The translations under genes and the position numbers were made by a program. A DNA stretch of 64,000 nucleotides from Sphingopyxis panaciterrae (GTDB lineage: Bacteria > Pseudomonadota > Alphaproteobacteria > Sphingomonadales > Sphingomonadaceae): assembly GCF_011762125.1 (NCBI RefSeq), contig NZ_JAASQN010000003.1, forward strand, positions 62,001-126,000, given 5' to 3'. Under the pieces are notes generated by a model. It was given only the letters and a program-made list of their open reading frames with translations. It was not told the DNA's origin and searched no databases. Position 1 is the first letter of the stretch; every line of letters begins with the position of its first letter. Shown one piece after another: positions 1 to 64,000 of the stretch.

Positions 1-327
1 ATATTTGGGGTGATCGGGCGCGTCCATCTGTACGAGCGAGCGGACGAAATGCGGGGTGCCGGTAATCTTGCGAATGCGCGCGTCATCAACCTGCCGAAGC
101 AGCGTCGTCGAGCGGTCGCCATTGTGAAACAGCGCATTCTGGCGGCTGATCTCCAATATGTCGGCGTGTCGCGTGACGACCCAGAACGGATCGAAGCCGG
201 GCACCTCGGCGCGGCCGAGCGGATTGTTCGCACGCAACCAGGCATAGGCATCGTGGATCCGCTCGTCGGCATAGGCCGACGGATCGACGAGCGTTCGGGC
301 AATGCTGTCGGGGATCGCCTCGCTCAT
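1..327 (-). CDS. Cytochrome P450, CYP108-like (N-terminal part only)
   Basis: This is the first 109 codons of a gene that runs off the left edge. The start is ATG at 327, overlapping the stop of the upstream acyl-CoA dehydrogenase gene by 4 nt (ATGA), so the two are translationally coupled. The translated segment carries the P450 N-terminal pattern: PxxIART, YADE, then FWVVTRHADI and the late MDAPDHPKY segment that precedes helix C. From memory this order matches P450terp (CYP108A1, alpha-terpineol hydroxylase) closely. The haem-binding cysteine region is outside the window. The family (soluble bacterial P450) is quite sure; the terpene or steroid-like substrate is inference. Confidence 0.8.
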   Translation of the reverse strand, partial: MSEAIPDSIARTLVDPSAYADERIHDAYAWLRANNPLGRAEVPGFDPFWVVTRHADILEISRQNALFHNGDRSTTLLRQVDDARIRKITGTPHFVRSLVQMDAPDHPKY

Positions 328-1610
328 GCAAATTCGGCCTTGCGCGGTCCCATATAGCCGAACAGGAAGGCCGCGACCTTGCGCATCTGGATCTCTTCCG
401 CGCCTTCGGTGATGCGATAGCGGCGGTGGTGGCGATAGATATGTTCGAACGGCTTGTGGCGCGAATAGCCGATGCCGCCATGCACCTGCATTGCGCGGTC
501 GGCGGCTTCGCAGACCAGCCGGTTCGCCCAGTAATTGCACATGCTGACCTTGTCGGAGAGCTGGCTCGCCACCGCCTTGTGATCCATCTGGTCCATCTGC
601 CACGCGGTCTTGCGGATCAGCAGGCGCAGCATTTCGGCCTGCGTCGCGAGTTCGACGAGCGGCCATTGGATCGCCTGATTGTCGGAGAGCGGCTTGCCGA
701 ATGGCTTGCGCTCCCTTGCGTAGCGTACGCTTTCCTCGATGCAATAGACCGCGGCGCCGAGCGAGCTTGCCGCCTGCCGGATGCGGTTCTGGTGGACGAA
801 GCTTTGCCCGAGCCCCAGCCCGCGGTCGACTTCTCCCCAATAGCTGTCTTCGGGTAGCCAGACTTCGGTGAAGCTGACGCGCGGGTGATCGGTCGGCATG
901 TTGAAGGTCCACAGCCATTCCTCGATCTTCACCCCCGGCGCGTCGGCGGGCACGATGAAGCAGGTGATGCCCTTGGCGTCGCCATCGGCGCCCGCGGTGC
1001 GGGCAAAGACCATGACGTGGGTGGCGACATGCATGCCCGTCGTCCACATCTTCTCGCCATTGAGCAGCCAGCCGGGCTGGCCGTCGCGCTCCTGCCGCAC
1101 CGCGCGCGTCTCCATATGCGTCGCGTCGCTGCCATGGTTCGGCTCGGTGAGCCCGAAGGCGGTGAACATCTCGCCCGCGAGCAATTTCGCGCCGTCGCGC
1201 GCGTCCTGCTCCGCTGTCGCAAATTCGCGAAACATCATGATGAAGGGATTGTTGCCGACGATGCTATGTTCGTTTTGCAGATCATTGTGGAGACCGAGCC
1301 CTTTCGCGGCGAGATGTTCGCGGATCACCGCCATTGCGAGGTTCGATCCGCCCTTGCCGCCATATTCGGCGGGCCAGGCGAAGCGCAGATGCCCGGCGTC
1401 GTCGGCGCGCCGCCGCGCCTCTTTCAGCAACGCCTCCCATTCGGGGCGCGGCAGGCCGTCATTGTCCCAGTCGGTCCGCGCATGTTCACGGCGATGGTCG
1501 AAGAAGCGGATATTGTCGTCGGCCGCCTCGAGCGGCTTGATCTCGGCCGCAATGAAGCGGTCGAGCTCGGCGAGATAATCGACGAGGTCCTGCGGGAGCG
1601 CGAAATCCAT
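324..1610 (-). CDS. Acyl-CoA dehydrogenase (FadE/CaiA type)
   Basis: This FAD-dependent enzyme of about 428 residues would introduce the 2,3 double bond into an acyl-CoA. Visible signatures are the FGLTEPNHGSD flavin/substrate loop, LNGEKMWTTG, RKPFGKPLSDNQAIQ and the C-terminal ITEGAEEIQMR segment with the catalytic-glutamate region. The ATG at 1610 is chosen because the protein then begins MDFALPQDLVDYL; an open frame continues upstream but would overlap the preceding gene. It is the second-last member of a tight minus-strand operon (phosphotransferase, DUF6285, this gene, P450). Acyl-CoA dehydrogenase plus APH-type phosphotransferase pairs are common in lipid, terpene and sterol catabolism clusters of actinobacteria and sphingomonads. 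Confidence 0.92.
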   Translation of the reverse strand: MDFALPQDLVDYLAELDRFIAAEIKPLEAADDNIRFFDHRREHARTDWDNDGLPRPEWEALLKEARRRADDAGHLRFAWPAEYGGKGGSNLAMAVIREHLAAKGLGLHNDLQNEHSIVGNNPFIMMFREFATAEQDARDGAKLLAGEMFTAFGLTEPNHGSDATHMETRAVRQERDGQPGWLLNGEKMWTTGMHVATHVMVFARTAGADGDAKGITCFIVPADAPGVKIEEWLWTFNMPTDHPRVSFTEVWLPEDSYWGEVDRGLGLGQSFVHQNRIRQAASSLGAAVYCIEESVRYARERKPFGKPLSDNQAIQWPLVELATQAEMLRLLIRKTAWQMDQMDHKAVASQLSDKVSMCNYWANRLVCEAADRAMQVHGGIGYSRHKPFEHIYRHHRRYRITEGAEEIQMRKVAAFLFGYMGPRKAEFA

Positions 1611-1611
1611 A

Positions 1612-2007
1612 TCAGCTGTCCTTTGCCGTTTCGGCGGCTTCGCGCAGCGCGGCGCGATAGCCCGAATAATGGGGTTGATCGACGGCCAGCTTTTCGAGCG
1701 TCGTGGCGCGCAAATGCCGGGCAACGCCGGGGGATTGGACGTCGAGCCGGCCGTCGGCGAGTGCGTCGGCAAGCTGTTCGTTGAGTTCAGCGAGGTCGCC
1801 GTTGACGCCGAGGAGGCCGATCAGCCGCTGCTTTTCCTGCTCTTCGGCGGGGGCGCCGAATTCGATCTGGCGCCAGACGAGTTCGAGCGTGCTCGCCGCG
1901 ACGCGCGCCTGAAAGGCAGTGCGCGGCTTCGCTTCGGGTACCACGGTTTCGCGGAGGAAATCGATGACGCCGCCGAGCAGCTCGTCGAGGGTAGGCTGGT
2001 CTTGCAT
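1612..2007 (-). CDS. DUF6285 domain protein
   Basis: This 131-residue, mostly helical, soluble protein starts MQDQPTLDELL. Its size, the LDELLxxVxxFL start and its place between an APH-type phosphotransferase and an acyl-CoA dehydrogenase agree with the DUF6285 family. The gap to the dehydrogenase is 1 nt and to the phosphotransferase 4 nt, so it is co-transcribed. No catalytic motif is visible. It may assist the neighbouring phosphotransferase or dehydrogenase, but that is only context. The family call rests on recalled resemblance rather than a search. Confidence 0.75.
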   Translation of the reverse strand: MQDQPTLDELLGGVIDFLRETVVPEAKPRTAFQARVAASTLELVWRQIEFGAPAEEQEKQRLIGLLGVNGDLAELNEQLADALADGRLDVQSPGVARHLRATTLEKLAVDQPHYSGYRAALREAAETAKDS

Positions 2008-2011
2008 GGGT

Positions 2012-3019
2012 TCAGAGTCTCTCGCTGGCGATCAGGCGGAGAAGGTCGATTTCGGTCTCGGACGTTCGCCGGGCGATCATCGCGCGTTCCATCGTCGCAT
2101 CGCCGTCGCGATAGGCGGCAATCGACCGGGCACAGATCGTGCCCCAGCGGATCGTACCATAGACTTCCCACCAATGGGCCGCCGCGCGATCGAGCGGGGC
2201 GCCGCTTTCGGCCTCATAAGCCGCGAACAGCTCCTCGCGCCGGCCGAAGCCGCCAACGGGCAGGTCGATGCGGCCAAAGCGCCACGAATTGACGCACAGC
2301 CAGCCGAGATCCTCGATCGGGTCGCCGATATGCGCGAGTTCCCAGTCGAGCACCGCGCGGATGCCGTCATCGCCGATCATCAGATTGCCGTTGCGAAAAT
2401 CGCCATGGACCAGCTTCGGCGCGGCGGGCGGCGGCGGGGCATGGTCGGCGAGCCAGCGAAAGGCGAGGTCGAAGACCGGACGCCGGATCGCGGTGTCGCG
2501 ATAGGCGGCGCGCCAGCGCTCGACCAGTTCGGCGGGGGTGTCGCGAGTCAGGGTCGGAAAATCGCCCGCCGGGATGCGGTGCAGACGCGCCAGCATCGTC
2601 CCGCATTGGGCCGCGAGCCTTTCGCGCGCGGCGGCGAGGTCGGGGGATTTGACGATCCGCCCGCCCAGCGTTTCGCCGGCGACGAACCCCATCACGAAGC
2701 CGCGGCCCAGTCCGTCTTCGGGGGCAAGAATATGCGCGACGGGCGCCACCGGAACGCCGACCCGCGCTGCCGCGGCCATCAACTGCGCCTCGATTTCCAG
2801 CCCGACGCCTTCGGTAATCCGAGTCCCGCCGGGAGCGCGGCGCAAGATGTAGCTGTCGGCCGCGTCGCCGTCGCCGACGTCGAAACGCCAGATTTCCTGC
2901 GTGGCGCCGCCCGACAGTCGCTCCAGCGCCGCAATCGCGGACGCGCCGGGCCGGACGCGGGGTGCGATCTTGCGCAGGCCTGCTTCGACCCCGGCATCGA
3001 CGCTTTCTGTCACGGACAC
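2012..3019 (-). CDS. APH-type phosphotransferase family protein
   Basis: This 335-residue aminoglycoside-phosphotransferase-fold kinase contains the catalytic loop VHGDFRNGNLMI (Brenner HxDxxxxN motif) followed by AVLDWELAHIGDP, whose first Asp would bind magnesium. The N-terminal part has a short nucleotide-binding region, including DSYILRRAPGG. The start is GTG at 3019, with another GTG two codons inside. It is the first gene of the minus-strand operon. Homologues next to acyl-CoA dehydrogenases are thought to act on acyl or hydroxyacyl intermediates rather than on antibiotics, so drug resistance is not implied. The physiological substrate is unknown. Confidence 0.88.
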   Translation of the reverse strand: MSVTESVDAGVEAGLRKIAPRVRPGASAIAALERLSGGATQEIWRFDVGDGDAADSYILRRAPGGTRITEGVGLEIEAQLMAAAARVGVPVAPVAHILAPEDGLGRGFVMGFVAGETLGGRIVKSPDLAAARERLAAQCGTMLARLHRIPAGDFPTLTRDTPAELVERWRAAYRDTAIRRPVFDLAFRWLADHAPPPPAAPKLVHGDFRNGNLMIGDDGIRAVLDWELAHIGDPIEDLGWLCVNSWRFGRIDLPVGGFGRREELFAAYEAESGAPLDRAAAHWWEVYGTIRWGTICARSIAAYRDGDATMERAMIARRTSETEIDLLRLIASERL

Positions 3020-3092
3020 GCGGCACTCCCCTTTTGGCGGCGGCTTGTCCCGCGCTCTTTCGAATCCAAATTTTGATGTAGAATATATAAAT

Positions 3093-3104
3093 CTATTCGT
3101 ATAG
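3093..3104. promoter_or_regulatory. Candidate TetR-type operator, copy 1
   Basis: CTATTCGTATAG lies in the 143-bp AT-rich divergent gap between the phosphotransferase and the acyl-CoA ligase. It has dyad symmetry (CTAT/ATAG). The same 12-bp pattern (CTATTYGWMTAG) recurs at 6019 and 7091, ahead of the two other transport and dioxygenase genes of this cluster. Assignment to the TetR protein encoded at 5106 is inference. Confidence 0.45.
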
Positions 3105-3162
3105 TGTCAATGAAACGACGAGCGCGGCGCGGACTGCGGTCGAAACAGATATGGAGAGGTCG

Positions 3163-5013
3163 ATGAGCGAGCAGACATCCGCCGGGGCAGCCGTTCCCTT
3201 CAAGCCGCTCGGCATGCTGGCGCCGTCGGTGGACGTCGAGCGCCGCGCCGATGGCGCGATCTTCATCACCTCGCGCCACGCGCCCGCCGCGGCGGCGCAA
3301 TCGATCCCGCACCTGTTCCGCGACCGCGCGCTCGCGCATCCGGCGCGCGCCTTCATCAAGGAGCGCGCGGGTGACGACGGGCCCTGGCAGGTGCTGACTT
3401 ATGGCGATGCGCTGGCGCGATCGGACAATATCGCGCAGGCGCTGATCGATCGCAGGTTGGGCGAGGGCGATGCGGTGCTGATCCTGTCGGCCAATTCGAC
3501 CGAACAGGCGCTGTTGCTGCTCGGCTGCATGACGGCGGGCGTTGCCGGCGTCCCGGTCAGCCCATCCTATTCGCTCGCCGGGCAGGATTTCGCGCGCCTG
3601 CTCCACTGTGCGCAGGTGGTGCGGCCCGCGATCGTCTTTGCGCAGACGGCGGGCCCGTTCGCGCCGGCGATTGCCGCGCTGCGACAGGCTGATCCGGACC
3701 TCATGGTCGTCACCGCCGACGGCAGCGGGGAGAGCGTGGCGCTGGCCGATCTGGAACGCGCCGCCGCAGGGCCGAAGGTAGCGGCGCGCCGCGATACGAT
3801 CGGCGCCGCGACGGTGGCGAAGATCCTCTTCACCTCGGGATCGACGGGCATGCCCAAGGCGGTGCCGCAGACGCAGGGGATGATGACGGGGGTGATTGCC
3901 GGGACGACGGGGTTGCGCAGCGAGCCGCGCGATCCGTCGATCGAGGTCGAACTGCTCGACTGGATGCCGTGGAGCCATATTTCTGCGGGCAACATCAATT
4001 TCAACGGCGTGATCAACGACGCAGGGACGCTCTATCTCGACACCGGCAAGCCGGTGCCGGGGCTCTTCGACCAGACGATCCGCAATCTGCGCGAGGTGTC
4101 GCCGATTATCTTCGCGTCGGCGCCGATCGCCTTTGGCATGCTCGCCGACGCGCTTGAACGGGACCCGCTGCTGCGCGCCTCCTTCTTCCGCAACCTGATG
4201 CAGATGGGTTATGGCGGGGCGACGCTGTCCGACGATCTGTTCGACCGGTTGCAGGCGCTGGCGATCGCCGAGACGGGGCAGCGCATCCCGATCACCACCA
4301 TGTATGGCTCGACCGAAACGCAGGGTATCACCGTGACGCATTGGGCGACCGAACGCGTCGGGATGATCGGCTTGCCGCTGCCCGGGATCACGCTGAAGCT
4401 GGTGCCGAACGGGACGAAGCTCGAGGTGCGGGTGAAGGGCCCGACGGTGATGCCCGCTTATATCGGCGATCCCGAGCGGAGCGCGCAGGCGTTCGACGAG
4501 GAAGGCTATTATTGCCTTGGCGATGCGGTGCGTTTCCTCGACGAAAATGACCCCGGACAGGGGCTGGTGTTCGACGGCCGGGTCGCGGAGGATTTCAAGC
4601 TCGACAGCGGCACCTGGGTGTCGGTCGGTATCTTGCGTCCCGATATCGTCGCCGCGTGCAGCCCCTATGTACAGGACGCGGTGATCGCCGGCCAGGATCG
4701 CAGCTTCGTGACTGCGTTGATCTGGCCCTCGGCCGCGGCGCACGGGGAGTTCACCAGCGAGGGCAGCTTCGACGCCGACGCACTGGCGGATATTCTTGCC
4801 GAGCGGCTTGCGGAGCATAACCGGAGCGCCGGGGGTTCGTCGCGGCGGGTGCGCCGTTTTCTGATCGCCGAAGAGCCGCTGTCGGTCGAAGGCGGCGAAA
4901 TGACCGACAAGGGCTATGTCAACCAGCGCGCCGTGCTCGAACGGCGCGGCGGTCTGGTCGACCGTCTTTATCGCGATCCGCCGCCGGAAGACATCCGCCC
5001 GGTCAGCACCTGA
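3163..5013 (+). CDS. Feruloyl-CoA synthase-like acyl-CoA ligase
   Basis: This AMP-forming acid:CoA ligase (ANL superfamily, 616 residues) activates a carboxylic acid to its CoA thioester. The AMP-binding P-loop TSGSTGMPKAVPQTQ, the TMYGSTETQG motif (A5) and the YYCLGDAVRF segment (A7) are visible. The C-terminal core is divergent: a DSGTWVSVGILR stretch takes the place of the usual GG.KI hinge. That is a trait I associate with the feruloyl-CoA synthase subgroup. The ATG at 3163 is preferred over the ATG at 3151 because GGAGAGG lies just before it. It is divergent from the dehydrogenase/P450 operon and probably feeds it with CoA esters. The exact acid is not predictable. Confidence 0.85.
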   Translation: MSEQTSAGAAVPFKPLGMLAPSVDVERRADGAIFITSRHAPAAAAQSIPHLFRDRALAHPARAFIKERAGDDGPWQVLTYGDALARSDNIAQALIDRRLGEGDAVLILSANSTEQALLLLGCMTAGVAGVPVSPSYSLAGQDFARLLHCAQVVRPAIVFAQTAGPFAPAIAALRQADPDLMVVTADGSGESVALADLERAAAGPKVAARRDTIGAATVAKILFTSGSTGMPKAVPQTQGMMTGVIAGTTGLRSEPRDPSIEVELLDWMPWSHISAGNINFNGVINDAGTLYLDTGKPVPGLFDQTIRNLREVSPIIFASAPIAFGMLADALERDPLLRASFFRNLMQMGYGGATLSDDLFDRLQALAIAETGQRIPITTMYGSTETQGITVTHWATERVGMIGLPLPGITLKLVPNGTKLEVRVKGPTVMPAYIGDPERSAQAFDEEGYYCLGDAVRFLDENDPGQGLVFDGRVAEDFKLDSGTWVSVGILRPDIVAACSPYVQDAVIAGQDRSFVTALIWPSAAAHGEFTSEGSFDADALADILAERLAEHNRSAGGSSRRVRRFLIAEEPLSVEGGEMTDKGYVNQRAVLERRGGLVDRLYRDPPPEDIRPVST

Positions 5014-5105
5014 TCGGGCGGCGAAGGTGGACTTTCACCATGCTCCGGCTCATAATGATCTATCATCATCGATTTATTTAGCGGCATAGCCGAAACGGGG
5101 GCAGG

Positions 5106-5789
5106 GTGACGGATAAGGCGAACACGGACGCGGCGGCCATGGACGAGGCGCAGGAGGGGGTGCAGGATCAGGCAGAGCGCTTCCCCCGGCGGTCGGCCCG
5201 GCGCGCCCGAACGAGACAGCGCATTCTCGACGCCGCGCAGGAACAGTTCATGAAGGCGGGCTATGCCGACGCCACGATGAATGCGATCGCCGATGCCGCC
5301 GATATCCACGTCACGACGCTTTTCACGCACTTCAAGACGAAGCGCGATCTTGCGGCCGCGCTTTCGGATCAGGAAATCGAAGAGCTTCGCGCGATGGTGG
5401 TCGCGGCCAAGGGTAAAATTCCCTTTTTCGACTTCTTCCGCCGCCTGGTGCTGACGACCGCCGCGACACGCCAGAAGGACGGTGACCCGAAAACCGGGCT
5501 AACCCAGGAAGTCCAGCGCGATCCCGAGCTGGCGCTGAGCTGGCTGCGCTACGAAGAAAATGAAGTACGGCTTGTCGCTGAATATATCGCGCATGATTAT
5601 GGCCTCGATGCCAAGGGCGATTATGCCCCCTATCTCGCCGGGCAGATCCTCATTGCAAGCGGCGTGACATCCTATACCCGGTGGGTTCGGGACAAAAATC
5701 TCGATCTGGTCAAGGAAACCGAGACCGCACTCGATCTTGCCGAGCGCATGGCGCGCGCGATCCTGCCGCCGGCGCCGGTCAAACCCTGA
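5106..5789 (+). CDS. TetR/AcrR-family regulator
   Basis: This 227-residue repressor-type protein has a classical N-terminal TetR helix-turn-helix (RILDAAQEQF, then MNAIADAADIHVTTLFTHFKT), preceded by an unusually long charged tail of about 35 residues. The C-terminal ligand-binding half is not family-diagnostic. The start is GTG at 5106 after a G-rich ribosome-binding region (cggggg). It lies 92 bp after the acyl-CoA ligase and before the PhyH gene. It is therefore the obvious candidate to control the 1-8.8 kb catabolic set through the shared 12-bp motif; its own upstream region has only a weak 8/12 match at 5070. Confidence 0.88.
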   Translation: MTDKANTDAAAMDEAQEGVQDQAERFPRRSARRARTRQRILDAAQEQFMKAGYADATMNAIADAADIHVTTLFTHFKTKRDLAAALSDQEIEELRAMVVAAKGKIPFFDFFRRLVLTTAATRQKDGDPKTGLTQEVQRDPELALSWLRYEENEVRLVAEYIAHDYGLDAKGDYAPYLAGQILIASGVTSYTRWVRDKNLDLVKETETALDLAERMARAILPPAPVKP

Positions 5790-6018
5790 TCGACGACATC
5801 CGGGGCCGCTTCCCGCGCGAAATTCCGGCGCCCCGGCTTCGATCGCGAATATCTGCTTGCGACAAATATCCTGTTCCCCGGCGAAAGCCAGGGTCCGGAT
5901 TGCGCGCGCGGCGGCGCGTGGCTCCCGGGTTTGGCCGGAGAATACATATCCAATCCGGTGTAGCGAGGAACGCCATTCGGCGCCCTGACACATATGATAT
6001 ATGCGCTAGCCAATAACG

Positions 6019-6030
6019 CTATTTGACTAG
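6019..6030. promoter_or_regulatory. Candidate TetR-type operator, copy 2
   Basis: CTATTTGACTAG lies 61 bp before the dioxygenase gene, in the 300-bp gap 5790-6090. The surrounding bases are AT-rich and would suit a promoter. Apart from this motif I see no gene or clear hairpin in that gap. Confidence 0.45.
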
Positions 6031-6090
6031 AATAATCGACCATGATATTATTTTCATCAAGAGGCGAACCCGCTACCGATGGAGAATGGA

Positions 6091-6966
6091 ATGACCGATC
6101 AGGCGACCGCCGTGGATCCCAACCAGGCCGCGGCCAATATTCTGAACTCGCTGCAGGCGGGACGAACCAATGATCCCAAGGACCACAGCTATGATCTGAG
6201 CCTGCTGACGCCCGAACAGGCGAAGAACTGGACGGAGAAGGGCTATTTCATCCTGCGCGGCATCGTCGATCCCGCGACGTGCGGCGAGATGACCCGGCGC
6301 GCGATCGAGATTTTCACCCGCGCCGAGGCGGGCAGCACCGCCACGGCCGGCCACCATGTCGGCGAAGACGGCGCGATTGCCGTCGAAGAAGCCGCCAAGG
6401 TCAATTCGGGCGAGTCCGCGGACATGCGGATGTCGAAGCTGTTCAACCTGCACCGGACCGAGCCTTTTCTCAGCTTCGCCAGGCATCCGGCGATCCGTAC
6501 CATCATGCATGCGATCTTCGGCCCGCGCGTATCCTGTTTCAATTCGCAATATATCTTCAAGAATCCCGGTGTGTGGGGCCAGCCATGGCATCAGGATTCG
6601 CTTTATTATGTCTTCGATCGCATGCCGCAGGTCGGCGTCTGGCTCGCGACGAGCCGCGCAACGATCGAAAATGGCTGCCTGTTCGTGGCGCCGGGATCGC
6701 ACAATGAACCGGTTCACCAGGTCGTCCCCGACGCCCGCCCGGGTTCGAACCTCGGCTATCTCGAGGTCGTCGACTACGACTTTTCGGACGCTGAGCCGGT
6801 GCTGATGGAAACGGGCGACGTACTGATCTTCCACAGCTTTCTGATGCATATGTCGAACGATAACAGCTCGGACGAACGGCGTTCGGCGCTCGTCTATCAT
6901 TATGCCCACTCGGACACCCAGGTGCACGGGTCGAAGTCCGCGACGGTCGACTTCATGCCGGTCTGA
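6091..6966 (+). CDS. Phytanoyl-CoA dioxygenase (PhyH) family protein
   Basis: This Fe(II)/2-oxoglutarate-dependent oxygenase has about 291 residues. The metal-binding facial triad is visible: H167-x-D169 in PWHQDSLYY, and a distal histidine in the HSFLMHMS segment (H248 or H253). GCLFVAPGSHN is the typical PhyH turn. The ATG at 6091 is preferred to the one four codons earlier because GGAG sits six bases before it. It is monocistronic or starts a unit with the GPH transporter 273 bp downstream. In the family the substrates are acyl-CoAs or small hydrophobic metabolites. In this cluster hydroxylation of a terpenoid or branched acid is plausible but unproven. Confidence 0.88.
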   Translation: MTDQATAVDPNQAAANILNSLQAGRTNDPKDHSYDLSLLTPEQAKNWTEKGYFILRGIVDPATCGEMTRRAIEIFTRAEAGSTATAGHHVGEDGAIAVEEAAKVNSGESADMRMSKLFNLHRTEPFLSFARHPAIRTIMHAIFGPRVSCFNSQYIFKNPGVWGQPWHQDSLYYVFDRMPQVGVWLATSRATIENGCLFVAPGSHNEPVHQVVPDARPGSNLGYLEVVDYDFSDAEPVLMETGDVLIFHSFLMHMSNDNSSDERRSALVYHYAHSDTQVHGSKSATVDFMPV

Positions 6967-7090
6967 CCCCGGCATCTGTCGGCTGCCATTATCCCTTCCT
7001 CTCCACCCCTCTCCGCGGAAGGGATGGGGTGGGGTCGCACCGGAAAACTTGCGTCCATCTGCGACCCCACTCGTCACCGGCAAGTTGAAT

Positions 7091-7102
7091 CTATTTGAAT
7101 AG
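7091..7102. promoter_or_regulatory. Candidate TetR-type operator, copy 3
   Basis: CTATTTGAATAG lies within the AT-rich segment 7085-7135, about 110 bp before the 13-codon leader and 150 bp before the transporter. It is flanked by T and A, extending the dyad to TCTATT/AATAGA. It matches copies 1 and 2 at most positions. Confidence 0.45.
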
Positions 7103-7201
7103 ATAAATCGTTTTTAATCTATAAAAATGCCCATATAAAGCATCAGCACACGCTATCGCAGAATGGCGGATCGCGGCGGAACCGCCGCAAAAGGAGAGAC
7201 G

Positions 7202-7243
7202 ATGGCCTGCCGAACGGGAACGCCCGCCGGAAAAAGCAGATGA
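7202..7243 (+). CDS. Possible 13-codon leader peptide overlapping the transporter start
   Basis: The strongest Shine-Dalgarno in this region (AAAGGAGAG) precedes ATG 7202, which opens the frame MACRTGTPAGKSR and stops at TGA 7241-7243. The stop overlaps the transporter start codons ATGATG at 7240 (first A) and 7243. No comparable ribosome-binding site lies directly before the transporter start. The arrangement suggests the transporter is translated by coupling through this mini-frame. This could also be chance, as no homologues can be checked here. Confidence 0.35.
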   Translation: MACRTGTPAGKSR

Positions 7244-8751
7244 TGACCACGGCCCCGCTTCCTGCCCGGCGCCTCGGCTTTCCGGTCTATGCCGCAATCG
7301 GTGTAGGCGCGGTGTCGAGCGGCCTCGTGACGCAGGCAATTACCGCGCTGGCGCTGCTTTTTTACAACCAGGTCATTGGCATGTCGGCGACCGCGGTCGG
7401 ATTGGCACTGATGCTCTCGTTGGTCGGCGATGCCTTTTGGGATCCCGCGATCGGGCTGTGGTCCGACAGCACCCGCTCGCGCCTCGGCCGGCGGCACCCG
7501 TTCATGTACGCCTCGATCGTTCCGACCGGACTCGCCTTCTGGGCGCTGTGGAACCCGCCGGCCGGGCTGTCGGACACCGCAAACTTCGCCTGGCTGCTCG
7601 GCACGATCATGGCGGTCCGCTTCTTCACCAGCCTCTATGAGGTGCCGGCGAACGCGCTGATTCCCGAAATCGCGCCCGATTACGACAAGCGAACCGGATT
7701 CTTCTCGGTCCTGTTTTTCGGCGGCGTCGCCGGGCTCGTCCTCGCCAGCATGCTCGCCTTCCAGATTTTCCTCAGCGACCGCGCGGGCGGCGTTCACAAT
7801 CCCGCCGGCTACGGCCGGTTCGGCCTTTGGTGCGGCCTGCTGATCAGCCTTGCTTTCCTGTTCGCGACGCTCGGTACCCACCGGCAAATCCCCTATCTGA
7901 CCCATCCGGCCGAAGGCGCCGGCGGGACCCGAATGCGTCAGGCGCTGTCGCAGGTCGCTGCGGCCTTTACGAACCGCAATTTCCTCGCGATCATGATGGC
8001 GTCGCTCTTCTCCGGGCTCAGCACCGGGGTCTCGAACACGCTGGGCACCTATTTCAACGTCTATTTCTGGGGGCTGTCGACCGACCAGCTGTCGGGGCTG
8101 GTGCTGCCTGTGCTCGTCGCGTCGATCGTCGCCGTTTCGATCACCCCGGCCCTGACGCGCCGCTACGACAAGAAAAGGGTTGCGATCCTCGGGTTGGGGC
8201 TGGCGATGGCGGCGGGGGTGCTGCCGATCGGACTGCGCCTGCTCGGCATCCTGCCCGGAAATGACTGGCCGTGGCTGATGACGTTCCTGCTGGTCGAGAC
8301 CTTTCTCGCGTCGATGCTGGCGCTGACCGGCCTGATCGCCATCACCTCGATGCTCGCCGACGTGGTCGAGGATAATGCGGCGCGCACCGGCCATCGCTCG
8401 GAAGGCCTGTTCTTTTCCGCCAATACGTTGGTCAATAAATGTGTCACCGGCCTCGGCACCCTCCTTGCCGGTGCGATGCTGACCTGGGTGCATTTCCCTG
8501 CCAATGCCCAGCCTGGCCACATCAGCGCAGGGCTGATGCACCAGCTGGGTCTGGTCTATGTCCCCATCGCGCTGGCGCTCGGCGCCGTCTCGCTGATCGC
8601 GATCAATTATTTCCGCATCGACCGGGCCCAGCACGAAGCCAATCTTTCGAGGCTCGAAAGCGCGGCGCTGGCCGAGGTGGGGGTAATCGAGACGGCCGAG
8701 GCCGAATTGCTCGGCACACCTGCGGTGGCCGCCGGAAAAGCCCCGGCATAG
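7240..8751 (+). CDS. MFS transporter, GPH (MelB-like) cation symporter family
   Basis: This inner-membrane transporter of 503 residues has about 12 hydrophobic segments. The segment DAFWDPAIGLWSDSTRSRLGRRHPF is, in two halves, the GPH-family hallmark (D..DP..G..SD.T.S..GRR.P). The family usually couples sugar, glycoside or related solute uptake to H+ or Na+. In sphingomonads GPH members often sit in aromatic, terpenoid or steroid gene sets, as here after the PhyH dioxygenase. Translation may be coupled to the 13-codon leader at 7202. The gene is convergent with the MBL hydrolase (60-bp gap). The substrate is unknown. Confidence 0.87.
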   Translation: MMTTAPLPARRLGFPVYAAIGVGAVSSGLVTQAITALALLFYNQVIGMSATAVGLALMLSLVGDAFWDPAIGLWSDSTRSRLGRRHPFMYASIVPTGLAFWALWNPPAGLSDTANFAWLLGTIMAVRFFTSLYEVPANALIPEIAPDYDKRTGFFSVLFFGGVAGLVLASMLAFQIFLSDRAGGVHNPAGYGRFGLWCGLLISLAFLFATLGTHRQIPYLTHPAEGAGGTRMRQALSQVAAAFTNRNFLAIMMASLFSGLSTGVSNTLGTYFNVYFWGLSTDQLSGLVLPVLVASIVAVSITPALTRRYDKKRVAILGLGLAMAAGVLPIGLRLLGILPGNDWPWLMTFLLVETFLASMLALTGLIAITSMLADVVEDNAARTGHRSEGLFFSANTLVNKCVTGLGTLLAGAMLTWVHFPANAQPGHISAGLMHQLGLVYVPIALALGAVSLIAINYFRIDRAQHEANLSRLESAALAEVGVIETAEAELLGTPAVAAGKAPA

Positions 8752-8811
8752 ATTGCGGCGGGATGGCATGACCGCGACGGCAACCAGCGAAAAAAGCCCG
8801 CCGGAAAGACT

Positions 8812-9798
8812 CTAGCCGAAATCGGCGATATCGGCGGGATGCAGGGCCCTGAAACGACCGGGCTCGATTCCGCGCGCGTCGAGACCTTCGGCAAGGCGCC
8901 GTTCGGGGTCGGTGCGCGCTTCGTCGGTCAGTTTGAACGTTCCCCAATGCATGCCGACAGCGGCCTTGGCGCCGACGTCGAGCATGATCTGGATGGCCTC
9001 TTCGGGGTCGCAATGCTGGGCCGCCATGAACCAGCGCGGATCATAAGCCCCGATCGGCAGGATGGCGAGGTCGACCGCGCCGAAGCGCGCGCCGATCGTC
9101 CGGAAGATATGGCCGGTGCCATAGCCGGTATCGCCCGCGAAATAGACGCGCTTTCCCGCCGCTTCGAGGATGAAGCCGCCCCATAGGGCCATGCGGCGAT
9201 CGCGCGGCCCGCGTGATGACCAGTGCAGCGCGGGGACGATATGCGCCGTCGCCCCGGGCGCGATGTCGAAATGATCGCCCCAGTCGCCGGCGCGCACCCG
9301 CGCGGCGGGGAGGCGGCGGTGGACGATCGCATCATTGCCGAGCGGGGTGATGATCAGCGGATCGTGCCGGGCATGGAGCGCGCGCAGCGCCGCGATGTCG
9401 AGATGGTCGTAATGATTATGCGAAAGCAGGATCGCATCGATCGGCGGCAGCGCGTCCAGCTCGATACCCGGCGACGTCACGCGCCGGGGGCCGGCGAAGG
9501 CGACCGGGCTCGCGCGGTCGGACCAGACGGGGTCGGTCAGCATGTTGACCCCGGCGAGCTGGATCAGCAGCGTCGCGTGGCCGACCATGGTGGCGCGCAG
9601 GCCCTCGACCCGGGCGTCGGGGATCACCGGCGTCACCTCGACCGCCGCCGGCCAGCTATTGTCGGGGGCGGAACGTCGCCAGCGGAGGAGGTCGCCGAAC
9701 GACCGGTCGGTCTCGGGCTCGCCGGCCGGGTTGAGAAAGCGGGTTCCGTCGAAATGATCGGAAACGGGCCCTTGATAATATCGATTGCGCGCGGACAT
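8812..9798 (-). CDS. MBL-fold metallo-hydrolase (NAPE-PLD/UlaG-like)
   Basis: This metallo-beta-lactamase-fold hydrolase of 328 residues carries the zinc motif HNHYDHLD and later FAGDTGYG and the C-terminal MHWGTF histidine. A central PRRVTSPGI/PIDAILLSHNH arrangement is like N-acyl-phosphatidylethanolamine phospholipase D. The ATG at 9796-9798 gives MSARNRYYQGPVSDHFDGTRFLNP, whose NHFDGxRFxNP-like start is also typical of that group. The longer upstream open frame has no family features and was not used. It is a single gene, convergent with the GPH transporter. A role in phospholipid or N-acyl lipid turnover is likely but not certain. Confidence 0.87.
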   Translation of the reverse strand: MSARNRYYQGPVSDHFDGTRFLNPAGEPETDRSFGDLLRWRRSAPDNSWPAAVEVTPVIPDARVEGLRATMVGHATLLIQLAGVNMLTDPVWSDRASPVAFAGPRRVTSPGIELDALPPIDAILLSHNHYDHLDIAALRALHARHDPLIITPLGNDAIVHRRLPAARVRAGDWGDHFDIAPGATAHIVPALHWSSRGPRDRRMALWGGFILEAAGKRVYFAGDTGYGTGHIFRTIGARFGAVDLAILPIGAYDPRWFMAAQHCDPEEAIQIMLDVGAKAAVGMHWGTFKLTDEARTDPERRLAEGLDARGIEPGRFRALHPADIADFG

Positions 9799-9952
9799 TC
9801 GGTTACTCGGCCTTTGATGAGCGACTTCATCGATATGGTCGTCTGCGGCCCCGCGACAAGTGGCAGATGAACGCCGAAATCTGCGGTGCTTGCCAAGCGC
9901 CGGGGAGGTCGTTACATCACCGGACCGTTCCAGCGCGAAAAGGAGGGCGTAG

Positions 9953-10018
9953 ATGACAGGCATGACCACAGCACGCCCCCTCGGCGGGTTTCCCACCATT
10001 GGCGACCTGCGCCATTAG
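9953..10018 (+). CDS. Possible 21-codon leader peptide upstream of the ABC transporter
   Basis: Within the 309-bp gap 9799-10107, a near-consensus Shine-Dalgarno (AAAAGGAGGG, 9938-9947) stands 5 nt before ATG 9953. The short frame encodes MTGMTTARPLGGFPTIGDLRH and ends at TAG 10016. A 7-bp hairpin follows at 10036-10057, then the ABC transporter start at 10108. A strong ribosome site on a tiny frame followed by a hairpin fits a regulatory leader. Conservation would be needed to prove it. The rest of the gap shows nothing recognisable. Confidence 0.35.
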   Translation: MTGMTTARPLGGFPTIGDLRH

Positions 10019-10035
10019 GTCCTGAAGCCTCCCTG

Positions 10036-10057
10036 ATCCGATTTTTCCTTCGGATCG
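10036..10057 (+). promoter_or_regulatory. Leader hairpin before the ABC transporter
   Basis: GATCCGA and TCGGATC form a perfect 7-bp stem around the loop TTTTTCCT. It lies 18 nt after the mini-frame stop and 51 nt before the transporter start. The loop rather than the 3' side is U-rich, so it is not a standard terminator. Confidence 0.35.
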
Positions 10058-10107
10058 CACCCTGAATTCAACGCATTGGAGACGGCGCCCCGGCGCCGGG
10101 TCACGCT

Positions 10108-11916
10108 ATGACATCGACACACGGCAAAGGCCGCGCGGATTCGATCCGCCGCGTCCTCGACTTCACTTTTCGTCACTGGGCCGGACAGCGCCGCCGCGCG
10201 GCTGTCATCGCCTTTTTCATCACTGCCGCGACGGTCACGGAGATTTTCGTGCCGCTGTTCGCGGGCCGGCTGATCGACGCGCTCGCCGCCGGTCGCCGCG
10301 ATGGCGCGCTGATGCTGTTCGCGGCGATGGCGGCGCTCGGCCTGGCGATGGTGCTGCTGCGCCATATCGCCTGGGCCGGTATCGTCCCCTTCACCCTGCG
10401 CATGATGCAGGGGGTGACGCACGGCAGCTTTCACCGTGTCCAGCGTTTCTCGACCGACTGGCATGCCAACGCCTTCGCCGGTTCGACCGTTCGCAAGATC
10501 ACGCGCGGCATGTGGGCTTTCGACACGCTCAACGACGTGCTCCTGCTCCAGCTGCTGCCGTCGATCGTCGTGCTCCTCGGCACGATGCTGCTGCTCGGCT
10601 GGCATTGGCCGGTGCTCGGGCTGGTCATGGGGGTCGGCGCTGCCGCCTATGTGACGATGACCGTGGTGCTCGCGGCGCGCTGGGCGTCGCCCGCGGCGAC
10701 GCTTTCGAACGCGTGGGATACCAAGCTCGGCGGCCTGCTCTCGGATGCGGTCGGCTCCAACGCTGTCGTCAAGGCGTTCGGCGCCGAGGACCGCGAGGAG
10801 GCGCGTGTCGACCGGCTGCTCGCCAAATGGGCGAAGCGGACGCGCCGCACCTGGATGCGCTACACCTGGTCGGGCAGCGCGCAGATTCTCGTCCTTTGGG
10901 TGATGCGCAGCGCGATCACCGGTGCGGCGATCTGGCTGTGGTGGCGCGGCCACGCGACCCCGGGCGACGTCACCTATGTGCTCACCAGCTATTTCGTCGT
11001 CCACGGCTATCTGGTCGATATCGGTTTCCACATCCATCACCTGCAACGTTCGGTGAACGAGATGGAGGAACTGGTCGACCTGCACGACCAGCCGCTGGGG
11101 ATCGAGGACCAGCCCGATGCCGCCGCGATCCGGATCGGCGCGGGCGAAGTGCGCTTCGACGATGTCACCTTCCGCTATGGCGGGCATGACACGCCGCTCT
11201 ACGAGCATCTGGGCGTCCTGATCCGCGGCGGCGAGCGGGTCGGCCTGGTCGGCCATTCGGGATCGGGCAAGACGAGCTTCGTCAAGCTCATCCTGCGGCT
11301 CTACGACGTGAACGAAGGCCGGGTGACAATCGACGGGCAGGATGTGTCGCACGCGACGCAGCAATCGCTGCGCGCGCAGATCGCGATCGTGCAGCAGGAA
11401 CCGATCCTGTTCCACCGCAGCCTTGCCGACAATATCGCCTATGCTCGCCCCGAAGCGAGCCAGGGCGAGGTCGAGGCGGCGGCACGGCTGGCCAATGCGC
11501 ACGACTTCATCGCGAAACTGCCGCGCGGCTATGCGACGCTGGTCGGCGAACGCGGGGTGAAGCTGTCGGGCGGCGAACGCCAGCGCGTCGCGCTCGCGCG
11601 CGCCTTTCTGGCCGATGCGCCGATCCTCATCCTCGACGAGGCGACCTCGAGCCTCGATTCGGAGAGCGAGGCGCTGATCCAGCAGGCGATGGACCGGCTG
11701 ATGACGAACCGGACCGCGATCGTCATCGCGCACCGCCTGTCGACGGTACGCACGCTCGACCGGATCCTGGTGTTCGACCAGGGCCGGATCGTCGAGGATG
11801 GCGACCATGAAACGCTGCTCACCGATCCGGACGGGCTTTATCGCCGGCTGTTCGATCGGCAGTCGGGCAATATCGTCGACGAGGATGACGCCGATCCGCT
11901 GTTGATCGACGCCTGA
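10108..11916 (+). CDS. ABC transporter, fused membrane and ATP-binding domains
   Basis: This exporter-type half-transporter of 602 residues is an MsbA/ABCB-like family member. The N-terminal 320 residues hold about six membrane segments. The nucleotide-binding domain follows, with Walker A GHSGSGKT (near residue 382), Q-loop VQQEP, signature LSGGERQR (near 486), Walker B ILILDEATSS (near 506) and the H-loop IAHRLST. It should act as a homodimer in the inner membrane. No partner genes adjoin it, so the cargo (lipid, peptide or drug) cannot be inferred. The start is ATG 10108; no strong ribosome site precedes it, which fits control from the upstream mini-frame. Confidence 0.9.
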   Translation: MTSTHGKGRADSIRRVLDFTFRHWAGQRRRAAVIAFFITAATVTEIFVPLFAGRLIDALAAGRRDGALMLFAAMAALGLAMVLLRHIAWAGIVPFTLRMMQGVTHGSFHRVQRFSTDWHANAFAGSTVRKITRGMWAFDTLNDVLLLQLLPSIVVLLGTMLLLGWHWPVLGLVMGVGAAAYVTMTVVLAARWASPAATLSNAWDTKLGGLLSDAVGSNAVVKAFGAEDREEARVDRLLAKWAKRTRRTWMRYTWSGSAQILVLWVMRSAITGAAIWLWWRGHATPGDVTYVLTSYFVVHGYLVDIGFHIHHLQRSVNEMEELVDLHDQPLGIEDQPDAAAIRIGAGEVRFDDVTFRYGGHDTPLYEHLGVLIRGGERVGLVGHSGSGKTSFVKLILRLYDVNEGRVTIDGQDVSHATQQSLRAQIAIVQQEPILFHRSLADNIAYARPEASQGEVEAAARLANAHDFIAKLPRGYATLVGERGVKLSGGERQRVALARAFLADAPILILDEATSSLDSESEALIQQAMDRLMTNRTAIVIAHRLSTVRTLDRILVFDQGRIVEDGDHETLLTDPDGLYRRLFDRQSGNIVDEDDADPLLIDA

Positions 11917-11924
11917 TCCTGACG

Positions 11925-11974
11925 GCGCATGCTGCCGGTTGTTGGCCTCCGGCCGATAATCGGTAGCATGGCGC
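11925..11974 (+). repeat. Imperfect palindrome after the ABC transporter
   Basis: CATGCTGCCG (11928-11937) pairs with CGGTAGCATG (11961-11970) with one mismatch, with a small GGCC/GGCC hairpin inside. There is no T-run, so it may be a repeat unit or an RNA-stabilising stem rather than an intrinsic terminator. The inner string GGCCGATAAT recurs near 42462. No gene is seen in 11975-12186. Confidence 0.35.
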
Positions 11975-12186
11975 TGCCTGCTCCGTCATCCGACCGGCCA
12001 CCCGAAAGGTGATCCATGTTAGCGCAATCGCGGTCGACTCATGCCATAAGGTTCCCAACGACTGCGGTTCCACCCAGATCGGCCATTCGTGGTTTCGGCA
12101 TAGTGCCGCAGTCCCGTTTCATACGGCCGGCCGATCATCAGATGCCGAGAGCCTGGTAGCGCAAGCTCGCGACACAAGGAGCGATC

Positions 12187-12393
12187 ATGCGAGCCTTTCA
12201 TCTCATCATCAGCGACGCCGATGTAAATCAACCGCGGCGCATCGACTTTCAGGCCGAAAGTCCGGACCATGCCTTTCAGATCGCGCGGAACGAAACCGAC
12301 GGCATCCATGTTACGCTTTGGGAAGGCGAGACGATTCTCGCGCAGATGACCAAGGCGACGTCCAGCTTGTGGAAGCTGCATTCGACTCTCTGA
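12187..12393 (+). CDS. Small hypothetical protein (68 aa)
   Basis: A short cytosolic protein with a good ribosome-binding site (ACAAGGAG, 7 bases before ATG). It begins MRAFHLIISDADVN and ends WKLHSTL, with a mixed alpha/beta pattern and no cysteines, signal peptide or membrane segment. It stands alone between the ABC transporter and a REP-like repeat. I do not recognise a family. The clean ribosome site and balanced composition support a real gene. Confidence 0.6.
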   Translation: MRAFHLIISDADVNQPRRIDFQAESPDHAFQIARNETDGIHVTLWEGETILAQMTKATSSLWKLHSTL

Positions 12394-12450
12394 CCCCGAG
12401 TTGCTGATGGGAATATCCGGTGCCGGCTGGGAGTTGCCGTCCCGTCCATC

Positions 12451-12543
12451 GTCGCCCCGGACTTGATCCGGGGTCCCGCTTGACTTCGAAAACCGCCGGT
12501 GCCCTCAAAAAAGCGGGATCCCGGGTCAAGCCCGAGATGACGA
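12451..12543. repeat. REP-like inverted repeat, family 1, copy a
   Basis: The left arm GTCGCCCCGGACTTGATCCG leads into GGGTCCCGCT. The right arm runs from AGCGGGATCCCGGGTCAAG to GATGACGAAG. The arms pair over about 30 bases around a variable loop. Related copies lie at 16584, 18759, 45277 and, inverted, 58792. It occupies the 307-bp gap between the 68-aa gene and the Crp-like regulator. Confidence 0.85.
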
Positions 12544-12639
12544 AGCTGTAGAAAGCGACGCCCGCTCCCCACCCCGATTCGGACATTCCTCGGCCGGGTT
12601 TGCAATCGACATGATCGCCTTTTTTTGATGCCCTGCGAT

Positions 12640-12665
12640 GGAACCGAGTGCCATGTTGTCCGGTT
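12640..12665 (+). promoter_or_regulatory. Possible EcfG-type general stress promoter
   Basis: GGAAC (12640-12644), 17 bases, then GGTT (12662-12665) approximates the alphaproteobacterial EcfG consensus GGAAC-N16/17-CGTT with one mismatch. It lies 35 bp before the preferred start of the Crp/Fnr regulator, which supports the start at 12701 rather than 12638. Confidence 0.35.
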
Positions 12666-12700
12666 TGGATGGGCAAGGGGCAACCGGAATAGGGAGTCGA

Positions 12701-13489
12701 ATGCCAAACGGCGATGCGCCTTCATTCGAATGGGCCGACGAACATGCCGGGCGCATGGGATATGGCCCGCTCAGCATCCTGATCCGCAAGCTGCTCAATC
12801 ACAGCCTGTTGTCGACGTCCGACCAGCAGGCGATCGCCGGGCTGCCGCATATCGTCAAGCGGGCCGAAACGGGCGATTCGATCCTGCGCGAGGGCGACCG
12901 GGCCGACATCTGCCCGGTCCTGCTTTCGGGTTTCGTCTATCGTCAGAAGGTCGCGTCGGACGGCGGCCGCCAGATCGTTGCGCTCAAGATGCCCGGCGAT
13001 GCGCTCGATTTCCAGTCGATCTTCCTGCCCACCGCCGACCACGACGTCCGCGCGCTGACACCGGCGACGCTCGCGCTGGTTCCGCTGAAGGCGATCGAGC
13101 AACTGACGATCGCGAGCGCCGGCATCGCCCGCGCGGTACTCGTCGATATCCTGATCGAGTCGTCGATCGGACGCGAATGGCTGCTCAACATCGGGCGGCG
13201 CAACGCGCTGGCGCGTCTTGCTCACCTGCTGTGCGAGCTTCACGACCGGGTGAACGAGATCGCGAGCGCGCGTTCGGGGAATTTTCGCGTTCCGTTGACG
13301 CAGGAACAATTGGCCGACCTGCTTGGCCTGACCCCCGTCCACATCAACCGGATGCTGCGGCAATTGGAACAGATGGGCGCGATCGGCCGCCCGTCGCGGT
13401 CGCTCACCATCCTGAATTTCCCGAAGCTGGCGCAAATATCAAGTTTTTCGTCGACTTACCTGCATCGAAACAATCCGTCGGGGGTTTGA
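12701..13489 (+). CDS. Crp/Fnr-family transcription regulator
   Basis: A cyclic-nucleotide-binding-fold regulator of about 262 residues. A cNMP-like beta-roll occupies residues 50-150 (ILREGDRADICPVLLSGFVYRQ, in two parts). The C-terminal winged helix includes LTQEQLADLLGLTPVHINRMLRQLE, an HTH_Crp pattern. The Fnr iron-sulphur cysteines are absent. ATG 12701 is preferred because GGGAG lies 4 bases before it; an in-frame ATG at 12638 is possible. It is followed 45 bp later by a DUF6894 gene and then a TonB receptor. Crp/Fnr plus DUF6894 neighbours are frequent in sphingomonads, where this group is linked with stress or light responses (recalled, not checked). Confidence 0.87.
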   Translation: MPNGDAPSFEWADEHAGRMGYGPLSILIRKLLNHSLLSTSDQQAIAGLPHIVKRAETGDSILREGDRADICPVLLSGFVYRQKVASDGGRQIVALKMPGDALDFQSIFLPTADHDVRALTPATLALVPLKAIEQLTIASAGIARAVLVDILIESSIGREWLLNIGRRNALARLAHLLCELHDRVNEIASARSGNFRVPLTQEQLADLLGLTPVHINRMLRQLEQMGAIGRPSRSLTILNFPKLAQISSFSSTYLHRNNPSGV

Positions 13490-13534
13490 ACCTTGGGTCG
13501 GCGTGCCAAGCGCGGGCTCGGGCGGGAGAATGTA

Positions 13535-13759
13535 ATGCCGCGATATTTCTTCCATACGACGAACGGGTCGCCGCACCGCGACGAGGACGGCATGACCCTT
13601 CCCGATATCGATGCCGCGCGGCGCGAGGCAATCCGTTATGGCGGCAGCCTGCTCAGCGACGATCCCGACATGGTGATCGGCGGGAATGGCATGCGGATCG
13701 ACGTCGTCGACGACGCGGGCCAGCACCGCTTCGCGTTCCGGGTGATCGTAGAGGGCTGA
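13535..13759 (+). CDS. DUF6894 family small protein
   Basis: This 74-residue protein starts MPRYFFHTTNG, contains D-E-D-G, and ends RFAFRVIVEG. This is the DUF6894 pattern (PRYFFDxxDG ... D..G near both ends). ATG 13535 is chosen because GGGAG precedes it; a longer frame from 13493 lacks that. It is downstream of the Crp/Fnr regulator on the same strand and may be its target or partner. The biochemical function is unknown. Related genes are multicopy in many alphaproteobacteria. Confidence 0.75.
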   Translation: MPRYFFHTTNGSPHRDEDGMTLPDIDAARREAIRYGGSLLSDDPDMVIGGNGMRIDVVDDAGQHRFAFRVIVEG

Positions 13760-13883
13760 GGATCTGCCAACGGCAGGGCTGCGCCGATATGCGATTTCTT
13801 GCCCGGCCAAGTGTCCCCCGGCGCGGGTCGTGCGTCTTCCTCTCCGATAGCCTGGCAAACCGGGCAGGAGGGGGAAGAATTTC

Positions 13884-16484
13884 ATGCCTTTGTTCAGACA
13901 CGCACTTCATGGTTCGATCGTCACCGCGGCGCTCGTCGCATCGGCGCTGGCCGTTCCGGCGCTCGCGCAGGAACGTAGCTATCGTTTTGCGATCCCCGCG
14001 CAGGAGCTGAAGACCAGCCTGCGCGCGCTGGCGCGAACCTCGGGGCAACAGATCGGTTTCGACAGCGGCGCGTTGCAAGGAAAGCGCGCGCCCGCGCTCC
14101 ACGGGACGTTCACCGTTCGCGACGGTGTCGCGCGGCTGCTCGCCGGCTCCGGGCTTGAGCCGAGCTGGGGCCGCTCGGGGGTGCTCGTCATTCGCCCGGC
14201 GTCCAAAAAGGCGGCCGCAAGCGGCGCCGCCTGGCAGGAAGAACCGGCGCGGCGTCCGGCGGTCGAAGCGACGGGCTTCGACGATGGTGAAATCGTCGTC
14301 ACCGCGCGCAAGTCGAACGAACGCATCCAGGATGTGCCCGTGTCGTTGACCGCGGTAACCGCCGACGCGCTGCGCGATCGGGGTGCGGCGGATATCAAGG
14401 ATGTGCTGCGCAGCGTGCCCGGCCTCGCCAATTTCGGCACCGAACGCGGGCTGTCGCGCTACAGCATCCGCGGCCTTTCCACTTATGCCTCGTCGCCGAC
14501 GGTCGGCATCTATCTCGACGATATTTCGCTGGTGACGGTGTCGACCACCTTCAGCGGCGCCTATGACCCGATGTTCTTCGACATGGAGCGCGTCGAGGTG
14601 CTGAAGGGACCGCAGGGCACGCTCTATGGCGGCAGTGCGATGGGCGGCGCGATCAAATATGTCAGCGCGCGTCCCGACCCCACGCGCTTCAGCGTCGACA
14701 CCGCGATCGGCGCGGCGGTCACCGACGGCGGCGGGCCGTCGTATAATGGCGAAGTCGTGGTCAACGCCCCGATCGTCGAGGACAAGCTCGCGGTGCGGGC
14801 GGGCTTTTATTATCGCCACGACGGCGGTTTCGTCGACAATCGGCCGGGCGACGTCAATGTCGTCCTGAAATCGAGCACGCCCTTCCCCGACTATACGCCG
14901 CTGGTGCAGGACAGCCTGTCGGCGCGGACCAAGAAGAACCGCAACTATGGCGATACCTATGTCGGGCGGCTCTCGCTCGAATGGCGTCCCGACGACAGCT
15001 GGACGATCCGGCCGCAGCTTTTTTATCAGGATTATAAACAGGGCGACACCGGCGACATGTTCACCGGACGGTCCGACATGTCGGCCTCCTACCGCATCGC
15101 CCAGCCCAATTACGACCGCGCCGGCATCTACAGCCTCAGCGTCGAAAAGGAGCTGGGCGGGGTCAAGGCGACATCGCTGACCGCCTATTTCGACCGCAAA
15201 TTCCGCTATGTCCGCGATTACAGCTTCTACATCGGCGGACTGGTTCCCGGCATTTATCCGCTGACCAGCACCAATGTTTCCGACAGCTCCACCAAGACGT
15301 TCAGCCAGGAACTGCGGTTGGCATCGGACAATGACTCGCCGTTCAAATGGGTGGTCGGCGGCTATTATTCGAGCCAGGACGACCGGCTGATCCAGACGGT
15401 GAATACCCCCGGCATGGCTGCGGTCTTCGGCACCGACCTCGCCTATTTCGGCAATATCTTCACCAACACCAAGCAATATGCGCTGTTCGGCGAAGCGGGC
15501 TACACATTGTTCGACGGCTTCGACGTCACGGCGGGTGTGCGCGTGTTCAAGGTCGAACAGTTCGTCAATGCGCGCACCGACGGCGTCTTCGCGGGCGGGC
15601 CGAACGCGCTCGCGGACCGCCGCAACAAGGAAGACGGCATCAATCCCAAATTCGGTCTTTCGTACAAGGTCACGCGTGACAATCTGATCTATGCCTCGGC
15701 CGCCAAGGGTTTTCGTCCGGGCGGGATCAACCGCGACCGGATCGATCCCGACCTCTGCCGGGTCGACCTCGACCAGCTCGGCATCGACAGCGCGCCCGAC
15801 AGCTTCGGGTCCGACAATCTGTGGACCTATGAGGCCGGGACCAAGAATATGTTCGGCGGCGGCAAGCTGATGCTCAACGCGTCGGCCTATTACACGCGGT
15901 GGAAACAGATCCAGCAGGCGATCGGCCTGCCGTCGTGCGGCTTCGGCTATACCGACAATATCGGCAGCGCCGAGGTGAAGGGGTTCGAACTCGAGGCGCG
16001 GGTCGAACCGCTGCGTGGTTTCCAGCTCGGCGGCACCGCGGCCTATACCAAGGGCAAGGTGACCGAAGCGGTGCCCGGCACCTCGGCCAAAAAGGGCGAC
16101 GCGCTGCCCGACGTGCCGAAATGGATGGCCACTGCCTACGCCGGCTATGCGGCCGAGTTGTCGAACGGCTGGGGCCTCGATATCCGCGGCGAATATCAGT
16201 ATCAGGGCAGCGCGCCCTATTCGTTCGATACCGAACTGCCGGTCACCTATCCCGACGATCCCGATGCCGTGAGCTATATTCCGAACCCGATCCGGTCGCG
16301 GAAAAGCTATCAGGTCGTCAATGCCTTCGCGTCCGTGAGCCGCGACAATACGACGGTGCGGCTTTATGCGAATAATCTGTTCAACGTCCATCCGCGGCTC
16401 GACGTCGACCTGACGACCGGGTCGGATCGTTTCTCGACGATCCGCCCGCGCACCATCGGGGTTGAATTGCGGCAGGGTTTTTGA
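13884..16484 (+). CDS. TonB-dependent receptor with STN domain
   Basis: An outer-membrane active transporter of 866 residues. A signal peptide ends at about residue 28 (PALAQ/E). An STN (secretin/TonB short N-terminal) domain follows at about 30-110 (YRFAIPAQELKTSLRALAR, FTVRDGVARLLAGSGL). Next come the TonB box (EIVVTARKS), the plug (VEVLKGPQGTLYGGSAMGG) and a 22-strand-type barrel ending in aromatic F (LRQGF). STN domains often signal to a FecR/FecI-type anti-sigma/sigma pair, but no such pair is adjacent. The strain may use a distant pair, or the domain may be vestigial. The IPAQ.L..AL start of STN is typical of sphingomonad receptors for iron chelates or organic substrates. The ligand is not predictable. 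Confidence 0.93.
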   Translation: MPLFRHALHGSIVTAALVASALAVPALAQERSYRFAIPAQELKTSLRALARTSGQQIGFDSGALQGKRAPALHGTFTVRDGVARLLAGSGLEPSWGRSGVLVIRPASKKAAASGAAWQEEPARRPAVEATGFDDGEIVVTARKSNERIQDVPVSLTAVTADALRDRGAADIKDVLRSVPGLANFGTERGLSRYSIRGLSTYASSPTVGIYLDDISLVTVSTTFSGAYDPMFFDMERVEVLKGPQGTLYGGSAMGGAIKYVSARPDPTRFSVDTAIGAAVTDGGGPSYNGEVVVNAPIVEDKLAVRAGFYYRHDGGFVDNRPGDVNVVLKSSTPFPDYTPLVQDSLSARTKKNRNYGDTYVGRLSLEWRPDDSWTIRPQLFYQDYKQGDTGDMFTGRSDMSASYRIAQPNYDRAGIYSLSVEKELGGVKATSLTAYFDRKFRYVRDYSFYIGGLVPGIYPLTSTNVSDSSTKTFSQELRLASDNDSPFKWVVGGYYSSQDDRLIQTVNTPGMAAVFGTDLAYFGNIFTNTKQYALFGEAGYTLFDGFDVTAGVRVFKVEQFVNARTDGVFAGGPNALADRRNKEDGINPKFGLSYKVTRDNLIYASAAKGFRPGGINRDRIDPDLCRVDLDQLGIDSAPDSFGSDNLWTYEAGTKNMFGGGKLMLNASAYYTRWKQIQQAIGLPSCGFGYTDNIGSAEVKGFELEARVEPLRGFQLGGTAAYTKGKVTEAVPGTSAKKGDALPDVPKWMATAYAGYAAELSNGWGLDIRGEYQYQGSAPYSFDTELPVTYPDDPDAVSYIPNPIRSRKSYQVVNAFASVSRDNTTVRLYANNLFNVHPRLDVDLTTGSDRFSTIRPRTIGVELRQGF

Positions 16485-16583
16485 GGTCGGGCGCACCCGC
16501 TTGCAGGCTTGTCCGGGGTGGGTGCGGCGAACATGAGGGGACCGGGCGCGGCCGTTTACGGCCGAAACCAGGCTTTCATTTCA

Positions 16584-16700
16584 TCGTCACCCGGGCTTGA
16601 TCCGGGGTCCCGCTTGATATCGAAAACTGCTGGCGCCCTCAAAAAGCGGGATCCCGGATCAAGGCGGAAGAGCCACGGGTCTCCTCCGCGGATGACGAAG
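16584..16700. repeat. REP-like inverted repeat, family 1, copy b (with insertion)
   Basis: The copy begins CGTCACCCGGGCTTGATCCG and closes with GCGGATGACGAAGG. Its right arm is interrupted by about 30 extra bases (16664-16692) relative to the other copies, so this unit is longer. It lies in the 264-bp gap between the convergent TonB receptor and rlmE genes and could end transcription from both sides. Confidence 0.8.
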
Positions 16701-16748
16701 GCGGGAAAGCCGCGGCGGCTTTCTAACCCAAAGCTACCGCAACCCCGT

Positions 16749-17465
16749 CTATCCGTTTGCCTTGTCCATACGCCGTCCCTTGAACCCCTGCGCAATGACA
16801 TAAAGCTCGGGCGAACCCTTGCGGCTTGCAGGCGGCTTGGCGTGCTTGACGGTCGTGAAATGCCGTTTGAGCAAGGACAATAGCTCGCGGTCGGCGCCGC
16901 CCGCGAAGACCTTGGCGACGAACGCGCCGCCCGGGACCAGCGTCTGCACCGCGAAATCGGCGGCGGTCTCGGCGAGGCCGATGGTGCGGAGGTGATCGGT
17001 CTGGGGATGGCCTACGGTGTTCGCCGCCATGTCCGAAATGACGAGGTCGGGGGCGCTGCCGAGCGCTTCGATCAGCCGGTCGGGAGCGGCGTCGTCCATG
17101 AAATCCATCTCGAGGATCTCGACCCCCTCGATCGGTTCGCAGGCGAGCAGGTCGATGCCGACGACGCGCGCCCGCGGATTGGTCTTGCGCGTCACCTGCG
17201 ACCAGCCGCCGGGCGTGATGCCCAGGTCGACGACGGCCCGCGCTTTTTTGAGGAAGCCGAATTTCTCGTCGAGCTCGATCAGCTTGTACGCGGCGCGCGA
17301 ACGATAGCCTTCGGCCTGCGCGCGGCGGACATAGGGATCGTTCAATTGCCGTTGCAGCCAGCGCGTCGAGGACACGCTGCGCTTGCGCGCGGTCTTGACG
17401 CGGACATGCAGGCCGCCCCGACCAGAGCTCCCGCCGCCGCCGCCTTTCCCGCTGCCCCCGCTCAT
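16749..17465 (-). CDS. rlmE: 23S rRNA (uridine(2552)-2'-O)-methyltransferase RlmE (FtsJ/RrmJ)
   Basis: A SAM-dependent methyltransferase of 238 residues that modifies U2552 of 23S rRNA in the assembling large subunit. The SAM-binding [14 protein letters not shown] motif has the FtsJ pattern (usually DLGxAPGGW; here T replaces A). The catalytic K-D-K-E tetrad fits: K in RSRAAYKL, D in [14 protein letters not shown] in GGAFVAKVF and E in [14 protein letters not shown] Gly-rich N-terminal tail of about 20 residues precedes it. The start ATG 17465 overlaps the stop of ppx by 4 nt (ATGA), so the two are coupled. Confidence 0.94.
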
Positions 17466-18553
17466 TTGCGAAACTCGCGGCGGGTGACGGGGACGTCGCG
17501 GCCCTGCCGCGCCAGCGTGCGCAGGATGCCCTCGCGGATGCCGCGATCGGCGACCCCGACGCGCGCCGCGGGCCACAGGTCGATGATGCTTTCGAGGATC
17601 GCGCAGCCCGCGACGACCAGATCGGCACGCTCGCGGCCGATGCAGGCGATTTCGGAGCGGTCGGCGATGCTCGCGTCGGCGAGGCGGCGGCTGATTTCGC
17701 GCATCGCGTCCGACGGCACGACAAGCCCGTCGACCGCGCGCCGGTCGTAGCGCGGCAGGTCGAGGAAGACGCTGGCGAGCGTCGTCACCGTGCCGCTGGT
17801 GCCGAGCAGGCGCAGCGGTTGTCCGGCAAAGCGCTCGGCGCGACCGGCGAAGGCGGCGAAGGCTTCGCGCGTCACTTCGCGCATCCGGGCATAGCAGGCC
17901 TGGCGTGCGGCCAGGCTGTCCTCGGCCGCTGCGGCATGTTCGGTCAGCGACACGACGCCCCAAGGCACGCTGATCCAGTCGCGGATCGCGACATCGTCGT
18001 CCGACGCGTCGACATGCATCAGTTCGGTCGAACCGCCGCCGATGTCAAAGATCAGCGCGGGGCCGTCGCCCGCCTCCATCAGATTATGGCAGCCGAGCAC
18101 CGCGAGCTTCGCTTCCTCGGCGGCGGAGATGATATCGAGCGCGATCCCGGTCTCGCGCTTCACCCGATCGGCGAGCTCCTCGCCGTTGGTCGCGCGGCGG
18201 CACGCTTCGGTCGCGACCGCGCGCGACAGGGTGACGTGGCGGCGGCGCAGCTTGTCGGCGCAGATCGACAGCGCGGCGACGGTGCGGTCCATCGCCGCCT
18301 GGCTGATCTTGCCGCTGCCGTGCAGGCCTTCGCCGAGGCGGACGATGCGTGAAAAGGCGTCGATGACGACCAGCTCGCCGCCTTGCGGACGCGCGATCAG
18401 CAGCCGGCAATTGTTGGTGCCCAGATCGATGGCGGCATAGGTGCGCGGCCGGTGGATCGGCACGGGCCGGGGTTCGGCGCCTGCCTTGCTTTGCCCTTTC
18501 GCCGCCGGCACGGGCCGCGGCGATCGCCCCGAAGGCGCTGCCATTTGCCGCAT
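17462..18553 (-). CDS. ppx: Ppx/GppA family phosphatase (exopolyphosphatase / pppGpp hydrolase)
   Basis: An actin/hsp70-fold enzyme of about 363 residues, acting on polyphosphate or guanosine pentaphosphate. The N-terminal phosphate loop [15 protein letters not shown] and the second loop [13 protein letters not shown] are the family signature motifs. The length is close to that of the single-domain (short) alphaproteobacterial Ppx/GppA proteins; the C-terminal HD-like domain of E. coli Ppx is missing. The start is ATG 18553, with an alternative at 18544. Pairing with rlmE links it to ribosome and stringent-response physiology. Which of the two activities dominates cannot be decided from sequence. 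Confidence 0.88.
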
Positions 18554-18758
18554 GGCTATTATGACCTGTCCAAATCTCACGCGCCTGCAGGACCGCAGAC
18601 GTGCACTTGGGCGCGAGATTAGGCGTCCTCCGGCACGATGGCAACCCCGCTTCCCGGCGGGAAGGCGCGGCGTCTTGCCGTTTGCGGCGGGCCGTGCCGG
18701 CAGCGACGGGCGGCGAGGATGGTGGACCGGTTTCGGCTGATTGCCGCCATTACCCTTA

Positions 18759-18853
18759 TCGTCACCCCGGACTTGATCCGGGGTCCCGCTTGAAGTCAAA
18801 GACGGATTATGCGGAAAAAAAAGCGGGATCCCGGGTCAAGCCCGGGATGACGA
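18759..18853. repeat. REP-like inverted repeat, family 1, copy c
   Basis: CGTCACCCCGGACTTGATCC ... AGCGGGATCCCGGGTCAAG ... GGGATGACG with the usual central loop. It lies in the 440-bp gap 18554-18993 together with a terminator at 18923. The flank CCGCTTCCCACCCCAAAGC (18881 onward) also accompanies copy d and appears inverted near 42255. The rest of the gap has no gene that I can support. Confidence 0.85.
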
Positions 18854-18922
18854 AAGTAGGGTGGTACCTATGTCCGCTTCCCACCCCAAAGCCGCCGACA
18901 TTCCTTCCCGTACCTCTACAAG

Positions 18923-18954
18923 CAAAACCCCGCCCGGCACGGGGCCGGACGGGG
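18923..18954 (-). terminator. Intrinsic terminator of the glycine-zipper gene
   Basis: Read on the minus strand, CCCCGTCCGGCC and GCCGGGCGGGG form a GC-rich stem followed by TTTTG. It lies 40 bp after the stop of the gene at 18994-19401. Confidence 0.7.
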
Positions 18955-18993
18955 CAAAGGAGGGGAGAAGTTTATTGGAGCTCGGGTCAGGCC

Positions 18994-19401
18994 TTAGCGG
19001 CAGCCGTCATTGCCCTTGTCGATGGCGCGGCCGGCGAGGGCGCCGACGGCACCGCCGATGATCGTTCCGACCGTGCGGTCGCCGCGGCCAGCGATTTCAT
19101 GGCCGGCAAGGCCACCTGCAACCGCACCGATGATCGTGCCGCCGGTGCCGTTGTCACACTGGCGATAGTTACGGCGGTCGTTGCGGTTGTTGTAATAGCG
19201 ACGATCGTTCCGATAGTCGCGGCGGTCGGCGCGGCGATCGTAACGACGGTCATAGCGGCGATCGTTGCGGTCGTAACGCACGTCATAGCTCGAATAGCCG
19301 TCGCGGTTATAATAGCCGTTCTGCGCCGCGGCGGGAGTTGCCAGGCCCAAGGTCACGGTGGACATCAGGGCGGCGATCGAGAGGGTCACCATCTTTTTCA
19401 T
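18994..19401 (-). CDS. Glycine-zipper 2TM domain protein, exported
   Basis: A 135-residue envelope protein. A signal peptide (MKKMVTLSIAALMSTVTLG, cleavage after ATPAAA) is followed by a strongly biased linker made of R, D, Y and N (residues 28-80, many YDRR/NDRR units). The glycine-zipper segment then follows (TIIGAVAGGLAGHEIAG and TIIGGAVGALAGRAI), ending near two cysteines. The domain pattern is that of Rick_17kDa/glycine-zipper 2TM proteins, thought to sit in or under the outer membrane. A good AAGGAG ribosome site precedes ATG 19401 and a terminator follows. It is a single-gene unit, divergent from the phytase-like gene. Confidence 0.85.
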   Translation of the reverse strand: MKKMVTLSIAALMSTVTLGLATPAAAQNGYYNRDGYSSYDVRYDRNDRRYDRRYDRRADRRDYRNDRRYYNNRNDRRNYRQCDNGTGGTIIGAVAGGLAGHEIAGRGDRTVGTIIGGAVGALAGRAIDKGNDGCR

Positions 19402-19566
19402 CGTCGTTCTCCTTCTTTCGTCGTTTGCCCTTCAGGGCTGTGGTCGATGAAGATGTTTTGCCCGATTCGCTTTGAGCCGAGCCTGAACATGGTTGTTGGC
19501 TGGCGTTCAGCTTCACCGGGCCTCCGGCGCTTTCCTTTCGCGGACAAGCGCTCTACGTCCGCGCCG

Positions 19567-20550
19567 ATGCGCCGCCTGTTCCCTGCCGCCCTGATCTTTC
19601 TGGCCATCGGGCCGATGCCCGGAACGCTCCAGCTTACGCCCCGGATCGACCTGACCGAGCGCGTGGTGGTGCATCCGCTGCGCTTCCCGGCGAGTGAAGA
19701 GGGCATGTTGCGCTTCGTTCGCGGCTGGCGCCTCACGAGCCCGCACAGCTATTTCGGCGGCTTTTCGAGCGTGGCGCGAATCGGTCGCGACCGCTTTCAA
19801 CTCGTCGGCGACAATGGCTATTGGACGCGGCTGACCCTGACCGCCGCCGGCCACGCCAGCGACCTTCGCATCGCGGGGCTGCCGACACCCGATGGGCGCG
19901 CGCGGCGCAAATCGATGAACGATGCCGAGGCGATGGTCTTCGATCCGGTCAGCGGCAAAAGCTGGATCGCGCTCGAAGGGATCAACCAGGTCTGGCGCCT
20001 CGATTCGGATCTTTCCGCGATCGAATCGCGCCGCAAGCTGCCGGGCGGACCCGATTGGCCCTCGAATAGCGGACCCGAAGCGATGGCGCGCCTTGCCGAC
20101 GGGCGGACGGTGATCTTTTCCGAAGATGCCGATGACGATCCGCGCGGGCGCGAGGCGCTGCTCTATACCGGCGATCCCGCCGCACCGGGCGCGGCGCCGA
20201 TCCGCTTCTTCTACGATGCAGCGGGCAAGGGACTGGTCAGCGACGCTGCGGCGTTGCCCGATGGCCGCATCCTGCTCGTGCATCGGCGGCTCGGTTTCGA
20301 TCCCGTCTTCACGACGATCCTCGCGATCGTCGACCCGGACGATATCGGCAAGGATGCCGTCGTCCGTTCGCAGACGATCGGCCGCGTGCCGCGACCGCTG
20401 GCCGAAAATTACGAAGGGTCGGCGGTGGCGATCGAGGACGGGCGCACCTTCCTGTGGCTGGTGTCCGACGATAATTTCAACACGTGGCAGCGCAGCCTGC
20501 TGCTCCAGTTCGAACTGGTCGATCTGCCGCGACCCGGTTCTTCGCAATAG
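19567..20550 (+). CDS. Esterase-like activity of phytase family protein
   Basis: A predicted exported beta-propeller-like protein of 327 residues. It has the family blocks FGGFSSVARIGRDRFQLVGD, NDAEAMVFDPVSGKSWIALEG (split), NSGPEAMARLADGR and NYEGSAVAIEDG, which agree with the phytase-like esterase domain (PF13449). ATG 19567 is chosen because it opens with a signal-like hydrophobic segment (RRLFPAALIFLAIGP). Longer in-frame starts such as 19447 lack one. No strong ribosome site is evident. It ends at a bidirectional terminator shared with rpmB. Its substrate is unknown; the name reflects fold homology only. Confidence 0.8.
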   Translation: MRRLFPAALIFLAIGPMPGTLQLTPRIDLTERVVVHPLRFPASEEGMLRFVRGWRLTSPHSYFGGFSSVARIGRDRFQLVGDNGYWTRLTLTAAGHASDLRIAGLPTPDGRARRKSMNDAEAMVFDPVSGKSWIALEGINQVWRLDSDLSAIESRRKLPGGPDWPSNSGPEAMARLADGRTVIFSEDADDDPRGREALLYTGDPAAPGAAPIRFFYDAAGKGLVSDAAALPDGRILLVHRRLGFDPVFTTILAIVDPDDIGKDAVVRSQTIGRVPRPLAENYEGSAVAIEDGRTFLWLVSDDNFNTWQRSLLLQFELVDLPRPGSSQ

Positions 20551-20602
20551 CGCGTCGTTGCGCGCAATGACGATCCACGCCGCGGGATTTTCTTCGGGCA
20601 GC

Positions 20603-20638
20603 AAAAAGGCGGCGCCGGGCAAGCCGGGCCGCCTTTTG
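20603..20638. terminator. Bidirectional intrinsic terminator between phytase-like gene and rpmB
   Basis: AAAAGGCGGC pairs with GCCGCCTTTT, with CCGG/CCGG continuing the stem inside. The A/T tracts on both sides let it work for both convergent genes. Confidence 0.85.
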
Positions 20639-20660
20639 CGATTCGTGCGTAGGACGAAGC

Positions 20661-20954
20661 TTAAGCGGCCTTTTCGGCCAGCTTCTTTGCCACTTCCTTC
20701 TTCAGCTTGCGCGCCGAGGCCGACAGCTGGTCGTCGCCGGCCTTCAGCAGCCAATTGTCGAGGCCGCCATTATGTTCGACGGTGCGCAGGCCGTGGGTCG
20801 ACACGCGCAGCTTGTAACCCTGGCCGAGGGCGTCCGACAGCAAGGTCACATTCTGCAGGTTGGGCAGGAAGGTACGCTTGGTCTTGTTGTTGGCGTGGCT
20901 GACATTGTTGCCCACCATACGGCCCTTGCCGGTCAGTTCGCAAATGCGCGACAT
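20661..20954 (-). CDS. rpmB: 50S ribosomal protein L28
   Basis: L28 of the large ribosomal subunit, 97 residues. [20 protein letters not shown] is the diagnostic N-terminus, followed by [14 protein letters not shown]. The protein is the longer alphaproteobacterial form with a lysine-rich tail. It is a single-gene unit on the minus strand ending at the shared terminator. A perfect 14-bp tandem duplication lies in its 5' untranslated region (20971-20998). Confidence 0.97.
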
Positions 20955-20970
20955 GATGTTTGTCCTCGTT

Positions 20971-20998
20971 AAAAAAATCGGGTCAAAAAAATCGGGTC
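20971..20998. repeat. 14-bp tandem duplication in the rpmB leader
   Basis: AAAAAAATCGGGTC occurs twice with no spacer. In the rpmB mRNA this gives two GACCCGAUUUUUUU units, the nearer one ending 17 bases before the start codon. Confidence 0.9.
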
Positions 20999-21098
20999 GG
21001 CGTCCGGGCGCTTCCCGGGAAATCGGGGAAGGCAGGACCGGAGTGAGCCGGGAAAGGCGCGCGCTTATCGGCTTGCCGGGGATTCGTCAAGGGATTAG

Positions 21099-21563
<465 letters not shown>

Positions 21564-22024
21564 AAAATGTGAGTGGTTTTGGGTTGGATTGAAGCCCCAC
21601 CCATAGCCGTCATCCCGGCCTTCGCGGGCACACCTTTGTTATAACTCACTGAAGGTGCCCATTTGAAGGGTCGAGATGATATGGTTCGGAACGCAGCGGG
21701 GCGAATTAGCGCTGCTCCGAATCAACTCTTAAGCAGCGGGCCGTTCGTAGAATGAGCTCGCTTGCTTGGCTCGCGTCCGGCGAAGAATGGCGAGTTTGAG
21801 GTCGGAAACTGCCGCTCGTTCCATTCTTTTGTCATCTCCCGCGAATCCCGGAGCAACGCTGATATTATTACCGAACAGGCGACCTGCATTCGCTGGCTCG
21901 ACGATCAGCTTTTCAGTTCTTCCGCCGAGCACAGCGCACATCATGACGCCGCGTCCAGCACGATGCGTTCTTCCAACTGTCCAACTGGCCCTTCATCAGC
22001 AGCATGGAAAGCCTGCAGCTTCGT
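21564..22024. other. 461-bp gap at the left edge of the accessory island
   Basis: No convincing gene is seen. A fragment of a repeat (GTCATCCCGGCCTTCGCGGG near 21609) and AT-richer stretches are visible. A 71-codon minus-strand frame (21729-21944) has no ribosome site or family motif and may be decayed coding sequence. The composition looks less regular than in neighbouring intergenic gaps and may mark an old insertion scar. Confidence 0.4.
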
Positions 22025-22645
22025 TCAGAAGATGTCCGCAGGGTCTTCTCCCGGCACCGCCACAAGTCCGGCCGTCGTTGCCAAGCCTTGGCGAAGCGCA
22101 TGAAGTACGAAATCAGGCGACAGACTGCGGTCGGTGGTCAACTGAAATTCCGCGCCGGTGAATAGATGCATGTGAATCTCGGTCGTTTCCGCAAGGCCCA
22201 GCGGCAGCTTCACAATCCCAAGTTTTGCCAAACCGGCGAGGCTTTGCGTGACGTCTTCCCGATACAGAAACAAAAGCGTCGACAGGCTCTCCGGATTATC
22301 CTCCATCTGGGTGAGCTCGGCGGAAAACTGCAAAGACAATCGGAACCGCTTCGACGTTAGCGACCCCTTCTCTGGACGACCGTGAAAAAAGGTGGCGACA
22401 TATGCATCCCAGGATGTCGGCCGCGGACCACTGAGGCGATCGGCATGATCGAGAGCGCACGCCGCCGCGATCGCTTCTTCTCGCGTTCTGAAATGCGTGT
22501 ACAGCGCGCCGTTCGAAATATTCGCAGCACGACAAATATCGCGCTGCGACGTCGCATACACGCCCTTCTCCAGCAACACCCTTAACGCGGCGCGCGCGAT
22601 CGCTTCGCGTTGCGCTGCCATATACGCTTCGTCTCTCTTTGGCAT
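22025..22645 (-). CDS. TetR/AcrR-family regulator of the peptide-catabolism island
   Basis: A 206-residue repressor-type protein. The HTH RDICRAANISNGALYTHFRTREEAIAAAC (in two parts) is a clear TetR recognition unit; the C-terminal half is variable. It is divergent from the seven-gene operon at 22832-34240, with 186 bp between. That gap holds nested inverted repeats, which suggests it controls both itself and the operon. An effector such as a peptide or D-amino acid is inference. Confidence 0.87.
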   Translation of the reverse strand: MPKRDEAYMAAQREAIARAALRVLLEKGVYATSQRDICRAANISNGALYTHFRTREEAIAAACALDHADRLSGPRPTSWDAYVATFFHGRPEKGSLTSKRFRLSLQFSAELTQMEDNPESLSTLLFLYREDVTQSLAGLAKLGIVKLPLGLAETTEIHMHLFTGAEFQLTTDRSLSPDFVLHALRQGLATTAGLVAVPGEDPADIF

Positions 22646-22706
22646 GCCTCCTCTTAGCCCAGTTCATTTCCCGGTCATGCAAAAAAGCACTTGCCACGAA
22701 AAAAAA

Positions 22707-22758
22707 CTGAGCGCACAGTCTTTTATATTAGGACTGAAACAAACTGCTCTGCGCTGAG
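22707..22758. promoter_or_regulatory. Candidate operator in the divergent TetR/operon gap
   Basis: Outer arms CTGAGCGCA (22707-22715) and TGCGCTGAG (22750-22758) pair with one mismatch. Inside, CAGTC (22716-22720) and GACTG (22732-22736) flank an AT-rich centre that would suit a promoter -10. The position between the divergent starts fits a TetR-type binding site. Confidence 0.4.
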
Positions 22759-22831
22759 TCGACGGGAGCCTGGCATACGCGGGCTGGGTCAGGCTTTTCC
22801 GGGCAGAAATCGAGGAACCCGGCCAATTCTC

Positions 22832-23989
22832 ATGCAGTCCGCCTTTGATGTTGCTGTCGTCGGGGCGGGAATTGCCGGAGCTGGGGCCGCCGCCGATCTG
22901 TCGGATGGCCATAACGTTCTCCTGCTGGAGCAGGAGGAGCGGCCCGGCATGCATGCCACGGGTCGATCAGCCGCGCTGCATCTCGAAATCTACGGCAACG
23001 CGCTGATCCGTGCGCTCACCCAGGCCAGCCGCGACTTCTTCGAACAGGGCGCCGGCGCAAAGACCTTCGCAGGCCCGCGCGGTTGCCTGCATATTGCGAG
23101 TAACGAACAGCTCCCCGCACTGGAAGCGATCGCGGCGGAAGCGAATGTCGCTGACGTGGTCGAATGGATCGATGCGCGTCAGGCGTGCGATCTCGTCCCC
23201 GTCCTGCGCGAGGACTATATCGCCGCGGCCCTGTCAGAACGGTTTGCTTATGATCTCGACGTTGATGCGATCCACCATCACTTCCTGAAGCGTCTGCGTC
23301 AGCAGGGTGGGGTAATCCATAGTTCCGCGCGGGCGATGGATTGCACCTATGACGGCGCACAATGGACGATCGTCACGCCGCATGCGACATTCACCGCGAA
23401 GATACTGGTCAACGCCGCGGGGGCATGGGGCGATGTCGTCGCGCGGAGCGCTGGCGTCGCGCCGATCGGATTGACCCCCTGCCGCCGTAGCGCGCTGATT
23501 GTCGACGCCCCGGACGGAACCTCGCCGGCGCAATGGCCGGCGGTGATCGACATCGGCGGCGAATTCTATTTCAAGCCCGAGGCAGGCAAGATTCTGATGT
23601 CGCCGGCCGACGAGACTCCCAGCGAGCCGTGCGACACCTTTCCGGAAGAACTCGATCTCGCCATCGCCGTCGATCGCGTCCAGAAAGCTGCGGATATTCC
23701 GGTGCGGCGCATAGAGCATAGCTGGGCGGGCCTGCGCACATTCGCTGCGGACCGATCGCCCGTGGTCGGATTCGATCCGGATCATCCGGCGTTCTTCTGG
23801 CTGGTCGGACAGGGGGGATATGGGGTGCAGACCTCACCGGCGCTGTCCCGGCTCGCGGGCGCTCTGGTCCGCGGCGAGGAAATCCCCGCCGCCCTGGCCG
23901 CTCGCGGCATCCGCGCCGAACAGCTTTCACCGGCACGCTTTCACACCGCATCGCAACGCCAGCCGCGGGGATGCGTCGCTACCGAATGA
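22832..23989 (+). CDS. FAD-dependent D-amino acid dehydrogenase, DauA-like
   Basis: A DAO-superfamily flavoprotein of 385 residues. The FAD dinucleotide fold VVGAGIAGAGAA is at residues 9-20. It is followed by LLEQEERPGMHATGRSAA, LVPVLREDYI, VNAAGAWGD, CRRSALIVDAP, the HSWAGLRTFAADRSPVVGF block and FFWLVGQGGYGVQTSPA. This order of motifs matches D-arginine dehydrogenase (DauA) of Pseudomonas aeruginosa as I recall it, better than glycine or sarcosine oxidases. The reaction would be oxidative deamination of D-amino acids to 2-oxo acids. ATG 22832 starts MQSAFDVAVVGAG; upstream codons contain no fold. It is the first gene of the island operon, which ties the operon to D-amino acids. Confidence 0.82.
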   Translation: MQSAFDVAVVGAGIAGAGAAADLSDGHNVLLLEQEERPGMHATGRSAALHLEIYGNALIRALTQASRDFFEQGAGAKTFAGPRGCLHIASNEQLPALEAIAAEANVADVVEWIDARQACDLVPVLREDYIAAALSERFAYDLDVDAIHHHFLKRLRQQGGVIHSSARAMDCTYDGAQWTIVTPHATFTAKILVNAAGAWGDVVARSAGVAPIGLTPCRRSALIVDAPDGTSPAQWPAVIDIGGEFYFKPEAGKILMSPADETPSEPCDTFPEELDLAIAVDRVQKAADIPVRRIEHSWAGLRTFAADRSPVVGFDPDHPAFFWLVGQGGYGVQTSPALSRLAGALVRGEEIPAALAARGIRAEQLSPARFHTASQRQPRGCVATE

Positions 23990-24020
23990 CGCGACTGATA
24001 AGGCCAAAAGGGGACACGCA

Positions 24021-26228
24021 ATGAAGAAACTCTTGTTCAAGAATATGACCGCACGTCTTGCCATCGGTGTCGCGACATGCGCGCTGTCGGCGCCGCTGCA
24101 GGCACAGACGTTGCCCGACGACACGCCGGAGCCGGTCATGTCATCGGAAATCGTCGTCACCGCGCAAAAACGCTCGGAACGCCTGATCGATACGCCGCAG
24201 TCGGTCACATCGCTCACCGCAGCCGACCTCGAAAAGCTCAACGCGACGCAGTTCGTCGACTTCGCCAACACCGTTCCCGGTCTTCAATTCACCACGCTGG
24301 GCGCAGGATACACGCAGATCAGCCTGCGCGGGGTGACATCGGGTTCCGACACCAGCCCGACGGTCGGCATCTATGTCGACGAAGTCCCCTATGGATCCAG
24401 TTCGGCGTTCAATCAAAGCGTCGCGCGGGCGCTCGATGCCGCTTTGTTCGACATGGAGCGCGTCGAGGTGCTGCGCGGCCCGCAAGGGACGTTGTACGGG
24501 GCCAGTTCGATGGGCGGCGTGCTCAAATATGTGACTGCAAAGCCGACACTTAACGACGTGGAAGGCCATGTTCAGGCCGGTGTGTCGGACACACGCCATG
24601 GCGGCACCAGCTATCACGGCGCGGCCGCCATCAACCTGCCTGTCGTCACCGACAAGGTCGCGGTGCGGGCCAGCGGCTTTTTTTCGCGCGACGGCGGGTT
24701 CAACGATAATCCCGCGCGCGGACAAAAGGACGTCGATCGCAGTGAAACCTATGGAGGCCGCGCAGACGTGCTGATCGAGCCGACCGAAGACCTGTCCGTG
24801 CGCATCACCGGTTTCGCCCAGAACATCCGGCGCGAGGGTGCGCGCTACGCTGCCTATACGCTCGCCGGCAAGCCGGTCCATGGCGCGTTCGATCAGGATC
24901 ATCCGCTGGAGGAGCCGTTCAATTCCGATTTCCGCCTGATCAGCGGCACGATCAACTATGATTTCGGTTTCGCGGACCTGACCTCGATATCCAGCTATCA
25001 ATATTCGCGTACCGACCTGTTCACCGATGTTTCGGGGCTCTATGTACCGTTGCTGCCGCAGTTCGGCGTCGATGCTGGTGGCGCCGGAACGCGGTCGTTC
25101 AACAAGACCAGGAAGTTTGCGCAGGAAGTCCGGCTCGCGTCGAAGCAGGATCAGCCGCTACAATGGCTGCTCGGTGGATTTTACACGCACGAGCGGAGCC
25201 GGCTGTTCCAGGCGGTCGACACGTTCGACCAAGACCTTGTCCAGGTCCCGTTCAACCTCGGCAAGGTCGAGATTCCCAGCACTTATGAGGAATATGCCGT
25301 CTTCGGTAATTTGACCTATCATCTGACGGACAAGTTCAACATCACCGGCGGAATACGCTATGCCCACAACAATCAGCGGTTCGAGCAGATCGGATCCGGT
25401 CTGCTGATCGGCTCGGCGCCGGAGGCGAAGTCGAGCGAGAGCGTGGTGACCTATCTTGCCAATGCCCAGTATAAATTCAGCAACAATGCTACCGCCTATG
25501 CACGCTTTGCTACCGGCTATCGCCCCGGTGGTCCGAACTTCGTGATCCGCGACGCAGGGACCGGCGACCTGCTCGCCCCGACAAGCTTCAAATCGGACTC
25601 GCTGGAGAGCTATGAAGTCGGATTCAAGGCGCAGACGCGCGATCGCAGCTTCGCGATCGACCTGTCTGCATTCTATGTGGCGTGGGACGATATTCAGATC
25701 ATCACGGCGGTGCAGGGCCTGTCCGCGAACCTCAATGCCGGCACCGCAAAAATACGGGGCGCCGAACTCAACCTCACGGCCCGCCCCAGCGTCGACCTGA
25801 CTTTCACCGGCGCGTTCGCGTTTAACGATAGTGAGATCGGCGAGGACAATCCCGCGATCGGCGCGGTAAAGGGCGAGCGACTGCCCAATGTTCCGCGGTT
25901 CACCGCCGCGCTGAATGCAGATTATGTCGCCACGGCGAGCGCATCGAAGCCGTTCGTCGGCGCCACGCTGCGCTTCGTTTCGGACCGCACCGCCAGTTTC
26001 GACAATAGCGTCGGATTCCCGCAATATCAGCTGCCCGACTATACGTCGGTCGATTTGCGCGCCGGCTTGTCGATCGGCCCGGTTACCGGGCAGGTTTTTG
26101 CCCGCAATATCTTTGACAAGCGCGGTCAGCTTGCCGCCAACACGTCACAGGCGGCAGCCGGCGCGGCGGTCCTGACGACGCTGCTGCAGCCGCGCACTTT
26201 TGGGCTGAGCGCGTCGATGAAATTCTGA
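24021..26228 (+). CDS. TonB-dependent receptor (no STN domain)
   Basis: An outer-membrane transporter of 735 residues. The signal peptide is about residues 1-29 (cleavage after LQAQ). The TonB box is EIVVTAQKRSER, the plug contains SPTVGIYVDEVPYG and VEVLRGPQGTLYGASSMGG, and the barrel ends LSASMKF with the C-terminal Phe expected for insertion. It lies 31 bp after the DauA-like gene and 46 bp before the MFS gene. It is the likely uptake port of this operon, probably for a peptide or peptide-like compound too large for porins. Its close family (IDTPQSVT... receptors) is broadly expanded in sphingomonads. Confidence 0.92.
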   Translation: MKKLLFKNMTARLAIGVATCALSAPLQAQTLPDDTPEPVMSSEIVVTAQKRSERLIDTPQSVTSLTAADLEKLNATQFVDFANTVPGLQFTTLGAGYTQISLRGVTSGSDTSPTVGIYVDEVPYGSSSAFNQSVARALDAALFDMERVEVLRGPQGTLYGASSMGGVLKYVTAKPTLNDVEGHVQAGVSDTRHGGTSYHGAAAINLPVVTDKVAVRASGFFSRDGGFNDNPARGQKDVDRSETYGGRADVLIEPTEDLSVRITGFAQNIRREGARYAAYTLAGKPVHGAFDQDHPLEEPFNSDFRLISGTINYDFGFADLTSISSYQYSRTDLFTDVSGLYVPLLPQFGVDAGGAGTRSFNKTRKFAQEVRLASKQDQPLQWLLGGFYTHERSRLFQAVDTFDQDLVQVPFNLGKVEIPSTYEEYAVFGNLTYHLTDKFNITGGIRYAHNNQRFEQIGSGLLIGSAPEAKSSESVVTYLANAQYKFSNNATAYARFATGYRPGGPNFVIRDAGTGDLLAPTSFKSDSLESYEVGFKAQTRDRSFAIDLSAFYVAWDDIQIITAVQGLSANLNAGTAKIRGAELNLTARPSVDLTFTGAFAFNDSEIGEDNPAIGAVKGERLPNVPRFTAALNADYVATASASKPFVGATLRFVSDRTASFDNSVGFPQYQLPDYTSVDLRAGLSIGPVTGQVFARNIFDKRGQLAANTSQAAAGAAVLTTLLQPRTFGLSASMKF

Positions 26229-26274
26229 TCGGTAAAAAGAGAAATCGGTACAAAGAGAAAAGGAAAAGTTCACG

Positions 26275-27603
26275 ATGCGCGAAGGGCCGGATGCTTTGCA
26301 AGGAACGGGTTCGCCAGCGCGTTATCCCGGCATTGCCCGCGCTCGCTTCGCGCAGGCGGTTCTGGCGTCCATTGCCGTGTTCACGACAATGGACGCCGGG
26401 GTCGTCGTACTCCTCATCGAACCGATCAAGCACGAGATTGGGCTCAGCGACATTCAGGTCGGACTGATCAACACGACGGTCTATTATATCGCCTATGGGT
26501 TGCTGTGCATGCCGATGGGGATGCTGGCCGACCGCTGGAACCGCACCCGCCTGCTGACCTGCGCTGCCGCGCTGTGGTGTCTCGGGCTGACGCTGATGGG
26601 CACCGCGCAAGGGCTGGTGGCACTGATCTTGGCAAAGGTCGTGCTCGGCGCGGCGAGCGCGATCACCTATCCCGCCGCGCTTTCGCTATACTCCGATTAT
26701 TTCCCGCCGAGCCGACGAGCGCGGGCGACATCGACCTATATTCTCGGCCAGGTGGCGGGGCAGGCGCTCGCCATCCTCGTCGGCGGAAGCGGGTTCGCCT
26801 TCATCGCTGCTGCCACCGCGTCGAATCCCGTTTTTGGCCTGTCGCCGTGGCGCATTGTGTTCATTCTGTTCGCTGCGCTGGGGCTGTTGCTGATCCCCGC
26901 CCTGATCGCGCTGAAGGAACCGGCGCGCCAGGAAGTGGCGCAGCGCGGCGGCGGCACGTTTCGCGAACTATGGACCTATCGCCAAGTACTCACGCCACTG
27001 TTCGCGGGGATGATGTTCTTCACCTTCGCGTCGATTGGCGTGGTGAGTTGGATCGCGCCTGCGCTGATGCGCGTGTACGGCCAGCAGCCCGGCGACTTCG
27101 CGACCTGGCTGAGCCTGGTCCAGCTTACCGCGGGCATTGCTGGGGTGATTGCCGCCGGCAGACTGAGCGAGGTCGCACATCGCCGTGGCGGCCGCGGCAG
27201 CGTGATGCTGCCCGCGGCGCTCGCGGCAGCGCTGTGCGCGCCCGCTAGCTGGATGGCGACCGCGCCGAACCTGAGCTGGTTTGCGGCCGGGCTTTTCGTC
27301 TTCATGACTTGCAGCGCAGTCGCGATGGCGATCCCGGTGATCGCGATCAATTTCCGCATCCCCAACGAATTGCGCGGGCTGACCATGGGGCTGAATGTCG
27401 TGCTGATCTCGCTCGCCGGGGCTTGTGCTGCGCCGCTCGTCGCCGCAATCGGTCACGCGCTCGGCGGCGACGAGATGATCGGGCGCGCGATGGCGCTGAC
27501 TAGCGCGCCTTTTGCCTTGCTCAGCGCGCTCTGTTTCTGGTCGGCCGGGCGATTGACGGAGCCGGCGTCCCCGCCAGTTGCGAGTGAAAGCCACACCGCA
27601 TGA
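26275..27603 (+). CDS. MFS permease (MlrD-like position)
   Basis: An inner-membrane transporter of 442 residues with about 12 hydrophobic segments. It has the MFS loop GMLADRWNRTR between helices 2 and 3 and a SYS-DYFPPSRRARATS stretch. Its stop overlaps the S9 peptidase start by 4 nt (ATGA). By context it would carry the substrate or its fragments across the inner membrane. Its size and place beside S12 and M81 hydrolases recall mlrD of microcystin degraders, but the family alone (spinster-like/general MFS) does not prove this. A weak ribosome site (GAAAAGGAAAAG) precedes ATG 26275. Confidence 0.85.
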   Translation: MREGPDALQGTGSPARYPGIARARFAQAVLASIAVFTTMDAGVVVLLIEPIKHEIGLSDIQVGLINTTVYYIAYGLLCMPMGMLADRWNRTRLLTCAAALWCLGLTLMGTAQGLVALILAKVVLGAASAITYPAALSLYSDYFPPSRRARATSTYILGQVAGQALAILVGGSGFAFIAAATASNPVFGLSPWRIVFILFAALGLLLIPALIALKEPARQEVAQRGGGTFRELWTYRQVLTPLFAGMMFFTFASIGVVSWIAPALMRVYGQQPGDFATWLSLVQLTAGIAGVIAAGRLSEVAHRRGGRGSVMLPAALAAALCAPASWMATAPNLSWFAAGLFVFMTCSAVAMAIPVIAINFRIPNELRGLTMGLNVVLISLAGACAAPLVAAIGHALGGDEMIGRAMALTSAPFALLSALCFWSAGRLTEPASPPVASESHTA

Positions 27604-29948
27604 GCCGGCGTCGCGAACCGCTCCCCGCCTATGATCGCGCGCGCGCCGTGCTTCCGCAGGTCCTGGCTCCGCAACTGACCGGCAACGTGACAGAGGCCTA
27701 TTGGATCGACGATCATCGCCTGTTCTACACGGTGTCGCAGCGCGTTGACGGCGGGGCGATCCTGCTCCGGCCGATGATCGCCAATGCGCAGTCCGGGTCT
27801 TCGGCCAGCGCGATCGCGTTCGACGATCTTCTGGAATTGCTGTCGAACCAGCCGGGCAAGATGCTGGCGCTCAGCGATCTTGCCGGCGCGACCTATGATA
27901 TGCCGGGCGGCGACCGGCTGGTGGCAACCATATCGGGTGTCGCCTATCATATCGCACTCGACCGCCACGCGCTGATCGCGATTGAGTCTCTCGATCCGCT
28001 GCCCGCCCTTTATTCGCCGGACGGGCGGAACGCGGCCTTTCTTAAGGATCATACGGTCTGGCTGCGCGACCGCGCCACCGGCATCGAGACATGTTTGTTT
28101 CCAGACGGCGAACCGCTCTATCAGTTCGGTCATCCTATCGAAGCCGGTGCCGCACCGCTCGCCGCGCGTCGCCACCCGGTGCCGCAGGGGCTGTGGTCTG
28201 CGGATTCGGCATGGTTCGTCACCCATCGGATCGATGAGCGCCACCTGCCGGACGGCGAGCTGGTCGAACATGCGCCCGCAAATGGCGGCCGGCCGATCGT
28301 GCATCGCTATAAAGTATCGCTGGCGGGCGATCCTCTGCCGCGGGTCGAGTTCATCGCAGTGCATGTCGCTACCGGACGCATCGTCTCGGCGGCCGATGAA
28401 CCGACGATCCCGCAGGCCTTTTCGCCTTTCCAGTTCCGCGACTGCTGGTTCGCGGGCGGCTGTTTCTATTATCTTACCCATGATCGCTTCTGCGCGACGA
28501 TCGGACTGATCGAGCTCGATCTTCAAACCGGAACGCTGCGCCGGGTGATCGAGGAAAAGGCCGGGAGCGGCTGGCTTGACACGAGCGCCTCCCTTGGCAG
28601 CCAGCCATTGATCCGCGTGCTTCCCGCCTCGTCCGAACTGATCTGGTACTCGGAAGCCGACGGGTACGGCCATCTTTACCTCCACGACCTTCGTTCGGGC
28701 GCATGCAAGAACCGCATCACCCAAGGCGCGTGGATGGTTCGCGAGATCGTGCAGGTCGATGAGCAGGCGCGCCGCATCCTTTATCTCGCCAACGGCACGG
28801 AAGGCGCGCGGGATCCGTCGTTGCGGCGCCTGTACGCGATCGACTTCGACGGGACCCAAAACACGATGGTGCTGGCGTGCGACAACGATATCGGCATCCG
28901 GCCGGACGTTGTCGCCGGTGTCGAGCAGACGCGGCCCCATCGGCCATCATACGCATCGTCGGGTCTATCGCCCGACGGGAGCCATGTCGCCACGAGCCTG
29001 GGTGCCGCGAACGTGCCAACGCGCACCGTCATCACCGATATAGAGACGCAGCGCGACCTGCCGCTGGCCGAAAGCAACATCAATGACTTTTGGCATGGGC
29101 CGAAGCCGCTGACGTTCGAGGTGCTGGCGTCCGATGGCGTCACGAAGCTGTATGGCGCGTTGTATCTGCCGTCCGATTTCGATGCGAGCCGATCCTATCC
29201 GCTGGTCGATTATATCTATCCCGGCCCGCAGACCAACTGGTTCCAACGGCGCTTTCCGACGGCCGACGCGTTGCTGCTGCAATCTCTGGCAGAACTGGGC
29301 ATGGTTGGCGTCATCGTCGAAAGCCGCGGCCTGCCGCTGCGCGGTCGCGCCTTTCATCAGGCCGGGCGCGGCAGCCTTCATGAACCGCAACTGGGTGATC
29401 ATGCCGCCGTGATGTTGCAGCTATGCGAAAGATATCAGTTTATCGACCGCAACCGCATCGGCATCTTCGGCCAGTCAGGCGGCGGTCATTCCGCAGCGCG
29501 CGCGCTGTTCGACTATCCGGAGGTCTTCAAGACCGGCGTGTCGATCTGCGGCAATCACGACTGCCGCAACTATATCTCTTTCTGGATCGACAAATATGGC
29601 GGGCGACCCGGCACGCCGGCGCGCGATGCGCAGTCGAACCTCGACGCCGCGGCGCGGCTGCAGGGAGCATTGCTGCTTATCCACGGGGACATGGACGACA
29701 ATGTCCATGTCGGACAGACGCTCGCGCTCAGCGCCCGGCTCAGCGAGGCAGGAAAGCGGTTCCGGCAACTGATCATTCCCGGAGCCGGACACGGCGTAAT
29801 TTTCGAAAGCGCGGCCGCCATCACGGCGATTTGGGATTTCTTCGCGGAGCATCTGCTGGATGCAGAACCGCCGAAGGACTTCGCGCTGGCCTTCGACCTT
29901 ACGGAGGCGGGCGCCGGCCTCCACCGCATGATTTCCGGAAATTATTAA
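27600..29948 (+). CDS. S9-family prolyl oligopeptidase (DPP IV-like)
   Basis: A serine peptidase of 782 residues. The N-terminal beta-propeller (DPPIV_N-like) covers about residues 1-530. An alpha/beta-hydrolase domain follows, with catalytic Ser626 in GQSGGG, Asp699 in GDMDDNVHVG and His731 in GAGHGV. No signal peptide is visible, so it is probably cytoplasmic, in line with transport of peptides before cleavage. The family removes N-terminal dipeptides, usually after Pro or Ala, or cuts short oligopeptides. It is translationally coupled to the MFS gene by an ATGA overlap and followed 10 bp later by the first S12 hydrolase. Confidence 0.9.
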   Translation: MSRRREPLPAYDRARAVLPQVLAPQLTGNVTEAYWIDDHRLFYTVSQRVDGGAILLRPMIANAQSGSSASAIAFDDLLELLSNQPGKMLALSDLAGATYDMPGGDRLVATISGVAYHIALDRHALIAIESLDPLPALYSPDGRNAAFLKDHTVWLRDRATGIETCLFPDGEPLYQFGHPIEAGAAPLAARRHPVPQGLWSADSAWFVTHRIDERHLPDGELVEHAPANGGRPIVHRYKVSLAGDPLPRVEFIAVHVATGRIVSAADEPTIPQAFSPFQFRDCWFAGGCFYYLTHDRFCATIGLIELDLQTGTLRRVIEEKAGSGWLDTSASLGSQPLIRVLPASSELIWYSEADGYGHLYLHDLRSGACKNRITQGAWMVREIVQVDEQARRILYLANGTEGARDPSLRRLYAIDFDGTQNTMVLACDNDIGIRPDVVAGVEQTRPHRPSYASSGLSPDGSHVATSLGAANVPTRTVITDIETQRDLPLAESNINDFWHGPKPLTFEVLASDGVTKLYGALYLPSDFDASRSYPLVDYIYPGPQTNWFQRRFPTADALLLQSLAELGMVGVIVESRGLPLRGRAFHQAGRGSLHEPQLGDHAAVMLQLCERYQFIDRNRIGIFGQSGGGHSAARALFDYPEVFKTGVSICGNHDCRNYISFWIDKYGGRPGTPARDAQSNLDAAARLQGALLLIHGDMDDNVHVGQTLALSARLSEAGKRFRQLIIPGAGHGVIFESAAAITAIWDFFAEHLLDAEPPKDFALAFDLTEAGAGLHRMISGNY

Positions 29949-29958
29949 AGGATTTCTC

Positions 29959-31095
29959 GTGACGCAGACGTCTGCCTACGTTCCCCGCACCGCATCTGGC
30001 GTCGACGCCGTCGAACGCTTCGATCGTATCGTGCAGGACCTCGTCGATCGCCTCGGCAACCTTGGCGCACTGGTTGTGATCGACGTCGATGGCGTCGGCC
30101 GGGTGAATTTCACTGCTGGCCATGCAGATCGGGAGCGGTCGCGCGCGGTGACGCCGAACGACATTTTTCAGATCGGCAGCCAGAGCAAGACGATTACCGC
30201 GATGCTGCTGGTGTTGCTTGCGCGCGACGGCAGAATCGATCTCGACTCACCGGTGCGTGACTATCTCGATCTGCCGATCGACCGACGGATCACATCGCGA
30301 CACTTGTTGATGAACACATCAGGGCTCGGCGAGTTCAGCCGTGCGCTGGGCGACCATTTCGACATGCGGATTCCGTTCGCGCCACGCGACCTGGTTGCGC
30401 TTGCCCTGCCGCAGGGGCAATTGTTCGAACCGGGCAATCGCTTCGACTATTGCAACACCGGCTGGGTGATCGCGGCGATGATCGCCGAGGCGGTGACGCA
30501 GCGGCGTTACGGCGATCTTGTCGCGGAACGGATCGTCGCACCGCTTGCTCTGCGCAACACGGCATTCGGCGCCTTCCCGCCGGGTGACCCAATGCGCGGA
30601 TATTGGATGCTTTCGGGCCAGCCCGAACCGGTGGACATCACCGGCGCATTATCCTGGGCCTATGGCTGCGGCGACGGCATCGCGAGCGCAAACGACATCC
30701 TGACGATCTATCAAAGCCTGCTGCGACCGGACAGTCCGCTCGGCATCACGCTGGGCGATCTCGCCGCGGCGACGGCCAGCCCTTCGCAAAATCCGGCATT
30801 CGCACTGAGTCTTGGCCTCGATTATGCGCTGGGCCTCGAACGCCGGGCATGGGCGGGCCGCGAAGTCTGGGGTCACCCCGGATCGACCGAAGCGACGCGC
30901 AGTTCGACCTGGATCGATGCCGGCGCAGGGGTCGCGGTGACCACCGCCGTTACCATCGTTCACGGTGCGAGCCCAATCGGCGACGATATCCGCTATCCGC
31001 GCGAACAATTGTTCGCAATGGCGCTGCAGACCGGATATGCGCTGGCGACCGAACGCCCCGTCCACGCCGCGCGGGTGATGGACATGGCGGAATGA
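29959..31095 (+). CDS. S12 (beta-lactamase-fold) serine hydrolase 1
   Basis: A 378-residue penicillin-binding-protein/beta-lactamase-fold hydrolase. Ser74-x-x-Lys77 (SQSK) is the nucleophile pair, Tyr164-Cys-Asn166 (YCN) the second motif, and HPGSTEATRS the third (H.G replacing KTG). There is no signal peptide. The start is GTG 29959. The stop overlaps the next S12 gene by 4 nt (ATGA). Members of this family include D-aminopeptidases, esterases and MlrB, which opens linear microcystin. Linked with a D-amino-acid dehydrogenase and an M81 peptidase, an amide or peptide substrate is the best guess. Confidence 0.85.
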   Translation: MTQTSAYVPRTASGVDAVERFDRIVQDLVDRLGNLGALVVIDVDGVGRVNFTAGHADRERSRAVTPNDIFQIGSQSKTITAMLLVLLARDGRIDLDSPVRDYLDLPIDRRITSRHLLMNTSGLGEFSRALGDHFDMRIPFAPRDLVALALPQGQLFEPGNRFDYCNTGWVIAAMIAEAVTQRRYGDLVAERIVAPLALRNTAFGAFPPGDPMRGYWMLSGQPEPVDITGALSWAYGCGDGIASANDILTIYQSLLRPDSPLGITLGDLAAATASPSQNPAFALSLGLDYALGLERRAWAGREVWGHPGSTEATRSSTWIDAGAGVAVTTAVTIVHGASPIGDDIRYPREQLFAMALQTGYALATERPVHAARVMDMAE

Positions 31096-32678
31096 CCATG
31101 TCCATCAATTCCATGCGCGTCAGGGCCGACGCTGAGGCGCTGGACGTGATCTTTACCACAGCGAACCAGTGCCACCTGCCCGGCATTGCCGTCGGCGTCG
31201 CGATCGATGACGTGCCGGTCTATCGCCGGGGCTTCGGCCGCGCGAGCATGGAACTTCCGGTCGCGCTAACCCCGACGACGCGCATGCGTATCGCATCGGT
31301 GACCAAGCATTTCACGGCTCTCGCCTTCATGCTCCTGCAGGAGCAGGGCCTGTGCTCGCTCGATGATGCGATCGGAAGACATGTGCCCGATCTGCACGAT
31401 GCGACGCGGCATGTGACGGTTCGGCAACTGATGGGCCACACGAGCGGCATCCGCGATCTCTATGCCATCACCATGCTGTTGCACGGAACCGGCCGGCACG
31501 TCTCCGACCGGGAGATGATCGAATATTACCGAACGATCGATGACCGGGATTTCGAGCCGGGAACGAACTGGAGCTACAACAACGGCGGCTATGTGCTGTT
31601 GACGGCAGCGATCGAGCAGATTGCGGGGGAGCCCTTTGAAGAGGTGCTGCGCAAGCGCATCTTCGACCCGGTGGGCATGCACGATAGTCTCCTGCGGCGA
31701 TGGGACGATGATTTCGTTCCGAACAGCGCAACCTTGCACATGCGGAACCGACAGGGCGAACATACACGCGACTATATGGGGATGGAACTGACCGGCGCCG
31801 GCGGTATCGCATCGACCGTCGACGATATGCTGCGCTGGATGAAGCATATGCGTTCCCCTGTCGTCGGGTCGGCGCAAACGTGGCAGACGATGCGCGAACC
31901 ACATCGCCTCGGCAGCGGGTTCATCACCGGCTATGGTTTGGGATTGGCGATCGGCCGCTATCGGGGTGTCGAAACGGTCTCTCACAATGGCGGCGTGCTG
32001 GGCGGCAGCGCGCAGATGATATCCGTTCCCGCCCTCGCGCTCGATGTCATCGTCATGACCAACGGCGTCGACGCAAGCTGCGCGCAACTCGCAAATCGCG
32101 TCGTCGATGTGTGCGTCGAGGGTCTGGAGACCGAGCCCGAACCGGGCGTATGGGACGCGAAGTCGACGGTCTATCAGTCGCCCGGCAGCGGCCGCGTCAT
32201 TCAATTGTCGCCGCAGGGTGGCGCGCAGGCGCTGTCCATCGACGGTGGACCGTTCATTCCCGTCACGCCGGATCAGGCTGGCGCGTTGCGCTTTCCCGTC
32301 ACGATGGACTTCATCAGGCAATGGCTTTGCCTCGACGAAACCGGAGCGACATTCTTCGATTTCGGCAACGCGGACCGGATGGACGCGTTCGAGCCCAGCA
32401 CAGCCTCGCTCGGTTCGCATGCCGGGCGCTATGTCTGCATGGCGCTCGGCGCCAGCATCGAGGTCAGGGACACATCCGACGGGCCCATGCTTTCGACCTG
32501 CGGCCGTCATGGGCGAGCAGACTATCTCTTGTCCCCGCTTCGATCGGATATCTGGCGAGCGGACACCTGCGGCCCCTTCTCGTTGCTCGGCGCGATGCTG
32601 ACCTTTGCCGAAGATGGCCAGAGCCTCGCCTTCACCGCCGGGCGCCTGAACCGGCTGACATTCAGGCGCGAGCATTGA
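31092..32678 (+). CDS. S12 serine hydrolase 2, D-aminopeptidase-like
   Basis: A 528-residue S12 hydrolase. The catalytic domain has Ser69-V-T-Lys72, Tyr162-Asn-Asn164 and His298 in SHNGG. It is followed by about 200 residues of beta-rich C-terminal domains (AGRYVCMALGASIEV, then FSLLGAMLTF). The length and motif spacing are close to the Ochrobactrum anthropi D-aminopeptidase DAP (about 520 residues, Ser62/Lys65/Tyr153/His287 as I recall). That enzyme removes N-terminal D-residues. With the DauA-like dehydrogenase it would release D-amino acids and then deaminate them. The start ATG 31092 is coupled to the previous gene; ATG 31098 is an alternative. No signal peptide is seen. Confidence 0.83.
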   Translation: MTMSINSMRVRADAEALDVIFTTANQCHLPGIAVGVAIDDVPVYRRGFGRASMELPVALTPTTRMRIASVTKHFTALAFMLLQEQGLCSLDDAIGRHVPDLHDATRHVTVRQLMGHTSGIRDLYAITMLLHGTGRHVSDREMIEYYRTIDDRDFEPGTNWSYNNGGYVLLTAAIEQIAGEPFEEVLRKRIFDPVGMHDSLLRRWDDDFVPNSATLHMRNRQGEHTRDYMGMELTGAGGIASTVDDMLRWMKHMRSPVVGSAQTWQTMREPHRLGSGFITGYGLGLAIGRYRGVETVSHNGGVLGGSAQMISVPALALDVIVMTNGVDASCAQLANRVVDVCVEGLETEPEPGVWDAKSTVYQSPGSGRVIQLSPQGGAQALSIDGGPFIPVTPDQAGALRFPVTMDFIRQWLCLDETGATFFDFGNADRMDAFEPSTASLGSHAGRYVCMALGASIEVRDTSDGPMLSTCGRHGRADYLLSPLRSDIWRADTCGPFSLLGAMLTFAEDGQSLAFTAGRLNRLTFRREH

Positions 32679-32683
32679 ACGGA

Positions 32684-34240
32684 ATGCAAATGCCACGAAC
32701 AAATCGACGCCGACTCCGTATATTCGTCGCTTGCCTGGCGCATGAAACGAACAGCTTTTCGCCGTTACCGACGAGCCTGCGCAGTTTTGAGGACGATGTC
32801 TGCTATCGCCCTCCAGCATCGCGGGGTCGGGACAAAGCCCTCGCCTTTGCCGGCTATGGCAATGCAATCGCTATTGGCCGCGACCTGGGACACGAGATGA
32901 TTGAAGGTCCGTGCTTCTGGGCGCAACCGTCGGGCCCGGCCTCAGCGTCGACATATACGATGTTGAGAGACGAGATCCTCGCGCGGCTTGCCAAGGCCGG
33001 TGAGATCGATATCGTCATCCTTCACCTTCACGGCGCCATGATCGCTTCGAGCACCGACGACTGCGAAGGCGATATTCTCACCCGCATCCGCAAGCAGGTC
33101 GGCCCAGACGTCACGATCGGCGTCGTGCTCGATCTGCACGGCAACATGTCACCGCAAATGATCGAAAGCGGCGCCGTCCTGATAGGATGCAAGGAATATC
33201 CGCACACGGACTTTGTCGCGCGGACTAAGGAACTCTATGCGATTGTCGAAGACGTCGTCTTCGATCAGTCCCGCCTGACAACGACACTGCGAACGATCCC
33301 GGTGCTCAGCCTCCAGGGCACGACCGAGGAGCCAATGCGGAGCGTGGTCAATGCGCTCGTCGCTGCAGAGGGACGCGATGGCATTCGTTCGGTCACGCTC
33401 ATGCATGGCTTTCCATGGGCCGATTCGGAGCACAGCGGCGCGTCCGTCGTCATCGTTGCGCAGGACGCCGAGCAGCATGTTGTCGATGGCGTGGCGGACA
33501 CCATCGCATCCCGATTCCTGTCGGCAATTCAGGACACCCCATCGCGCCGTGACGATGTAACAGCGGCGCTCGATCGTGCCATGGCACTTCGTTCCAGGCT
33601 CGGGCCGATCATCGTCGCTGACAGTTCCGACAACCCTGGCGGGGGTGCAGCGGGAGACAGCACCTTCTTGCTCCGGGCGTTGATCGAGCGGCAGTGCGAC
33701 GCTGCGGCGATCGGCATGATTTGGGATCCCCAAGCAGCGCAGATCGCCGCGGATGCCGGGCCGGGCAGCACGCTTGCGATCAGGGTCGGCGGCAAGATTG
33801 GCCCGATGTCCGGAGCCCCGCTGGATCTGGAAGTCGAGGTGCGGTCCGTTCGATCGGATGTTAGCCAGCGTTTTTTCTCGGATATTCCGAATAGTCCGCT
33901 GGGACTGACCGCAGCCCTGCGGATTGGCAGCATCGACATCATCGTAAACTCGATCCGGCAGCAAGTTCTGTCGCCCGAGTGTTTCACAGAATTAGGCGTA
34001 GATCTAAAGAGCAAATCCGTCGTCGTCGTCAAATCGAGTCAGCATTTCCGTGCGAATTTTGATTCTATTGCGGCCAGCACGATCTATTGCAACGCGCCCG
34101 GCACGCTTAGCGTCGACCTCGGCCAGATGCCCTATAGAAATCTGAGACTTTCCCAGTGCGCCGATGGATTTTTCACCGACAAGTCGCCGCGACACTATGA
34201 TCGGCTTCACTCACGAGCATCGCCTCTGCAACGTCCGTAA
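32684..34240 (+). CDS. M81-family metallopeptidase (MlrC-like)
   Basis: A putative zinc peptidase of about 518 residues. FVACLAHETNSFSP is the M81/DUF1485 start, followed by ILHLHGAMIASSTDDCEGD, VVLDLHGNMS and GCKEYPHTD; the acidic and histidine residues of these motifs are the likely metal site. A C-terminal MlrC domain is present (IIVADSSDNPGGGAAGDST in pieces). MlrC in microcystin degraders cleaves linear and tetrapeptide intermediates to release Adda. Many M81 members outside mlr clusters act on other small amides. It begins 5 bp after the S12 gene and closes the operon; the start may be ATG 32684 or 32690. Confidence 0.87.
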   Translation: MQMPRTNRRRLRIFVACLAHETNSFSPLPTSLRSFEDDVCYRPPASRGRDKALAFAGYGNAIAIGRDLGHEMIEGPCFWAQPSGPASASTYTMLRDEILARLAKAGEIDIVILHLHGAMIASSTDDCEGDILTRIRKQVGPDVTIGVVLDLHGNMSPQMIESGAVLIGCKEYPHTDFVARTKELYAIVEDVVFDQSRLTTTLRTIPVLSLQGTTEEPMRSVVNALVAAEGRDGIRSVTLMHGFPWADSEHSGASVVIVAQDAEQHVVDGVADTIASRFLSAIQDTPSRRDDVTAALDRAMALRSRLGPIIVADSSDNPGGGAAGDSTFLLRALIERQCDAAAIGMIWDPQAAQIAADAGPGSTLAIRVGGKIGPMSGAPLDLEVEVRSVRSDVSQRFFSDIPNSPLGLTAALRIGSIDIIVNSIRQQVLSPECFTELGVDLKSKSVVVVKSSQHFRANFDSIAASTIYCNAPGTLSVDLGQMPYRNLRLSQCADGFFTDKSPRHYDRLHSRASPLQRP

Positions 34241-34267
34241 TCCCACGCAAAGGAATTAAAAGAGGCT

Positions 34268-34900
34268 TGAATAGCCCCTAGTTTGCTATACGCTTTCCGC
34301 TTTCAAAATCTGCTGCTGTTCGAACTGGACGGGTGACAGTATCCCGTTTCTCACCGGATTGTAGAACATCTCAATGTAATCGAACACGTCCTGCCGGGCT
34401 TCCTCGCGTGTTTTGTAGGTGGGGCGCCGAATGCGCTTGAGCGACGAGAAGAAGCTCTCGGCGACGGCATTGTCATGGCCGTTGCTGATGAACAGCGAGC
34501 CCTGATCGGGATGGATCAATACCCGCTGTTTCGGTTTGCGCCGCCATACGGCCTGTGCAGCGCCTGTAGCGCCGCATCGGCAGTCTGGCGGCTTTGCATC
34601 GACCAACCTATCATCCGGCGGGAATAGAGATCGATCACGATGGCCAGATAGCCAAAGCCTCCAAGGTGCGGATATAGTTGATGTCTATCACCCAAGCCGA
34701 TCTGGCGCAGCCACGTCAAACTGGCAATCCAGAGTGTTGTCGACCAGCAGGGACGGTTTTGCCACCATAGCTGCCGCTTCCAGGCGTAGAGCGAATGCTG
34801 GCTGACGCCGAGCCGCCGAGAAACCTCAGCTATCGGATATTGCCGGGCGCTTCGGTCCGCCGTCCGATCGCTGTGCTGAACGCTCCGCTGGCCTCGCTCT
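34268..34900 (-). pseudogene. Decayed IS3-family element
   Basis: On the minus strand an OrfA-like helix-turn-helix piece (VSRRLGVSQHSLYAWKRQ) is fused after a large deletion to OrfB integrase pieces: FGYLAIVIDLYSRRMIGWSM and, after a frameshift near 34550, NAVAESFFSSLKRIRRPTYK and IEMFYNPVRNG. The downstream frame retains the catalytic Glu of ESFFSSLK. A plausible terminal repeat (TGAATAGCCCC) starts at 34268; the other end was not found. The element cannot transpose by itself. It borders the M81 gene by about 28 bp and marks the right edge of the accessory island. Confidence 0.85.
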
Positions 34901-34959
34901 GGGTGCCGATATTTGTAACGGCAGCTACCGGCCGCAACCCGCCATGATCCTTCGAAGCG

Positions 34960-35664
34960 TCATTCCTCCAGCATCTCCGCAACCCACGCCGGCACCAGCG
35001 CGCTTGCCGGGCCATGGCGCGCGGCGTCGAACCAGTGGGTTCCCTGGCTCGGCTCCATGTTGAGTTCCAGCGTCGCGGCGCCCGACGCGCGCGCCTCGCG
35101 CACGAAGCCCGCGGCGGGATAGACCGCGCCCGAGGTGCCGATCGACACGAACAGGTCGGCGCGGTTCAAGGCGCGATAAATATCCTCCATCCGATACGGC
35201 ATCTCGCCGAACCAGACGACATCGGGGCGAAGCAGGCCGGCCACGCCGCACGCCGGGCAGGCGGGCCGGTCGCCGAGCGGGCCCAGCCAGCTGCTCCGCG
35301 CATCGCAGGCGGTGCACCACGCCTTCAGATGCTCGCCATGCATATGGATCAGCCGCCGTGCCCCGGCGCGTTCGTGCAGATCGTCGACATTCTGGGTCAC
35401 GATCAGCAATTCGCCCGTCCATTGGGCGTCGAGCCGCGCCAGCGCGTCGTGCGCCGCATTGGGCTGTTTGGTCTGGATTGCCGCGCGCCGCATGTCGTAG
35501 AAGCGCTGGACGAGGTCGGGGTCGCGCGCGAAGGCTTCGGGGGTCGCGACATCCTCGACCCGGTGCTGTTCCCACAATCCGCCGCCGTCGCGAAAGGTGT
35601 CGATGCCGCTTTCGGCCGACACCCCGGCGCCGGTCAGGATGACGATGCTCCGGATTTCACCCAA
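34960..35664 (-). CDS. cobB: NAD-dependent protein deacylase (sirtuin, CobB-like, class III)
   Basis: A Sir2-family enzyme of 234 residues that removes acyl groups from lysines with NAD+. GAGVSAESGI and FRD.GGLW at the N-terminus, TQNVDDLHERAG, the catalytic His in HMHGEH, and the zinc pairs CTAC and CPAC are visible. Y-x-x-R in FYDMRR is the class III signature linked with desuccinylase/demalonylase activity. The likely start is TTG at 35662-35664, with GGAG eight bases before it inside a repeat. It is divergent from dapB. The call is firm; the start codon is less so. Confidence 0.92.
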   Translation of the reverse strand: MGEIRSIVILTGAGVSAESGIDTFRDGGGLWEQHRVEDVATPEAFARDPDLVQRFYDMRRAAIQTKQPNAAHDALARLDAQWTGELLIVTQNVDDLHERAGARRLIHMHGEHLKAWCTACDARSSWLGPLGDRPACPACGVAGLLRPDVVWFGEMPYRMEDIYRALNRADLFVSIGTSGAVYPAAGFVREARASGAATLELNMEPSQGTHWFDAARHGPASALVPAWVAEMLEE

Positions 35665-35674
35665 TGCCTGAACT

Positions 35675-35763
35675 CCGTTCGTCCCGAGCTTGTCGAAGGA
35701 CCATTCTTCGCCTTATGGCGTGATGAAACAAGAACGGCCCTTCGACAAGCTCGGGGCGAACGG
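35675..35763. repeat. REP-like inverted repeat, family 3, in the cobB/dapB divergent gap
   Basis: Arms CCGTTCGTCCCGAGCTTGTC-GAAGG (35675-35699) and its reverse complement (35739-35763) pair over 25 bp with one mismatch. The centre has a second partial pairing (CCATTCTT with AAGAACGG). The unit occupies 89 of the 111 bp between the two divergent starts, so promoters must overlap it. Confidence 0.85.
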
Positions 35764-35775
35764 GGAATCGGGTTC

Positions 35776-36501
35776 ATGACCAGCATCGGGATCGTCGGCA
35801 GCCAGGGCCGGATGGGCGTCGCGCTCGCCGCGGCGAGTGCGGAGGCGGGGCGGCAGCCGCTGGGTATCGACAAGGGCGGCGATATCGCGAAGCTTGCGGC
35901 CGAAGCCGGCGTGATCGTCGATTTCTCCTCGCCCGCCGCGCTCGAGGCGACGCTCGATGCCTGCGTCGCGGCGCAGACCCCGATCGTCATCGGCACGACG
36001 GGACTCGAGGAACGCCACCATTATCTGATCGACGATGCCGCGAAGGATATCGCGGTGCTCCAGACCGGCAACACCTCGCTCGGCGTCACCTTGCTCGCGC
36101 ATCTGGTGCGCGAAGCGGCGGCGCGGCTCGACGCCGACTGGGATATCGAAGTGCTCGAAATGCACCACAATCGCAAGGTCGACGCGCCGAGCGGCACCGC
36201 GCTGCTGCTCGGGCAGGCCGCTGCCGAGGGGCGGGGGATCGCGCTGGCGGCATGTTCCGAGCGCGGCCGCGACGGCGAAACGGGCGCCCGCGGCCGCGGA
36301 AACATCGGCTTCGCGTCCTTGCGCGGCGGCACCGTCGCGGGCGACCATGACGTGATCTTCGCCGGACCCGAGGAAATGATCACCTTGTCGCACCGCGCCG
36401 AAAACCGCATGATCTTCGCCCGCGGCGCGGTCCGCGCGGCGCTGTGGCTGACCGGGCAGAAACCGGGGCGCTACACGATGCCCGAGGTGCTGGGGCTTTA
36501 G
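35776..36501 (+). CDS. dapB: 4-hydroxy-tetrahydrodipicolinate reductase
   Basis: DapB, 241 residues, reduces HTPA to tetrahydrodipicolinate with NAD(P)H in lysine and diaminopimelate synthesis. The N-terminal nucleotide fold IGIVGSQGRMG, the GTTG motif (VIGTTGL), and the catalytic E(M/L)HHNRKVDAPSGTA block with the His-His pair and Lys are present. The C-terminal GSHRAENR-equivalent is LSHRAENRMIFARGA. The start is ATG 35776 after GGTTC; the length is slightly short of E. coli DapB (about 270), as in other sphingomonads. It is followed after 8 bp by an unknown gene and then nth, apparently one operon. Confidence 0.95.
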   Translation: MTSIGIVGSQGRMGVALAAASAEAGRQPLGIDKGGDIAKLAAEAGVIVDFSSPAALEATLDACVAAQTPIVIGTTGLEERHHYLIDDAAKDIAVLQTGNTSLGVTLLAHLVREAAARLDADWDIEVLEMHHNRKVDAPSGTALLLGQAAAEGRGIALAACSERGRDGETGARGRGNIGFASLRGGTVAGDHDVIFAGPEEMITLSHRAENRMIFARGAVRAALWLTGQKPGRYTMPEVLGL

Positions 36502-36509
36502 CCGCCGTC

Positions 36510-37133
36510 ATGGCCGACCTGGGCATCGACATGGGCGCGTACCACTATGCCGAAGGTCTGAAAGCCATCGGCATGATGTACCATGCTGCTACGGGCGTAT
36601 TGAACGAGCATCGTATCGATCTTGGCGATCGGACCCGGGAGTATCGGCGCCATACCGATCAGGGCAAGCCGCCGATCGGAGAGTGGGAAACCGACGGCCA
36701 CCGGCTGTGGGATCAGGAAGACGTCTATCGTCTGGAGCAGCAGGCGGTCGACGACGCGCTAGCCGAACTCCGGGCGGCAATTGCCATTGCCATCTATCAC
36801 CTCTGGGAACGAAATATTCCGAACCAGCAGGTTGCTCGCTTCCGAAAGCATGCCGATTTGAAAGCGGATGCGCTTCGCGAAGCCGTGCCCCTGCACGCGG
36901 ACGTGGATGCGCTCTGTTTTGCCGCAAATTATCTCAAGCACGGGAATGATGGCGGCTGGCTTGAAAAGCTGGCGGCGGGTTGGCCCGACCGCTTTGGACG
37001 GCATATCCAGGGGCAGCGTTCGAATCCGGCGTGGGTGCGCGCCCTCACGCTATCTGATCAGGATATCCTCTGGCTCATCGAGATCGCGCGGGCATCGGAA
37101 CGCGCGATCATCCGGCACGGAGCGCCAGAATGA
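36510..37133 (+). CDS. Hypothetical protein in the dapB-nth operon
   Basis: A 207-residue soluble, helix-rich protein rich in Trp and His (LWERNIPNQQVARF, LCFAANYLKHGNDGGWLEKL). It lacks a signal peptide or membrane segment. ATG 36510 follows the dapB stop by 8 bp, and its own stop overlaps nth by 4 nt (ATGA), so it is surely translated in the operon. I do not recognise the family; the YLKHG motif recalls MAE_28990/HEPN-like RNase folds or AbiV-type helical proteins, but this is weak. Its insertion between two housekeeping genes is unusual. Confidence 0.75.
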   Translation: MADLGIDMGAYHYAEGLKAIGMMYHAATGVLNEHRIDLGDRTREYRRHTDQGKPPIGEWETDGHRLWDQEDVYRLEQQAVDDALAELRAAIAIAIYHLWERNIPNQQVARFRKHADLKADALREAVPLHADVDALCFAANYLKHGNDGGWLEKLAAGWPDRFGRHIQGQRSNPAWVRALTLSDQDILWLIEIARASERAIIRHGAPE

Positions 37134-37789
37134 AGAAAGCCGACATCTTCGAATTCTACCGCCGTCTCGCCGAGCTCAACCCGAGCCCCGAGACCGAGCT
37201 GGAATATGGCAATGTCTATCAGTTGCTCGTCGCGGTCGTGCTGTCGGCGCAGGCGACCGACGTCGGGGTGAACAAGGCGACGCGCAAGCTGTTTCAGGAG
37301 GTAAAGACCCCGCAGCAGATGCTCGATCTCGGCGAAGCGGGGCTCAAGCAGCATATCAAGACGATCGGGCTGTTCAACGGCAAGGCGAAGAATGTCATCG
37401 GCCTGTCCGAAATCCTCGTGCGCGATTTTGGGGGCGAAGTGCCCGCCGACCGCGACACGCTGGTCGAACTGCCCGGGGTCGGGCGCAAGACCGCCAATGT
37501 CGTGATGAACTGCGCGTTCGGCGCCGAAACCTTCGCGGTCGACACGCATATCTTCCGCGTCGGCAACCGCACCGGCCTGGCGCCGGGCAAGACGGTGCTC
37601 GCGGTCGAAAAGAGCCTCGACAAAAACACGCCGGCGCCGTTCCGGGTCGGCGCGCACCACTGGCTGATCCTCCACGGCCGCTACATCTGCAAGGCGCGGA
37701 CGCCCGAATGCTGGCGCTGCCCGGTCATCGACCTTTGCCGCTACAAGCCGAAGACGCCGGCGCCGAAAGCGAAAAGGATCGCTGCATAA
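37130..37789 (+). CDS. nth: Endonuclease III
   Basis: A DNA glycosylase/AP lyase for oxidised pyrimidines, 219 residues. The helix-hairpin-helix LPGVGRKTANVV carries the catalytic Lys, VDTHIFRVGNRTG carries the catalytic Asp, and the C-terminal 4Fe-4S loop is C-x6-C-x2-C-x5-C (CKARTPECWRCPVIDLC). The length is standard. The start overlaps the previous stop. It is the last gene of the dapB unit, followed by a 109-bp gap to the convergent dnaJ end. Confidence 0.96.
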   Translation: MKKADIFEFYRRLAELNPSPETELEYGNVYQLLVAVVLSAQATDVGVNKATRKLFQEVKTPQQMLDLGEAGLKQHIKTIGLFNGKAKNVIGLSEILVRDFGGEVPADRDTLVELPGVGRKTANVVMNCAFGAETFAVDTHIFRVGNRTGLAPGKTVLAVEKSLDKNTPAPFRVGAHHWLILHGRYICKARTPECWRCPVIDLCRYKPKTPAPKAKRIAA

Positions 37790-37898
37790 TTTCGTTTGTG
37801 GGAGCGGCCGCCTGCCCGCGATCGCGGCGAGCTTTTAATCTGACCTTCCATCCCGTTTGGAATTAGAGCGATGCCGATTTAACGCACGATGCTCCAGA

Positions 37899-39032
37899 TC
37901 AGTCGGTCAGATCGTCCCACATTTCCTTGATGCGGCCGAAAAAGCCCTGGCTGGCCGGGCATTCGTCGCCCGTTTCGGTCTCGCGAAACTCGGCGAGCAG
38001 TTCCTTCTGGCGCGCGCTGAGCTTGGTCGGCGTTTCGACATCGACCTGGACGACCAGGTCGCCATGGCCGCGGCCGTTGAGCACCGGCATGCCGGCGCCG
38101 CGCTGGCGGAGCTGCTTGCCCGACTGGATGCCCGCGGGGATGCTGATCTCATGCTTCTTGCCGTCGAGGCCGGGGATGGTGATGCAGCCGCCGAGGGCCG
38201 CGGTCGTGAAGCTGATCGGCGCGCGCGTGAACAGCGTCGTGCCTTCGCGTTCGAATACCTTGTGCCGCGCCATGTGGAGAAAGATGTAAAGGTCGCCCGG
38301 CGCCGCGCCGCGCGCGCCGCTCTCACCCTCGCCCGACAGGCGGATGCGCGTGCCTTCGTCGACCCCGGCGGGGATGTTGACGGTCAGCGTCTTGCGCCGG
38401 TCGACACGGCCTTCGCCATGGCAGGTGTTGCAGGGGTCTGCGATAACCTCGCCCGCGCCCTGGCACGTCGGGCAGGTGCGCTCGACCATGAAGAAGCCCT
38501 GCTGCGCGCGCACCTTGCCGTGGCCGGCGCAGGTCGAACAGCGATTGGTCCGGGTGCCCGGCTTGGCGCCGCTGCCGTCGCAGGTTTCGCAGCGCACGGC
38601 GACGTCGACCTGAATCTCGCGCGTGCAGCCGGCGTGGGCGTCCTCGAGCTTGATTTCCATGTCGTAGCGGAGGTCCGCGCCGCGCGCGGGGCCGCGTTGC
38701 TGGCGGCCGCCGCCGCCGAAGGCCGAACCGAATATCGATTCGAAAATATCGCCGATGTCGCCGAAATCGCCATTGCCGCCGCCACCGCCGAAGCCGCCCG
38801 CGCCGCGCACGCCCTCCTTGCCGAAGCGGTCGTAGGCGGCGCGCTTCTGGGGGTCTTTCAGGCAATCATAGGCTTCGCTGATCGCCTTGAACCGCGCTTC
38901 GCTGTCGTCGCATCCCGGATTCTTGTCGGGATGATATTTCATCGCGAGCTTGCGATAGCTGGCTTTCAGCGTCGCATCGTCGGCGGTGCGCTCGACTTCG
39001 AGCAGTTCGTAATAATCGATGTCGAGTGACAT
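37899..39032 (-). CDS. dnaJ: Chaperone protein DnaJ
   Basis: The Hsp40 co-chaperone of DnaK, 377 residues. The J domain has the HPD motif (YHPDKNPG). A Gly/Phe-rich linker follows (GAGGFGGGGGNGDFGD), then four CxxCxGxG zinc repeats (CETCDGSG, CSTCAGHG, CPTCQGAG, CNTCHGEG) and the C-terminal substrate domain. ATG 39032 begins MSLDIDYYELLEV. It lies 61 bp downstream of dnaK on the same strand, with a hairpin between them, and is presumably read from the dnaK heat-shock promoter. Confidence 0.97.
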   Translation of the reverse strand: MSLDIDYYELLEVERTADDATLKASYRKLAMKYHPDKNPGCDDSEARFKAISEAYDCLKDPQKRAAYDRFGKEGVRGAGGFGGGGGNGDFGDIGDIFESIFGSAFGGGGRQQRGPARGADLRYDMEIKLEDAHAGCTREIQVDVAVRCETCDGSGAKPGTRTNRCSTCAGHGKVRAQQGFFMVERTCPTCQGAGEVIADPCNTCHGEGRVDRRKTLTVNIPAGVDEGTRIRLSGEGESGARGAAPGDLYIFLHMARHKVFEREGTTLFTRAPISFTTAALGGCITIPGLDGKKHEISIPAGIQSGKQLRQRGAGMPVLNGRGHGDLVVQVDVETPTKLSARQKELLAEFRETETGDECPASQGFFGRIKEMWDDLTD

Positions 39033-39049
39033 GCGTCAAATGCCCCCTC

Positions 39050-39080
39050 CGGCCCGCCGAACCCCCGAAGAGGGGGCCGG
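39050..39080 (-). terminator. Intercistronic hairpin between dnaK and dnaJ
   Basis: CCCCC (39062-39066) and GGGGG (39072-39076) form a stem with loop GAAGA, with CCGG/CCGG pairing outside. There is no U-run after it on the minus strand, so it is more likely to tune the dnaK/dnaJ ratio (partial termination or 3' stability) than to end transcription. Confidence 0.35.
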
Positions 39081-39093
39081 CGAGGGAGTTTTC

Positions 39094-41001
39094 TTACTTC
39101 TTGTCGTCTTCGACTTCCGAGAATTCGGCATCGACGACATCTTCGTCGGCCTTGGCTTCACCGGCATCGTCGGCGCCGGGGGATGCGGCCGACTGCTGCT
39201 CCTTCTCGTAAATCGCCTGGCCGAGCTTCATCGCGACCTGCGCGAGCGCGCCGGCTTTTTCGGTCATCGCAGTGGCATCGCCGCCCTCGACCGCGGTCTT
39301 GGCTTCGGCGACCGCGGCTTCGATTTCCGACTTCAGCGCCGCATCGACCTTGTCGCCATGCTCGCGCAGCTGGCTTTCGGTCGAGTGGATCAGGCTTTCG
39401 GCGTTGTTCTTCGCCTCGGCCGCCTCGCGGCGCACCTTGTCCTCTTCGGCGAACTGCTCGGCGTCCTTGACCATCTGGTCGATGTCGCTGTCGCTCAGGC
39501 CGCCCGAGGCCTGGATCTTGATCTGCTGTTCCTTGCCGGTGCCCTTGTCCTTGGCGTGGACCGACACGATGCCGTTGGCGTCGATGTCGAAGGTCACCTC
39601 GATCTGCGGCACGCCGCGCGGTGCCGGCGGGATGCCGACGAGGTCGAACTGGCCGAGCGCCTTGTTATCGGCCGCCATTTCACGCTCGCCCTGGAAGACG
39701 CGGATCGTCACCGCCGACTGGTTGTCGTCGGCGGTCGAATAGACTTGGCTCTTCTTCGTCGGGATGGTGGTGTTGCGGTCGATCATGCGGGTGAACACGC
39801 CGCCCAGCGTTTCGATGCCAAGGCTCAGCGGGGTCACGTCGAGCAGCAGCACGTCCTTGACGTCGCCCTGCAGCACGCCCGCCTGGATCGCGGCACCGAT
39901 CGCGACGACTTCGTCGGGGTTCACGCCGGTGTGCGGTTCCTTGCCGAAGAAATCCTTCACGACTTCACGGACGCGCGGCATGCGCGTCATGCCGCCGACG
40001 AGCACGACTTCGTCGATCTCGCTCGCCGAAATGCCGGCGTCCTTGATCGCTTTCTTGCACGGCTCGAGGGTGCGCTTGACGAGATCCTCGACCAGCTTTT
40101 CAAGGTCCGAGCGCGTGATCGTCTTGACGAGATGCTTCGGCCCGTTGGCGTCGGCGGTGATGAAGGGCAGGTTGACCTCGGTCGTCGCGGCCGACGACAG
40201 CTCGATCTTCGCCTTTTCGGCGGCTTCCTTCAGCCGCTGCAGCGCCAATTTGTCGCCGCGCAGGTCGATGCCTTCGTCCTTCTTGAAGCCGTCGGCGAGA
40301 TATTCGACGATCTTGCTGTCGAAATCTTCACCGCCGAGAAAGGTGTCGCCGTTGGTCGACTTCACTTCGAACACGCCATCGCCGACTTCGAGCACCGAGA
40401 TATCGAAGGTGCCGCCGCCAAGGTCATAGACGACGATCGTCTTGTTTTCCGACTTGTCGAGCCCGTAGGCGAGCGCCGCCGCGGTCGGTTCGTTGATGAT
40501 GCGCAGCACTTCGAGGCCGGCGATCTTGCCGGCGTCCTTGGTCGCCTGGCGCTGGGCGTCGTTGAAGTAAGCGGGGACGGTGATCACCGCCTGCTCGACC
40601 TTTTCGCCCAGATAGGCTTCGGCGGTTTCCTTCATCTTCTGCAGGATGAAGGCGCTGATCTGCGACGGCGAATAATCCTCGCCGCCGGCCTTGACCCACG
40701 CGTCGCCATTGGTGCCCTTGACGATCGTATAGGGAACCAGTTCGGTGTCCTTCTTGGTGATCGGATCGTCGAAGCGGCGGCCGATCAGGCGCTTCACCGC
40801 GAAAACGGTGTTTTCGGGATTGGTGACCGCCTGGCGCTTCGCCGGCTGGCCGATCAGGCGTTCGCCGTCCTTGGCGAAGGCGACGATCGACGGCGTCGTG
40901 CGCGTGCCTTCGACATTTTCGATAACCTTGGGTTTTCCGCCTTCCATCACCGCGACACAGCTGTTCGTGGTGCCGAGGTCGATCCCGATCACTTTGGCCA
41001 T
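39094..41001 (-). CDS. dnaK: Chaperone protein DnaK (Hsp70)
   Basis: Hsp70, 635 residues. [17 protein letters not shown] (phosphate 1), the [15 protein letters not shown] motif (phosphate 2) and [12 protein letters not shown] (adenosine) define the ATPase. [16 protein letters not shown]-type linker residues are followed by the substrate-binding domain and the acidic C-terminal tail ([12 protein letters not shown]). It is the first gene of the dnaK-dnaJ operon. A sigma-32-type promoter lies about 90 bp upstream. Confidence 0.98.
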
Positions 41002-41082
41002 TGGTATTTTCCGTCCTTGTTGCTTCTTCGGCGCCCTGAAAAGGCACGCCGTATGTTGAATCCCGTTGGGGGCCTAATGGGG

Positions 41083-41113
41083 GCGATATAGGTGCGCTAA
41101 TCCTTGGCACAAG
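41083..41113 (-). promoter_or_regulatory. RpoH (sigma-32) heat-shock promoter of dnaK
   Basis: On the minus strand, CTTG (41113-41110), 17 bases, then CCTATATCG (41092-41084) matches the alphaproteobacterial RpoH consensus CTTG-N17/18-CYTATNTNNG at all but the last position. The start codon of dnaK follows about 83 bases later. Confidence 0.75.
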
Positions 41114-41170
41114 GGCTTTGACGCCTTATCTGGGACGGGAAAATTGACGCATTTCGGGAGTCCCAGCATC

Positions 41171-41746
41171 ATGAAGCCCTTCGCATCCAGCCTCTTTGGC
41201 GCCACGCTTGCCGCCACCGCCCTTTCGCTGTCGGCGTGCGGGGAAAATCTGGGCGCGGGGCCGCAGCTCAATGTGGTCAGCGGCTATATCGAAATGGGGG
41301 CGACCGCCGACCGGCCCGCCGTCGGCTATTTCCGGGTCACCGGGGGGCCGCGCGATGCCCAACTGGTCGCGGTGACCGCCGATCTGGCGCAGCGCGTCGA
41401 GATGCACGAAAGCGTGCGCGAAAACAATGTGGTGACCATGAAGCCGCTGGCCCGCGCCGACGTGCCGGCGAAGGGCGAACTGGTTTTCAAGCAGGGCGGC
41501 AAGCATCTGATGATCTGGGGCATCAACGGCGCCGCGGTGCGCGCGGGCAAGCTGCCGATGCAGTTCGTCTTCACCAACAACAATAATGAACGCATCCTGT
41601 TCGACCTGCCGATCAAGCAGGCGTCGACGGCGATGGGCGGCGGCGGCACGGATCATGGCGCGATGGACCATGGCGCGATGGATCACGGTCCGGGGCCGGC
41701 CGATGCGGCGGCGGGCAAGCCGGCCACGGACGCGGCCAAGAAATAG
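41171..41746 (+). CDS. PCu(A)C-type copper chaperone lipoprotein
   Basis: A periplasmic copper-binding protein, 191 residues. The lipobox LSLSAC gives a lipid-anchored protein after a short signal peptide. The copper site pattern H..M.....M...(21)H.M is visible as EMHES...VVTMKPL and GGKHLMIWG. An extra C-terminal tail contains DHGAMDHGAMDHG, a His/Met repeat that could add metal ligands. The family delivers Cu(I) to cytochrome oxidase CuA. ATG 41171 gives the proper signal peptide; TTG 41144 upstream is less likely. The next gene starts immediately after its stop. Confidence 0.88.
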   Translation: MKPFASSLFGATLAATALSLSACGENLGAGPQLNVVSGYIEMGATADRPAVGYFRVTGGPRDAQLVAVTADLAQRVEMHESVRENNVVTMKPLARADVPAKGELVFKQGGKHLMIWGINGAAVRAGKLPMQFVFTNNNNERILFDLPIKQASTAMGGGGTDHGAMDHGAMDHGPGPADAAAGKPATDAAKK

Positions 41747-42217
41747 GTGCCGCGCCCGTCGCGCGCCCTGACCAGCGGCGAAATCGCGCTCGCGCGCAGC
41801 GTGTTCGGCGACGCGATCGCCTATGACCGGGTGCGCGTGTGCCACCATAAATGGATCTTCTTCCAGCCGCGCCGCATCGTGATGGCGCCGATGGGCAGCC
41901 TGCATTTCAATCCGCACGGCGATCTTTATTGCGAGGATTTCAGCGCCGCCGACCGCAACCTGCGTGGCCTGTTCATCCATGAAATGACGCATGTGTGGCA
42001 GGCGCAGACGCGCGGTCGCTGGTACCTCGTGCTGATGCGCCATCCCTTCGCGACCTATGGCTACAGCCTGAAGCCGGGCTGGCCGCTCGCCCGCTATGGG
42101 CTGGAGCAGCAGGCGGAGATCGTGCGCCATTATTGGCTGCTGACCCAGGGCGTGGCCGTCGGCGGCGCGCCGGGGGTCGAGGCCTATCGCGCGATCCTGC
42201 CGTTCGGTTCGGGCTAG
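41747..42217 (+). CDS. Small HExxH protein (vgr-related / putative metalloprotease)
   Basis: A 156-residue protein with the zinc motif HEMTHVWQAQ near residue 79, preceded by GDLYCEDFS and followed by YGLEQQAEIVRHYW, where a Glu could be the third ligand. The start is GTG 41747, directly adjoining the stop of the copper-chaperone gene. No signal peptide is visible. I recall such proteins in sphingomonads being named 'vgr related protein', a label without known function. Whether it cleaves peptides is unproven. Confidence 0.7.
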   Translation: MPRPSRALTSGEIALARSVFGDAIAYDRVRVCHHKWIFFQPRRIVMAPMGSLHFNPHGDLYCEDFSAADRNLRGLFIHEMTHVWQAQTRGRWYLVLMRHPFATYGYSLKPGWPLARYGLEQQAEIVRHYWLLTQGVAVGGAPGVEAYRAILPFGSG

Positions 42218-42220
42218 ATT

Positions 42221-42490
42221 GCGTGGACAAATTCGTGACTTGTCGAAACGGCGGCTTTGGGGTGGGGAGCGGGCATTCGCTAACCATCCATAACCGTCGC
42301 CCCCGCGAAGGCGGGGGCCGCTGGCAACCTTGCGCTCGGCTGATTGCGGCCAGTTAAGGGTTGGACATGCCCCCGGCATGTCCAAGAATGGTCCGGGGGA
42401 CCATTCGACCCTTCACTCCTTCGCGGGGGCGACGGTTATTTAGCTAGCGTCCGCTACCGGCCGATAATAGGCATTCGAATTTGTCCACGC
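42221..42490. repeat. 270-bp nested palindromic element (MITE-like)
   Basis: Perfect 15-bp terminal inverted repeats (GCGTGGACAAATTCG at 42221-42235 and its complement at 42476-42490) enclose a second perfect pair of 22 bp (42290-42311 with 42418-42439). Inside are two small hairpins, GGACATGC/GCATGTCC and AATGGTCC/GGACCATT. It fills most of the gap 42218-42567. No open frame with coding character and no target duplication is evident. The 22-bp pair is related to the repeat at 61321-61418. Confidence 0.75.
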
Positions 42491-42567
42491 TGCCCAGGGC
42501 CCGGTGCCCGATCCGATTATTTGCCGAACAGCTGGGCGCAGCCGTTGCCTCCCCAGCTATAGGTGAC

Positions 42568-43611
42568 TTACGTGCCCTTGGTCACATAGTCGATGATCGT
42601 CCCGTCCCTGAGTTCGAAGCTGGCGGTGCATTCGATCGGCGTCTCGGAGCGTGCCGGCGCGCCGCCGACGCACATCATGCCGCCGCTCTTCGAATTGGGG
42701 TCCGGAACATACATATTGCCGGGTCCGCACCCCTGTGACGGGTCGGGACCCAGCATGACCCCGGTCTTGTAATAATGCAGGAAGCGCTTGCCGCCGCGAT
42801 CCTCGAAATTCGTCGGCGGGCCCCAGCTTGCGACCAGTTCGGCTTCGCCGTGAAGAATCCACGGCTCGATCCCGCGCAGCACCGCCGCGGGTTCGCGCCG
42901 CTTGCGCGCCTTGGCGATCGCCCCATTGGCCTCGGTCTGCGCCATGATGTCGGCGGTGCGCTGCTGGTCCTTCTTGTCGGTCTCGACGACCTGGCCGGCG
43001 ATCGCCTGCGCTTCGGCCAGCGCCTTTTGGCGCCGGGCGTCGAGGCTCGCCATCTCGCGCTCGAGTTCGGCGGCCGATCGCGGCGTGCCGGCGGGGCGCT
43101 TGCCGTCGGTCCACATCGAGTTCCACGCGAGATCGGTGACGTCGCTGGTCGTCACCGGCCCCATATACATCCATCCGCGGCCGGTGAGGTCGGTCTTGCG
43201 GGCTGCGAGGCGCTGCTCGCTGTTCTTGGGTCCCATCTCGCACGCGAAGGCGATCAGCGCTTCGCCGACCGCGTTCGTCGGCTGCTTGGCGGGCTGGTCG
43301 GGCGCGGTCGTGAGCTTCCCGCCGCGCGGCGAGACCTGGATGAGCTTTTCCTCCAGCGTATTGCGGTCGCAATCGATGATCATGTTGGAGGACACCCAGT
43401 CGGGCGCCTTCGCACTTTCGAGCACGGTGATGGTTTCGAGCTTGTAGGTCTTTTCGGCAAAGGGCACCGCGTCGAGATAGGTCTCGTCGACGACGACGAA
43501 GATGCGGTTCGGTTTTTCACCCCCGGTATAGACGAGCCAACGTTCGTCCGCCATCGCGGGCGTTGCCAGCATGGCGGCCACGCCCGCCGCGGTGACTGCG
43601 CATTTCCTCAT
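42568..43611 (-). CDS. Exported hypothetical protein
   Basis: A 347-residue protein with a signal peptide (MRKCAVTAAGVAAMLATPAMA/DE). A surface-adhesin-like N-terminal portion (WLVYTGGEKPNRIFVVVDETYLD) is similar to small periplasmic proteins. A coiled, charged middle follows (residues 190-250), then a C-terminal part with ILHGEAELVASWGPPTNF and several cysteines, ending DGTIIDYVTKGT. ATG 43611 is chosen for the signal peptide. It is monocistronic and flanked downstream by the 270-bp element. I cannot assign a function; the GPPTNF...HYYKTG region resembles OmpA/SmpA-like lipoprotein folds only loosely. Confidence 0.75.
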   Translation of the reverse strand: MRKCAVTAAGVAAMLATPAMADERWLVYTGGEKPNRIFVVVDETYLDAVPFAEKTYKLETITVLESAKAPDWVSSNMIIDCDRNTLEEKLIQVSPRGGKLTTAPDQPAKQPTNAVGEALIAFACEMGPKNSEQRLAARKTDLTGRGWMYMGPVTTSDVTDLAWNSMWTDGKRPAGTPRSAAELEREMASLDARRQKALAEAQAIAGQVVETDKKDQQRTADIMAQTEANGAIAKARKRREPAAVLRGIEPWILHGEAELVASWGPPTNFEDRGGKRFLHYYKTGVMLGPDPSQGCGPGNMYVPDPNSKSGGMMCVGGAPARSETPIECTASFELRDGTIIDYVTKGT

Positions 43612-43847
43612 ATCCTTGGCTCCGATCAAAAGCTTCGCCCGAATAGAGACGGACCGGGGCGGCAAATCCCTTGGGCCGGTCTAATTCCAGCGAAATCAAA
43701 ATTCTACGGCTGGGCTTCCTCATCGCCCGGACATCCGGTGGCGGCTGTGATCGAGCGCACTCGGGCACCATCCCGTTTTTCGATCTCTGGCGTTTCCGCG
43801 CAAATACCGGCTAGCCAGAGGGGCGGCGTTCGTCCTATGTTCCGCCG

Positions 43848-45203
43848 ATGGATGGAACCTCGCTCATGATCGCGCTCTTCGCTCTCGCTGCCGGCGGCCT
43901 GATCGGCTGGCTTTTCGCCGGGCGGCAAGCGGGCGCGCTCAAGGCCGAGCGCGACGGGCTTGCGGAACGCTTCCGGGGCGCGGTGACCGACCTCGCGGCC
44001 GAGAGCGACGCCCGGCAGGCGGCGGATCGCCAGCTTGCGGCGTTGCTTGCCGAGCAGAAGGCCCGCGACCAGGCGCATGATGCGCAGATCGCGCAGCTCA
44101 AGGATGCGCAGGCGGCGCTTACCGCGCAGTTCCGCGAGGTCGGGCAGGTGATGCTCGATGGCGCGCAAAAGGCGTTCCTCGAACGCGCCGAGGCGCGCTT
44201 CCGGGAAAGCGAGGCGACCGCGGGGCAGAATCTGAAGGCGCTGCTCCACCCGGTCCACGACCGGCTCGAAAAATATGAAGCGGCGGTCGCGAAGGTCGAG
44301 GCCGAGCGCCGCGACGCCTTTGGCCTGCTCCACGGCCAGATCGCCGCGATGCGCGAGGGCACCGAACGCGTGTCGAGCGAAGCGGCGAAGCTTGTCAACG
44401 CGCTGCGCAACGCACCCAAGGCGCGCGGGCGCTGGGGCGAGCAGCAGCTGCGCAATGTGCTCGAAAGCTGCGGGCTTTCGGAACATGCCGATTTCCAGAC
44501 CGAAGTCAGCGTGAACGACGGCGACGGCGGACGGCTGCGCCCCGACGTCGTCGTCAAGGTGCCGGGCGGACAGAGCCTGGTGATCGACGCCAAAGTGTCA
44601 TTGAACGCCTATCAGGACGCGTTCGGTGCGGTCGACGAGCGCGAGAAGGCGGCGCATCTCGCCGCGCACGCCGCGGCGATGAAGGCGCATGTCAACACGC
44701 TCGGCGCCAAGGCTTATTGGAACCAGTTTCCCGATACCCCCGATTTCGTCGTGATGTTCGTGCCCGGCGAGCATTTCCTTGCCGCCGCGCTCGATCAGGA
44801 TGCCGAGCTTTGGGACTATGCGTTCGAACGCAAGGTGCTGCTGGCGACGCCGACCAACCTCATCGCGATCGCGCGCACCGTCGCGGCGGTGTGGCGGCAG
44901 GAAAAGCTGGCCGATCAGGCGCGCGAAATCGCCGCACTCGGCAAGGAACTTTATGCGCGCATGTCGGTGATGGGCGCGCATATCGCGCGCGTCGGCAAGA
45001 ATCTCGATCAGGCGACGGGCGCCTATAACGCCTTTGTCGGCAGCTTCGAATCGCAGGTGCTGACACAGGCGCGGCGTTTCGAGGCGCTCGACATCGAAAC
45101 CGGCGACCGCGAAATTCCGGCGCTTCCGGTCGCCGAACAGGCGGCCCGTCCGCTCGCCAAGCTCGCGGCGGCACCGGCGGCGGTCAACGACGCGGGGGAA
45201 TAG
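43848..45203 (+). CDS. rmuC: DNA recombination protein RmuC
   Basis: A 451-residue membrane-anchored protein. One N-terminal hydrophobic helix (LMIALFALAAGGLIGWLFAG) is followed by a long Ala/Glu-rich coiled coil to about residue 190. The RmuC nuclease-like domain comes next (GRWGEQQLRNVLE, LRPDVVVKVPGG, VIDAKVSLNAY, FVPGEHFLAAAL). RmuC limits inversions between short inverted repeats in E. coli, which is of note in a genome with so many. It is monocistronic, with a REP-like repeat downstream. Confidence 0.92.
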   Translation: MDGTSLMIALFALAAGGLIGWLFAGRQAGALKAERDGLAERFRGAVTDLAAESDARQAADRQLAALLAEQKARDQAHDAQIAQLKDAQAALTAQFREVGQVMLDGAQKAFLERAEARFRESEATAGQNLKALLHPVHDRLEKYEAAVAKVEAERRDAFGLLHGQIAAMREGTERVSSEAAKLVNALRNAPKARGRWGEQQLRNVLESCGLSEHADFQTEVSVNDGDGGRLRPDVVVKVPGGQSLVIDAKVSLNAYQDAFGAVDEREKAAHLAAHAAAMKAHVNTLGAKAYWNQFPDTPDFVVMFVPGEHFLAAALDQDAELWDYAFERKVLLATPTNLIAIARTVAAVWRQEKLADQAREIAALGKELYARMSVMGAHIARVGKNLDQATGAYNAFVGSFESQVLTQARRFEALDIETGDREIPALPVAEQAARPLAKLAAAPAAVNDAGE

Positions 45204-45276
45204 CGGCCCCGCCGGGCGGCGATCGGCTTGCGATTTTGCTGGCTGGTTTCGGCCGGAAGCTGCCGTTATCCCTTTT

Positions 45277-45371
45277 CGTCACCCCGGACTTGATCCGGGG
45301 TCCCGCTTGACGTCGAAAGTTGCGGAAGCCCGCAAAAAAGCGGAATCCCGGGTCAAGCCCGGGATGACGAA
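45277..45371. repeat. REP-like inverted repeat, family 1, copy d
   Basis: CGTCACCCCGGACTTGATCC ... CGGAATCCCGGGTCAAG ... GGGATGACG. It lies between convergent rmuC and the META-domain gene (246-bp gap). The right flank GCTGTAGAAAGCGATGCCCG is shared with copy a, showing that the repeated unit is longer than the hairpin. Confidence 0.85.
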
Positions 45372-45449
45372 GCTGTAGAAAGCGATGCCCGCTTCCCACT
45401 CCAAAGCTGACGTTTCAGCGCATCCTGTTCGCACGGGTGGAAAGAGCTA

Positions 45450-46166
45450 TCAGATCGCCCGCTTCAGCACCGCCGTTTGCCCGCCGGGACCGGTCAGGAT
45501 CAGCGTTCCGTCGGTCGGAAAGCTGGTGCCCACCGCGCCGCGCATCAGCGCGAAAAAGGCATTTTCCTGTGTCATGCCCGGCCCCGGGCACGCCATTTCG
45601 GTGGCGGCCAGCGGTCCGGCGGTCAGTGTCCGGTCGGCGTGCTTATAGCTGCCCGAAAAGCGGTTGCAGCCCGCGCTGCCGCTCAGCCGGCCGCCTTCGA
45701 ACCGCAGCGACGTCGGCCGGTCGGCGGCTACGGCCACGCCGCCGATCGACACGAAGGTCCAGTTGGTCCCGGCGAGTTCGGCGGGCGACAGGATACCGCC
45801 GCCGCAACCCTTCACCGTCTGGCCATCGGCGGTGACCGTCACCATGTCGCGATAGCGGCGGTCGCTCATTCCGTCGCTGCATTCGCCGTGCGTCACATCG
45901 ACCGTCAGCCGCCGGGTGACATAGCGCTCGCCATTGATGCCCGGCCGGGCGCCTGGGTTGGCGACGACGATCTTGGTATCGCCATAATCGCCGTCATAGT
46001 TCAGCATTCCGGGCGTGATCTCGAGCGTCCAGCCGGGCTCGGTGCCGAGCGCCAGATAGGCGGCGGCGGGCGGCTTGCCCGGCGATGGCGGCGCTTCGGC
46101 CGCGGGGACGCAGGCGGCAAGGGCGAGGGTCGAGGCGAGTAAGGGCAGGGGGAAGAGCTTGGACAC
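45450..46166 (-). CDS. META-domain lipoprotein (HslJ-like)
   Basis: A 238-residue envelope lipoprotein. The lipobox LALAAC is at residues 14-19. A COG3650-like N-terminal domain (ALGTEPGWTLEIT) is followed by a META domain (LAGTNWTFVSIGG, LSGSAGCNRFSGSYK, TEMACPGPGMTQENAFF). META proteins such as HslJ are linked with novobiocin resistance and heat response; the molecular role is open. The start is GTG 46166. It is a single gene between two repeats. Confidence 0.85.
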   Translation of the reverse strand: MSKLFPLPLLASTLALAACVPAAEAPPSPGKPPAAAYLALGTEPGWTLEITPGMLNYDGDYGDTKIVVANPGARPGINGERYVTRRLTVDVTHGECSDGMSDRRYRDMVTVTADGQTVKGCGGGILSPAELAGTNWTFVSIGGVAVAADRPTSLRFEGGRLSGSAGCNRFSGSYKHADRTLTAGPLAATEMACPGPGMTQENAFFALMRGAVGTSFPTDGTLILTGPGGQTAVLKRAI

Positions 46167-46184
46167 GGGATACTCCTTGGCGTC

Positions 46185-46254
46185 CGCTCATGTCGAGCGA
46201 AGTCGAGACGCCGATCAACATCGCACTCGGCTCGACTTCGCTCGATGCGAACGG
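46185..46254. repeat. REP-like inverted repeat, family 4
   Basis: TCGAGCGAAGTCGAG (46193-46207) and its exact reverse complement (46231-46245) flank a 23-base loop; outer bases pair imperfectly. It sits between the META-domain gene start and the trmH-like gene end. Confidence 0.8.
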
Positions 46255-46314
46255 GTGGGAAAGGCATATTAGCATAGAGCTGGCAGCCGCCTGAACCGAA
46301 AGGAGCCCTGCCGT

Positions 46315-47127
46315 TCAGCTTCGCCGCTGGTTGAGCACCTCATATGCCATGACGGCCGCGGCGACCGCGGCGTTGAGGCTGTCGGCCTTGCCCATCATCG
46401 GCATCTTCACCCGCACATCGGCCGCCGCGGCATAATCGGCGGGCATTCCTTGCGATTCATTGCCGATCAGAATGAAGGTCGGCGCGGCATAGCGCACCGC
46501 CTGATAATCCTGCGTATCGTCGCCGAGCCAGGTCGCGACCAGTTCGCCGCGCCCGGCACGCAGCCAGCCGAGGAATTCGTCCCATTCGGCCTGTACCAGC
46601 GCCTGGGTGAAGATCGCGCCCATGCTCGCGCGCACCGCCTCGACCGCATAGGGGTCGGTGCTTTCGCCGATCAGGATCAAGCCGCCCGCACCAACCGCGT
46701 CGCCGGTGCGCAGCATCGTGCCGAGATTGCCGGGATCGCGTAGCCGTTCGGCGACCAGCCAGATTGGCGCGCTATCGCGGTCGAGGCCGGTCAGCGCGGT
46801 TTTCGGTTCGGCATAGATGCCAACGATCGTCTGCGCATTGTCCTTGCCCGACAGTTTCGAAAGGATCGCGGGTGTCGTGTCGATCACTTCGCCGCCCGCC
46901 GCGAGCGTCGCGTCGACCAAGGCCTTGGCAAGCGGGTGCGCGGCGCCCTCCTCGGCGAGGAACAGCCAGTGCGGCAGCACCCCTGCTGCGCGCGCCTCGG
47001 TCGCGATGCGCAGTCCTTCGGCAAGGAACAGGCCCTCGGCGCGGCGGTGGCGCTTTTCGCGCAGCAGCCGCATCCGCTTGACCAGCGGGTTCGACAGGCT
47101 TTCGATACGGCTGCGGCGGCCGGTCAT
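46315..47127 (-). CDS. TrmH/SpoU-family RNA 2'-O-methyltransferase
   Basis: A 270-residue SPOUT methyltransferase. The N-terminal substrate domain begins SNPLVKRMRLLREKRHRRAEGLFLAEG in two parts. The SpoU core has the knot motifs LRDPGNLGTMLRTGDAVG, ILIGNESQGM and the C-terminal KADSLNAAVAAAVMAYE. The target (rRNA or tRNA ribose) is not defined by sequence; RlmB/TsnR-like members are candidates. It begins 4 bp after the HPr stop and so ends the chvI-to-ptsH operon. Confidence 0.9.
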   Translation of the reverse strand: MTGRRSRIESLSNPLVKRMRLLREKRHRRAEGLFLAEGLRIATEARAAGVLPHWLFLAEEGAAHPLAKALVDATLAAGGEVIDTTPAILSKLSGKDNAQTIVGIYAEPKTALTGLDRDSAPIWLVAERLRDPGNLGTMLRTGDAVGAGGLILIGESTDPYAVEAVRASMGAIFTQALVQAEWDEFLGWLRAGRGELVATWLGDDTQDYQAVRYAAPTFILIGNESQGMPADYAAAADVRVKMPMMGKADSLNAAVAAAVMAYEVLNQRRS

Positions 47128-47131
47128 CGGG

Positions 47132-47410
47132 TCAATCCTCGCCGAAGCTGTCCTTGACCAGCCCGACGAGTTTGAGCAGCGCGGCGTCGGCGCCCTCGCC
47201 CCTGGTGTGGATGGTGATCGAATCGCCCTTGGCGGCGCCGAGCATCATCAGCCCCATGATCGAGGTGCCGTTGACGCGCGATCCGCCCTTTTCGACCTCG
47301 ACCGACACGCTGTCGGGCAGGCGGCTGACGAAGGTGACGAACTTGGCGCTGGCGCGCGCGTGCAGTCCGCGCTGGTTGGTGATTTCGACCGTCTCGGACA
47401 CCTCGCTCAT
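47132..47410 (-). CDS. Phosphocarrier protein HPr
   Basis: The HPr phosphocarrier, 92 residues. The active His17 lies in RGLHARASAKFV and the regulatory Ser50 in NGTSIMGLMML, the site that HprK phosphorylates. In alphaproteobacteria HPr works in the regulatory nitrogen-type PTS with EIIA and HprK rather than in sugar uptake. Its start codon overlaps the EIIA stop by 1 nt (TGATG). Enzyme I is not in the window. It is called ptsH or npr in different species, so no symbol is fixed here. Confidence 0.94.
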   Translation of the reverse strand: MSEVSETVEITNQRGLHARASAKFVTFVSRLPDSVSVEVEKGGSRVNGTSIMGLMMLGAAKGDSITIHTRGEGADAALLKLVGLVKDSFGED

Positions 47411-47835
47411 CAACCCACCCCCAGCATTTCGGATGCGACGGAGATATATTTCTGGCCCGCTTCCTTCGCCGCGATCACCGCGGCGCGCAGGTCCATCGCC
47501 TTGCGCGCGCTTTCCAGCCGGATGAGCATCGGCAGGTTGACGCCCGCGATCACTTCGGTGCGGCCGCTGTCGAGCAGGCTGATCGCGAGGTTCGACGGGG
47601 TGCCGCCGAACAGGTCGGTCAGCATGATCACGCCGCGCCCCTCGTCGACGGCACGGATCGCATCGGCGATTTCCTTGCGCCGCATTTCCATATTGTCGTT
47701 GGGGCCGATGCAAACGGTCGCGATCGCGCGTTGCGGACCGACGACATGTTCCATCGCGGTCACCATTTCCTCGGCGAGTCGCCCATGGGTTACCAGTACC
47801 ATCCCCAGCAGTGGCAAGGCTTTATCGGTGGGCAT
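47410..47835 (-). CDS. PTS EIIA component, mannose family
   Basis: A 141-residue EIIA-Man/ManX-like phosphoryl acceptor. The active-site His17 is in LVTHGRLAEEM, followed by VIMLTDLFGGTPSNLA. No IIB, IIC or IID subunits are present, so it serves as a regulatory phosphoprotein, as in other alphaproteobacteria (EIIA-Man linked with HprK and carbon/ChvG signalling). It lies 14 bp after rapZ and overlaps HPr by 1 nt. Confidence 0.92.
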   Translation of the reverse strand: MPTDKALPLLGMVLVTHGRLAEEMVTAMEHVVGPQRAIATVCIGPNDNMEMRRKEIADAIRAVDEGRGVIMLTDLFGGTPSNLAISLLDSGRTEVIAGVNLPMLIRLESARKAMDLRAAVIAAKEAGQKYISVASEMLGVG

Positions 47836-47849
47836 GCAGTCCTCGACCC

Positions 47850-48791
47850 CTATGCTTTCCCATTGCCGGACGCGGAAGGCGCGGGCGGGGGCCTGCCCTC
47901 AAGCCCATCTTGCGGGGCAGAGTCAAGATTGCGGTGAATAACGGTCGGCGCATGGCCCGCCTCGCGCAGCCTTTTGGCCACGCGTTCGGCGACGTGGACC
48001 GACCGGTGACGCCCGCCGGTGCACCCGAAAGCGATGGTGACATAGCTTTTGCCCTCGGCGCGATAGCGCGGCAGCAACGCGATCAGCAGTGCCTCGATCT
48101 GCGCGACCGTCGCCTCATAGGCGGGGTCGGCGACGATATAGGCCGACACGTCGCGGTCGAGCCCGGTTCCCGGGCGCAACCTGGTATCCCAGTGCGGATT
48201 GCGCAGATAACGCATGTCGAACACCAGATCGGCATTGCGCGGCAGCCCGCGCGCGAAGCCGAAGCTCATCACATTGAGCACCGGTTCGTCCTGGCCGGTG
48301 TCGCCAAAGCGCTGGCGGATTTCCTGTTGCAGATCGTTGCTGCTGTAGTTGGTCGTGTCGACGACATGCTCGGCCCAGCGGCGCAGCGATTCCATCATCT
48401 CGCGCTCGCGCGCGATGCCGTCCGCGGCGGGGCGGTCCTCGGCGAGCGGGTGGCGGCGGCGGGTCTCGGAGAAGCGGCGTTCGAGCTCGGCACCCGCGCA
48501 ATCGATAAACAGCGTCTGGACGTCGCGTCCGCCCGATTCGCGCAGCGACTTGATCTGCTTGACCAGCCGGCTCGGCTTGAACCCCCGGCTCCGGCTGTCG
48601 ATGCCGACCGCGAGCGGGCGGCTGGCGTCGCTGCCCTTCGCCGGTGCGGCGATCAGTGCCTCGAGCAGCGACAGTGGCAGGTTGTCGACGACCTCCCAGC
48701 CAAGATCCTCGAGCACCTTCAATACGGTCGACTTGCCGGCGCCCGACAAACCGGTGACGAGCAGCAAGCGGGGTTCGGCGTGCCGGGTCAT
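47850..48791 (-). CDS. rapZ: RapZ-family nucleotide-binding protein
   Basis: A 313-residue P-loop protein (formerly YvcJ/UPF0042). Walker A is GLSGAGKST near residues 14-22. VDNLPLSLLEALI, RPLAVGIDSRS and the C-terminal IAFGCTGGRHRSVHVAE block are the family marks. In E. coli RapZ adapts RNase E to the GlmZ sRNA; in alphaproteobacteria the role is less clear. Its start overlaps the hprK stop by 4 nt. The C-terminus is extended by about 25 low-complexity residues. Confidence 0.93.
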   Translation of the reverse strand: MTRHAEPRLLLVTGLSGAGKSTVLKVLEDLGWEVVDNLPLSLLEALIAAPAKGSDASRPLAVGIDSRSRGFKPSRLVKQIKSLRESGGRDVQTLFIDCAGAELERRFSETRRRHPLAEDRPAADGIAREREMMESLRRWAEHVVDTTNYSSNDLQQEIRQRFGDTGQDEPVLNVMSFGFARGLPRNADLVFDMRYLRNPHWDTRLRPGTGLDRDVSAYIVADPAYEATVAQIEALLIALLPRYRAEGKSYVTIAFGCTGGRHRSVHVAERVAKRLREAGHAPTVIHRNLDSAPQDGLEGRPPPAPSASGNGKA

Positions 48792-49234
48792 GATCGACGC
48801 TCCAGCTCATCGAGCGCGATCATGATCTTGATCGGCGCGGAAATCTCGAAGGCGGACAGCAGCAGCGCGGGCAGTTCGTGTCCCGCCACCGTTTCGATCT
48901 GGCTGGCCGTCGGCATGCGTTCGTAGCGGTCTACCAGCCGCACCGCGAGCGCGAGAGGGACCGGCGCGACATAAGGGCGCTCGACGATGCCGACGCCGCG
49001 CACTTCGATCTTGCCGGCGAGATTCTCGGGCGGGCGGCACTGCAACCGGCCGTCTTCGAACCAGATGTCGCAGCGATCGTCGGCGACCAGCTGCGCACCG
49101 CGATCGATCATTCTGAGCGCCAGGTCGGACTTGCCGTGACCCGAAGCGCCGAGCAACAGGATACCCCGCCCGCCCGCCGCGACGCAGCTGGCATGGATAT
49201 TGACGATCTGTGGAGCGATGCGACCCGCAAACAT
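48788..49234 (-). CDS. hprK: HPr kinase/phosphorylase, short alphaproteobacterial form
   Basis: A 148-residue protein comprising only the C-terminal catalytic domain of HprK. Walker A is GASGHGKSDLALRMI, the catalytic His/Asp region is LVADDRCDIW, and the HprK signature is IEVRGVGIVERPY. The N-terminal DRTGG-like domain of Gram-positive HprK is missing, which is normal in this class. It phosphorylates the regulatory Ser of HPr. A 267-bp MITE-like element lies directly upstream, between it and chvG. The first in-frame start after the element is used. Confidence 0.92.
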   Translation of the reverse strand: MFAGRIAPQIVNIHASCVAAGGRGILLLGASGHGKSDLALRMIDRGAQLVADDRCDIWFEDGRLQCRPPENLAGKIEVRGVGIVERPYVAPVPLALAVRLVDRYERMPTASQIETVAGHELPALLLSAFEISAPIKIMIALDELERRS

Positions 49235-49284
49235 TGCAATCGCTTACCGGCGTGCGGGATTCGCCGCAAGGCGCGAAACCGCCA

Positions 49285-49555
49285 TAGAGTCTGTCCTGAA
49301 GAGATTGAAGCGCCGTGACGGAGTCGATTTTGGCTCAGGGCAAGGAGCGAGGAGGGAGCCATGCGGAAGCATAGTGACCGACGAGGGACGCGGCCCTGGG
49401 CCAAAATCGGCCCGCCGCGAAGCGGTTGCCCTGTGAAGCCCGCCGGACTTCGTCGCGGCGCTGGCAGGGGCCACCAGCCCCTGCTGCACGCCGCTCCTCG
49501 CCGGCGGGCTTCACAGGGCAATCACGACGCTTCAATCTCTTCAGGACAGACTCTA
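49285..49555. mobile_element. MITE-like element with TA flanks between chvG and hprK
   Basis: Perfect 26-bp terminal inverted repeats (49287-49312, starting GAGTCTGTCCTGAAG, and 49528-49553) are flanked on both sides by TA (49285-49286, 49554-49555), as in IS630/Tc1-mariner target duplications. Inside is a second 21-bp pair (49426-49446 with 49501-49521) and a central small hairpin. It is 267 bp between the TA copies and has no transposase. The right TA is one base from the chvG stop codon, and hprK begins about 50 bp beyond the left end. Confidence 0.82.
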
Positions 49556-49556
49556 A

Positions 49557-51140
49557 CTATCCCGTTTCGGAATTTCCCTCGCGCGCGGGCAGGGTGATCA
49601 GCAGGCTGGCGCCGCGCTGGCCATCGTCGCGGTCGCGCGCCGCCACCGTCCCGCCATGCCCCTCGATGATCGTCCGCGCGATCGCGAGGCCGAGGCCGCT
49701 ATGGCGTCCAAAGGCTTCGGGGCGCTCGCTGTGAAAGCGCCGGAAGATCGCCTCGCGTTGCGCGGGGTCGATGCCTGGGCCGTCGTCGTCGACGCGAACA
49801 TGCACCTCGTCGCCCAGCCGTGTCGCGGCGATGCATACGAGGCCGCCGGGAGGCGAGAAGCTGATCGCATTGTCGATGACATTGTCGATTGCGCGTTCGA
49901 GCCGGTGACCGTCGCCCATCACCATCGCGGTGTCCTTGCGCGGGCGGGCAAAGGCGATGCGGGGCTTTTCGCTGTTCTGGTCCTGCCTGGCGGCACGGCC
50001 CGCCAGCATCGATTCGATCATGATCCCAACGTCGACCGGCTCGAACAGGGTGCGCGACAGCTGCGCGTCGACCCGGCTCGCCTCGCTGATGTCGTTCACC
50101 AGCCGGTCGAGCCGGCGCACATCCTCGTCAGCGATCGCGAGCAGCTGTTCGCGCTGCTCGTCGGTCTTGACGCGGCCGAGACCTTCGATGGCGGAGCGCA
50201 CCGAGGCGATCGGATTCTTGAGCTCGTGGGTCACGTCGGCGGCGAAATGTTCGCCCGCGTCGATGCGCTCGCGCAGCGCCTGCGTCATGTCCGACAAAGC
50301 GCGTGCAAGCGTGCCGATTTCGTCGCGGCGGCTGGGCAGGCGCGGCACGACGACTTCGCGCGCGCGGCCCAGCCGGACGCGCACTGCGGCGCGCGCGAGC
50401 CTGCGCAGCGGGCGGACGATCGTGCGCGCGAGGAACAGCGAAAGCAGGACCGACGCGAGCAGCACGACCGCGACGACAATCGCGATCCGGAAGCGTTCGG
50501 CGCGCACCGTGCGCGTGATGTCGCGCGCGTTCAGCGTCATCAGCATCGTCTGCGGCGTGTCGAGCTCGACGATCCGCGCCGAACTGAGCAGCGGCGTGCG
50601 TTCGGGCGCGTAGCGGAAGCGGCTGGTTTCGAGCCCGCTGTGCTGCGTCTCGACGACCTCGGGCCATGCCGACGCGCGGTCGACCCCCGGCTCCTCGAAT
50701 TCGGGATAGGAGGGGGCGCCGACGATCCAGTCGATGCCGCGGTCCATCGCGCGCGCCGCGTCGCGCTTCCACGGCTGCAGGTCGGGGTCGCGCAGCGTAT
50801 AGGTCGGCGGTGCGGTACGGAAACTGTCGGACAGCAGGCGCCCGTCGGCGGCATAGAAGCGCAGCCGCGATTCGGTCGCACGGGTGAACTCGCCGATCAG
50901 CCGCTCGCGCTGGTCGGGGCGCGCCGCCTCGAGCGCCGCGTCGAGCATCTCGAGCTTGTCTTCCATCACGTCGATGCGCGTGTCGACGAGCCGCGACCGA
51001 TAGGTGTCGAGATAGTAGAAGCCGCCCGCCAGCAGCGCGACCGCAAGGATGTTGACCGCGAGGATGCGAGCGGTCAGCGACCAGCGCGCCGACCAGACGA
51101 GCGGGGCCTCCTCCTGCTCCGCGGCGGAGGGCTTAGCCAT
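49557..51140 (-). CDS. chvG: Sensor histidine kinase ChvG
   Basis: A 527-residue inner-membrane kinase. The first membrane helix is about residues 18-45. A periplasmic stimulus-sensing domain of about 170 residues follows, then a second helix ([18 protein letters not shown]), HAMP, and HisKA with the phospho-accepting His in [11 protein letters not shown] (about residue 304). The HATPase has [19 protein letters not shown] and HSGLGLAIA. ChvG senses acid or envelope stress in Agrobacterium and Rhizobium. The start ATG 51140 overlaps the chvI stop by 8 nt. Its gene order with chvI, hprK, EIIA, HPr and pckA is the classic one. Confidence 0.93.
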
Positions 51141-51843
51141 CGTCGGCAAAGCGGTAACCCGCGCCATAAAGGGTGGCGATGGCGTCGAATTCGGGGTCGA
51201 CCTCGCGGAACTTGCGGCGCAATCGCTTGATGTGACTGTCGATGGTCCGGTCGTCGATATAAACATCGTCCTGATAGGCGGCGTCCATCAGCTGGTTGCG
51301 GCTGCGCACGATGCCGGGGCGGCTGGCGAGCGTTTCGAGGATCAGGAATTCGGTGACCGTCAGCGTGACGTCCTTGCCGTCCCAGCTCACCTTGTGGCGC
51401 GCCGGGTCCATCTGCAGCCGTCCGCGCAGGATCGGGTCGGCGACGGGTTCGTCATCGTCGCTCGGCGTCGAGCGATTGAGTTCGACGCGGCGCAGGATTG
51501 CCCGGATGCGCGCGATGACCAGGCGCTGCGAGAACGGCTTGGCGATATAATCGTCGGCGCCCATCGCGAGGCCCAGCGCCTCGTCGATCTCATCGTCCTT
51601 GCTGGTCAGGAAGATGACCGGAAGCTGGCTCTTCTCGCGCAGGCGGCGCAGGAGTTCGAGCCCGTCCATGCGCGGCATCTTGACGTCGAAGACGGCCAGG
51701 TCGGGGGGATTGTCGATCAGCGGCTTCAGCGCCGCCTCGCCGTCCGAATAGACGCGTGTGACGAAGCCCTCGGCCTGGAGCGCGATCGACAGGGATTGCA
51801 GGATGTTGCGGTCGTCGTCGACCAGCGCGATGGTTGCCGTCAT
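51133..51843 (-). CDS. chvI: Response regulator ChvI
   Basis: An OmpR-family regulator of 236 residues. The receiver has D-D-D at ALVDDDRN, the phospho-acceptor Asp in [16 protein letters not shown] and Lys in [10 protein letters not shown]. The winged helix has [22 protein letters not shown] and [21 protein letters not shown] 51843 begins [11 protein letters not shown]; upstream codons add no domain. It starts the minus-strand operon and is divergent from pckA with 276 bp between, where its own and pckA's promoters must lie. Confidence 0.94.
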
Positions 51844-52073
51844 GCTCTTTCCATTGGGCGGACCGCAGCAATTAGCCGATCTGCCGCCCAGCGACAACTG
51901 CGACGAATGGCGTCGGTTCCATAGGCGTACGCTCGTCGCAAGGGCCGCCCGGCTCCGCTTTAATCTTTTGACCTCTTTGCCCATCCTCGCTAACGCGACC
52001 GGGATTTACGGAATCGGCGTCACGTCGGCACCCATTGCAAATGCGGGCCCAAGCCCTTCGGCTTGGCATGATA

Positions 52074-52087
52074 TGCATACCTATGCA
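52074..52087. promoter_or_regulatory. Palindrome before pckA
   Basis: TGCATA-CC-TATGCA is a perfect 6-bp dyad with a 2-bp centre, 33 bp before the pckA start, with a smaller dyad GCAT-GAT-ATGC (52066-52076) overlapping it. The position suits an operator near a transcription start. Confidence 0.4.
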
Positions 52088-52119
52088 AAAGGGGTGCTGG
52101 ACATGGGAAAGGCAAGACA

Positions 52120-53721
52120 ATGACCAAGGTGGTGATCGGCAATCAAGCCGTGGAAACGGCGGCGGACGTCGCCGAGAACTGGGGCACGGCGCAACTGGTC
52201 GAAGATGCGGTCCGCCATGGCGAAGGCCTGCTCGCAAAGGACGGCCCGCTCGTCGTCGAAACCGGCAAGCACACGGGTCGCAGCGCCAAAGACAAGTTCA
52301 TCGTCCAGGATGCCGAGACCGCCGACACCATCTGGTGGGGCAAGACCAATGTCGCGATGACCCCCGATCATTTCGCCGCGCTCAAGGCCGATTTCTTCAC
52401 CTATCTCGCGGCACGTCCGCGTGTGTTCCGTCAGCAACTGTTCGGCGGTTCGCAGCCCGAGCATCGCGTCGCGGTGCAGGTGATCACCGAGCTTGCCTGG
52501 CACAGCCAGTTCATCCGCACGCTGCTCGTCCGCCCGACCGCGGACGAACTCGCGGCGTTCGCGGCCGAATATACGATTATCGACCTACCGAGCTTCCGCG
52601 CCGATCCCGCAAGGCACGGTACGCGCAGCGAAACGGTTGTTGCGGTCAATTTCTCCGAAAAACTCGTGCTGATCGGCGGCACGGCCTATGCGGGTGAGAT
52701 GAAGAAGTCGGTGTTCGGCATCCTCAACTACCTGCTGCCGGTGGACGGCGTGATGCCGATGCATTGCTCGGCGAACATCGGCCCCAAGGGCGACACCGCG
52801 GTCTTCTTCGGCCTCAGCGGCACCGGCAAGACGACGCTGTCCGCCGACGCGTCGCGCACGCTGATCGGCGACGACGAACATGGCTGGTCGGACACCGCGG
52901 TCTTCAACTTCGAAGGCGGCTGCTACGCCAAGATGATCCGCCTCTCGCCTGAGGCCGAGCCCGAGATTTTCGCGACGACGAAGCGCTTCGGCACCGTGCT
53001 CGAAAATGTCGTGATCGATCCCGAAACGCGCGAGCTCGATTTCGACGACAACGGCCTCGCCGAAAACAGCCGCGGTTCGTATCCGATCGACTTCATTCCC
53101 AATGCGTCGACCGAGAATATGGGACCGGTGCCGCAGACGGTGATCATGCTGACCGCCGACGCCTATGGCGTGCTGCCCCCGATCGCGAAGCTGACCCCCG
53201 AACAGGCGATGTATCATTTCCTCTCGGGCTACACCGCGCGCGTTGCGGGGACCGAAATCGGGGTTACCGAGCCCGAGGCGACCTTCTCGACCTGTTTCGG
53301 CGCGCCGTTCATGCCGCGCCACCCGTCGGTCTACGGCAATCTGCTGAAAGAACGCATCGCCAAGGGCGGGGTCCAGTGCTGGCTCGTCAACACCGGCTGG
53401 ACCGGCGGCATGGCGACGATGGACGGCATCGAACGCATGCCGATCAAGGCGACGCGCGCGCTGCTCAACGCGGCGCTCGACGGCAGCCTGAATGACGCTG
53501 AATTCCGCAAGGACCCGAACTTCGGTTTCGAATATCCGGTCGCGGTGCCCGGCGTCGACAGCGCGATCCTCGATCCCCGGAACGCATGGGCCGACAAGGC
53601 CGCCTATGACCGCACCGCGCAAACGCTCGTCGGCCAGTTCATCGACAATTTCGCGCAATTTGCGGACCATGTCGACGAAGGCGTCCGCCAAGCCGCACCG
53701 CAGGCCGCTGTCGCGGCATAG
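52120..53721 (+). CDS. pckA: Phosphoenolpyruvate carboxykinase (ATP)
   Basis: PEP carboxykinase of the ATP type, 533 residues, makes PEP from oxaloacetate for gluconeogenesis. [14 protein letters not shown], the kinase-1a P-loop [13 protein letters not shown], the kinase-2 box DDEHGW and the metal-binding [12 protein letters not shown] are visible. Only a modest AAAGG ribosome site precedes ATG 52120. A 6-codon frame (ATG 52103) ends across the start (ATGA), which could aid reinitiation. Divergence from chvIG is conserved, and ChvI is known to affect pckA in rhizobia. Confidence 0.97.
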
Positions 53722-53735
53722 TTGACCCGGAACTC

Positions 53736-53759
53736 TTCCGGGTGCTTCTTCACCCGGAA
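53736..53759 (+). terminator. Hairpin after pckA
   Basis: TTCCGGGTG and CACCCGGAA form a perfect 9-bp stem with loop CTTCTT, 15 bp after the pckA stop and just before the next gene. It lacks a downstream U-run, so termination is only possible; it may protect the pckA mRNA end. Confidence 0.5.
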
Positions 53760-53769
53760 GGACCGGACC

Positions 53770-54222
53770 ATGACTGCCGATTTCACCCCGCGTCTGTTCG
53801 AGCGCGACGACGATATCCGCGCGATCGGCACCGGCCTGCTCGCGCGCGCCCTGCCGCGCGAGGCATGGACGCACGAGGCGCATCTGGGCGCCTGCCTCTG
53901 GCTCGTCAGCGAACGCCTCGACATCGACGTCGATGCGGAGATTGCGGGCATCATCAGCCGCTATAACGAGAGCGTCGGCGGCGTGAACGATGACACCCAG
54001 GGTTATCATGACGGCATCACTCGCGCCTATGTCGCCGGCGTGCGCCTGTTCCTCGCAGAAACGGCCGCGACCGGCCTGACAGAGCGCGTCAACGGCCTGC
54101 TGCTCTCGCCTATGGGCGCACGCGACTGGCCGCTGCGCTTCTACAGCCGCGACCTGCTCTTTTCGGCGCCCGCGCGGCAGGGATTTGTCATGCCGGACCT
54201 CGCGCCGTTCCCTTCGGCGTGA
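53770..54222 (+). CDS. Hypothetical protein (150 aa)
   Basis: A soluble helical protein, MTADFTPRLFERDDDI..., with WTHEAHLGACLWLVSERLD and RYNESVGGVNDDTQGYHDGITRAY. The conserved-looking His, Asn and Asp residues might form a site, but I do not recognise the family with confidence. ATG 53770 follows GGACC. It lies 48 bp after pckA and 38 bp before the DUF937-like gene, on the same strand. No signal peptide or membrane segment is present. Confidence 0.7.
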   Translation: MTADFTPRLFERDDDIRAIGTGLLARALPREAWTHEAHLGACLWLVSERLDIDVDAEIAGIISRYNESVGGVNDDTQGYHDGITRAYVAGVRLFLAETAATGLTERVNGLLLSPMGARDWPLRFYSRDLLFSAPARQGFVMPDLAPFPSA

Positions 54223-54260
54223 TAGCGTTGCCCCGGCTTTGCCAAATAGGAGCGTATGAC

Positions 54261-54617
54261 ATGAGCATCTTGGACAATATTCTCGGCCAGATTTCGGGTA
54301 ACGACACGGTGACCAACCTTGCGGCAAAGGTCGGCCTGTCGCCCGAGCATGTCGAATCGGCGATTGCGGCGCTCGCCAAGCAACATCCGATGCAGGGCGA
54401 CACCGCCGAGGGCGCCGCGGCAGCGACCGGGCTGCCGCTCGAAAAGCTGCAGGAAATCGTCGGCCATATCGGCGGCGAAGGTTCGCTCGGCCGGTTCGCG
54501 ACGATGCTCCAGCAGGACGGCGCTTCGGGCATCCTCGGCGCGCTCGACCGCGACGGCGACGGCAACCCGCTCAACGACCTTGGCGGCATCGCGGGATCGC
54601 TGTTCGGAAAGAAATAG
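54261..54617 (+). CDS. DUF937-like small protein with EF-hand-like tail
   Basis: A 118-residue protein. MSILDNILGQI is followed by LAAKVGLSPEHVESAIAALAKQHP, a YidB/DUF937-type helical repeat, and by a C-terminal acidic loop DRDGDGNPLND with the D-x-D-x-D-G spacing of EF-hand or dockerin calcium loops. GGAG precedes ATG 54261. A larger relative with the same tail (DMDGDGNPLDD) is encoded at 58139-58720. Function is unknown. Confidence 0.75.
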   Translation: MSILDNILGQISGNDTVTNLAAKVGLSPEHVESAIAALAKQHPMQGDTAEGAAAATGLPLEKLQEIVGHIGGEGSLGRFATMLQQDGASGILGALDRDGDGNPLNDLGGIAGSLFGKK

Positions 54618-54632
54618 GTGCGCGCGCCGGGG

Positions 54633-55565
54633 TTAGAGGGCTATCCCCGGCGTCCAGCCGCTTGCCGCGAGGAAGGCGGCCGGGTCCGTCATCTCGATGA
54701 TTTCGCGCAGCGCCACCGCCTTGTCGGGCGCACGGTGGTAATAGCTTTTGACGATCCGATAACCGACCCAATAGCCAAGGTCGCCGGGCCAGCCATCGGT
54801 GCCTTGCTTGTTATAGAGCCAGCGCGACCCGATGGCTTTTTCGTCCTTCTCGGCAAGGAATGCGGTTTCCAATTCCTTCTCGCGTCCCTTGGCCCATTGG
54901 TGAAGCAGCGGATAGCCGACCGAACCGGACATCTGCTCGCCGATGAATTCGGCGACCCCTTCGCCCAGCGCGGCACGCAACACTTTTTCTTCGGGGTCCT
55001 CGACCTGCGCCAGCGGTTGCTGCGCATGGACATATTCATGGGCAATGACGTGAACAAAGCGGTCTTCGTCGTTGGCTTCAATGAATTTTGCGGCGCACAG
55101 GGCTTCGAGCCCGATGTAGAGACCCCCGGCATTCGCGGTCCCGGCGGTCGACGCGCGGCCGATCGCGATGGTGATCGGCGGAAACTTCGCTTGCGGATAA
55201 AGCGCGGCGAGCCTGTCGGTCGCGGCGATGAGGCGCGGGCGGATGCCGCCAAGCTTCGCCGCGCAGCCGCGCGCGTCGTCAAAGACCTGCCGCTTGTCGC
55301 GCAGGGCGGCGGCCAGCCGGTCGGGGGTGATCCGGCGCAGCGTCATGAACTCGGCGAGCCCCGGCGTCGGCTCGGCGAGGTAGCGTGCGGCGATGGCGCC
55401 CGGCTGCGCCGCGAGCGCCGGATCGTCGTACAGCGCGAAGAAGCGGCCGACGTCCGACGTCACGATCGCGACGCGGCCGCCTTCCTGTTCCTGTGCGTGA
55501 GTCGCCACCGCCGGAACGAGCAGCGCCGCGCCGAACGCCAGAAGCGCAGTGCAGCGACGCGTCAC
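54633..55565 (-). CDS. Exported putative zinc protease (HEYVH motif)
   Basis: A 310-residue protein. A signal peptide (RCTALLAFGAALLVPAVATHA) comes first and a gluzincin-like zinc motif, HVIAHEYVHAQQ, lies near the middle. A downstream acidic region follows, LGEGVAEFIGEQMSG, whose Glu would be the third ligand. This layout is like the DUF2268 predicted Zn-dependent proteases. The start is GTG 55565, overlapping the stop of the DUF885 gene by 4 nt (GTGA), so two hydrolases are made together and exported. The substrate is unknown. Confidence 0.8.
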   Translation of the reverse strand: MTRRCTALLAFGAALLVPAVATHAQEQEGGRVAIVTSDVGRFFALYDDPALAAQPGAIAARYLAEPTPGLAEFMTLRRITPDRLAAALRDKRQVFDDARGCAAKLGGIRPRLIAATDRLAALYPQAKFPPITIAIGRASTAGTANAGGLYIGLEALCAAKFIEANDEDRFVHVIAHEYVHAQQPLAQVEDPEEKVLRAALGEGVAEFIGEQMSGSVGYPLLHQWAKGREKELETAFLAEKDEKAIGSRWLYNKQGTDGWPGDLGYWVGYRIVKSYYHRAPDKAVALREIIEMTDPAAFLAASGWTPGIAL

Positions 55566-57415
55566 GCCTTCGCCCCGGCCTTCGCGATATAATCGTCGAC
55601 ATTCTTCGCGAGCACGTCGAGCGGCACATTGCCGCCGTCGACGACGACATTGTCGAAATCGCGCAGGTCGTATTTCGCGCCCAGCGCCGTCCGGGCACGG
55701 CCGCGCTGGCGGACGATCTCGCTGTGCCCGACCTTGTAGCCGCAGGCCTGCCCGACCCAGCTGCAATAGCGGTCGACTTCACTCGCGACCTCGAGCGGGT
55801 TCGAGCCATTTTCGCGCACGAAGAACTCGACCCCCTGCTCGCGCGTCCAGCGCTTGGCGTGAATGCCGGTGTCGACGACGAGGCGGCAGGCACGGAACGC
55901 CAGCGACTGAAGATAGCCGAGACGCCCGACCTCGAAATCATCGTACAGGCCGAGTTCGTCGGCGAGCTGCTCGGCATAGAGTCCCCAGCCTTCCGAATAG
56001 GCGTTGAACGCCAGCATCGTCCGGATCAGCGGCATCTTGTTCGCATATTCGCCCTGCCAGGCGTGGCCGGGAATCGCCTCGTGCATCGTCAGGTCGGGCA
56101 GCGAATATTTGCTGTGCAATTCGGTCGTGCGGAGGTTGATCCAGAAGCGGCCGGGGATGCTGCCATCGATCGACCCCGCGCCGCCATAGGCCGCAGGCGC
56201 CCCCGGCTCCTCGGCGAGCGGCAGTCGCTTCACCTCGACATTGCCCTTGACCAGCGTCCGGAAAGCGCGCGGCAACTCTGCGCGGATCTTGCCGAGCCAG
56301 GTCTGGATATAAGCGACGATCTCGGCGCGGCCGGCATCGTTGTCAGGAAATTTATAGCGCGGATCCTTGGCGAGCGCGTTCATCCGGTCGCCGACCGACC
56401 CTTGCGTGTAGCCGAGTTTCTTGAGGATCGGGTCCATGCGCCCATGCAACTCGGCGAGTTCGGCGCGGCCCATCATATGGACCTCGTCGGGGGTCATGCG
56501 TGTCGTCGTCGAGGCGCGTAGCGCCCAGGCGTAGAAGGCGTCGCCGCCGGGGCGCGCCCACATGCCCGCGTCCATCACCGCCTTCGGCCGCTGCGCCTTC
56601 AGTTCAGCAAGCTGGCGTTCGAGCGCGGTAGCGACCGGGCCTTGGACGATTTTCGCCGAGCGCGCGTTCCAGTCGCCCGCAATCTTCGCTTCGCCAGCGC
56701 GGCGGACCAGGCTTTCGACCATGCTGCCGCCTGCCTTGGCGTCGGCGAGGCTTGCTTCCATCTGCTTGACCGCCTTGTCGATCAGGAAGGCGGGGGCGAT
56801 CAGCCCCTGCGCGCCCGCCGCCTTCAGCCGCTCCGTCTCCCCGTCGAGCGCGCCGGGAAAGGCATTGAGGCGCGACAGATAGGCTTCGGCGTCGGCGCTG
56901 GTCTTCACCGGATGGTCGCTGTCGAGGAACTTCGGCACGTCGAGGTAGGAACCGACATTCTGGATCACCACATAGGGCGTGTTGCGCCAGCCGCCGACCG
57001 CGACATCGCCATAGGGCTGGGCAAAGCCGTCGAGCGCGACGCCATAGGCGCTTTCGACCACCGCGAGGCTGGTGCGCGTCGCATGGTCGAGCCCCTCGGT
57101 CCTGAGCGCGCGGACTCGGGTGAGATCGGCTTTCAGGGTATCGGCCAGCGCCTTTTGCCCCGCGGCCGAGCGGTCGCCGAGGCGTCCGCGCATCGCGGCG
57201 CGATCGCCGGTATCGATGCCGAGCGCGGTCGCGCCCTCGGGCGAATGGGCGAGCAGATTGTCGGCCACCGATGTGAGCAGCTTTTGCGCGTCATTTTTCG
57301 GCGGCGCCGCGTCCAGCGCCAGCGCCGGGCCGCTCATCGCCCATCCCGCGGTGCCGGCGCCCAATGTCGCCAGCGTGCGGCGGCGGCTGACGGGGGTGGA
57401 AAGGCTGTCGTGCAC
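55562..57415 (-). CDS. DUF885 family protein (putative metallopeptidase), Tat-exported
   Basis: A 617-residue DUF885 protein. A twin-arginine signal (SRRRTLATLGAG) is followed by a long helical domain. The zinc-type motif MHEAIPGHAWQ lies at about residue 480, then FNAYSEGWGLYAEQLADELG. This is a carboxypeptidase-Taq/thermolysin-like helical fold in which the HE..H and EGW glutamate are the likely ligands. The start is GTG 57415. Related sphingomonad genes occur in many copies. It is first in a two-gene unit with the HEYVH protein. Confidence 0.88.
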   Translation of the reverse strand: MHDSLSTPVSRRRTLATLGAGTAGWAMSGPALALDAAPPKNDAQKLLTSVADNLLAHSPEGATALGIDTGDRAAMRGRLGDRSAAGQKALADTLKADLTRVRALRTEGLDHATRTSLAVVESAYGVALDGFAQPYGDVAVGGWRNTPYVVIQNVGSYLDVPKFLDSDHPVKTSADAEAYLSRLNAFPGALDGETERLKAAGAQGLIAPAFLIDKAVKQMEASLADAKAGGSMVESLVRRAGEAKIAGDWNARSAKIVQGPVATALERQLAELKAQRPKAVMDAGMWARPGGDAFYAWALRASTTTRMTPDEVHMMGRAELAELHGRMDPILKKLGYTQGSVGDRMNALAKDPRYKFPDNDAGRAEIVAYIQTWLGKIRAELPRAFRTLVKGNVEVKRLPLAEEPGAPAAYGGAGSIDGSIPGRFWINLRTTELHSKYSLPDLTMHEAIPGHAWQGEYANKMPLIRTMLAFNAYSEGWGLYAEQLADELGLYDDFEVGRLGYLQSLAFRACRLVVDTGIHAKRWTREQGVEFFVRENGSNPLEVASEVDRYCSWVGQACGYKVGHSEIVRQRGRARTALGAKYDLRDFDNVVVDGGNVPLDVLAKNVDDYIAKAGAKA

Positions 57416-57482
57416 GTGAGCGCTCCCTTGCGGCTTTGTTTCTGTTGAAACCTGTCTAGGCGCGGGAGCGTACCGGTCAACG

Positions 57483-57519
57483 AAAAGGGGTCGGGAGGGC
57501 CTTCGCCCTCCCGGCCCCC
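57483..57519 (-). terminator. Intrinsic terminator of the DUF3597 gene
   Basis: On the minus strand GGGGGCCGGGAGGG and CCCTCCCGACCCC form a strong stem with a CGAAGG loop, followed by TTTT. It lies 23 bp after the stop of the gene at 57542-57961. Confidence 0.8.
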
Positions 57520-57541
57520 GTCGAAAATTATCGACCGTTTA

Positions 57542-57961
57542 TCAGTCGGTCAGGTCGGCGGGCACCGTGCCGCCGTTCGCAGCGAGTTCGCGCATCACCG
57601 CCTTGTGCAGCCAGATGTTCATTTCGGCACTGCCGTTGAGTTCGCCCGTATAGCCGAGTTCCTGCGCCAGCTCCTTGCGGTTGTCGAGGCTGGGGTCGAT
57701 GCCGACCAGTTTCATCAGGTCGACGATCGAGGTGCGCCAGTTGAGCGGCTGACCGGCATTGGCGGCCTGCGCCGACAGGATCGCCTCGACATCGACTTCG
57801 CTGATCTCAGCGGGGGCAGCCGGGACCGATGCCATCGCGCTTGTCGCTGCGTCGAGCGCCGCGCCGACCGACCCTGCGGCGGGGGCAGCGGGGGCGGCAG
57901 GCTCGGCCGCCTGTGCCTTCTTGCCGAAAATCGCGTCCTTGATTTTGCCGAAAATACTCAT
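57542..57961 (-). CDS. DUF3597 domain protein
   Basis: A 139-residue protein. It starts MSIFGKIKDAIFGKKAQA, has an Ala/Pro-rich linker, and then the DUF3597 domain: VDVEAILSAQAANAGQPLNWRTSI (in parts), VDLMKLVGIDPSLDNRKELA, ELGYTGELNGSAEMNIWLHKAVM. ATG 57961 is chosen because the family starts M-S-I-F. Some family members are annotated with LysM or BON proteins; the function is unknown. Single gene with its own terminator. Confidence 0.85.
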   Translation of the reverse strand: MSIFGKIKDAIFGKKAQAAEPAAPAAPAAGSVGAALDAATSAMASVPAAPAEISEVDVEAILSAQAANAGQPLNWRTSIVDLMKLVGIDPSLDNRKELAQELGYTGELNGSAEMNIWLHKAVMRELAANGGTVPADLTD

Positions 57962-58138
57962 CGATTTGCTCCCACTTTGTAAGGCGGCCCACCCCGGACG
58001 GGGCGAGTCGAATGGCCGCAGGCTAAGACTATGCATCTGGAAATGACAGCCAAATGAACGGCTCGCCGTCCGCCCGCGCGCTGCTATAGTAACGCGGCTT
58101 GGCGCGGTTCGATCCGCGCCGGAAGCGGGAGAAAACAG

Positions 58139-58720
58139 ATGAACCTCACCGACATATTACAGCAGGCCGGCGGCATCGAATCGATGGCGAGCGAGCTTGG
58201 CGTGCCGCCCGCGATGGCGAAGCAGGGCGCCGAAGCGCTCCTCCCCGCGATCCTCGGCGGTTTCAAGAAACAGGCGCAATCGGGCGGAATCGAAGGCTTG
58301 GGCGGCTTGCTCGGCCAGCTTGGCGGCGGCGGCCTGCTCGACTCGGTGCTGGGGTCGGGGCCGACCCCGGTCGGTCAGGGCAATGATGTGCTCGGGCAGA
58401 TTTTCGGGTCGAAAGATGTCAGCCGGACGGTTGCCGGGCAGGCGGCGGAGCAGACCGGGCTCGATTCGGGGCTGCTCAAGCAGATGCTGCCGATGCTCGC
58501 GATGATGGTCGCCGGCTATATGGCAAAGCAAGGCGGCCAGTCGCAGGGCGGCGGTGGCGGTCTCGGCGATCTGATCGGTAATGTGCTCGGCGGATCGGTC
58601 GGCGGCGGCGCGGCTCCGTCGGCGGGTGGCTTGGGCGGATTGGGCAAGATGCTCGACATGGATGGCGACGGCAACCCGCTCGACGACATCATGGGCATGG
58701 TGAACAAGATGCGGGGGTAG
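58139..58720 (+). CDS. DUF937 family protein with EF-hand-like tail
   Basis: A 193-residue protein. The DUF937 helical part MNLTDILQQAGGIESMASELG, AMAKQGAEALLPAILGGFKK and AEQTGLDSGLLKQMLPMLAMM is followed by a glycine-rich linker (residues 130-170) and the acidic loop DMDGDGNPLDDIMG. The tail matches the smaller relative at 54261. A short GGGAG ribosome site precedes ATG 58139. Similar proteins (YidB-like) are of unknown function; the Ca2+-binding idea is from the loop pattern only. Confidence 0.82.
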   Translation: MNLTDILQQAGGIESMASELGVPPAMAKQGAEALLPAILGGFKKQAQSGGIEGLGGLLGQLGGGGLLDSVLGSGPTPVGQGNDVLGQIFGSKDVSRTVAGQAAEQTGLDSGLLKQMLPMLAMMVAGYMAKQGGQSQGGGGGLGDLIGNVLGGSVGGGAAPSAGGLGGLGKMLDMDGDGNPLDDIMGMVNKMRG

Positions 58721-58791
58721 GATGCGAGCGATCCGGGCGCTGGTTAATGGCTGGTTTCGCCCGAAAACGGCCGCGCTGCGTTTTTTCTCGT

Positions 58792-58884
58792 CGTCATCCC
58801 GGGCTTGACCCGGGATCCCGCTTTTTTGAAGTCATCTGCTGTTTTCGAGAGTAAGCGGGACCCCGGATCAAGTCCGGGGTGACG
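58792..58884. repeat. REP-like inverted repeat, family 1, copy e (inverted orientation)
   Basis: CGTCATCCCGGGCTTGACCC begins the copy and CCCCGGATCAAGTCCGGGGT (58861-58880) then GACG ends it. The order of arms is opposite to copies a-d. It lies between the convergent DUF937 and GNAT genes. Confidence 0.85.
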
Positions 58885-58905
58885 AGAAGGGGGAACGGCG
58901 CCGCA

Positions 58906-59502
58906 TCAAGCGGCCATCAGCCTGATATCTTCGCGAAAATCTTCTTCGATCGTGATGCGGCCGCGCATGGGGATGACGGCATTGCTGCCGTCACCATCGC
59001 CTTCCTCGAACAGCGCGCACGCCGCCTCGCCGCCGCGCGCGAGGCTATAGCGCTGTGCGATGCGGCCGGTGGGCCGGAAGCCGAGCTTGCGCAGCACCGC
59101 GCCCGACGCCGGATTGTCGACGAAGTGCCCGGCGCCGAGCTTCGGCAGGCTCATCGCGCGGGCGATGCGCAGGAGTTGCCGTCCGGCTTCGGTGGCAAAG
59201 CCCAGGCCCCAATAGGGGCGGGCGATCCAATAGCCCATTTCGAGCGGACCCTCAGGACTCGGCGAAATGCCGCAGCCGCCGACGAGGCGCGGCGCGCCGC
59301 CGGTGCGGGCAAAGATCAGGAAACGCGGCTGCGACGGGTCGACGGGCTGGCTGAGGAATGCCTGCGCTTCTTCTTCGCCATAGGGCCAAGGGGCGCGTGC
59401 GAGGTTGCGGACCACGGCTTCTTCGCCAATCGCCCGCGTCAGCGCCGGGGCATCTTCCTGCCAGCCGGGCCGCAGCAACAGTCTTTCGGTACGCGCGAAC
59501 AT
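58906..59502 (-). CDS. GNAT-family N-acetyltransferase (RimJ/RimL-like)
   Basis: A 198-residue acetyltransferase. TERLLLRPGWQEDAPAL is the RimJ/RimL start, WIARPYWGLGFATEAGRQLL carries the acetyl-CoA loop (G-x-G/A), and NPASGAVLRKLGFRPTG is motif B. ATG 59502 is the first start that preserves the family N-terminus. The target may be a ribosomal protein N-terminus or a small amine. It is probably a separate unit downstream of the rplU-rpmA terminator. Confidence 0.88.
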   Translation of the reverse strand: MFARTERLLLRPGWQEDAPALTRAIGEEAVVRNLARAPWPYGEEEAQAFLSQPVDPSQPRFLIFARTGGAPRLVGGCGISPSPEGPLEMGYWIARPYWGLGFATEAGRQLLRIARAMSLPKLGAGHFVDNPASGAVLRKLGFRPTGRIAQRYSLARGGEAACALFEEGDGDGSNAVIPMRGRITIEEDFREDIRLMAA

Positions 59503-59626
59503 GTTATCACTCCCAATTGCCTGTCGCCGTGGCGCCAGATGGTGACGCTTTGACGACAATCGATAGCGAGGGAGACGGATGGCCCTGTTTTCGCGCCTGC
59601 CTGCCAAGCGGCAGAAATCAGACAAG

Positions 59627-59658
59627 AAAAAAGGGAGTACGGGGGTGACCCGTCTCCC
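59627..59658 (-). terminator. Intrinsic terminator of the rplU-rpmA operon
   Basis: On the minus strand GGGAGACGGG and CCCCGTACTCCC form a stem followed by TTTTTTC. It lies about 80 bp after the rpmA stop; a further small hairpin (TTTCCGC/GCGGAAA, near 59675-59695) precedes it. Confidence 0.75.
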
Positions 59659-59738
59659 TCTTTTCGAACCTTGTTTCCGCTTTGTGGCGGAAAGGACAGC
59701 TCCGGGTCATCCCTGGTGGACGACCCTGACAGATCGTC

Positions 59739-60008
59739 CTATTCTGCGGCTTCCGCCATGGCGTCGACCGACACATATTTGCGGCCAAGCTTGCCATCGT
59801 GGAATCGGACGCGGCCTTCGGCGGTGGCGAACAGCGTGTGGTCCTTGCCGATGCCGACATTGACGCCCGGATAGACGCGCGTGCCGCGCTGGCGCACGAT
59901 AATGTTGCCGCCGATCACTTCCTGACCGCCGAACTTCTTCACGCCAAGGCGACGGCCGGCTGAGTCGCGACCGTTGCGCGATGAACCGCCTGCTTTCTTA
60001 TGTGCCAT
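59739..60008 (-). CDS. rpmA: 50S ribosomal protein L27
   Basis: L27, 89 residues, near the peptidyl-transferase centre. [20 protein letters not shown] and [22 protein letters not shown] (in parts) are diagnostic. It lies 48 bp after rplU on the same strand, the universal rplU-rpmA order. Confidence 0.98.
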
Positions 60009-60056
60009 GACTGATGCTCCTTAATTCGTACGAGGGGCCGAGCCGCGTTGCCGCGC

Positions 60057-60542
60057 TCAGGCTTCCTTCTTGGGGGCTGCCTTCTTGGCAGCGGGCTTCT
60101 TTTCGGCGGTTTCGGCCTTGGGGGCTTCTGCCTTCGGGGCGGCCTTCTTGGCGGCTTCCGGAGCCGGCGCAGCGGCCTTGGTTTCGGCGGCCGGAGCGGC
60201 CTCTGCCTTCGCGGCGGCTTCCTTCTTCGGCGCGGCCTTCTTGGCATCGCCGACGGCGAGGATGCGCAGCAGCGTCAGCGACTGGCGATGGCCGTTGCGG
60301 CGGCGATAATTGTGCCGGCGGCGCTTCTTGAAAACGATGACCTTTTCGCCGCGCGTCTGGGCGATGATCTCGGCCGAAACGACGAGGCCGTCGGCGCTCT
60401 TCACTTCGCCGCCGTCACCGGCCAGCAGGATGTCGCCCAGCGACACGGTGTCGCCAGCTTCGCCGTCGATCTTTTCAACGGCGATCTTGTCTCCGGCGGC
60501 GACGCGATACTGCTTGCCGCCCGTGCGCACGATTGCGAACAT
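60057..60542 (-). CDS. rplU: 50S ribosomal protein L21 with long Ala/Lys-rich tail
   Basis: L21, here 161 residues versus about 103 in E. coli. The L21 core ([39 protein letters not shown]) fills the first 100 residues. The remaining 60 are almost only A, K, P and E ([17 protein letters not shown]...), a flexible basic tail. ATG 60542 is standard; two codons upstream are non-conserved. The tail is in frame and continuous, and its composition resembles histone-H1-like tails seen in other alphaproteobacterial ribosomal proteins. Confidence 0.96.
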
Positions 60543-60632
60543 GGTCTTCCATCCAATCAAAATCTATTGTCACCCGCGCTACCATCCACCCGCCAAAGCA
60601 GGCGATTTTTCCGGCATGCGGGAAAGTCAGCG

Positions 60633-60661
60633 CCACTAACGTCACAGGCCGTTGCTGTCAA
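60633..60661 (-). promoter_or_regulatory. Sigma-70-type promoter of rplU-rpmA
   Basis: On the minus strand TTGACA (60661-60656), 17 bases, then TAGTGG (60638-60633). A perfect -35 with a weaker -10 is common in alphaproteobacteria. The rplU start lies about 90 bases downstream. Confidence 0.5.
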
Positions 60662-60770
60662 CCGCATATTTCCGCGCTTTTCGCGCTTTTTCGGCGGACA
60701 GTGCGGGCGTGCCGCGTCCTATCCGATTCGGTCTTGCTGCGCCGCGCCGCCGCTCATATCAGGGTCGACG

Positions 60771-61304
60771 ATGAAGCGCCCCCTTCTTTCGATCCCGCTG
60801 GCCCTCCCGCTGGCCCTTGCCGTTCCGCTGCTGTTGCCGGCGGGTGTTGCCGCGAAGGAAACGCAGGCGCCATCGCTCGCCAAGCGGCCGATCGAGGGAC
60901 GCTTCGACGTCGCGCCGCCGCCGGTCGCGGTGACGCCGCCCGGACCGCTGCCCGCCGATCTCGCCGGCCGGCTCGCGCGCTGGGAAAGCGATGCGGCGAG
61001 CGGGCAGCAGGCATTTGCTGCCGAGCGCAATGCGACCGCGGCGCTCGTTTCGGCGGCCGCCGGGGCGCCGGTGTCGAGCGAACCCTGGGTGGTCGCGCAA
61101 CAGGCGATCTCGCGGCTGACCGCGGCGCGCGCCCCGCTCACCGGCGCGCTCGCCGACATCGACCGCCTCTATGTCGAGCGCAGCGTCGACGAGGCGATCG
61201 ACGGTCTTCCCGACATCTATGCGCTGCGCGACCGCATCGCCGAACTGGCGTCGGGGCAGGATGCGATTCTCGAGGCGCTGAACGCGCAGCTTCCGGGGCA
61301 GTAA
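60771..61304 (+). CDS. Exported hypothetical protein (177 aa)
   Basis: A signal peptide (LLSIPLALPLALAVPLLLPAGVAA/KE) is followed by a proline-rich segment (APPPVAVTPPGPLPADL) and a helical domain rich in Ala, Leu and Arg. It contains SSEPWVVAQQAISRLTAAR and AIDGLPDIYALRDRIAELA. The even helix pattern suggests a small coiled, perhaps periplasmic, protein. No family is recognised. ATG 60771 has a weak ribosome site (GGGTCGACG). It is divergent from rplU and convergent with pspF across a strong hairpin repeat. Confidence 0.72.
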   Translation: MKRPLLSIPLALPLALAVPLLLPAGVAAKETQAPSLAKRPIEGRFDVAPPPVAVTPPGPLPADLAGRLARWESDAASGQQAFAAERNATAALVSAAAGAPVSSEPWVVAQQAISRLTAARAPLTGALADIDRLYVERSVDEAIDGLPDIYALRDRIAELASGQDAILEALNAQLPGQ

Positions 61305-61320
61305 ACGGCCAGCCAATGCA

Positions 61321-61418
61321 TATCCGTCGCCCCCGCGCAGGCGGGGGCCGCTATCGGCCTCACGTTGCCATGTCTTGTAAAACGCCAGCGGCCCCCGCCT
61401 GCGCGGGGGCAACGGATA
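61321..61418. repeat. REP-like inverted repeat, family 2 (long hairpin)
   Basis: Two 32-bp arms (61321-61352 and 61387-61418) pair with one mismatch. Their core is GCCCCCGCGCAGGCGGGGGC. The 34-base loop has no structure of note. The same core, with GAA for GCA, forms the 22-bp pair of the element at 42221-42490. Lying between convergent genes, it can act as a bidirectional transcription stop. Confidence 0.85.
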
Positions 61419-61423
61419 TACTG

Positions 61424-62458
61424 CTATTGATTCAACCCATGCTTCTTCAGCGCGTGGCGAATCTGGTCATAACTCAGCCCCAGCGATTCGGCCGCGACCT
61501 TCTGATTATACCGGCAGCGGGCCATGGTGTCGGCCAGGATCTGCTTTTCATAAGCGTCGACCGCGCCGCGCAGGTCGCTGACCGCACCCGAAGGTGCGGC
61601 GGCGGGCGGCGCTGCCTCGGCCGCCGCGGCCGGATTCGCGGCCTCGGCGGTCTTCGCCGCCGGTCGATGAACCGGTTGCCAGGGGCTGGCGAACGGGTCG
61701 AAGCTCAGCGCGTCGACCGGCCGTTCGGGATCGTGCCAGCGATAGATCGCCCGCTCGATGACATTCCTGAGTTCGCGGACATTGCCCGGCCAGTCGTGCC
61801 CCTCCATCTGCGCGAGGGCGCGCGGGCCGAAGCCCGGCCATTCCTCCCAGCCGACGACCGCCGCCATGCGCTGGCCGAAATAGGTCGCGAGCACCTCGAT
61901 GTCGCCTTCGCGGGCGCGCAAGGGGGGCAGGGTGATGACCTCGAACGACAGCCGGTCGAGCAGGTCGGCGCGAAAGCGGTTCTCGTCGACCAGCGCGGGC
62001 AGATGCTCGTTGGTCGCCGCAACGATGCGCACGTCGACACGAATCGGACGCGACGAGCCGACGCGCGTCACCTCGCCATATTCGACCGCGCGCAGCAGCC
62101 GCTCCTGCGCGCCCATCGACATTGTCGCGAGTTCGTCGAGGAACAGGGTGCCGCCGTCGGCCTCCTCGAAGCGCCCGGCGCGCGTGCGCGTCGCGCCGGT
62201 GAAGGCGCCCGCCTCGTGCCCGAACAGTTCGGATTCGATCAGCGTCTCGGGCATCGCGGCGCAGTTCATGATCACATAGGGACGATCCCACCGCGCCGAC
62301 AGCCGGTGCAGGCGTTCGGCGATCAACTCCTTGCCCGTCCCGCGCTCGCCGATCACCAGCACCGGCCGGTCGAGCGTTGCCGCCTGGCTTGCGCGCTCGA
62401 CCGCATCCTGGAAAGCTGCGGATTGGCCGATGAACTGCGTTTCGCGCTCCATTCCCAA
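61424..62458 (-). CDS. pspF: Phage-shock operon activator PspF
   Basis: A sigma-54-dependent bEBP, 344 residues. It lacks an N-terminal receiver, as PspF does. AAA+ motifs are Walker A GERGTGKE, the sigma-54 contact loop GAFTGA, Walker [11 protein letters not shown] and the sensor/R-finger segments. After an Ala-rich linker (residues 255-290) the C-terminal Fis-type [26 protein letters not shown] follows. It is divergent from the psp genes and would activate their promoter at 62553. PspA binds and inhibits PspF in known systems. ATG 62458 or 62452 may be used. Confidence 0.94.
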
Positions 62459-62460
62459 TC

Positions 62461-62488
62461 ATTGGCAAAATTTCCCGTTGATTGGCAA
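62461..62488. promoter_or_regulatory. Candidate PspF upstream activating sites
   Basis: ATTGGCAA occurs twice (62461-62468 and 62481-62488), exactly 20 bp apart, that is on one face of the helix. The sites lie 65-92 bp before the sigma-54 core promoter, the usual enhancer distance, and overlap the pspF start region, allowing autogenous control. Confidence 0.5.
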
Positions 62489-62552
62489 GAGAAATTCGCT
62501 GGTGAGGCCGTTTCAGTGTGAAGTTACGCAGATTTTCGGGGTTTCGGAAAAT

Positions 62553-62568
62553 TGGCATACCCCCTGCA
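62553..62568 (+). promoter_or_regulatory. Sigma-54 promoter of the psp operon
   Basis: TTGGCATACCCCCTGCA contains the invariant GG (62554-62555) and GC (62566-62567) separated by exactly 10 bases, matching TGGCAC-N5-TTGCA. It faces the psp genes and lies about 65 bp before the first small frame. Confidence 0.85.
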
Positions 62569-62630
62569 TAGTATCAGACGAACCGGCGCACTGGTGCCGG
62601 TGCAGCGAAAACAAAAGGAAGATCGAAGCC

Positions 62631-62762
62631 ATGAAGACGATGTTTGCCCAAGCCGCCACCTTCGCGCTCAGCGCGGTCGCAGCGCTGGCCATCCTCGTCG
62701 GCGTGATCGATCAGCCGCAAGTCGCCGTTGCTACAACCCCGGCGGTCAGCTTTACGGCATGA
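62631..62762 (+). CDS. 43-residue membrane/exported small protein upstream of pspA
   Basis: MKTMFAQAATFALSAVAAL begins a short protein with a single hydrophobic helix (ATFALSAVAALAILVGVI) and a short hydrophilic tail (DQPQVAVATTPAVSFTA). It is the first gene after the sigma-54 promoter, with AAAAGGAAG as ribosome site 9 bases before ATG 62631. The length and place are reproducible features of alphaproteobacterial psp operons as I recall, but no name is certain. It is followed immediately by a strong terminator hairpin. Confidence 0.7.
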   Translation: MKTMFAQAATFALSAVAALAILVGVIDQPQVAVATTPAVSFTA

Positions 62763-62769
62763 CCGGCAC

Positions 62770-62819
62770 TGGTGCCGGGGCACTCACCCCCTTGCCCCGC
62801 CCCGGCACCAGCATTTTTC
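62770..62819 (+). terminator. Intrinsic terminator/attenuator between the small gene and pspA
   Basis: CTGGTGCCGGGGC (62770-62782) and GCCCCGGCACCAG (62800-62812) form a perfect 13-bp stem, followed by CATTTTTC. The 5' arm can instead form a local hairpin (CCGGCACTGGTGCCGG, 62764-62779), and a 13-nt copy (GCACTGGTGCCGG) lies in the 5' leader (62588-62600). Confidence 0.75.
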
Positions 62820-62866
62820 ACGAGAACAATATTCAAGGTCTCAAGATTTTCGACAGGAGTTTCCCA

Positions 62867-63529
62867 ATGGGTATTTTTTCACGCACCCGCGACATCATCG
62901 CCGCCAATGTCACCGACCTGCTCGACCGGGCCGAAGACCCCGAAAAGATGATCCGCCAGATCATCTTCGAGATGAACGAAACGCTCGTCGAAGTCCGCGC
63001 CTCCGCTGCCCGCACGATCGCGGACCAGAAGGAAATGCGCCGCCATATCGCCAAGCTTGAAAGCCTGCAGGACAGCTGGAAGGAAAAGGCCGAACTGGCG
63101 CTGTCGAAGGACCGCGAAGACCTTGCCACCTCGGCGCTCGTCGAAAAGCAGAAGGCCGGCGACATGGCTGACAAGCTGAAGGCCGAGATTGCCGTCCTCG
63201 ACGACGCGCTGACCGGCTATGAAGCCGATATTGCCAAGCTGCAGAAGAAGCTTTCGGAAGCCCGCGCGCGCCAGTCGAGCGTCGTCAATCGCCTCGAAAG
63301 CGCCGAGAACCGCTATCGCCTGCGCGAGATGACCAACGGCGACCGGGTCGAAGACGCCTTCTCGCGCTTCGAGATTCTCGAGCGCCGCGTCGACGAAGCC
63401 GAAGGCCGCGCCGATGCGCTGGGCCTCGGCTATAAAAAGTCGCTCGATGAAGAGATCGCCGAACTGCAGGCGGCCGACAAGGTCGCCGACGAACTGGCCG
63501 CGCTGAAGGCCGCGCAGGGCAAGAATTAA
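62867..63529 (+). CDS. pspA: Phage shock protein A
   Basis: A PspA/IM30 protein, 220 residues, almost entirely helical coiled coil. MGIFSRTRDIIAANVTDLLD is the amphipathic N-terminal membrane-binding helix, followed by the AEDPEKMIRQIIFEM motif and the long heptad region. It binds stressed inner membrane and in known systems inhibits PspF. AGGAG precedes ATG 62867. It is preceded by the terminator hairpin and followed 12 bp later by pspB. Confidence 0.95.
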   Translation: MGIFSRTRDIIAANVTDLLDRAEDPEKMIRQIIFEMNETLVEVRASAARTIADQKEMRRHIAKLESLQDSWKEKAELALSKDREDLATSALVEKQKAGDMADKLKAEIAVLDDALTGYEADIAKLQKKLSEARARQSSVVNRLESAENRYRLREMTNGDRVEDAFSRFEILERRVDEAEGRADALGLGYKKSLDEEIAELQAADKVADELAALKAAQGKN

Positions 63530-63541
63530 GGAGCCCGACCG

Positions 63542-63817
63542 ATGGAAGATATCATCGTTCCCATCGTCGTCGTTCCCGCCATCTTCCTTGGCTTGCCCTG
63601 GCTCATCCTCCACTATGTGACGAAGTGGAAGCAGGCCAAGACGCTGACCGGCGAGGATGAGCAACTGCTCGACGAACTTTACGATACGGCCCGGAGGCTC
63701 GAGAATCGTCTCCATACCGTGGAACGCATCATCAGCGCCGACCATCCCGACTTCCGCCCCGCGGTTCGCAGTGATGAAGATCTGGCGCAGCTTGAAAATA
63801 TGAGCAGGAGGAACTGA
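63542..63817 (+). CDS. pspB: Phage shock protein B
   Basis: A small inner-membrane protein, 91 residues. One N-terminal membrane helix (IVPIVVVPAIFLGLPWLILHY) is followed by a cytoplasmic helix with LLDELYDTARRLENRLHTVERI, the PspB coiled segment that relays stress to PspA with PspC. AAGGAG is in place before ATG 63542. It lies 1 bp before pspC. Confidence 0.92.
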   Translation: MEDIIVPIVVVPAIFLGLPWLILHYVTKWKQAKTLTGEDEQLLDELYDTARRLENRLHTVERIISADHPDFRPAVRSDEDLAQLENMSRRN

Positions 63818-63818
63818 G

Positions 63819-64000
63819 ATGTCGGCCAGCCGCACCAAATTCTATCTCGACAAACAGAATGCGAAATGGCTGGGCGTCTGTTCGGGACTTGCCGATTACA
63901 TGGGGATTGACGTCCTGTGGATCCGCGTCGGCATGGTTCTCGGCACGCTGATGGGCTCGGGCTTTCCGTTTCTGGCCTATATCGTGATCGGGATGATGGG
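63819..64000 (+). CDS. pspC: Phage shock protein C (N-terminal part only)
   Basis: PspC-domain membrane protein cut by the right edge of the window. The 60 visible codons contain KFYLDKQNAKWLGVCSGLA and DYMGIDVLWIRVG, the PspC signature, followed by a hydrophobic helix (GTLMGSGFPFLAYIVIG). AGGAGGAA precedes ATG 63819. In known systems PspC with PspB releases PspF from PspA. Confidence 0.92.
   Translation, partial: MSASRTKFYLDKQNAKWLGVCSGLADYMGIDVLWIRVGMVLGTLMGSGFPFLAYIVIGMM

Follow-up and report, generated by a model that had tools for sequence, protein, structure and literature searches.

What does the eight-gene block in this stretch of Sphingopyxis panaciterrae DNA do, and how did it come to lie there? 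The window, to which all positions refer, is the whole 64,000-nucleotide stretch that was analysed. The block is composed of a divergent TetR gene and seven co-directional genes, encoding a DauA-like dehydrogenase, a TonB receptor, an MFS permease, an S9 peptidase, two S12 hydrolases (S12a and S12b) and an M81 peptidase. The initial annotation had described these adjacent genes in this order and on these strands, which is confirmed here, and all eight products score above the Pfam cut-off for the class that it named. The features are as follows.

21564..34959, no strand: inserted island, between tadA (21108-21563, plus strand) and cobB (34960-35664, minus strand)
22025..22645, minus strand: TetR-family regulator, divergent from the operon (Pfam TetR_N, 41.6 bits)
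22646..22831, no strand: divergent intergenic stretch of 186 bases, presumed promoter/operator
22832..23989, plus strand: DauA-like FAD D-amino-acid dehydrogenase with a predicted neutral side-chain pocket (Pfam DAO; PDB 3nyc/6p9d)
24021..26228, plus strand: TonB-dependent outer-membrane receptor (Pfam Plug 78 bits, barrel 123 bits)
26275..27603, plus strand: MFS permease, weakly galactonate/anion subfamily-like (MFS_1, 127.8 bits; TIGR00893, 95.5 bits, cut-off 395)
27600..29948, plus strand: S9 dipeptidyl-peptidase-IV-like serine peptidase (Peptidase_S9 123.6 bits, DPPIV_N 98.2 bits)
29959..31095, plus strand: S12a serine hydrolase (Beta-lactamase, 174.5 bits)
31092..32678, plus strand: S12b D-aminopeptidase-like serine hydrolase (Beta-lactamase, 207.5 bits)
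32690..34240, plus strand: M81 (DUF1485/MlrC_C) zinc peptidase (Pfam 252.9 and 180.2 bits, cut-offs 22.8 and 27.2)
34270..34950, ends approximate, minus strand: remains of a broken transposase at the island's right end, its frames interrupted by stops, which we take to be IS3-like

The spacings between the seven genes (31, 46, -4, 10, -4 or 2, and 11 bases) are operon-like. For the dehydrogenase, 22832 is the most likely start, in preference to the first in-frame codon, 22691. The start of S12b is 31092, which gives an overlap of 4 bases with S12a, or 31098; that of M81 is 32684 or 32690, within a longer frame. A TetR operator was sought in the intergenic stretch, and no inverted repeat with arms of at least 7 bases, at most 30 apart, was found there. 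The regulator itself reaches no NCBIfam equivalog cut-off.

The genes tadA and cobB are neighbours, 5-245 bases apart, in 14 of the 19 other same-genus genomes holding both, so the 13.4 kb between them in the window forms an island, as the initial annotation had called it. The blastn comparison with another genome of the genus (G950) agrees. Here, window positions 20010-21563 and 34970-36497 correspond to positions 251-1733 and 1737-3280 of the other locus, leaving the two flanks 3 bases apart. Direct repeats between 21500 and 35000 fall into at least 60 families; the 20 listed are either short or, if long, less than 80% alike, and none of these 20 marks both island ends. We put at roughly 0.6 the probability that the operon was horizontally acquired and serves the catabolism of small peptides containing D-amino acids.

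The dehydrogenase matches DauA (PDB 3nyc/6p9d) with 271 and 269 bits, at 39% identity over 370 residues. It shares the carboxylate-binding Arg222 and Arg305 together with Tyr53, Tyr249 and Gln336 of the Pseudomonas aeruginosa D-arginine dehydrogenase. In DauA, Glu87 is the arginine-binding residue, and Glu87 and Glu246 bind the guanidinium group. Unlike DauA, the window enzyme stands among peptidases and carries Cys, Leu and Gly in place of Glu87, His48 and Glu246; it is DauA-like, as the initial annotation had it, but without the D-arginine pocket. Among 43 aligned DauA-like proteins, Arg222, Arg305, Tyr249 and Gln336 are kept in all, Glu246 in 40 and Glu87 in none. As the carboxylate-binding residues are retained and Glu87 is absent throughout, the DauA-like enzymes of the M81 clusters probably act on neutral D-amino acids. 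This assignment follows the roles of the pocket residues given in a published account (PMC11193025).

The expected catalytic residues are present in S9 (S626/D699/H731), S12a (S74-K77, Y164, N166, H306), S12b (S67-K70, Y160, N162, H296) and M81, located by motifs that we take to be those of the families. A profile built from S12b and seven relatives aligns with D-aminopeptidase (PDB 1ei5) over nearly the whole multi-domain chain (profile 8-494 of 531, chain 2-477 of 520), with SxxK, YxN and HxG common to both. The likeness to D-aminopeptidase is thus borne out by the chain alignment, but S12b remains far below the NCBIfam cut-off for curated D-aminopeptidases (129.8 versus 443 bits). In the tree, S12b forms a clade with S12 proteins of DauA/M81 clusters.

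S9 and S12a have relatives of their own elsewhere. In genome G168, an S9-S12a pair (44.7% and 54% identity) accompanies a divergent TetR gene, with no M81. On Paracoccus plasmids, S12a (44-45%) adjoins M81 and S9 (30-31%) lies close by. The S9-S12a pair is a separate module. S9 was also considered as a lasso-peptide isopeptidase, a candidate that was dropped at 17.4 bits against a cut-off of 400.

Gene sets that resemble this one in part are found in other bacteria. We collected 80 loci of the nearest M81 relatives and retained 77, after removal of one broken locus (L090) and two duplicates (L091 and L153, of L025 and L028). A DauA-like gene (at least 150 bits) lies within 2, 5 and 10 kb of M81 in 32, 41 and 43 of these loci, and a D-aminoacylase-like gene (at least 200 bits) within 10 kb in 24. 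At 100 bits and 5 kb, and with M81 segments shorter than 380 residues set aside, DauA is found beside M81 in 49 of 205 rows, compared with 0 for DnaK, 1 for DapB, 1 for DnaJ and 0 for Nth. The D-peptide reading gains outside support from this company; the four housekeeping controls reach only 0-1 of 205.

None of the other loci examined has the complete seven-gene order, and S9 (at least 150 bits) and S12a (at least 200 bits) lie within 10 kb of M81 in none of the 77. The same order minus S9 and S12a, at 53-61% identity, is present in Novosphingobium organovorum (L083), with one extra M81, and in Rhizorhabdus histidinilytica (L091, identical to L025). There, the TonB relatives in the corresponding place share 58% and 61% identity, and the MFS relatives in L025 and L083 53-54%. 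The operon looks composite, with the S9-S12a module placed after the MFS gene of the DauA-TonB-MFS-S12b-M81 set of these two sphingomonads. In 10 of 82 loci, M81 has DauA, TonB, MFS and S12b all within 10 kb, with order and strands that differ from locus to locus; among them are loci of Pelomonas, Aerophototrophica, Xanthomonas massiliensis, Brevundimonas, Scleromatobacter and Variovorax, and these ten and the window form the grouping made here. In 27 of the same 82 loci, which make up the set closest to the window, none of the four is found within 10 kb.

Around the DauA/M81 core, the importers are exchanged: TonB plus MFS, Dpp/Opp-type ABC, POT or TRAP. The Variovorax paradoxus cluster (L113) combines DauA-like, M81 and D-aminoacylase-like proteins with a peptide-type importer (SBP_bac_5, OppC_N and oligo_HPY domains), and that of Cupriavidus basilensis (L101) is likened to it by gene order and reading. 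Unlike the window, both have an ABC importer and an XRE-type regulator rather than TonB/MFS and TetR, and neither shows an S12 or S9 match. A Massilia metagenome-assembled genome carries a POT protein (TIGR00924, 255 bits, cut-off 130.2). The Paracoccus denitrificans PD1222 plasmid cluster contains TetR, S9, MFS, an S12a-type protein, M81 and an FAD oxidoreductase (30% to the DadA-type query); unlike the window, it lacks a comparably strong TonB or S12b relative and adds M17 and M42 aminopeptidases. Two differences weigh against the D-peptide reading: the window has TetR where relatives often carry an XRE-cupin regulator, and it is without the RidA and D-aminoacylase of some relatives. Among the papers listed by our literature search, none deals with such a DauA/M81 D-peptide cluster.

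The DauA partnership belongs to one part of the M81 family and is not general. M81 is present in 59 of the 398 Pseudomonadota genomes of an even sample (93 matches, 85 rows kept), and besides the window one of the 85 rows (L181) has a DauA-like gene of at least 150 bits within 6 kb; in the window this gene lies 8.7 kb from M81, within the operon. Two further loci (L201, L214) have weaker matches (147 and 128 bits) about 6.4 kb away, close to where the retrieved sequence ends. Of 30 loci from family and order relatives, 5 have a DauA-like gene near M81. One half of the M81 tree is free of it (68 of 68 rows), and 34 of the 54 DauA-positive rows fall in one Burkholderiales-rich clade of 42, so these cases are not independent. 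D-peptide specificity of M81 as a whole finds no support in the even sample.

The inserted block probably takes in small D-amino-acid peptides, cuts them and oxidises the freed D-amino acids. The initial annotation had proposed such import and oxidation, and the recurring DauA/M81 core, the varied importers and the frequent D-aminoacylase-like protein support it. The peptide would cross the outer membrane through the TonB receptor and the inner one through the MFS permease. No signal peptide was seen by eye in S9, S12a, S12b or M81, which suggests that these enzymes act in the cytoplasm. There, S9 would trim dipeptides of ordinary residues, while S12a and S12b would release D-residues in the fashion of D-aminopeptidase. 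Like MlrC, M81 may cleave bonds beside residues that are modified or of the D-form. The neutral D-amino acids so released would be oxidised by the DauA-like flavoenzyme, yielding 2-oxo acids and ammonia. Binding of the peptide or of a product is predicted to relieve repression of the operon by TetR. A cyanobacterial peptide is a possible substrate, and nothing in the analysis points to one.

The genes mlrB (S12), mlrC (M81) and mlrD (MFS) reportedly serve the degradation of linear microcystin in sphingomonads, and an mlr-type microcystin or nodularin pathway starting from already linear toxin would share these three families with the island, as in the cluster of the Novosphingobium sp. MD-1 type. 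M81 and MlrC share 38% identity over 463 residues, the zinc ligands E19/D148/H150/H172 of M81 align with E39/D167/H169/H191 of MlrC, and the MlrC substrate residues N41, D341 and S392 are kept. However, M81 scores 340.6 bits against the MlrC equivalog cut-off of 999, lacks W59, F67, E70, Q468, S485 and R492, has Trp for F96, and falls in a 10-row clade (labelled 96, and 99 for nine rows) apart from MlrC, in a tree from which four rows with early stops and segments shorter than 380 residues were left out. S12b (28% to MlrB over 341 residues) groups outside the MlrB rows, and the permease gives no match to MlrD (20 bits). As the initial annotation stated, mlrA is missing from the island, and the best match to MlrA in the genome reaches just 33.9 bits over 99 residues. 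True mlr clusters also include the D-peptide-type enzymes mlrE (dipeptidase) and mlrF (D-aminoacylase), according to one report (PMC4520899); neither has a match within the island, which adds the dehydrogenase, the TonB receptor, S9 and a second S12. Moreover, by eye the hydrolases appear cytosolic; MlrB, by contrast, is described as periplasmic in another report (PMC12474180). In a search of plasmids for true mlrC, no match exceeded 42.9%. The supposed special kinship with mlr is thus only family-deep, and membership is rejected on the grounds of profile scores, sequence identity, tree position and the substrate residues. Judged by sequence, the operon is related to, yet distinct from, the microcystin-degradation system, and the linear-toxin pathway is highly improbable.

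Destruction of D-residue peptide antibiotics, for protection instead of feeding, is quite improbable. The best PDB match of S12a is an alkaline D-peptidase (4y7p, 102 bits), and a D-stereospecific peptidase hydrolysing gramicidin A is reported (PMC9541196); yet the operon has a receptor, a permease and a dehydrogenase for the product, with no recognised exporter, and related clusters carry peptide ABC importers. Rather unlikely is the scavenging of peptidoglycan fragments (L-Ala-D-Glu-...-D-Ala) of other bacteria: D-Ala is neutral and would fit the predicted pocket, and S12 enzymes are akin to D-Ala-D-Ala carboxypeptidases, but the Pfam and NCBIfam matches of the eight products give no amidase, LD-carboxypeptidase, NagZ or AmpG. 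The peptidase folds might instead act as amidases on a small N-acyl- or opine-like D-amino-acid conjugate. The Sulfitobacter cluster, with TRAP carriers and an amidohydrolase, the D-aminoacylase-like proteins of others and the weakly organic-anion type of the permease fit this view, and TRAP carriers suit small acids as well as peptides, which weighs against a peptide-only reading. The conjugate is made unlikely by the serine peptidases of window-type clusters, by the leucyl aminopeptidase (M17) that the Xanthomonas cluster carries and by the M17 and M42 enzymes of Paracoccus.

A wider and more tentative proposal, to which we incline less than to its denial, concerns the M81 superclade around the window M81 and MlrC. 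It may be a general peptidase family for D-residue peptides, which in parts, and in Alpha-, Beta- and Gammaproteobacteria alike, is clustered with neutral-type DauA and with importers that replace one another, with the microcystin pathway as one specialisation of a wider, undescribed D-peptide diet. MlrC is the sole M81 member for which we found an action described. Should the pairing with DauA and D-aminoacylase be functional, a testable role would emerge for part of a large and uncharacterised family of peptidases, and the ancestry of the microcystin-degrading enzymes would become approachable. The pairing would also suggest that sphingomonads and Burkholderiales take up D-residue peptides as nutrients, and the clusters would offer enzymes for D-peptide chemistry.

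DauA-like proteins number 1-4 per genome in eight genomes (matches above 230 bits). Rhizobial-type M81 genes have RidA and weak D-serine-dehydratase-like neighbours (50-90 bits, 22-28%), not counted here as proof; one such neighbour (L225) reaches 352 bits.

The region consists of seven forward-strand genes and a divergent TetR gene, and Pfam confirms the class that the initial annotation gave to each of the eight products. The forward-strand order is DauA-like dehydrogenase, TonB receptor, MFS permease, S9 peptidase, two S12 hydrolases (S12a and S12b) and M81 peptidase. With intergenic spacings of 31, 46, -4, 10, -4 and 11 bases, these genes are likely to form a single transcription unit. The catalytic residues of S9, S12a, S12b and M81 are all present.

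Features of the region and its flanks
ends at 21563: tadA, left flank of the island
22025-34240: divergent TetR gene (22025-22645, minus strand) and the seven plus-strand genes
34270-34950, minus strand: degraded IS3-like transposase, at the right end of the island
begins at 34960, strand opposite to tadA: cobB frame, right flank of the island

The best-supported reading, to which we assign a probability of roughly 0.58, is a pathway of uptake, hydrolysis and oxidation. The TonB receptor and the MFS permease would take up the substrate, S9, S12a, S12b and M81 would hydrolyse it in the cytosol (signal peptides were judged by eye), and the DauA-like dehydrogenase would oxidise the freed D-amino acids. 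The sequence of cleavages, the substrate and the control of the operon are inferred. In the open-licence literature, no paper on a DauA/M81 cluster was found by title or abstract start.

The dehydrogenase and DauA share 39% identity across 370 aa. Among 43 near full-length DauA-like proteins aligned, R222, R305, Y249, G303 and Q336 are kept in all and Y53 in 42. E87 and H48 occur in none, position 87 being A in 26, C in 7, V in 6, T in 3 and M in 1. E246 is kept in 40 of the 43 and is G in the window. PMC11193025 attributes guanidinium binding in DauA to E87 and E246 and carboxylate binding to R222/R305; by its account the P. aeruginosa enzyme accepts every D-amino acid except D-Asp and D-Glu. 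The dehydrogenase of the window is predicted to act on D-amino acids with neutral side chains.

The special kinship with mlrBCD proposed initially is not borne out, and membership of the operon in the mlr system is rejected on the grounds of identity, the MlrD mismatch, the changed MlrC substrate residues and the S12 tree. Compared with the mlr locus of the Novosphingobium sp. MD-1 type, M81 is 38%, S12b 28% and S12a 32% (over 203 aa) identical, and the MFS permease has no MlrD match. Among 396 genomes of the order, a single one carries an M81 above the MlrC cut-off, and it matches the mlr coordinates given for MD-1 in PMC7082461. In the M81 alignment, three Zn ligands are kept in 212 of 212 rows and the fourth in 208, with 4 gaps, whereas most MlrC substrate residues (roles as in PMC9982164) are changed: W59, F67, E70, F96, Q468, S485 and R492 become Y, gap, R, W, H, A and M, and N41, D341 and S392 are kept. 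Moreover, S12b falls in a 16-row clade (98*) of S12 proteins from DauA/M81-type clusters, apart from MlrB. A broken window-type M81 is present in Sphingosinicella microcystinivorans (L090 939-2412; also L027 7288-8761). In genome G242, locus L035 holds an M81 that groups with MlrC and adjoins MlrA-, MlrE- and MlrF-like genes.

For recurrence of the gene set, four M81 sequences served as queries against genome contigs, and the 80 best of 563 loci were retained, so the set is biased to likeness with the window's M81; dropping one broken and two duplicate loci left 77. Within 2, 5 and 10 kb of M81, a DauA-like gene (at least 150 bits) lies in 32, 41 and 43 of these 77 best-matching loci, and an MlrF-like D-aminoacylase (at least 200 bits) lies within 10 kb in 24. 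When five further loci are added to this selected set, 10 of the 82 combine DauA, TonB, MFS and S12b (L083, L084, L085, L087, L089, L146, L162, L025, L032 and L036) and 27 hold none of the four. The order of the window recurs at 53-61% identity without S9 and S12a in Novosphingobium organovorum (L083, which carries a second M81) and Rhizorhabdus histidinilytica (L025/L091). Relatives of S9 and S12a lie near M81 in 0 of the 77 selected loci, so the full seven-gene order, for which a search had been suggested, is the window's own among the loci examined; its five-gene part is shared.

Chance adjacency of the DauA-like gene and M81 should be rare, since genomes carry 1-4 DauA-like genes (8 genomes counted). 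Among 205 rows, DauA occurs within 5 kb of M81 in 49, and four housekeeping control proteins in 0, 1, 1 and 0. The pairing is nevertheless restricted. DauA is near M81 in 43 of 76 loci retrieved by M81 likeness (from the best 80 of 563) and in 5 of 30 loci from relatives in the same family and order. When 398 Pseudomonadota genomes were sampled evenly, 59 carried M81, with 93 matches in all. The tree retains 85 of these rows, and in one of them, L181, a DauA-like gene scoring at least 150 bits lies within 6 kb; in L201 and L214 weaker matches stand about 6.4 kb from M81, at the border of the retrieved sequence. The 213-row M81 tree (FastTree) splits into 68 rows without any DauA and 145 rows (100*), to which the window, MlrC and every one of the 54 DauA-labelled rows belong; a single clade of 42 rows, with many Burkholderiales, accounts for 34 of the 54. 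The label changes 16 times on the tree versus a shuffled mean of 47.9. It means DauA within 6 kb, so the window and the window-type M81 of L083 are scored negative, their DauA lying farther off in the same cluster. The even sample supplies about 23 of the 145 rows, by reading of the printed tree. The rarity of DauA in that sample and its confinement to the 145-row half indicate that the pairing characterises parts of a single M81 superclade. Tandem or close M81 pairs with copies in separate subclades occur in several lineages (L029, L030, L070, L075, L092, L094, L095).

The DauA/M81 core is constant while importers vary between clusters. In Variovorax paradoxus (L113), an XRE gene accompanies DauA, M81, a solute-binding protein, two permeases, two ATPases and a D-aminoacylase-like gene, in that order. 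Four of these proteins were tested (the solute-binding protein, the two permeases and the first of the ATPases), and all four carry Dpp/Opp-type domains. Cupriavidus basilensis (L101) has the same order, by reading. A Massilia MAG cluster has a POT oligopeptide symporter above the curated cut-off, and a Sulfitobacter plasmid cluster (DauA 42.6%, M81 39%) has annotated TRAP genes. The Xanthomonas massiliensis cluster has an additional RidA and M17 aminopeptidase.

In genome G168, S9 (44.7%) and S12a (53%) are paired with a divergent TetR, and the 19.9 kb retrieved there gave no M81 match. In Paracoccus, plasmids carry an S12a relative immediately ahead of M81, with S9 and TetR close beside. These arrangements suggest that S9-S12a, perhaps with TetR, may be a module added to a DauA-TonB-MFS-S12b-M81 set. 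Few genomes of the family carry S12a: at E 1e-50 it occurs in 2 of 298, counting that of the window. Plasmid 1 of Paracoccus denitrificans PD1222 (L265 3174-14259) carries an M81/S12a/S9/M17/M42 cluster.

The word island, used from the outset, is apt: 13.4 kb sits between tadA and cobB, which are adjacent in most same-genus genomes. Of 21 such genomes searched, the window's own among them, 20 have cobB and 20 tadA. The two genes are 5-245 bases apart in 14 of the 19 other genomes with both (arithmetic on listed coordinates); the remaining five show a gap of about 15 kb (G941), a long distance or separate contigs. In G950, the matches on the two sides leave 3 bases versus 13.4 kb in the window. 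An M81 at E 1e-60 or better occurs in 1 of 18 other same-genus genomes, at 45% identity. In G941 this site is occupied by other genes, about 15 kb of them (L268 1643-16669) and cytochrome-oxidase-like on reading, so it may be a hot spot for insertions.

Outside the window, the same genome contains another D-peptide-type cluster, L031 (G000:C3:442000-461900), with a second M81 (43%), RidA-, XRE- and DadA-like genes by reading, and, by Pfam, S9, S15, an M19 dipeptidase and a D-serine-dehydratase-like protein. In addition, the MFS permease has a paralogue (51%) at L041 (G000:C2:338000-357900), which adjoins an AraC/DJ-1 regulator, an ornithine-cyclodeaminase-like protein and a DAO-family dehydrogenase.
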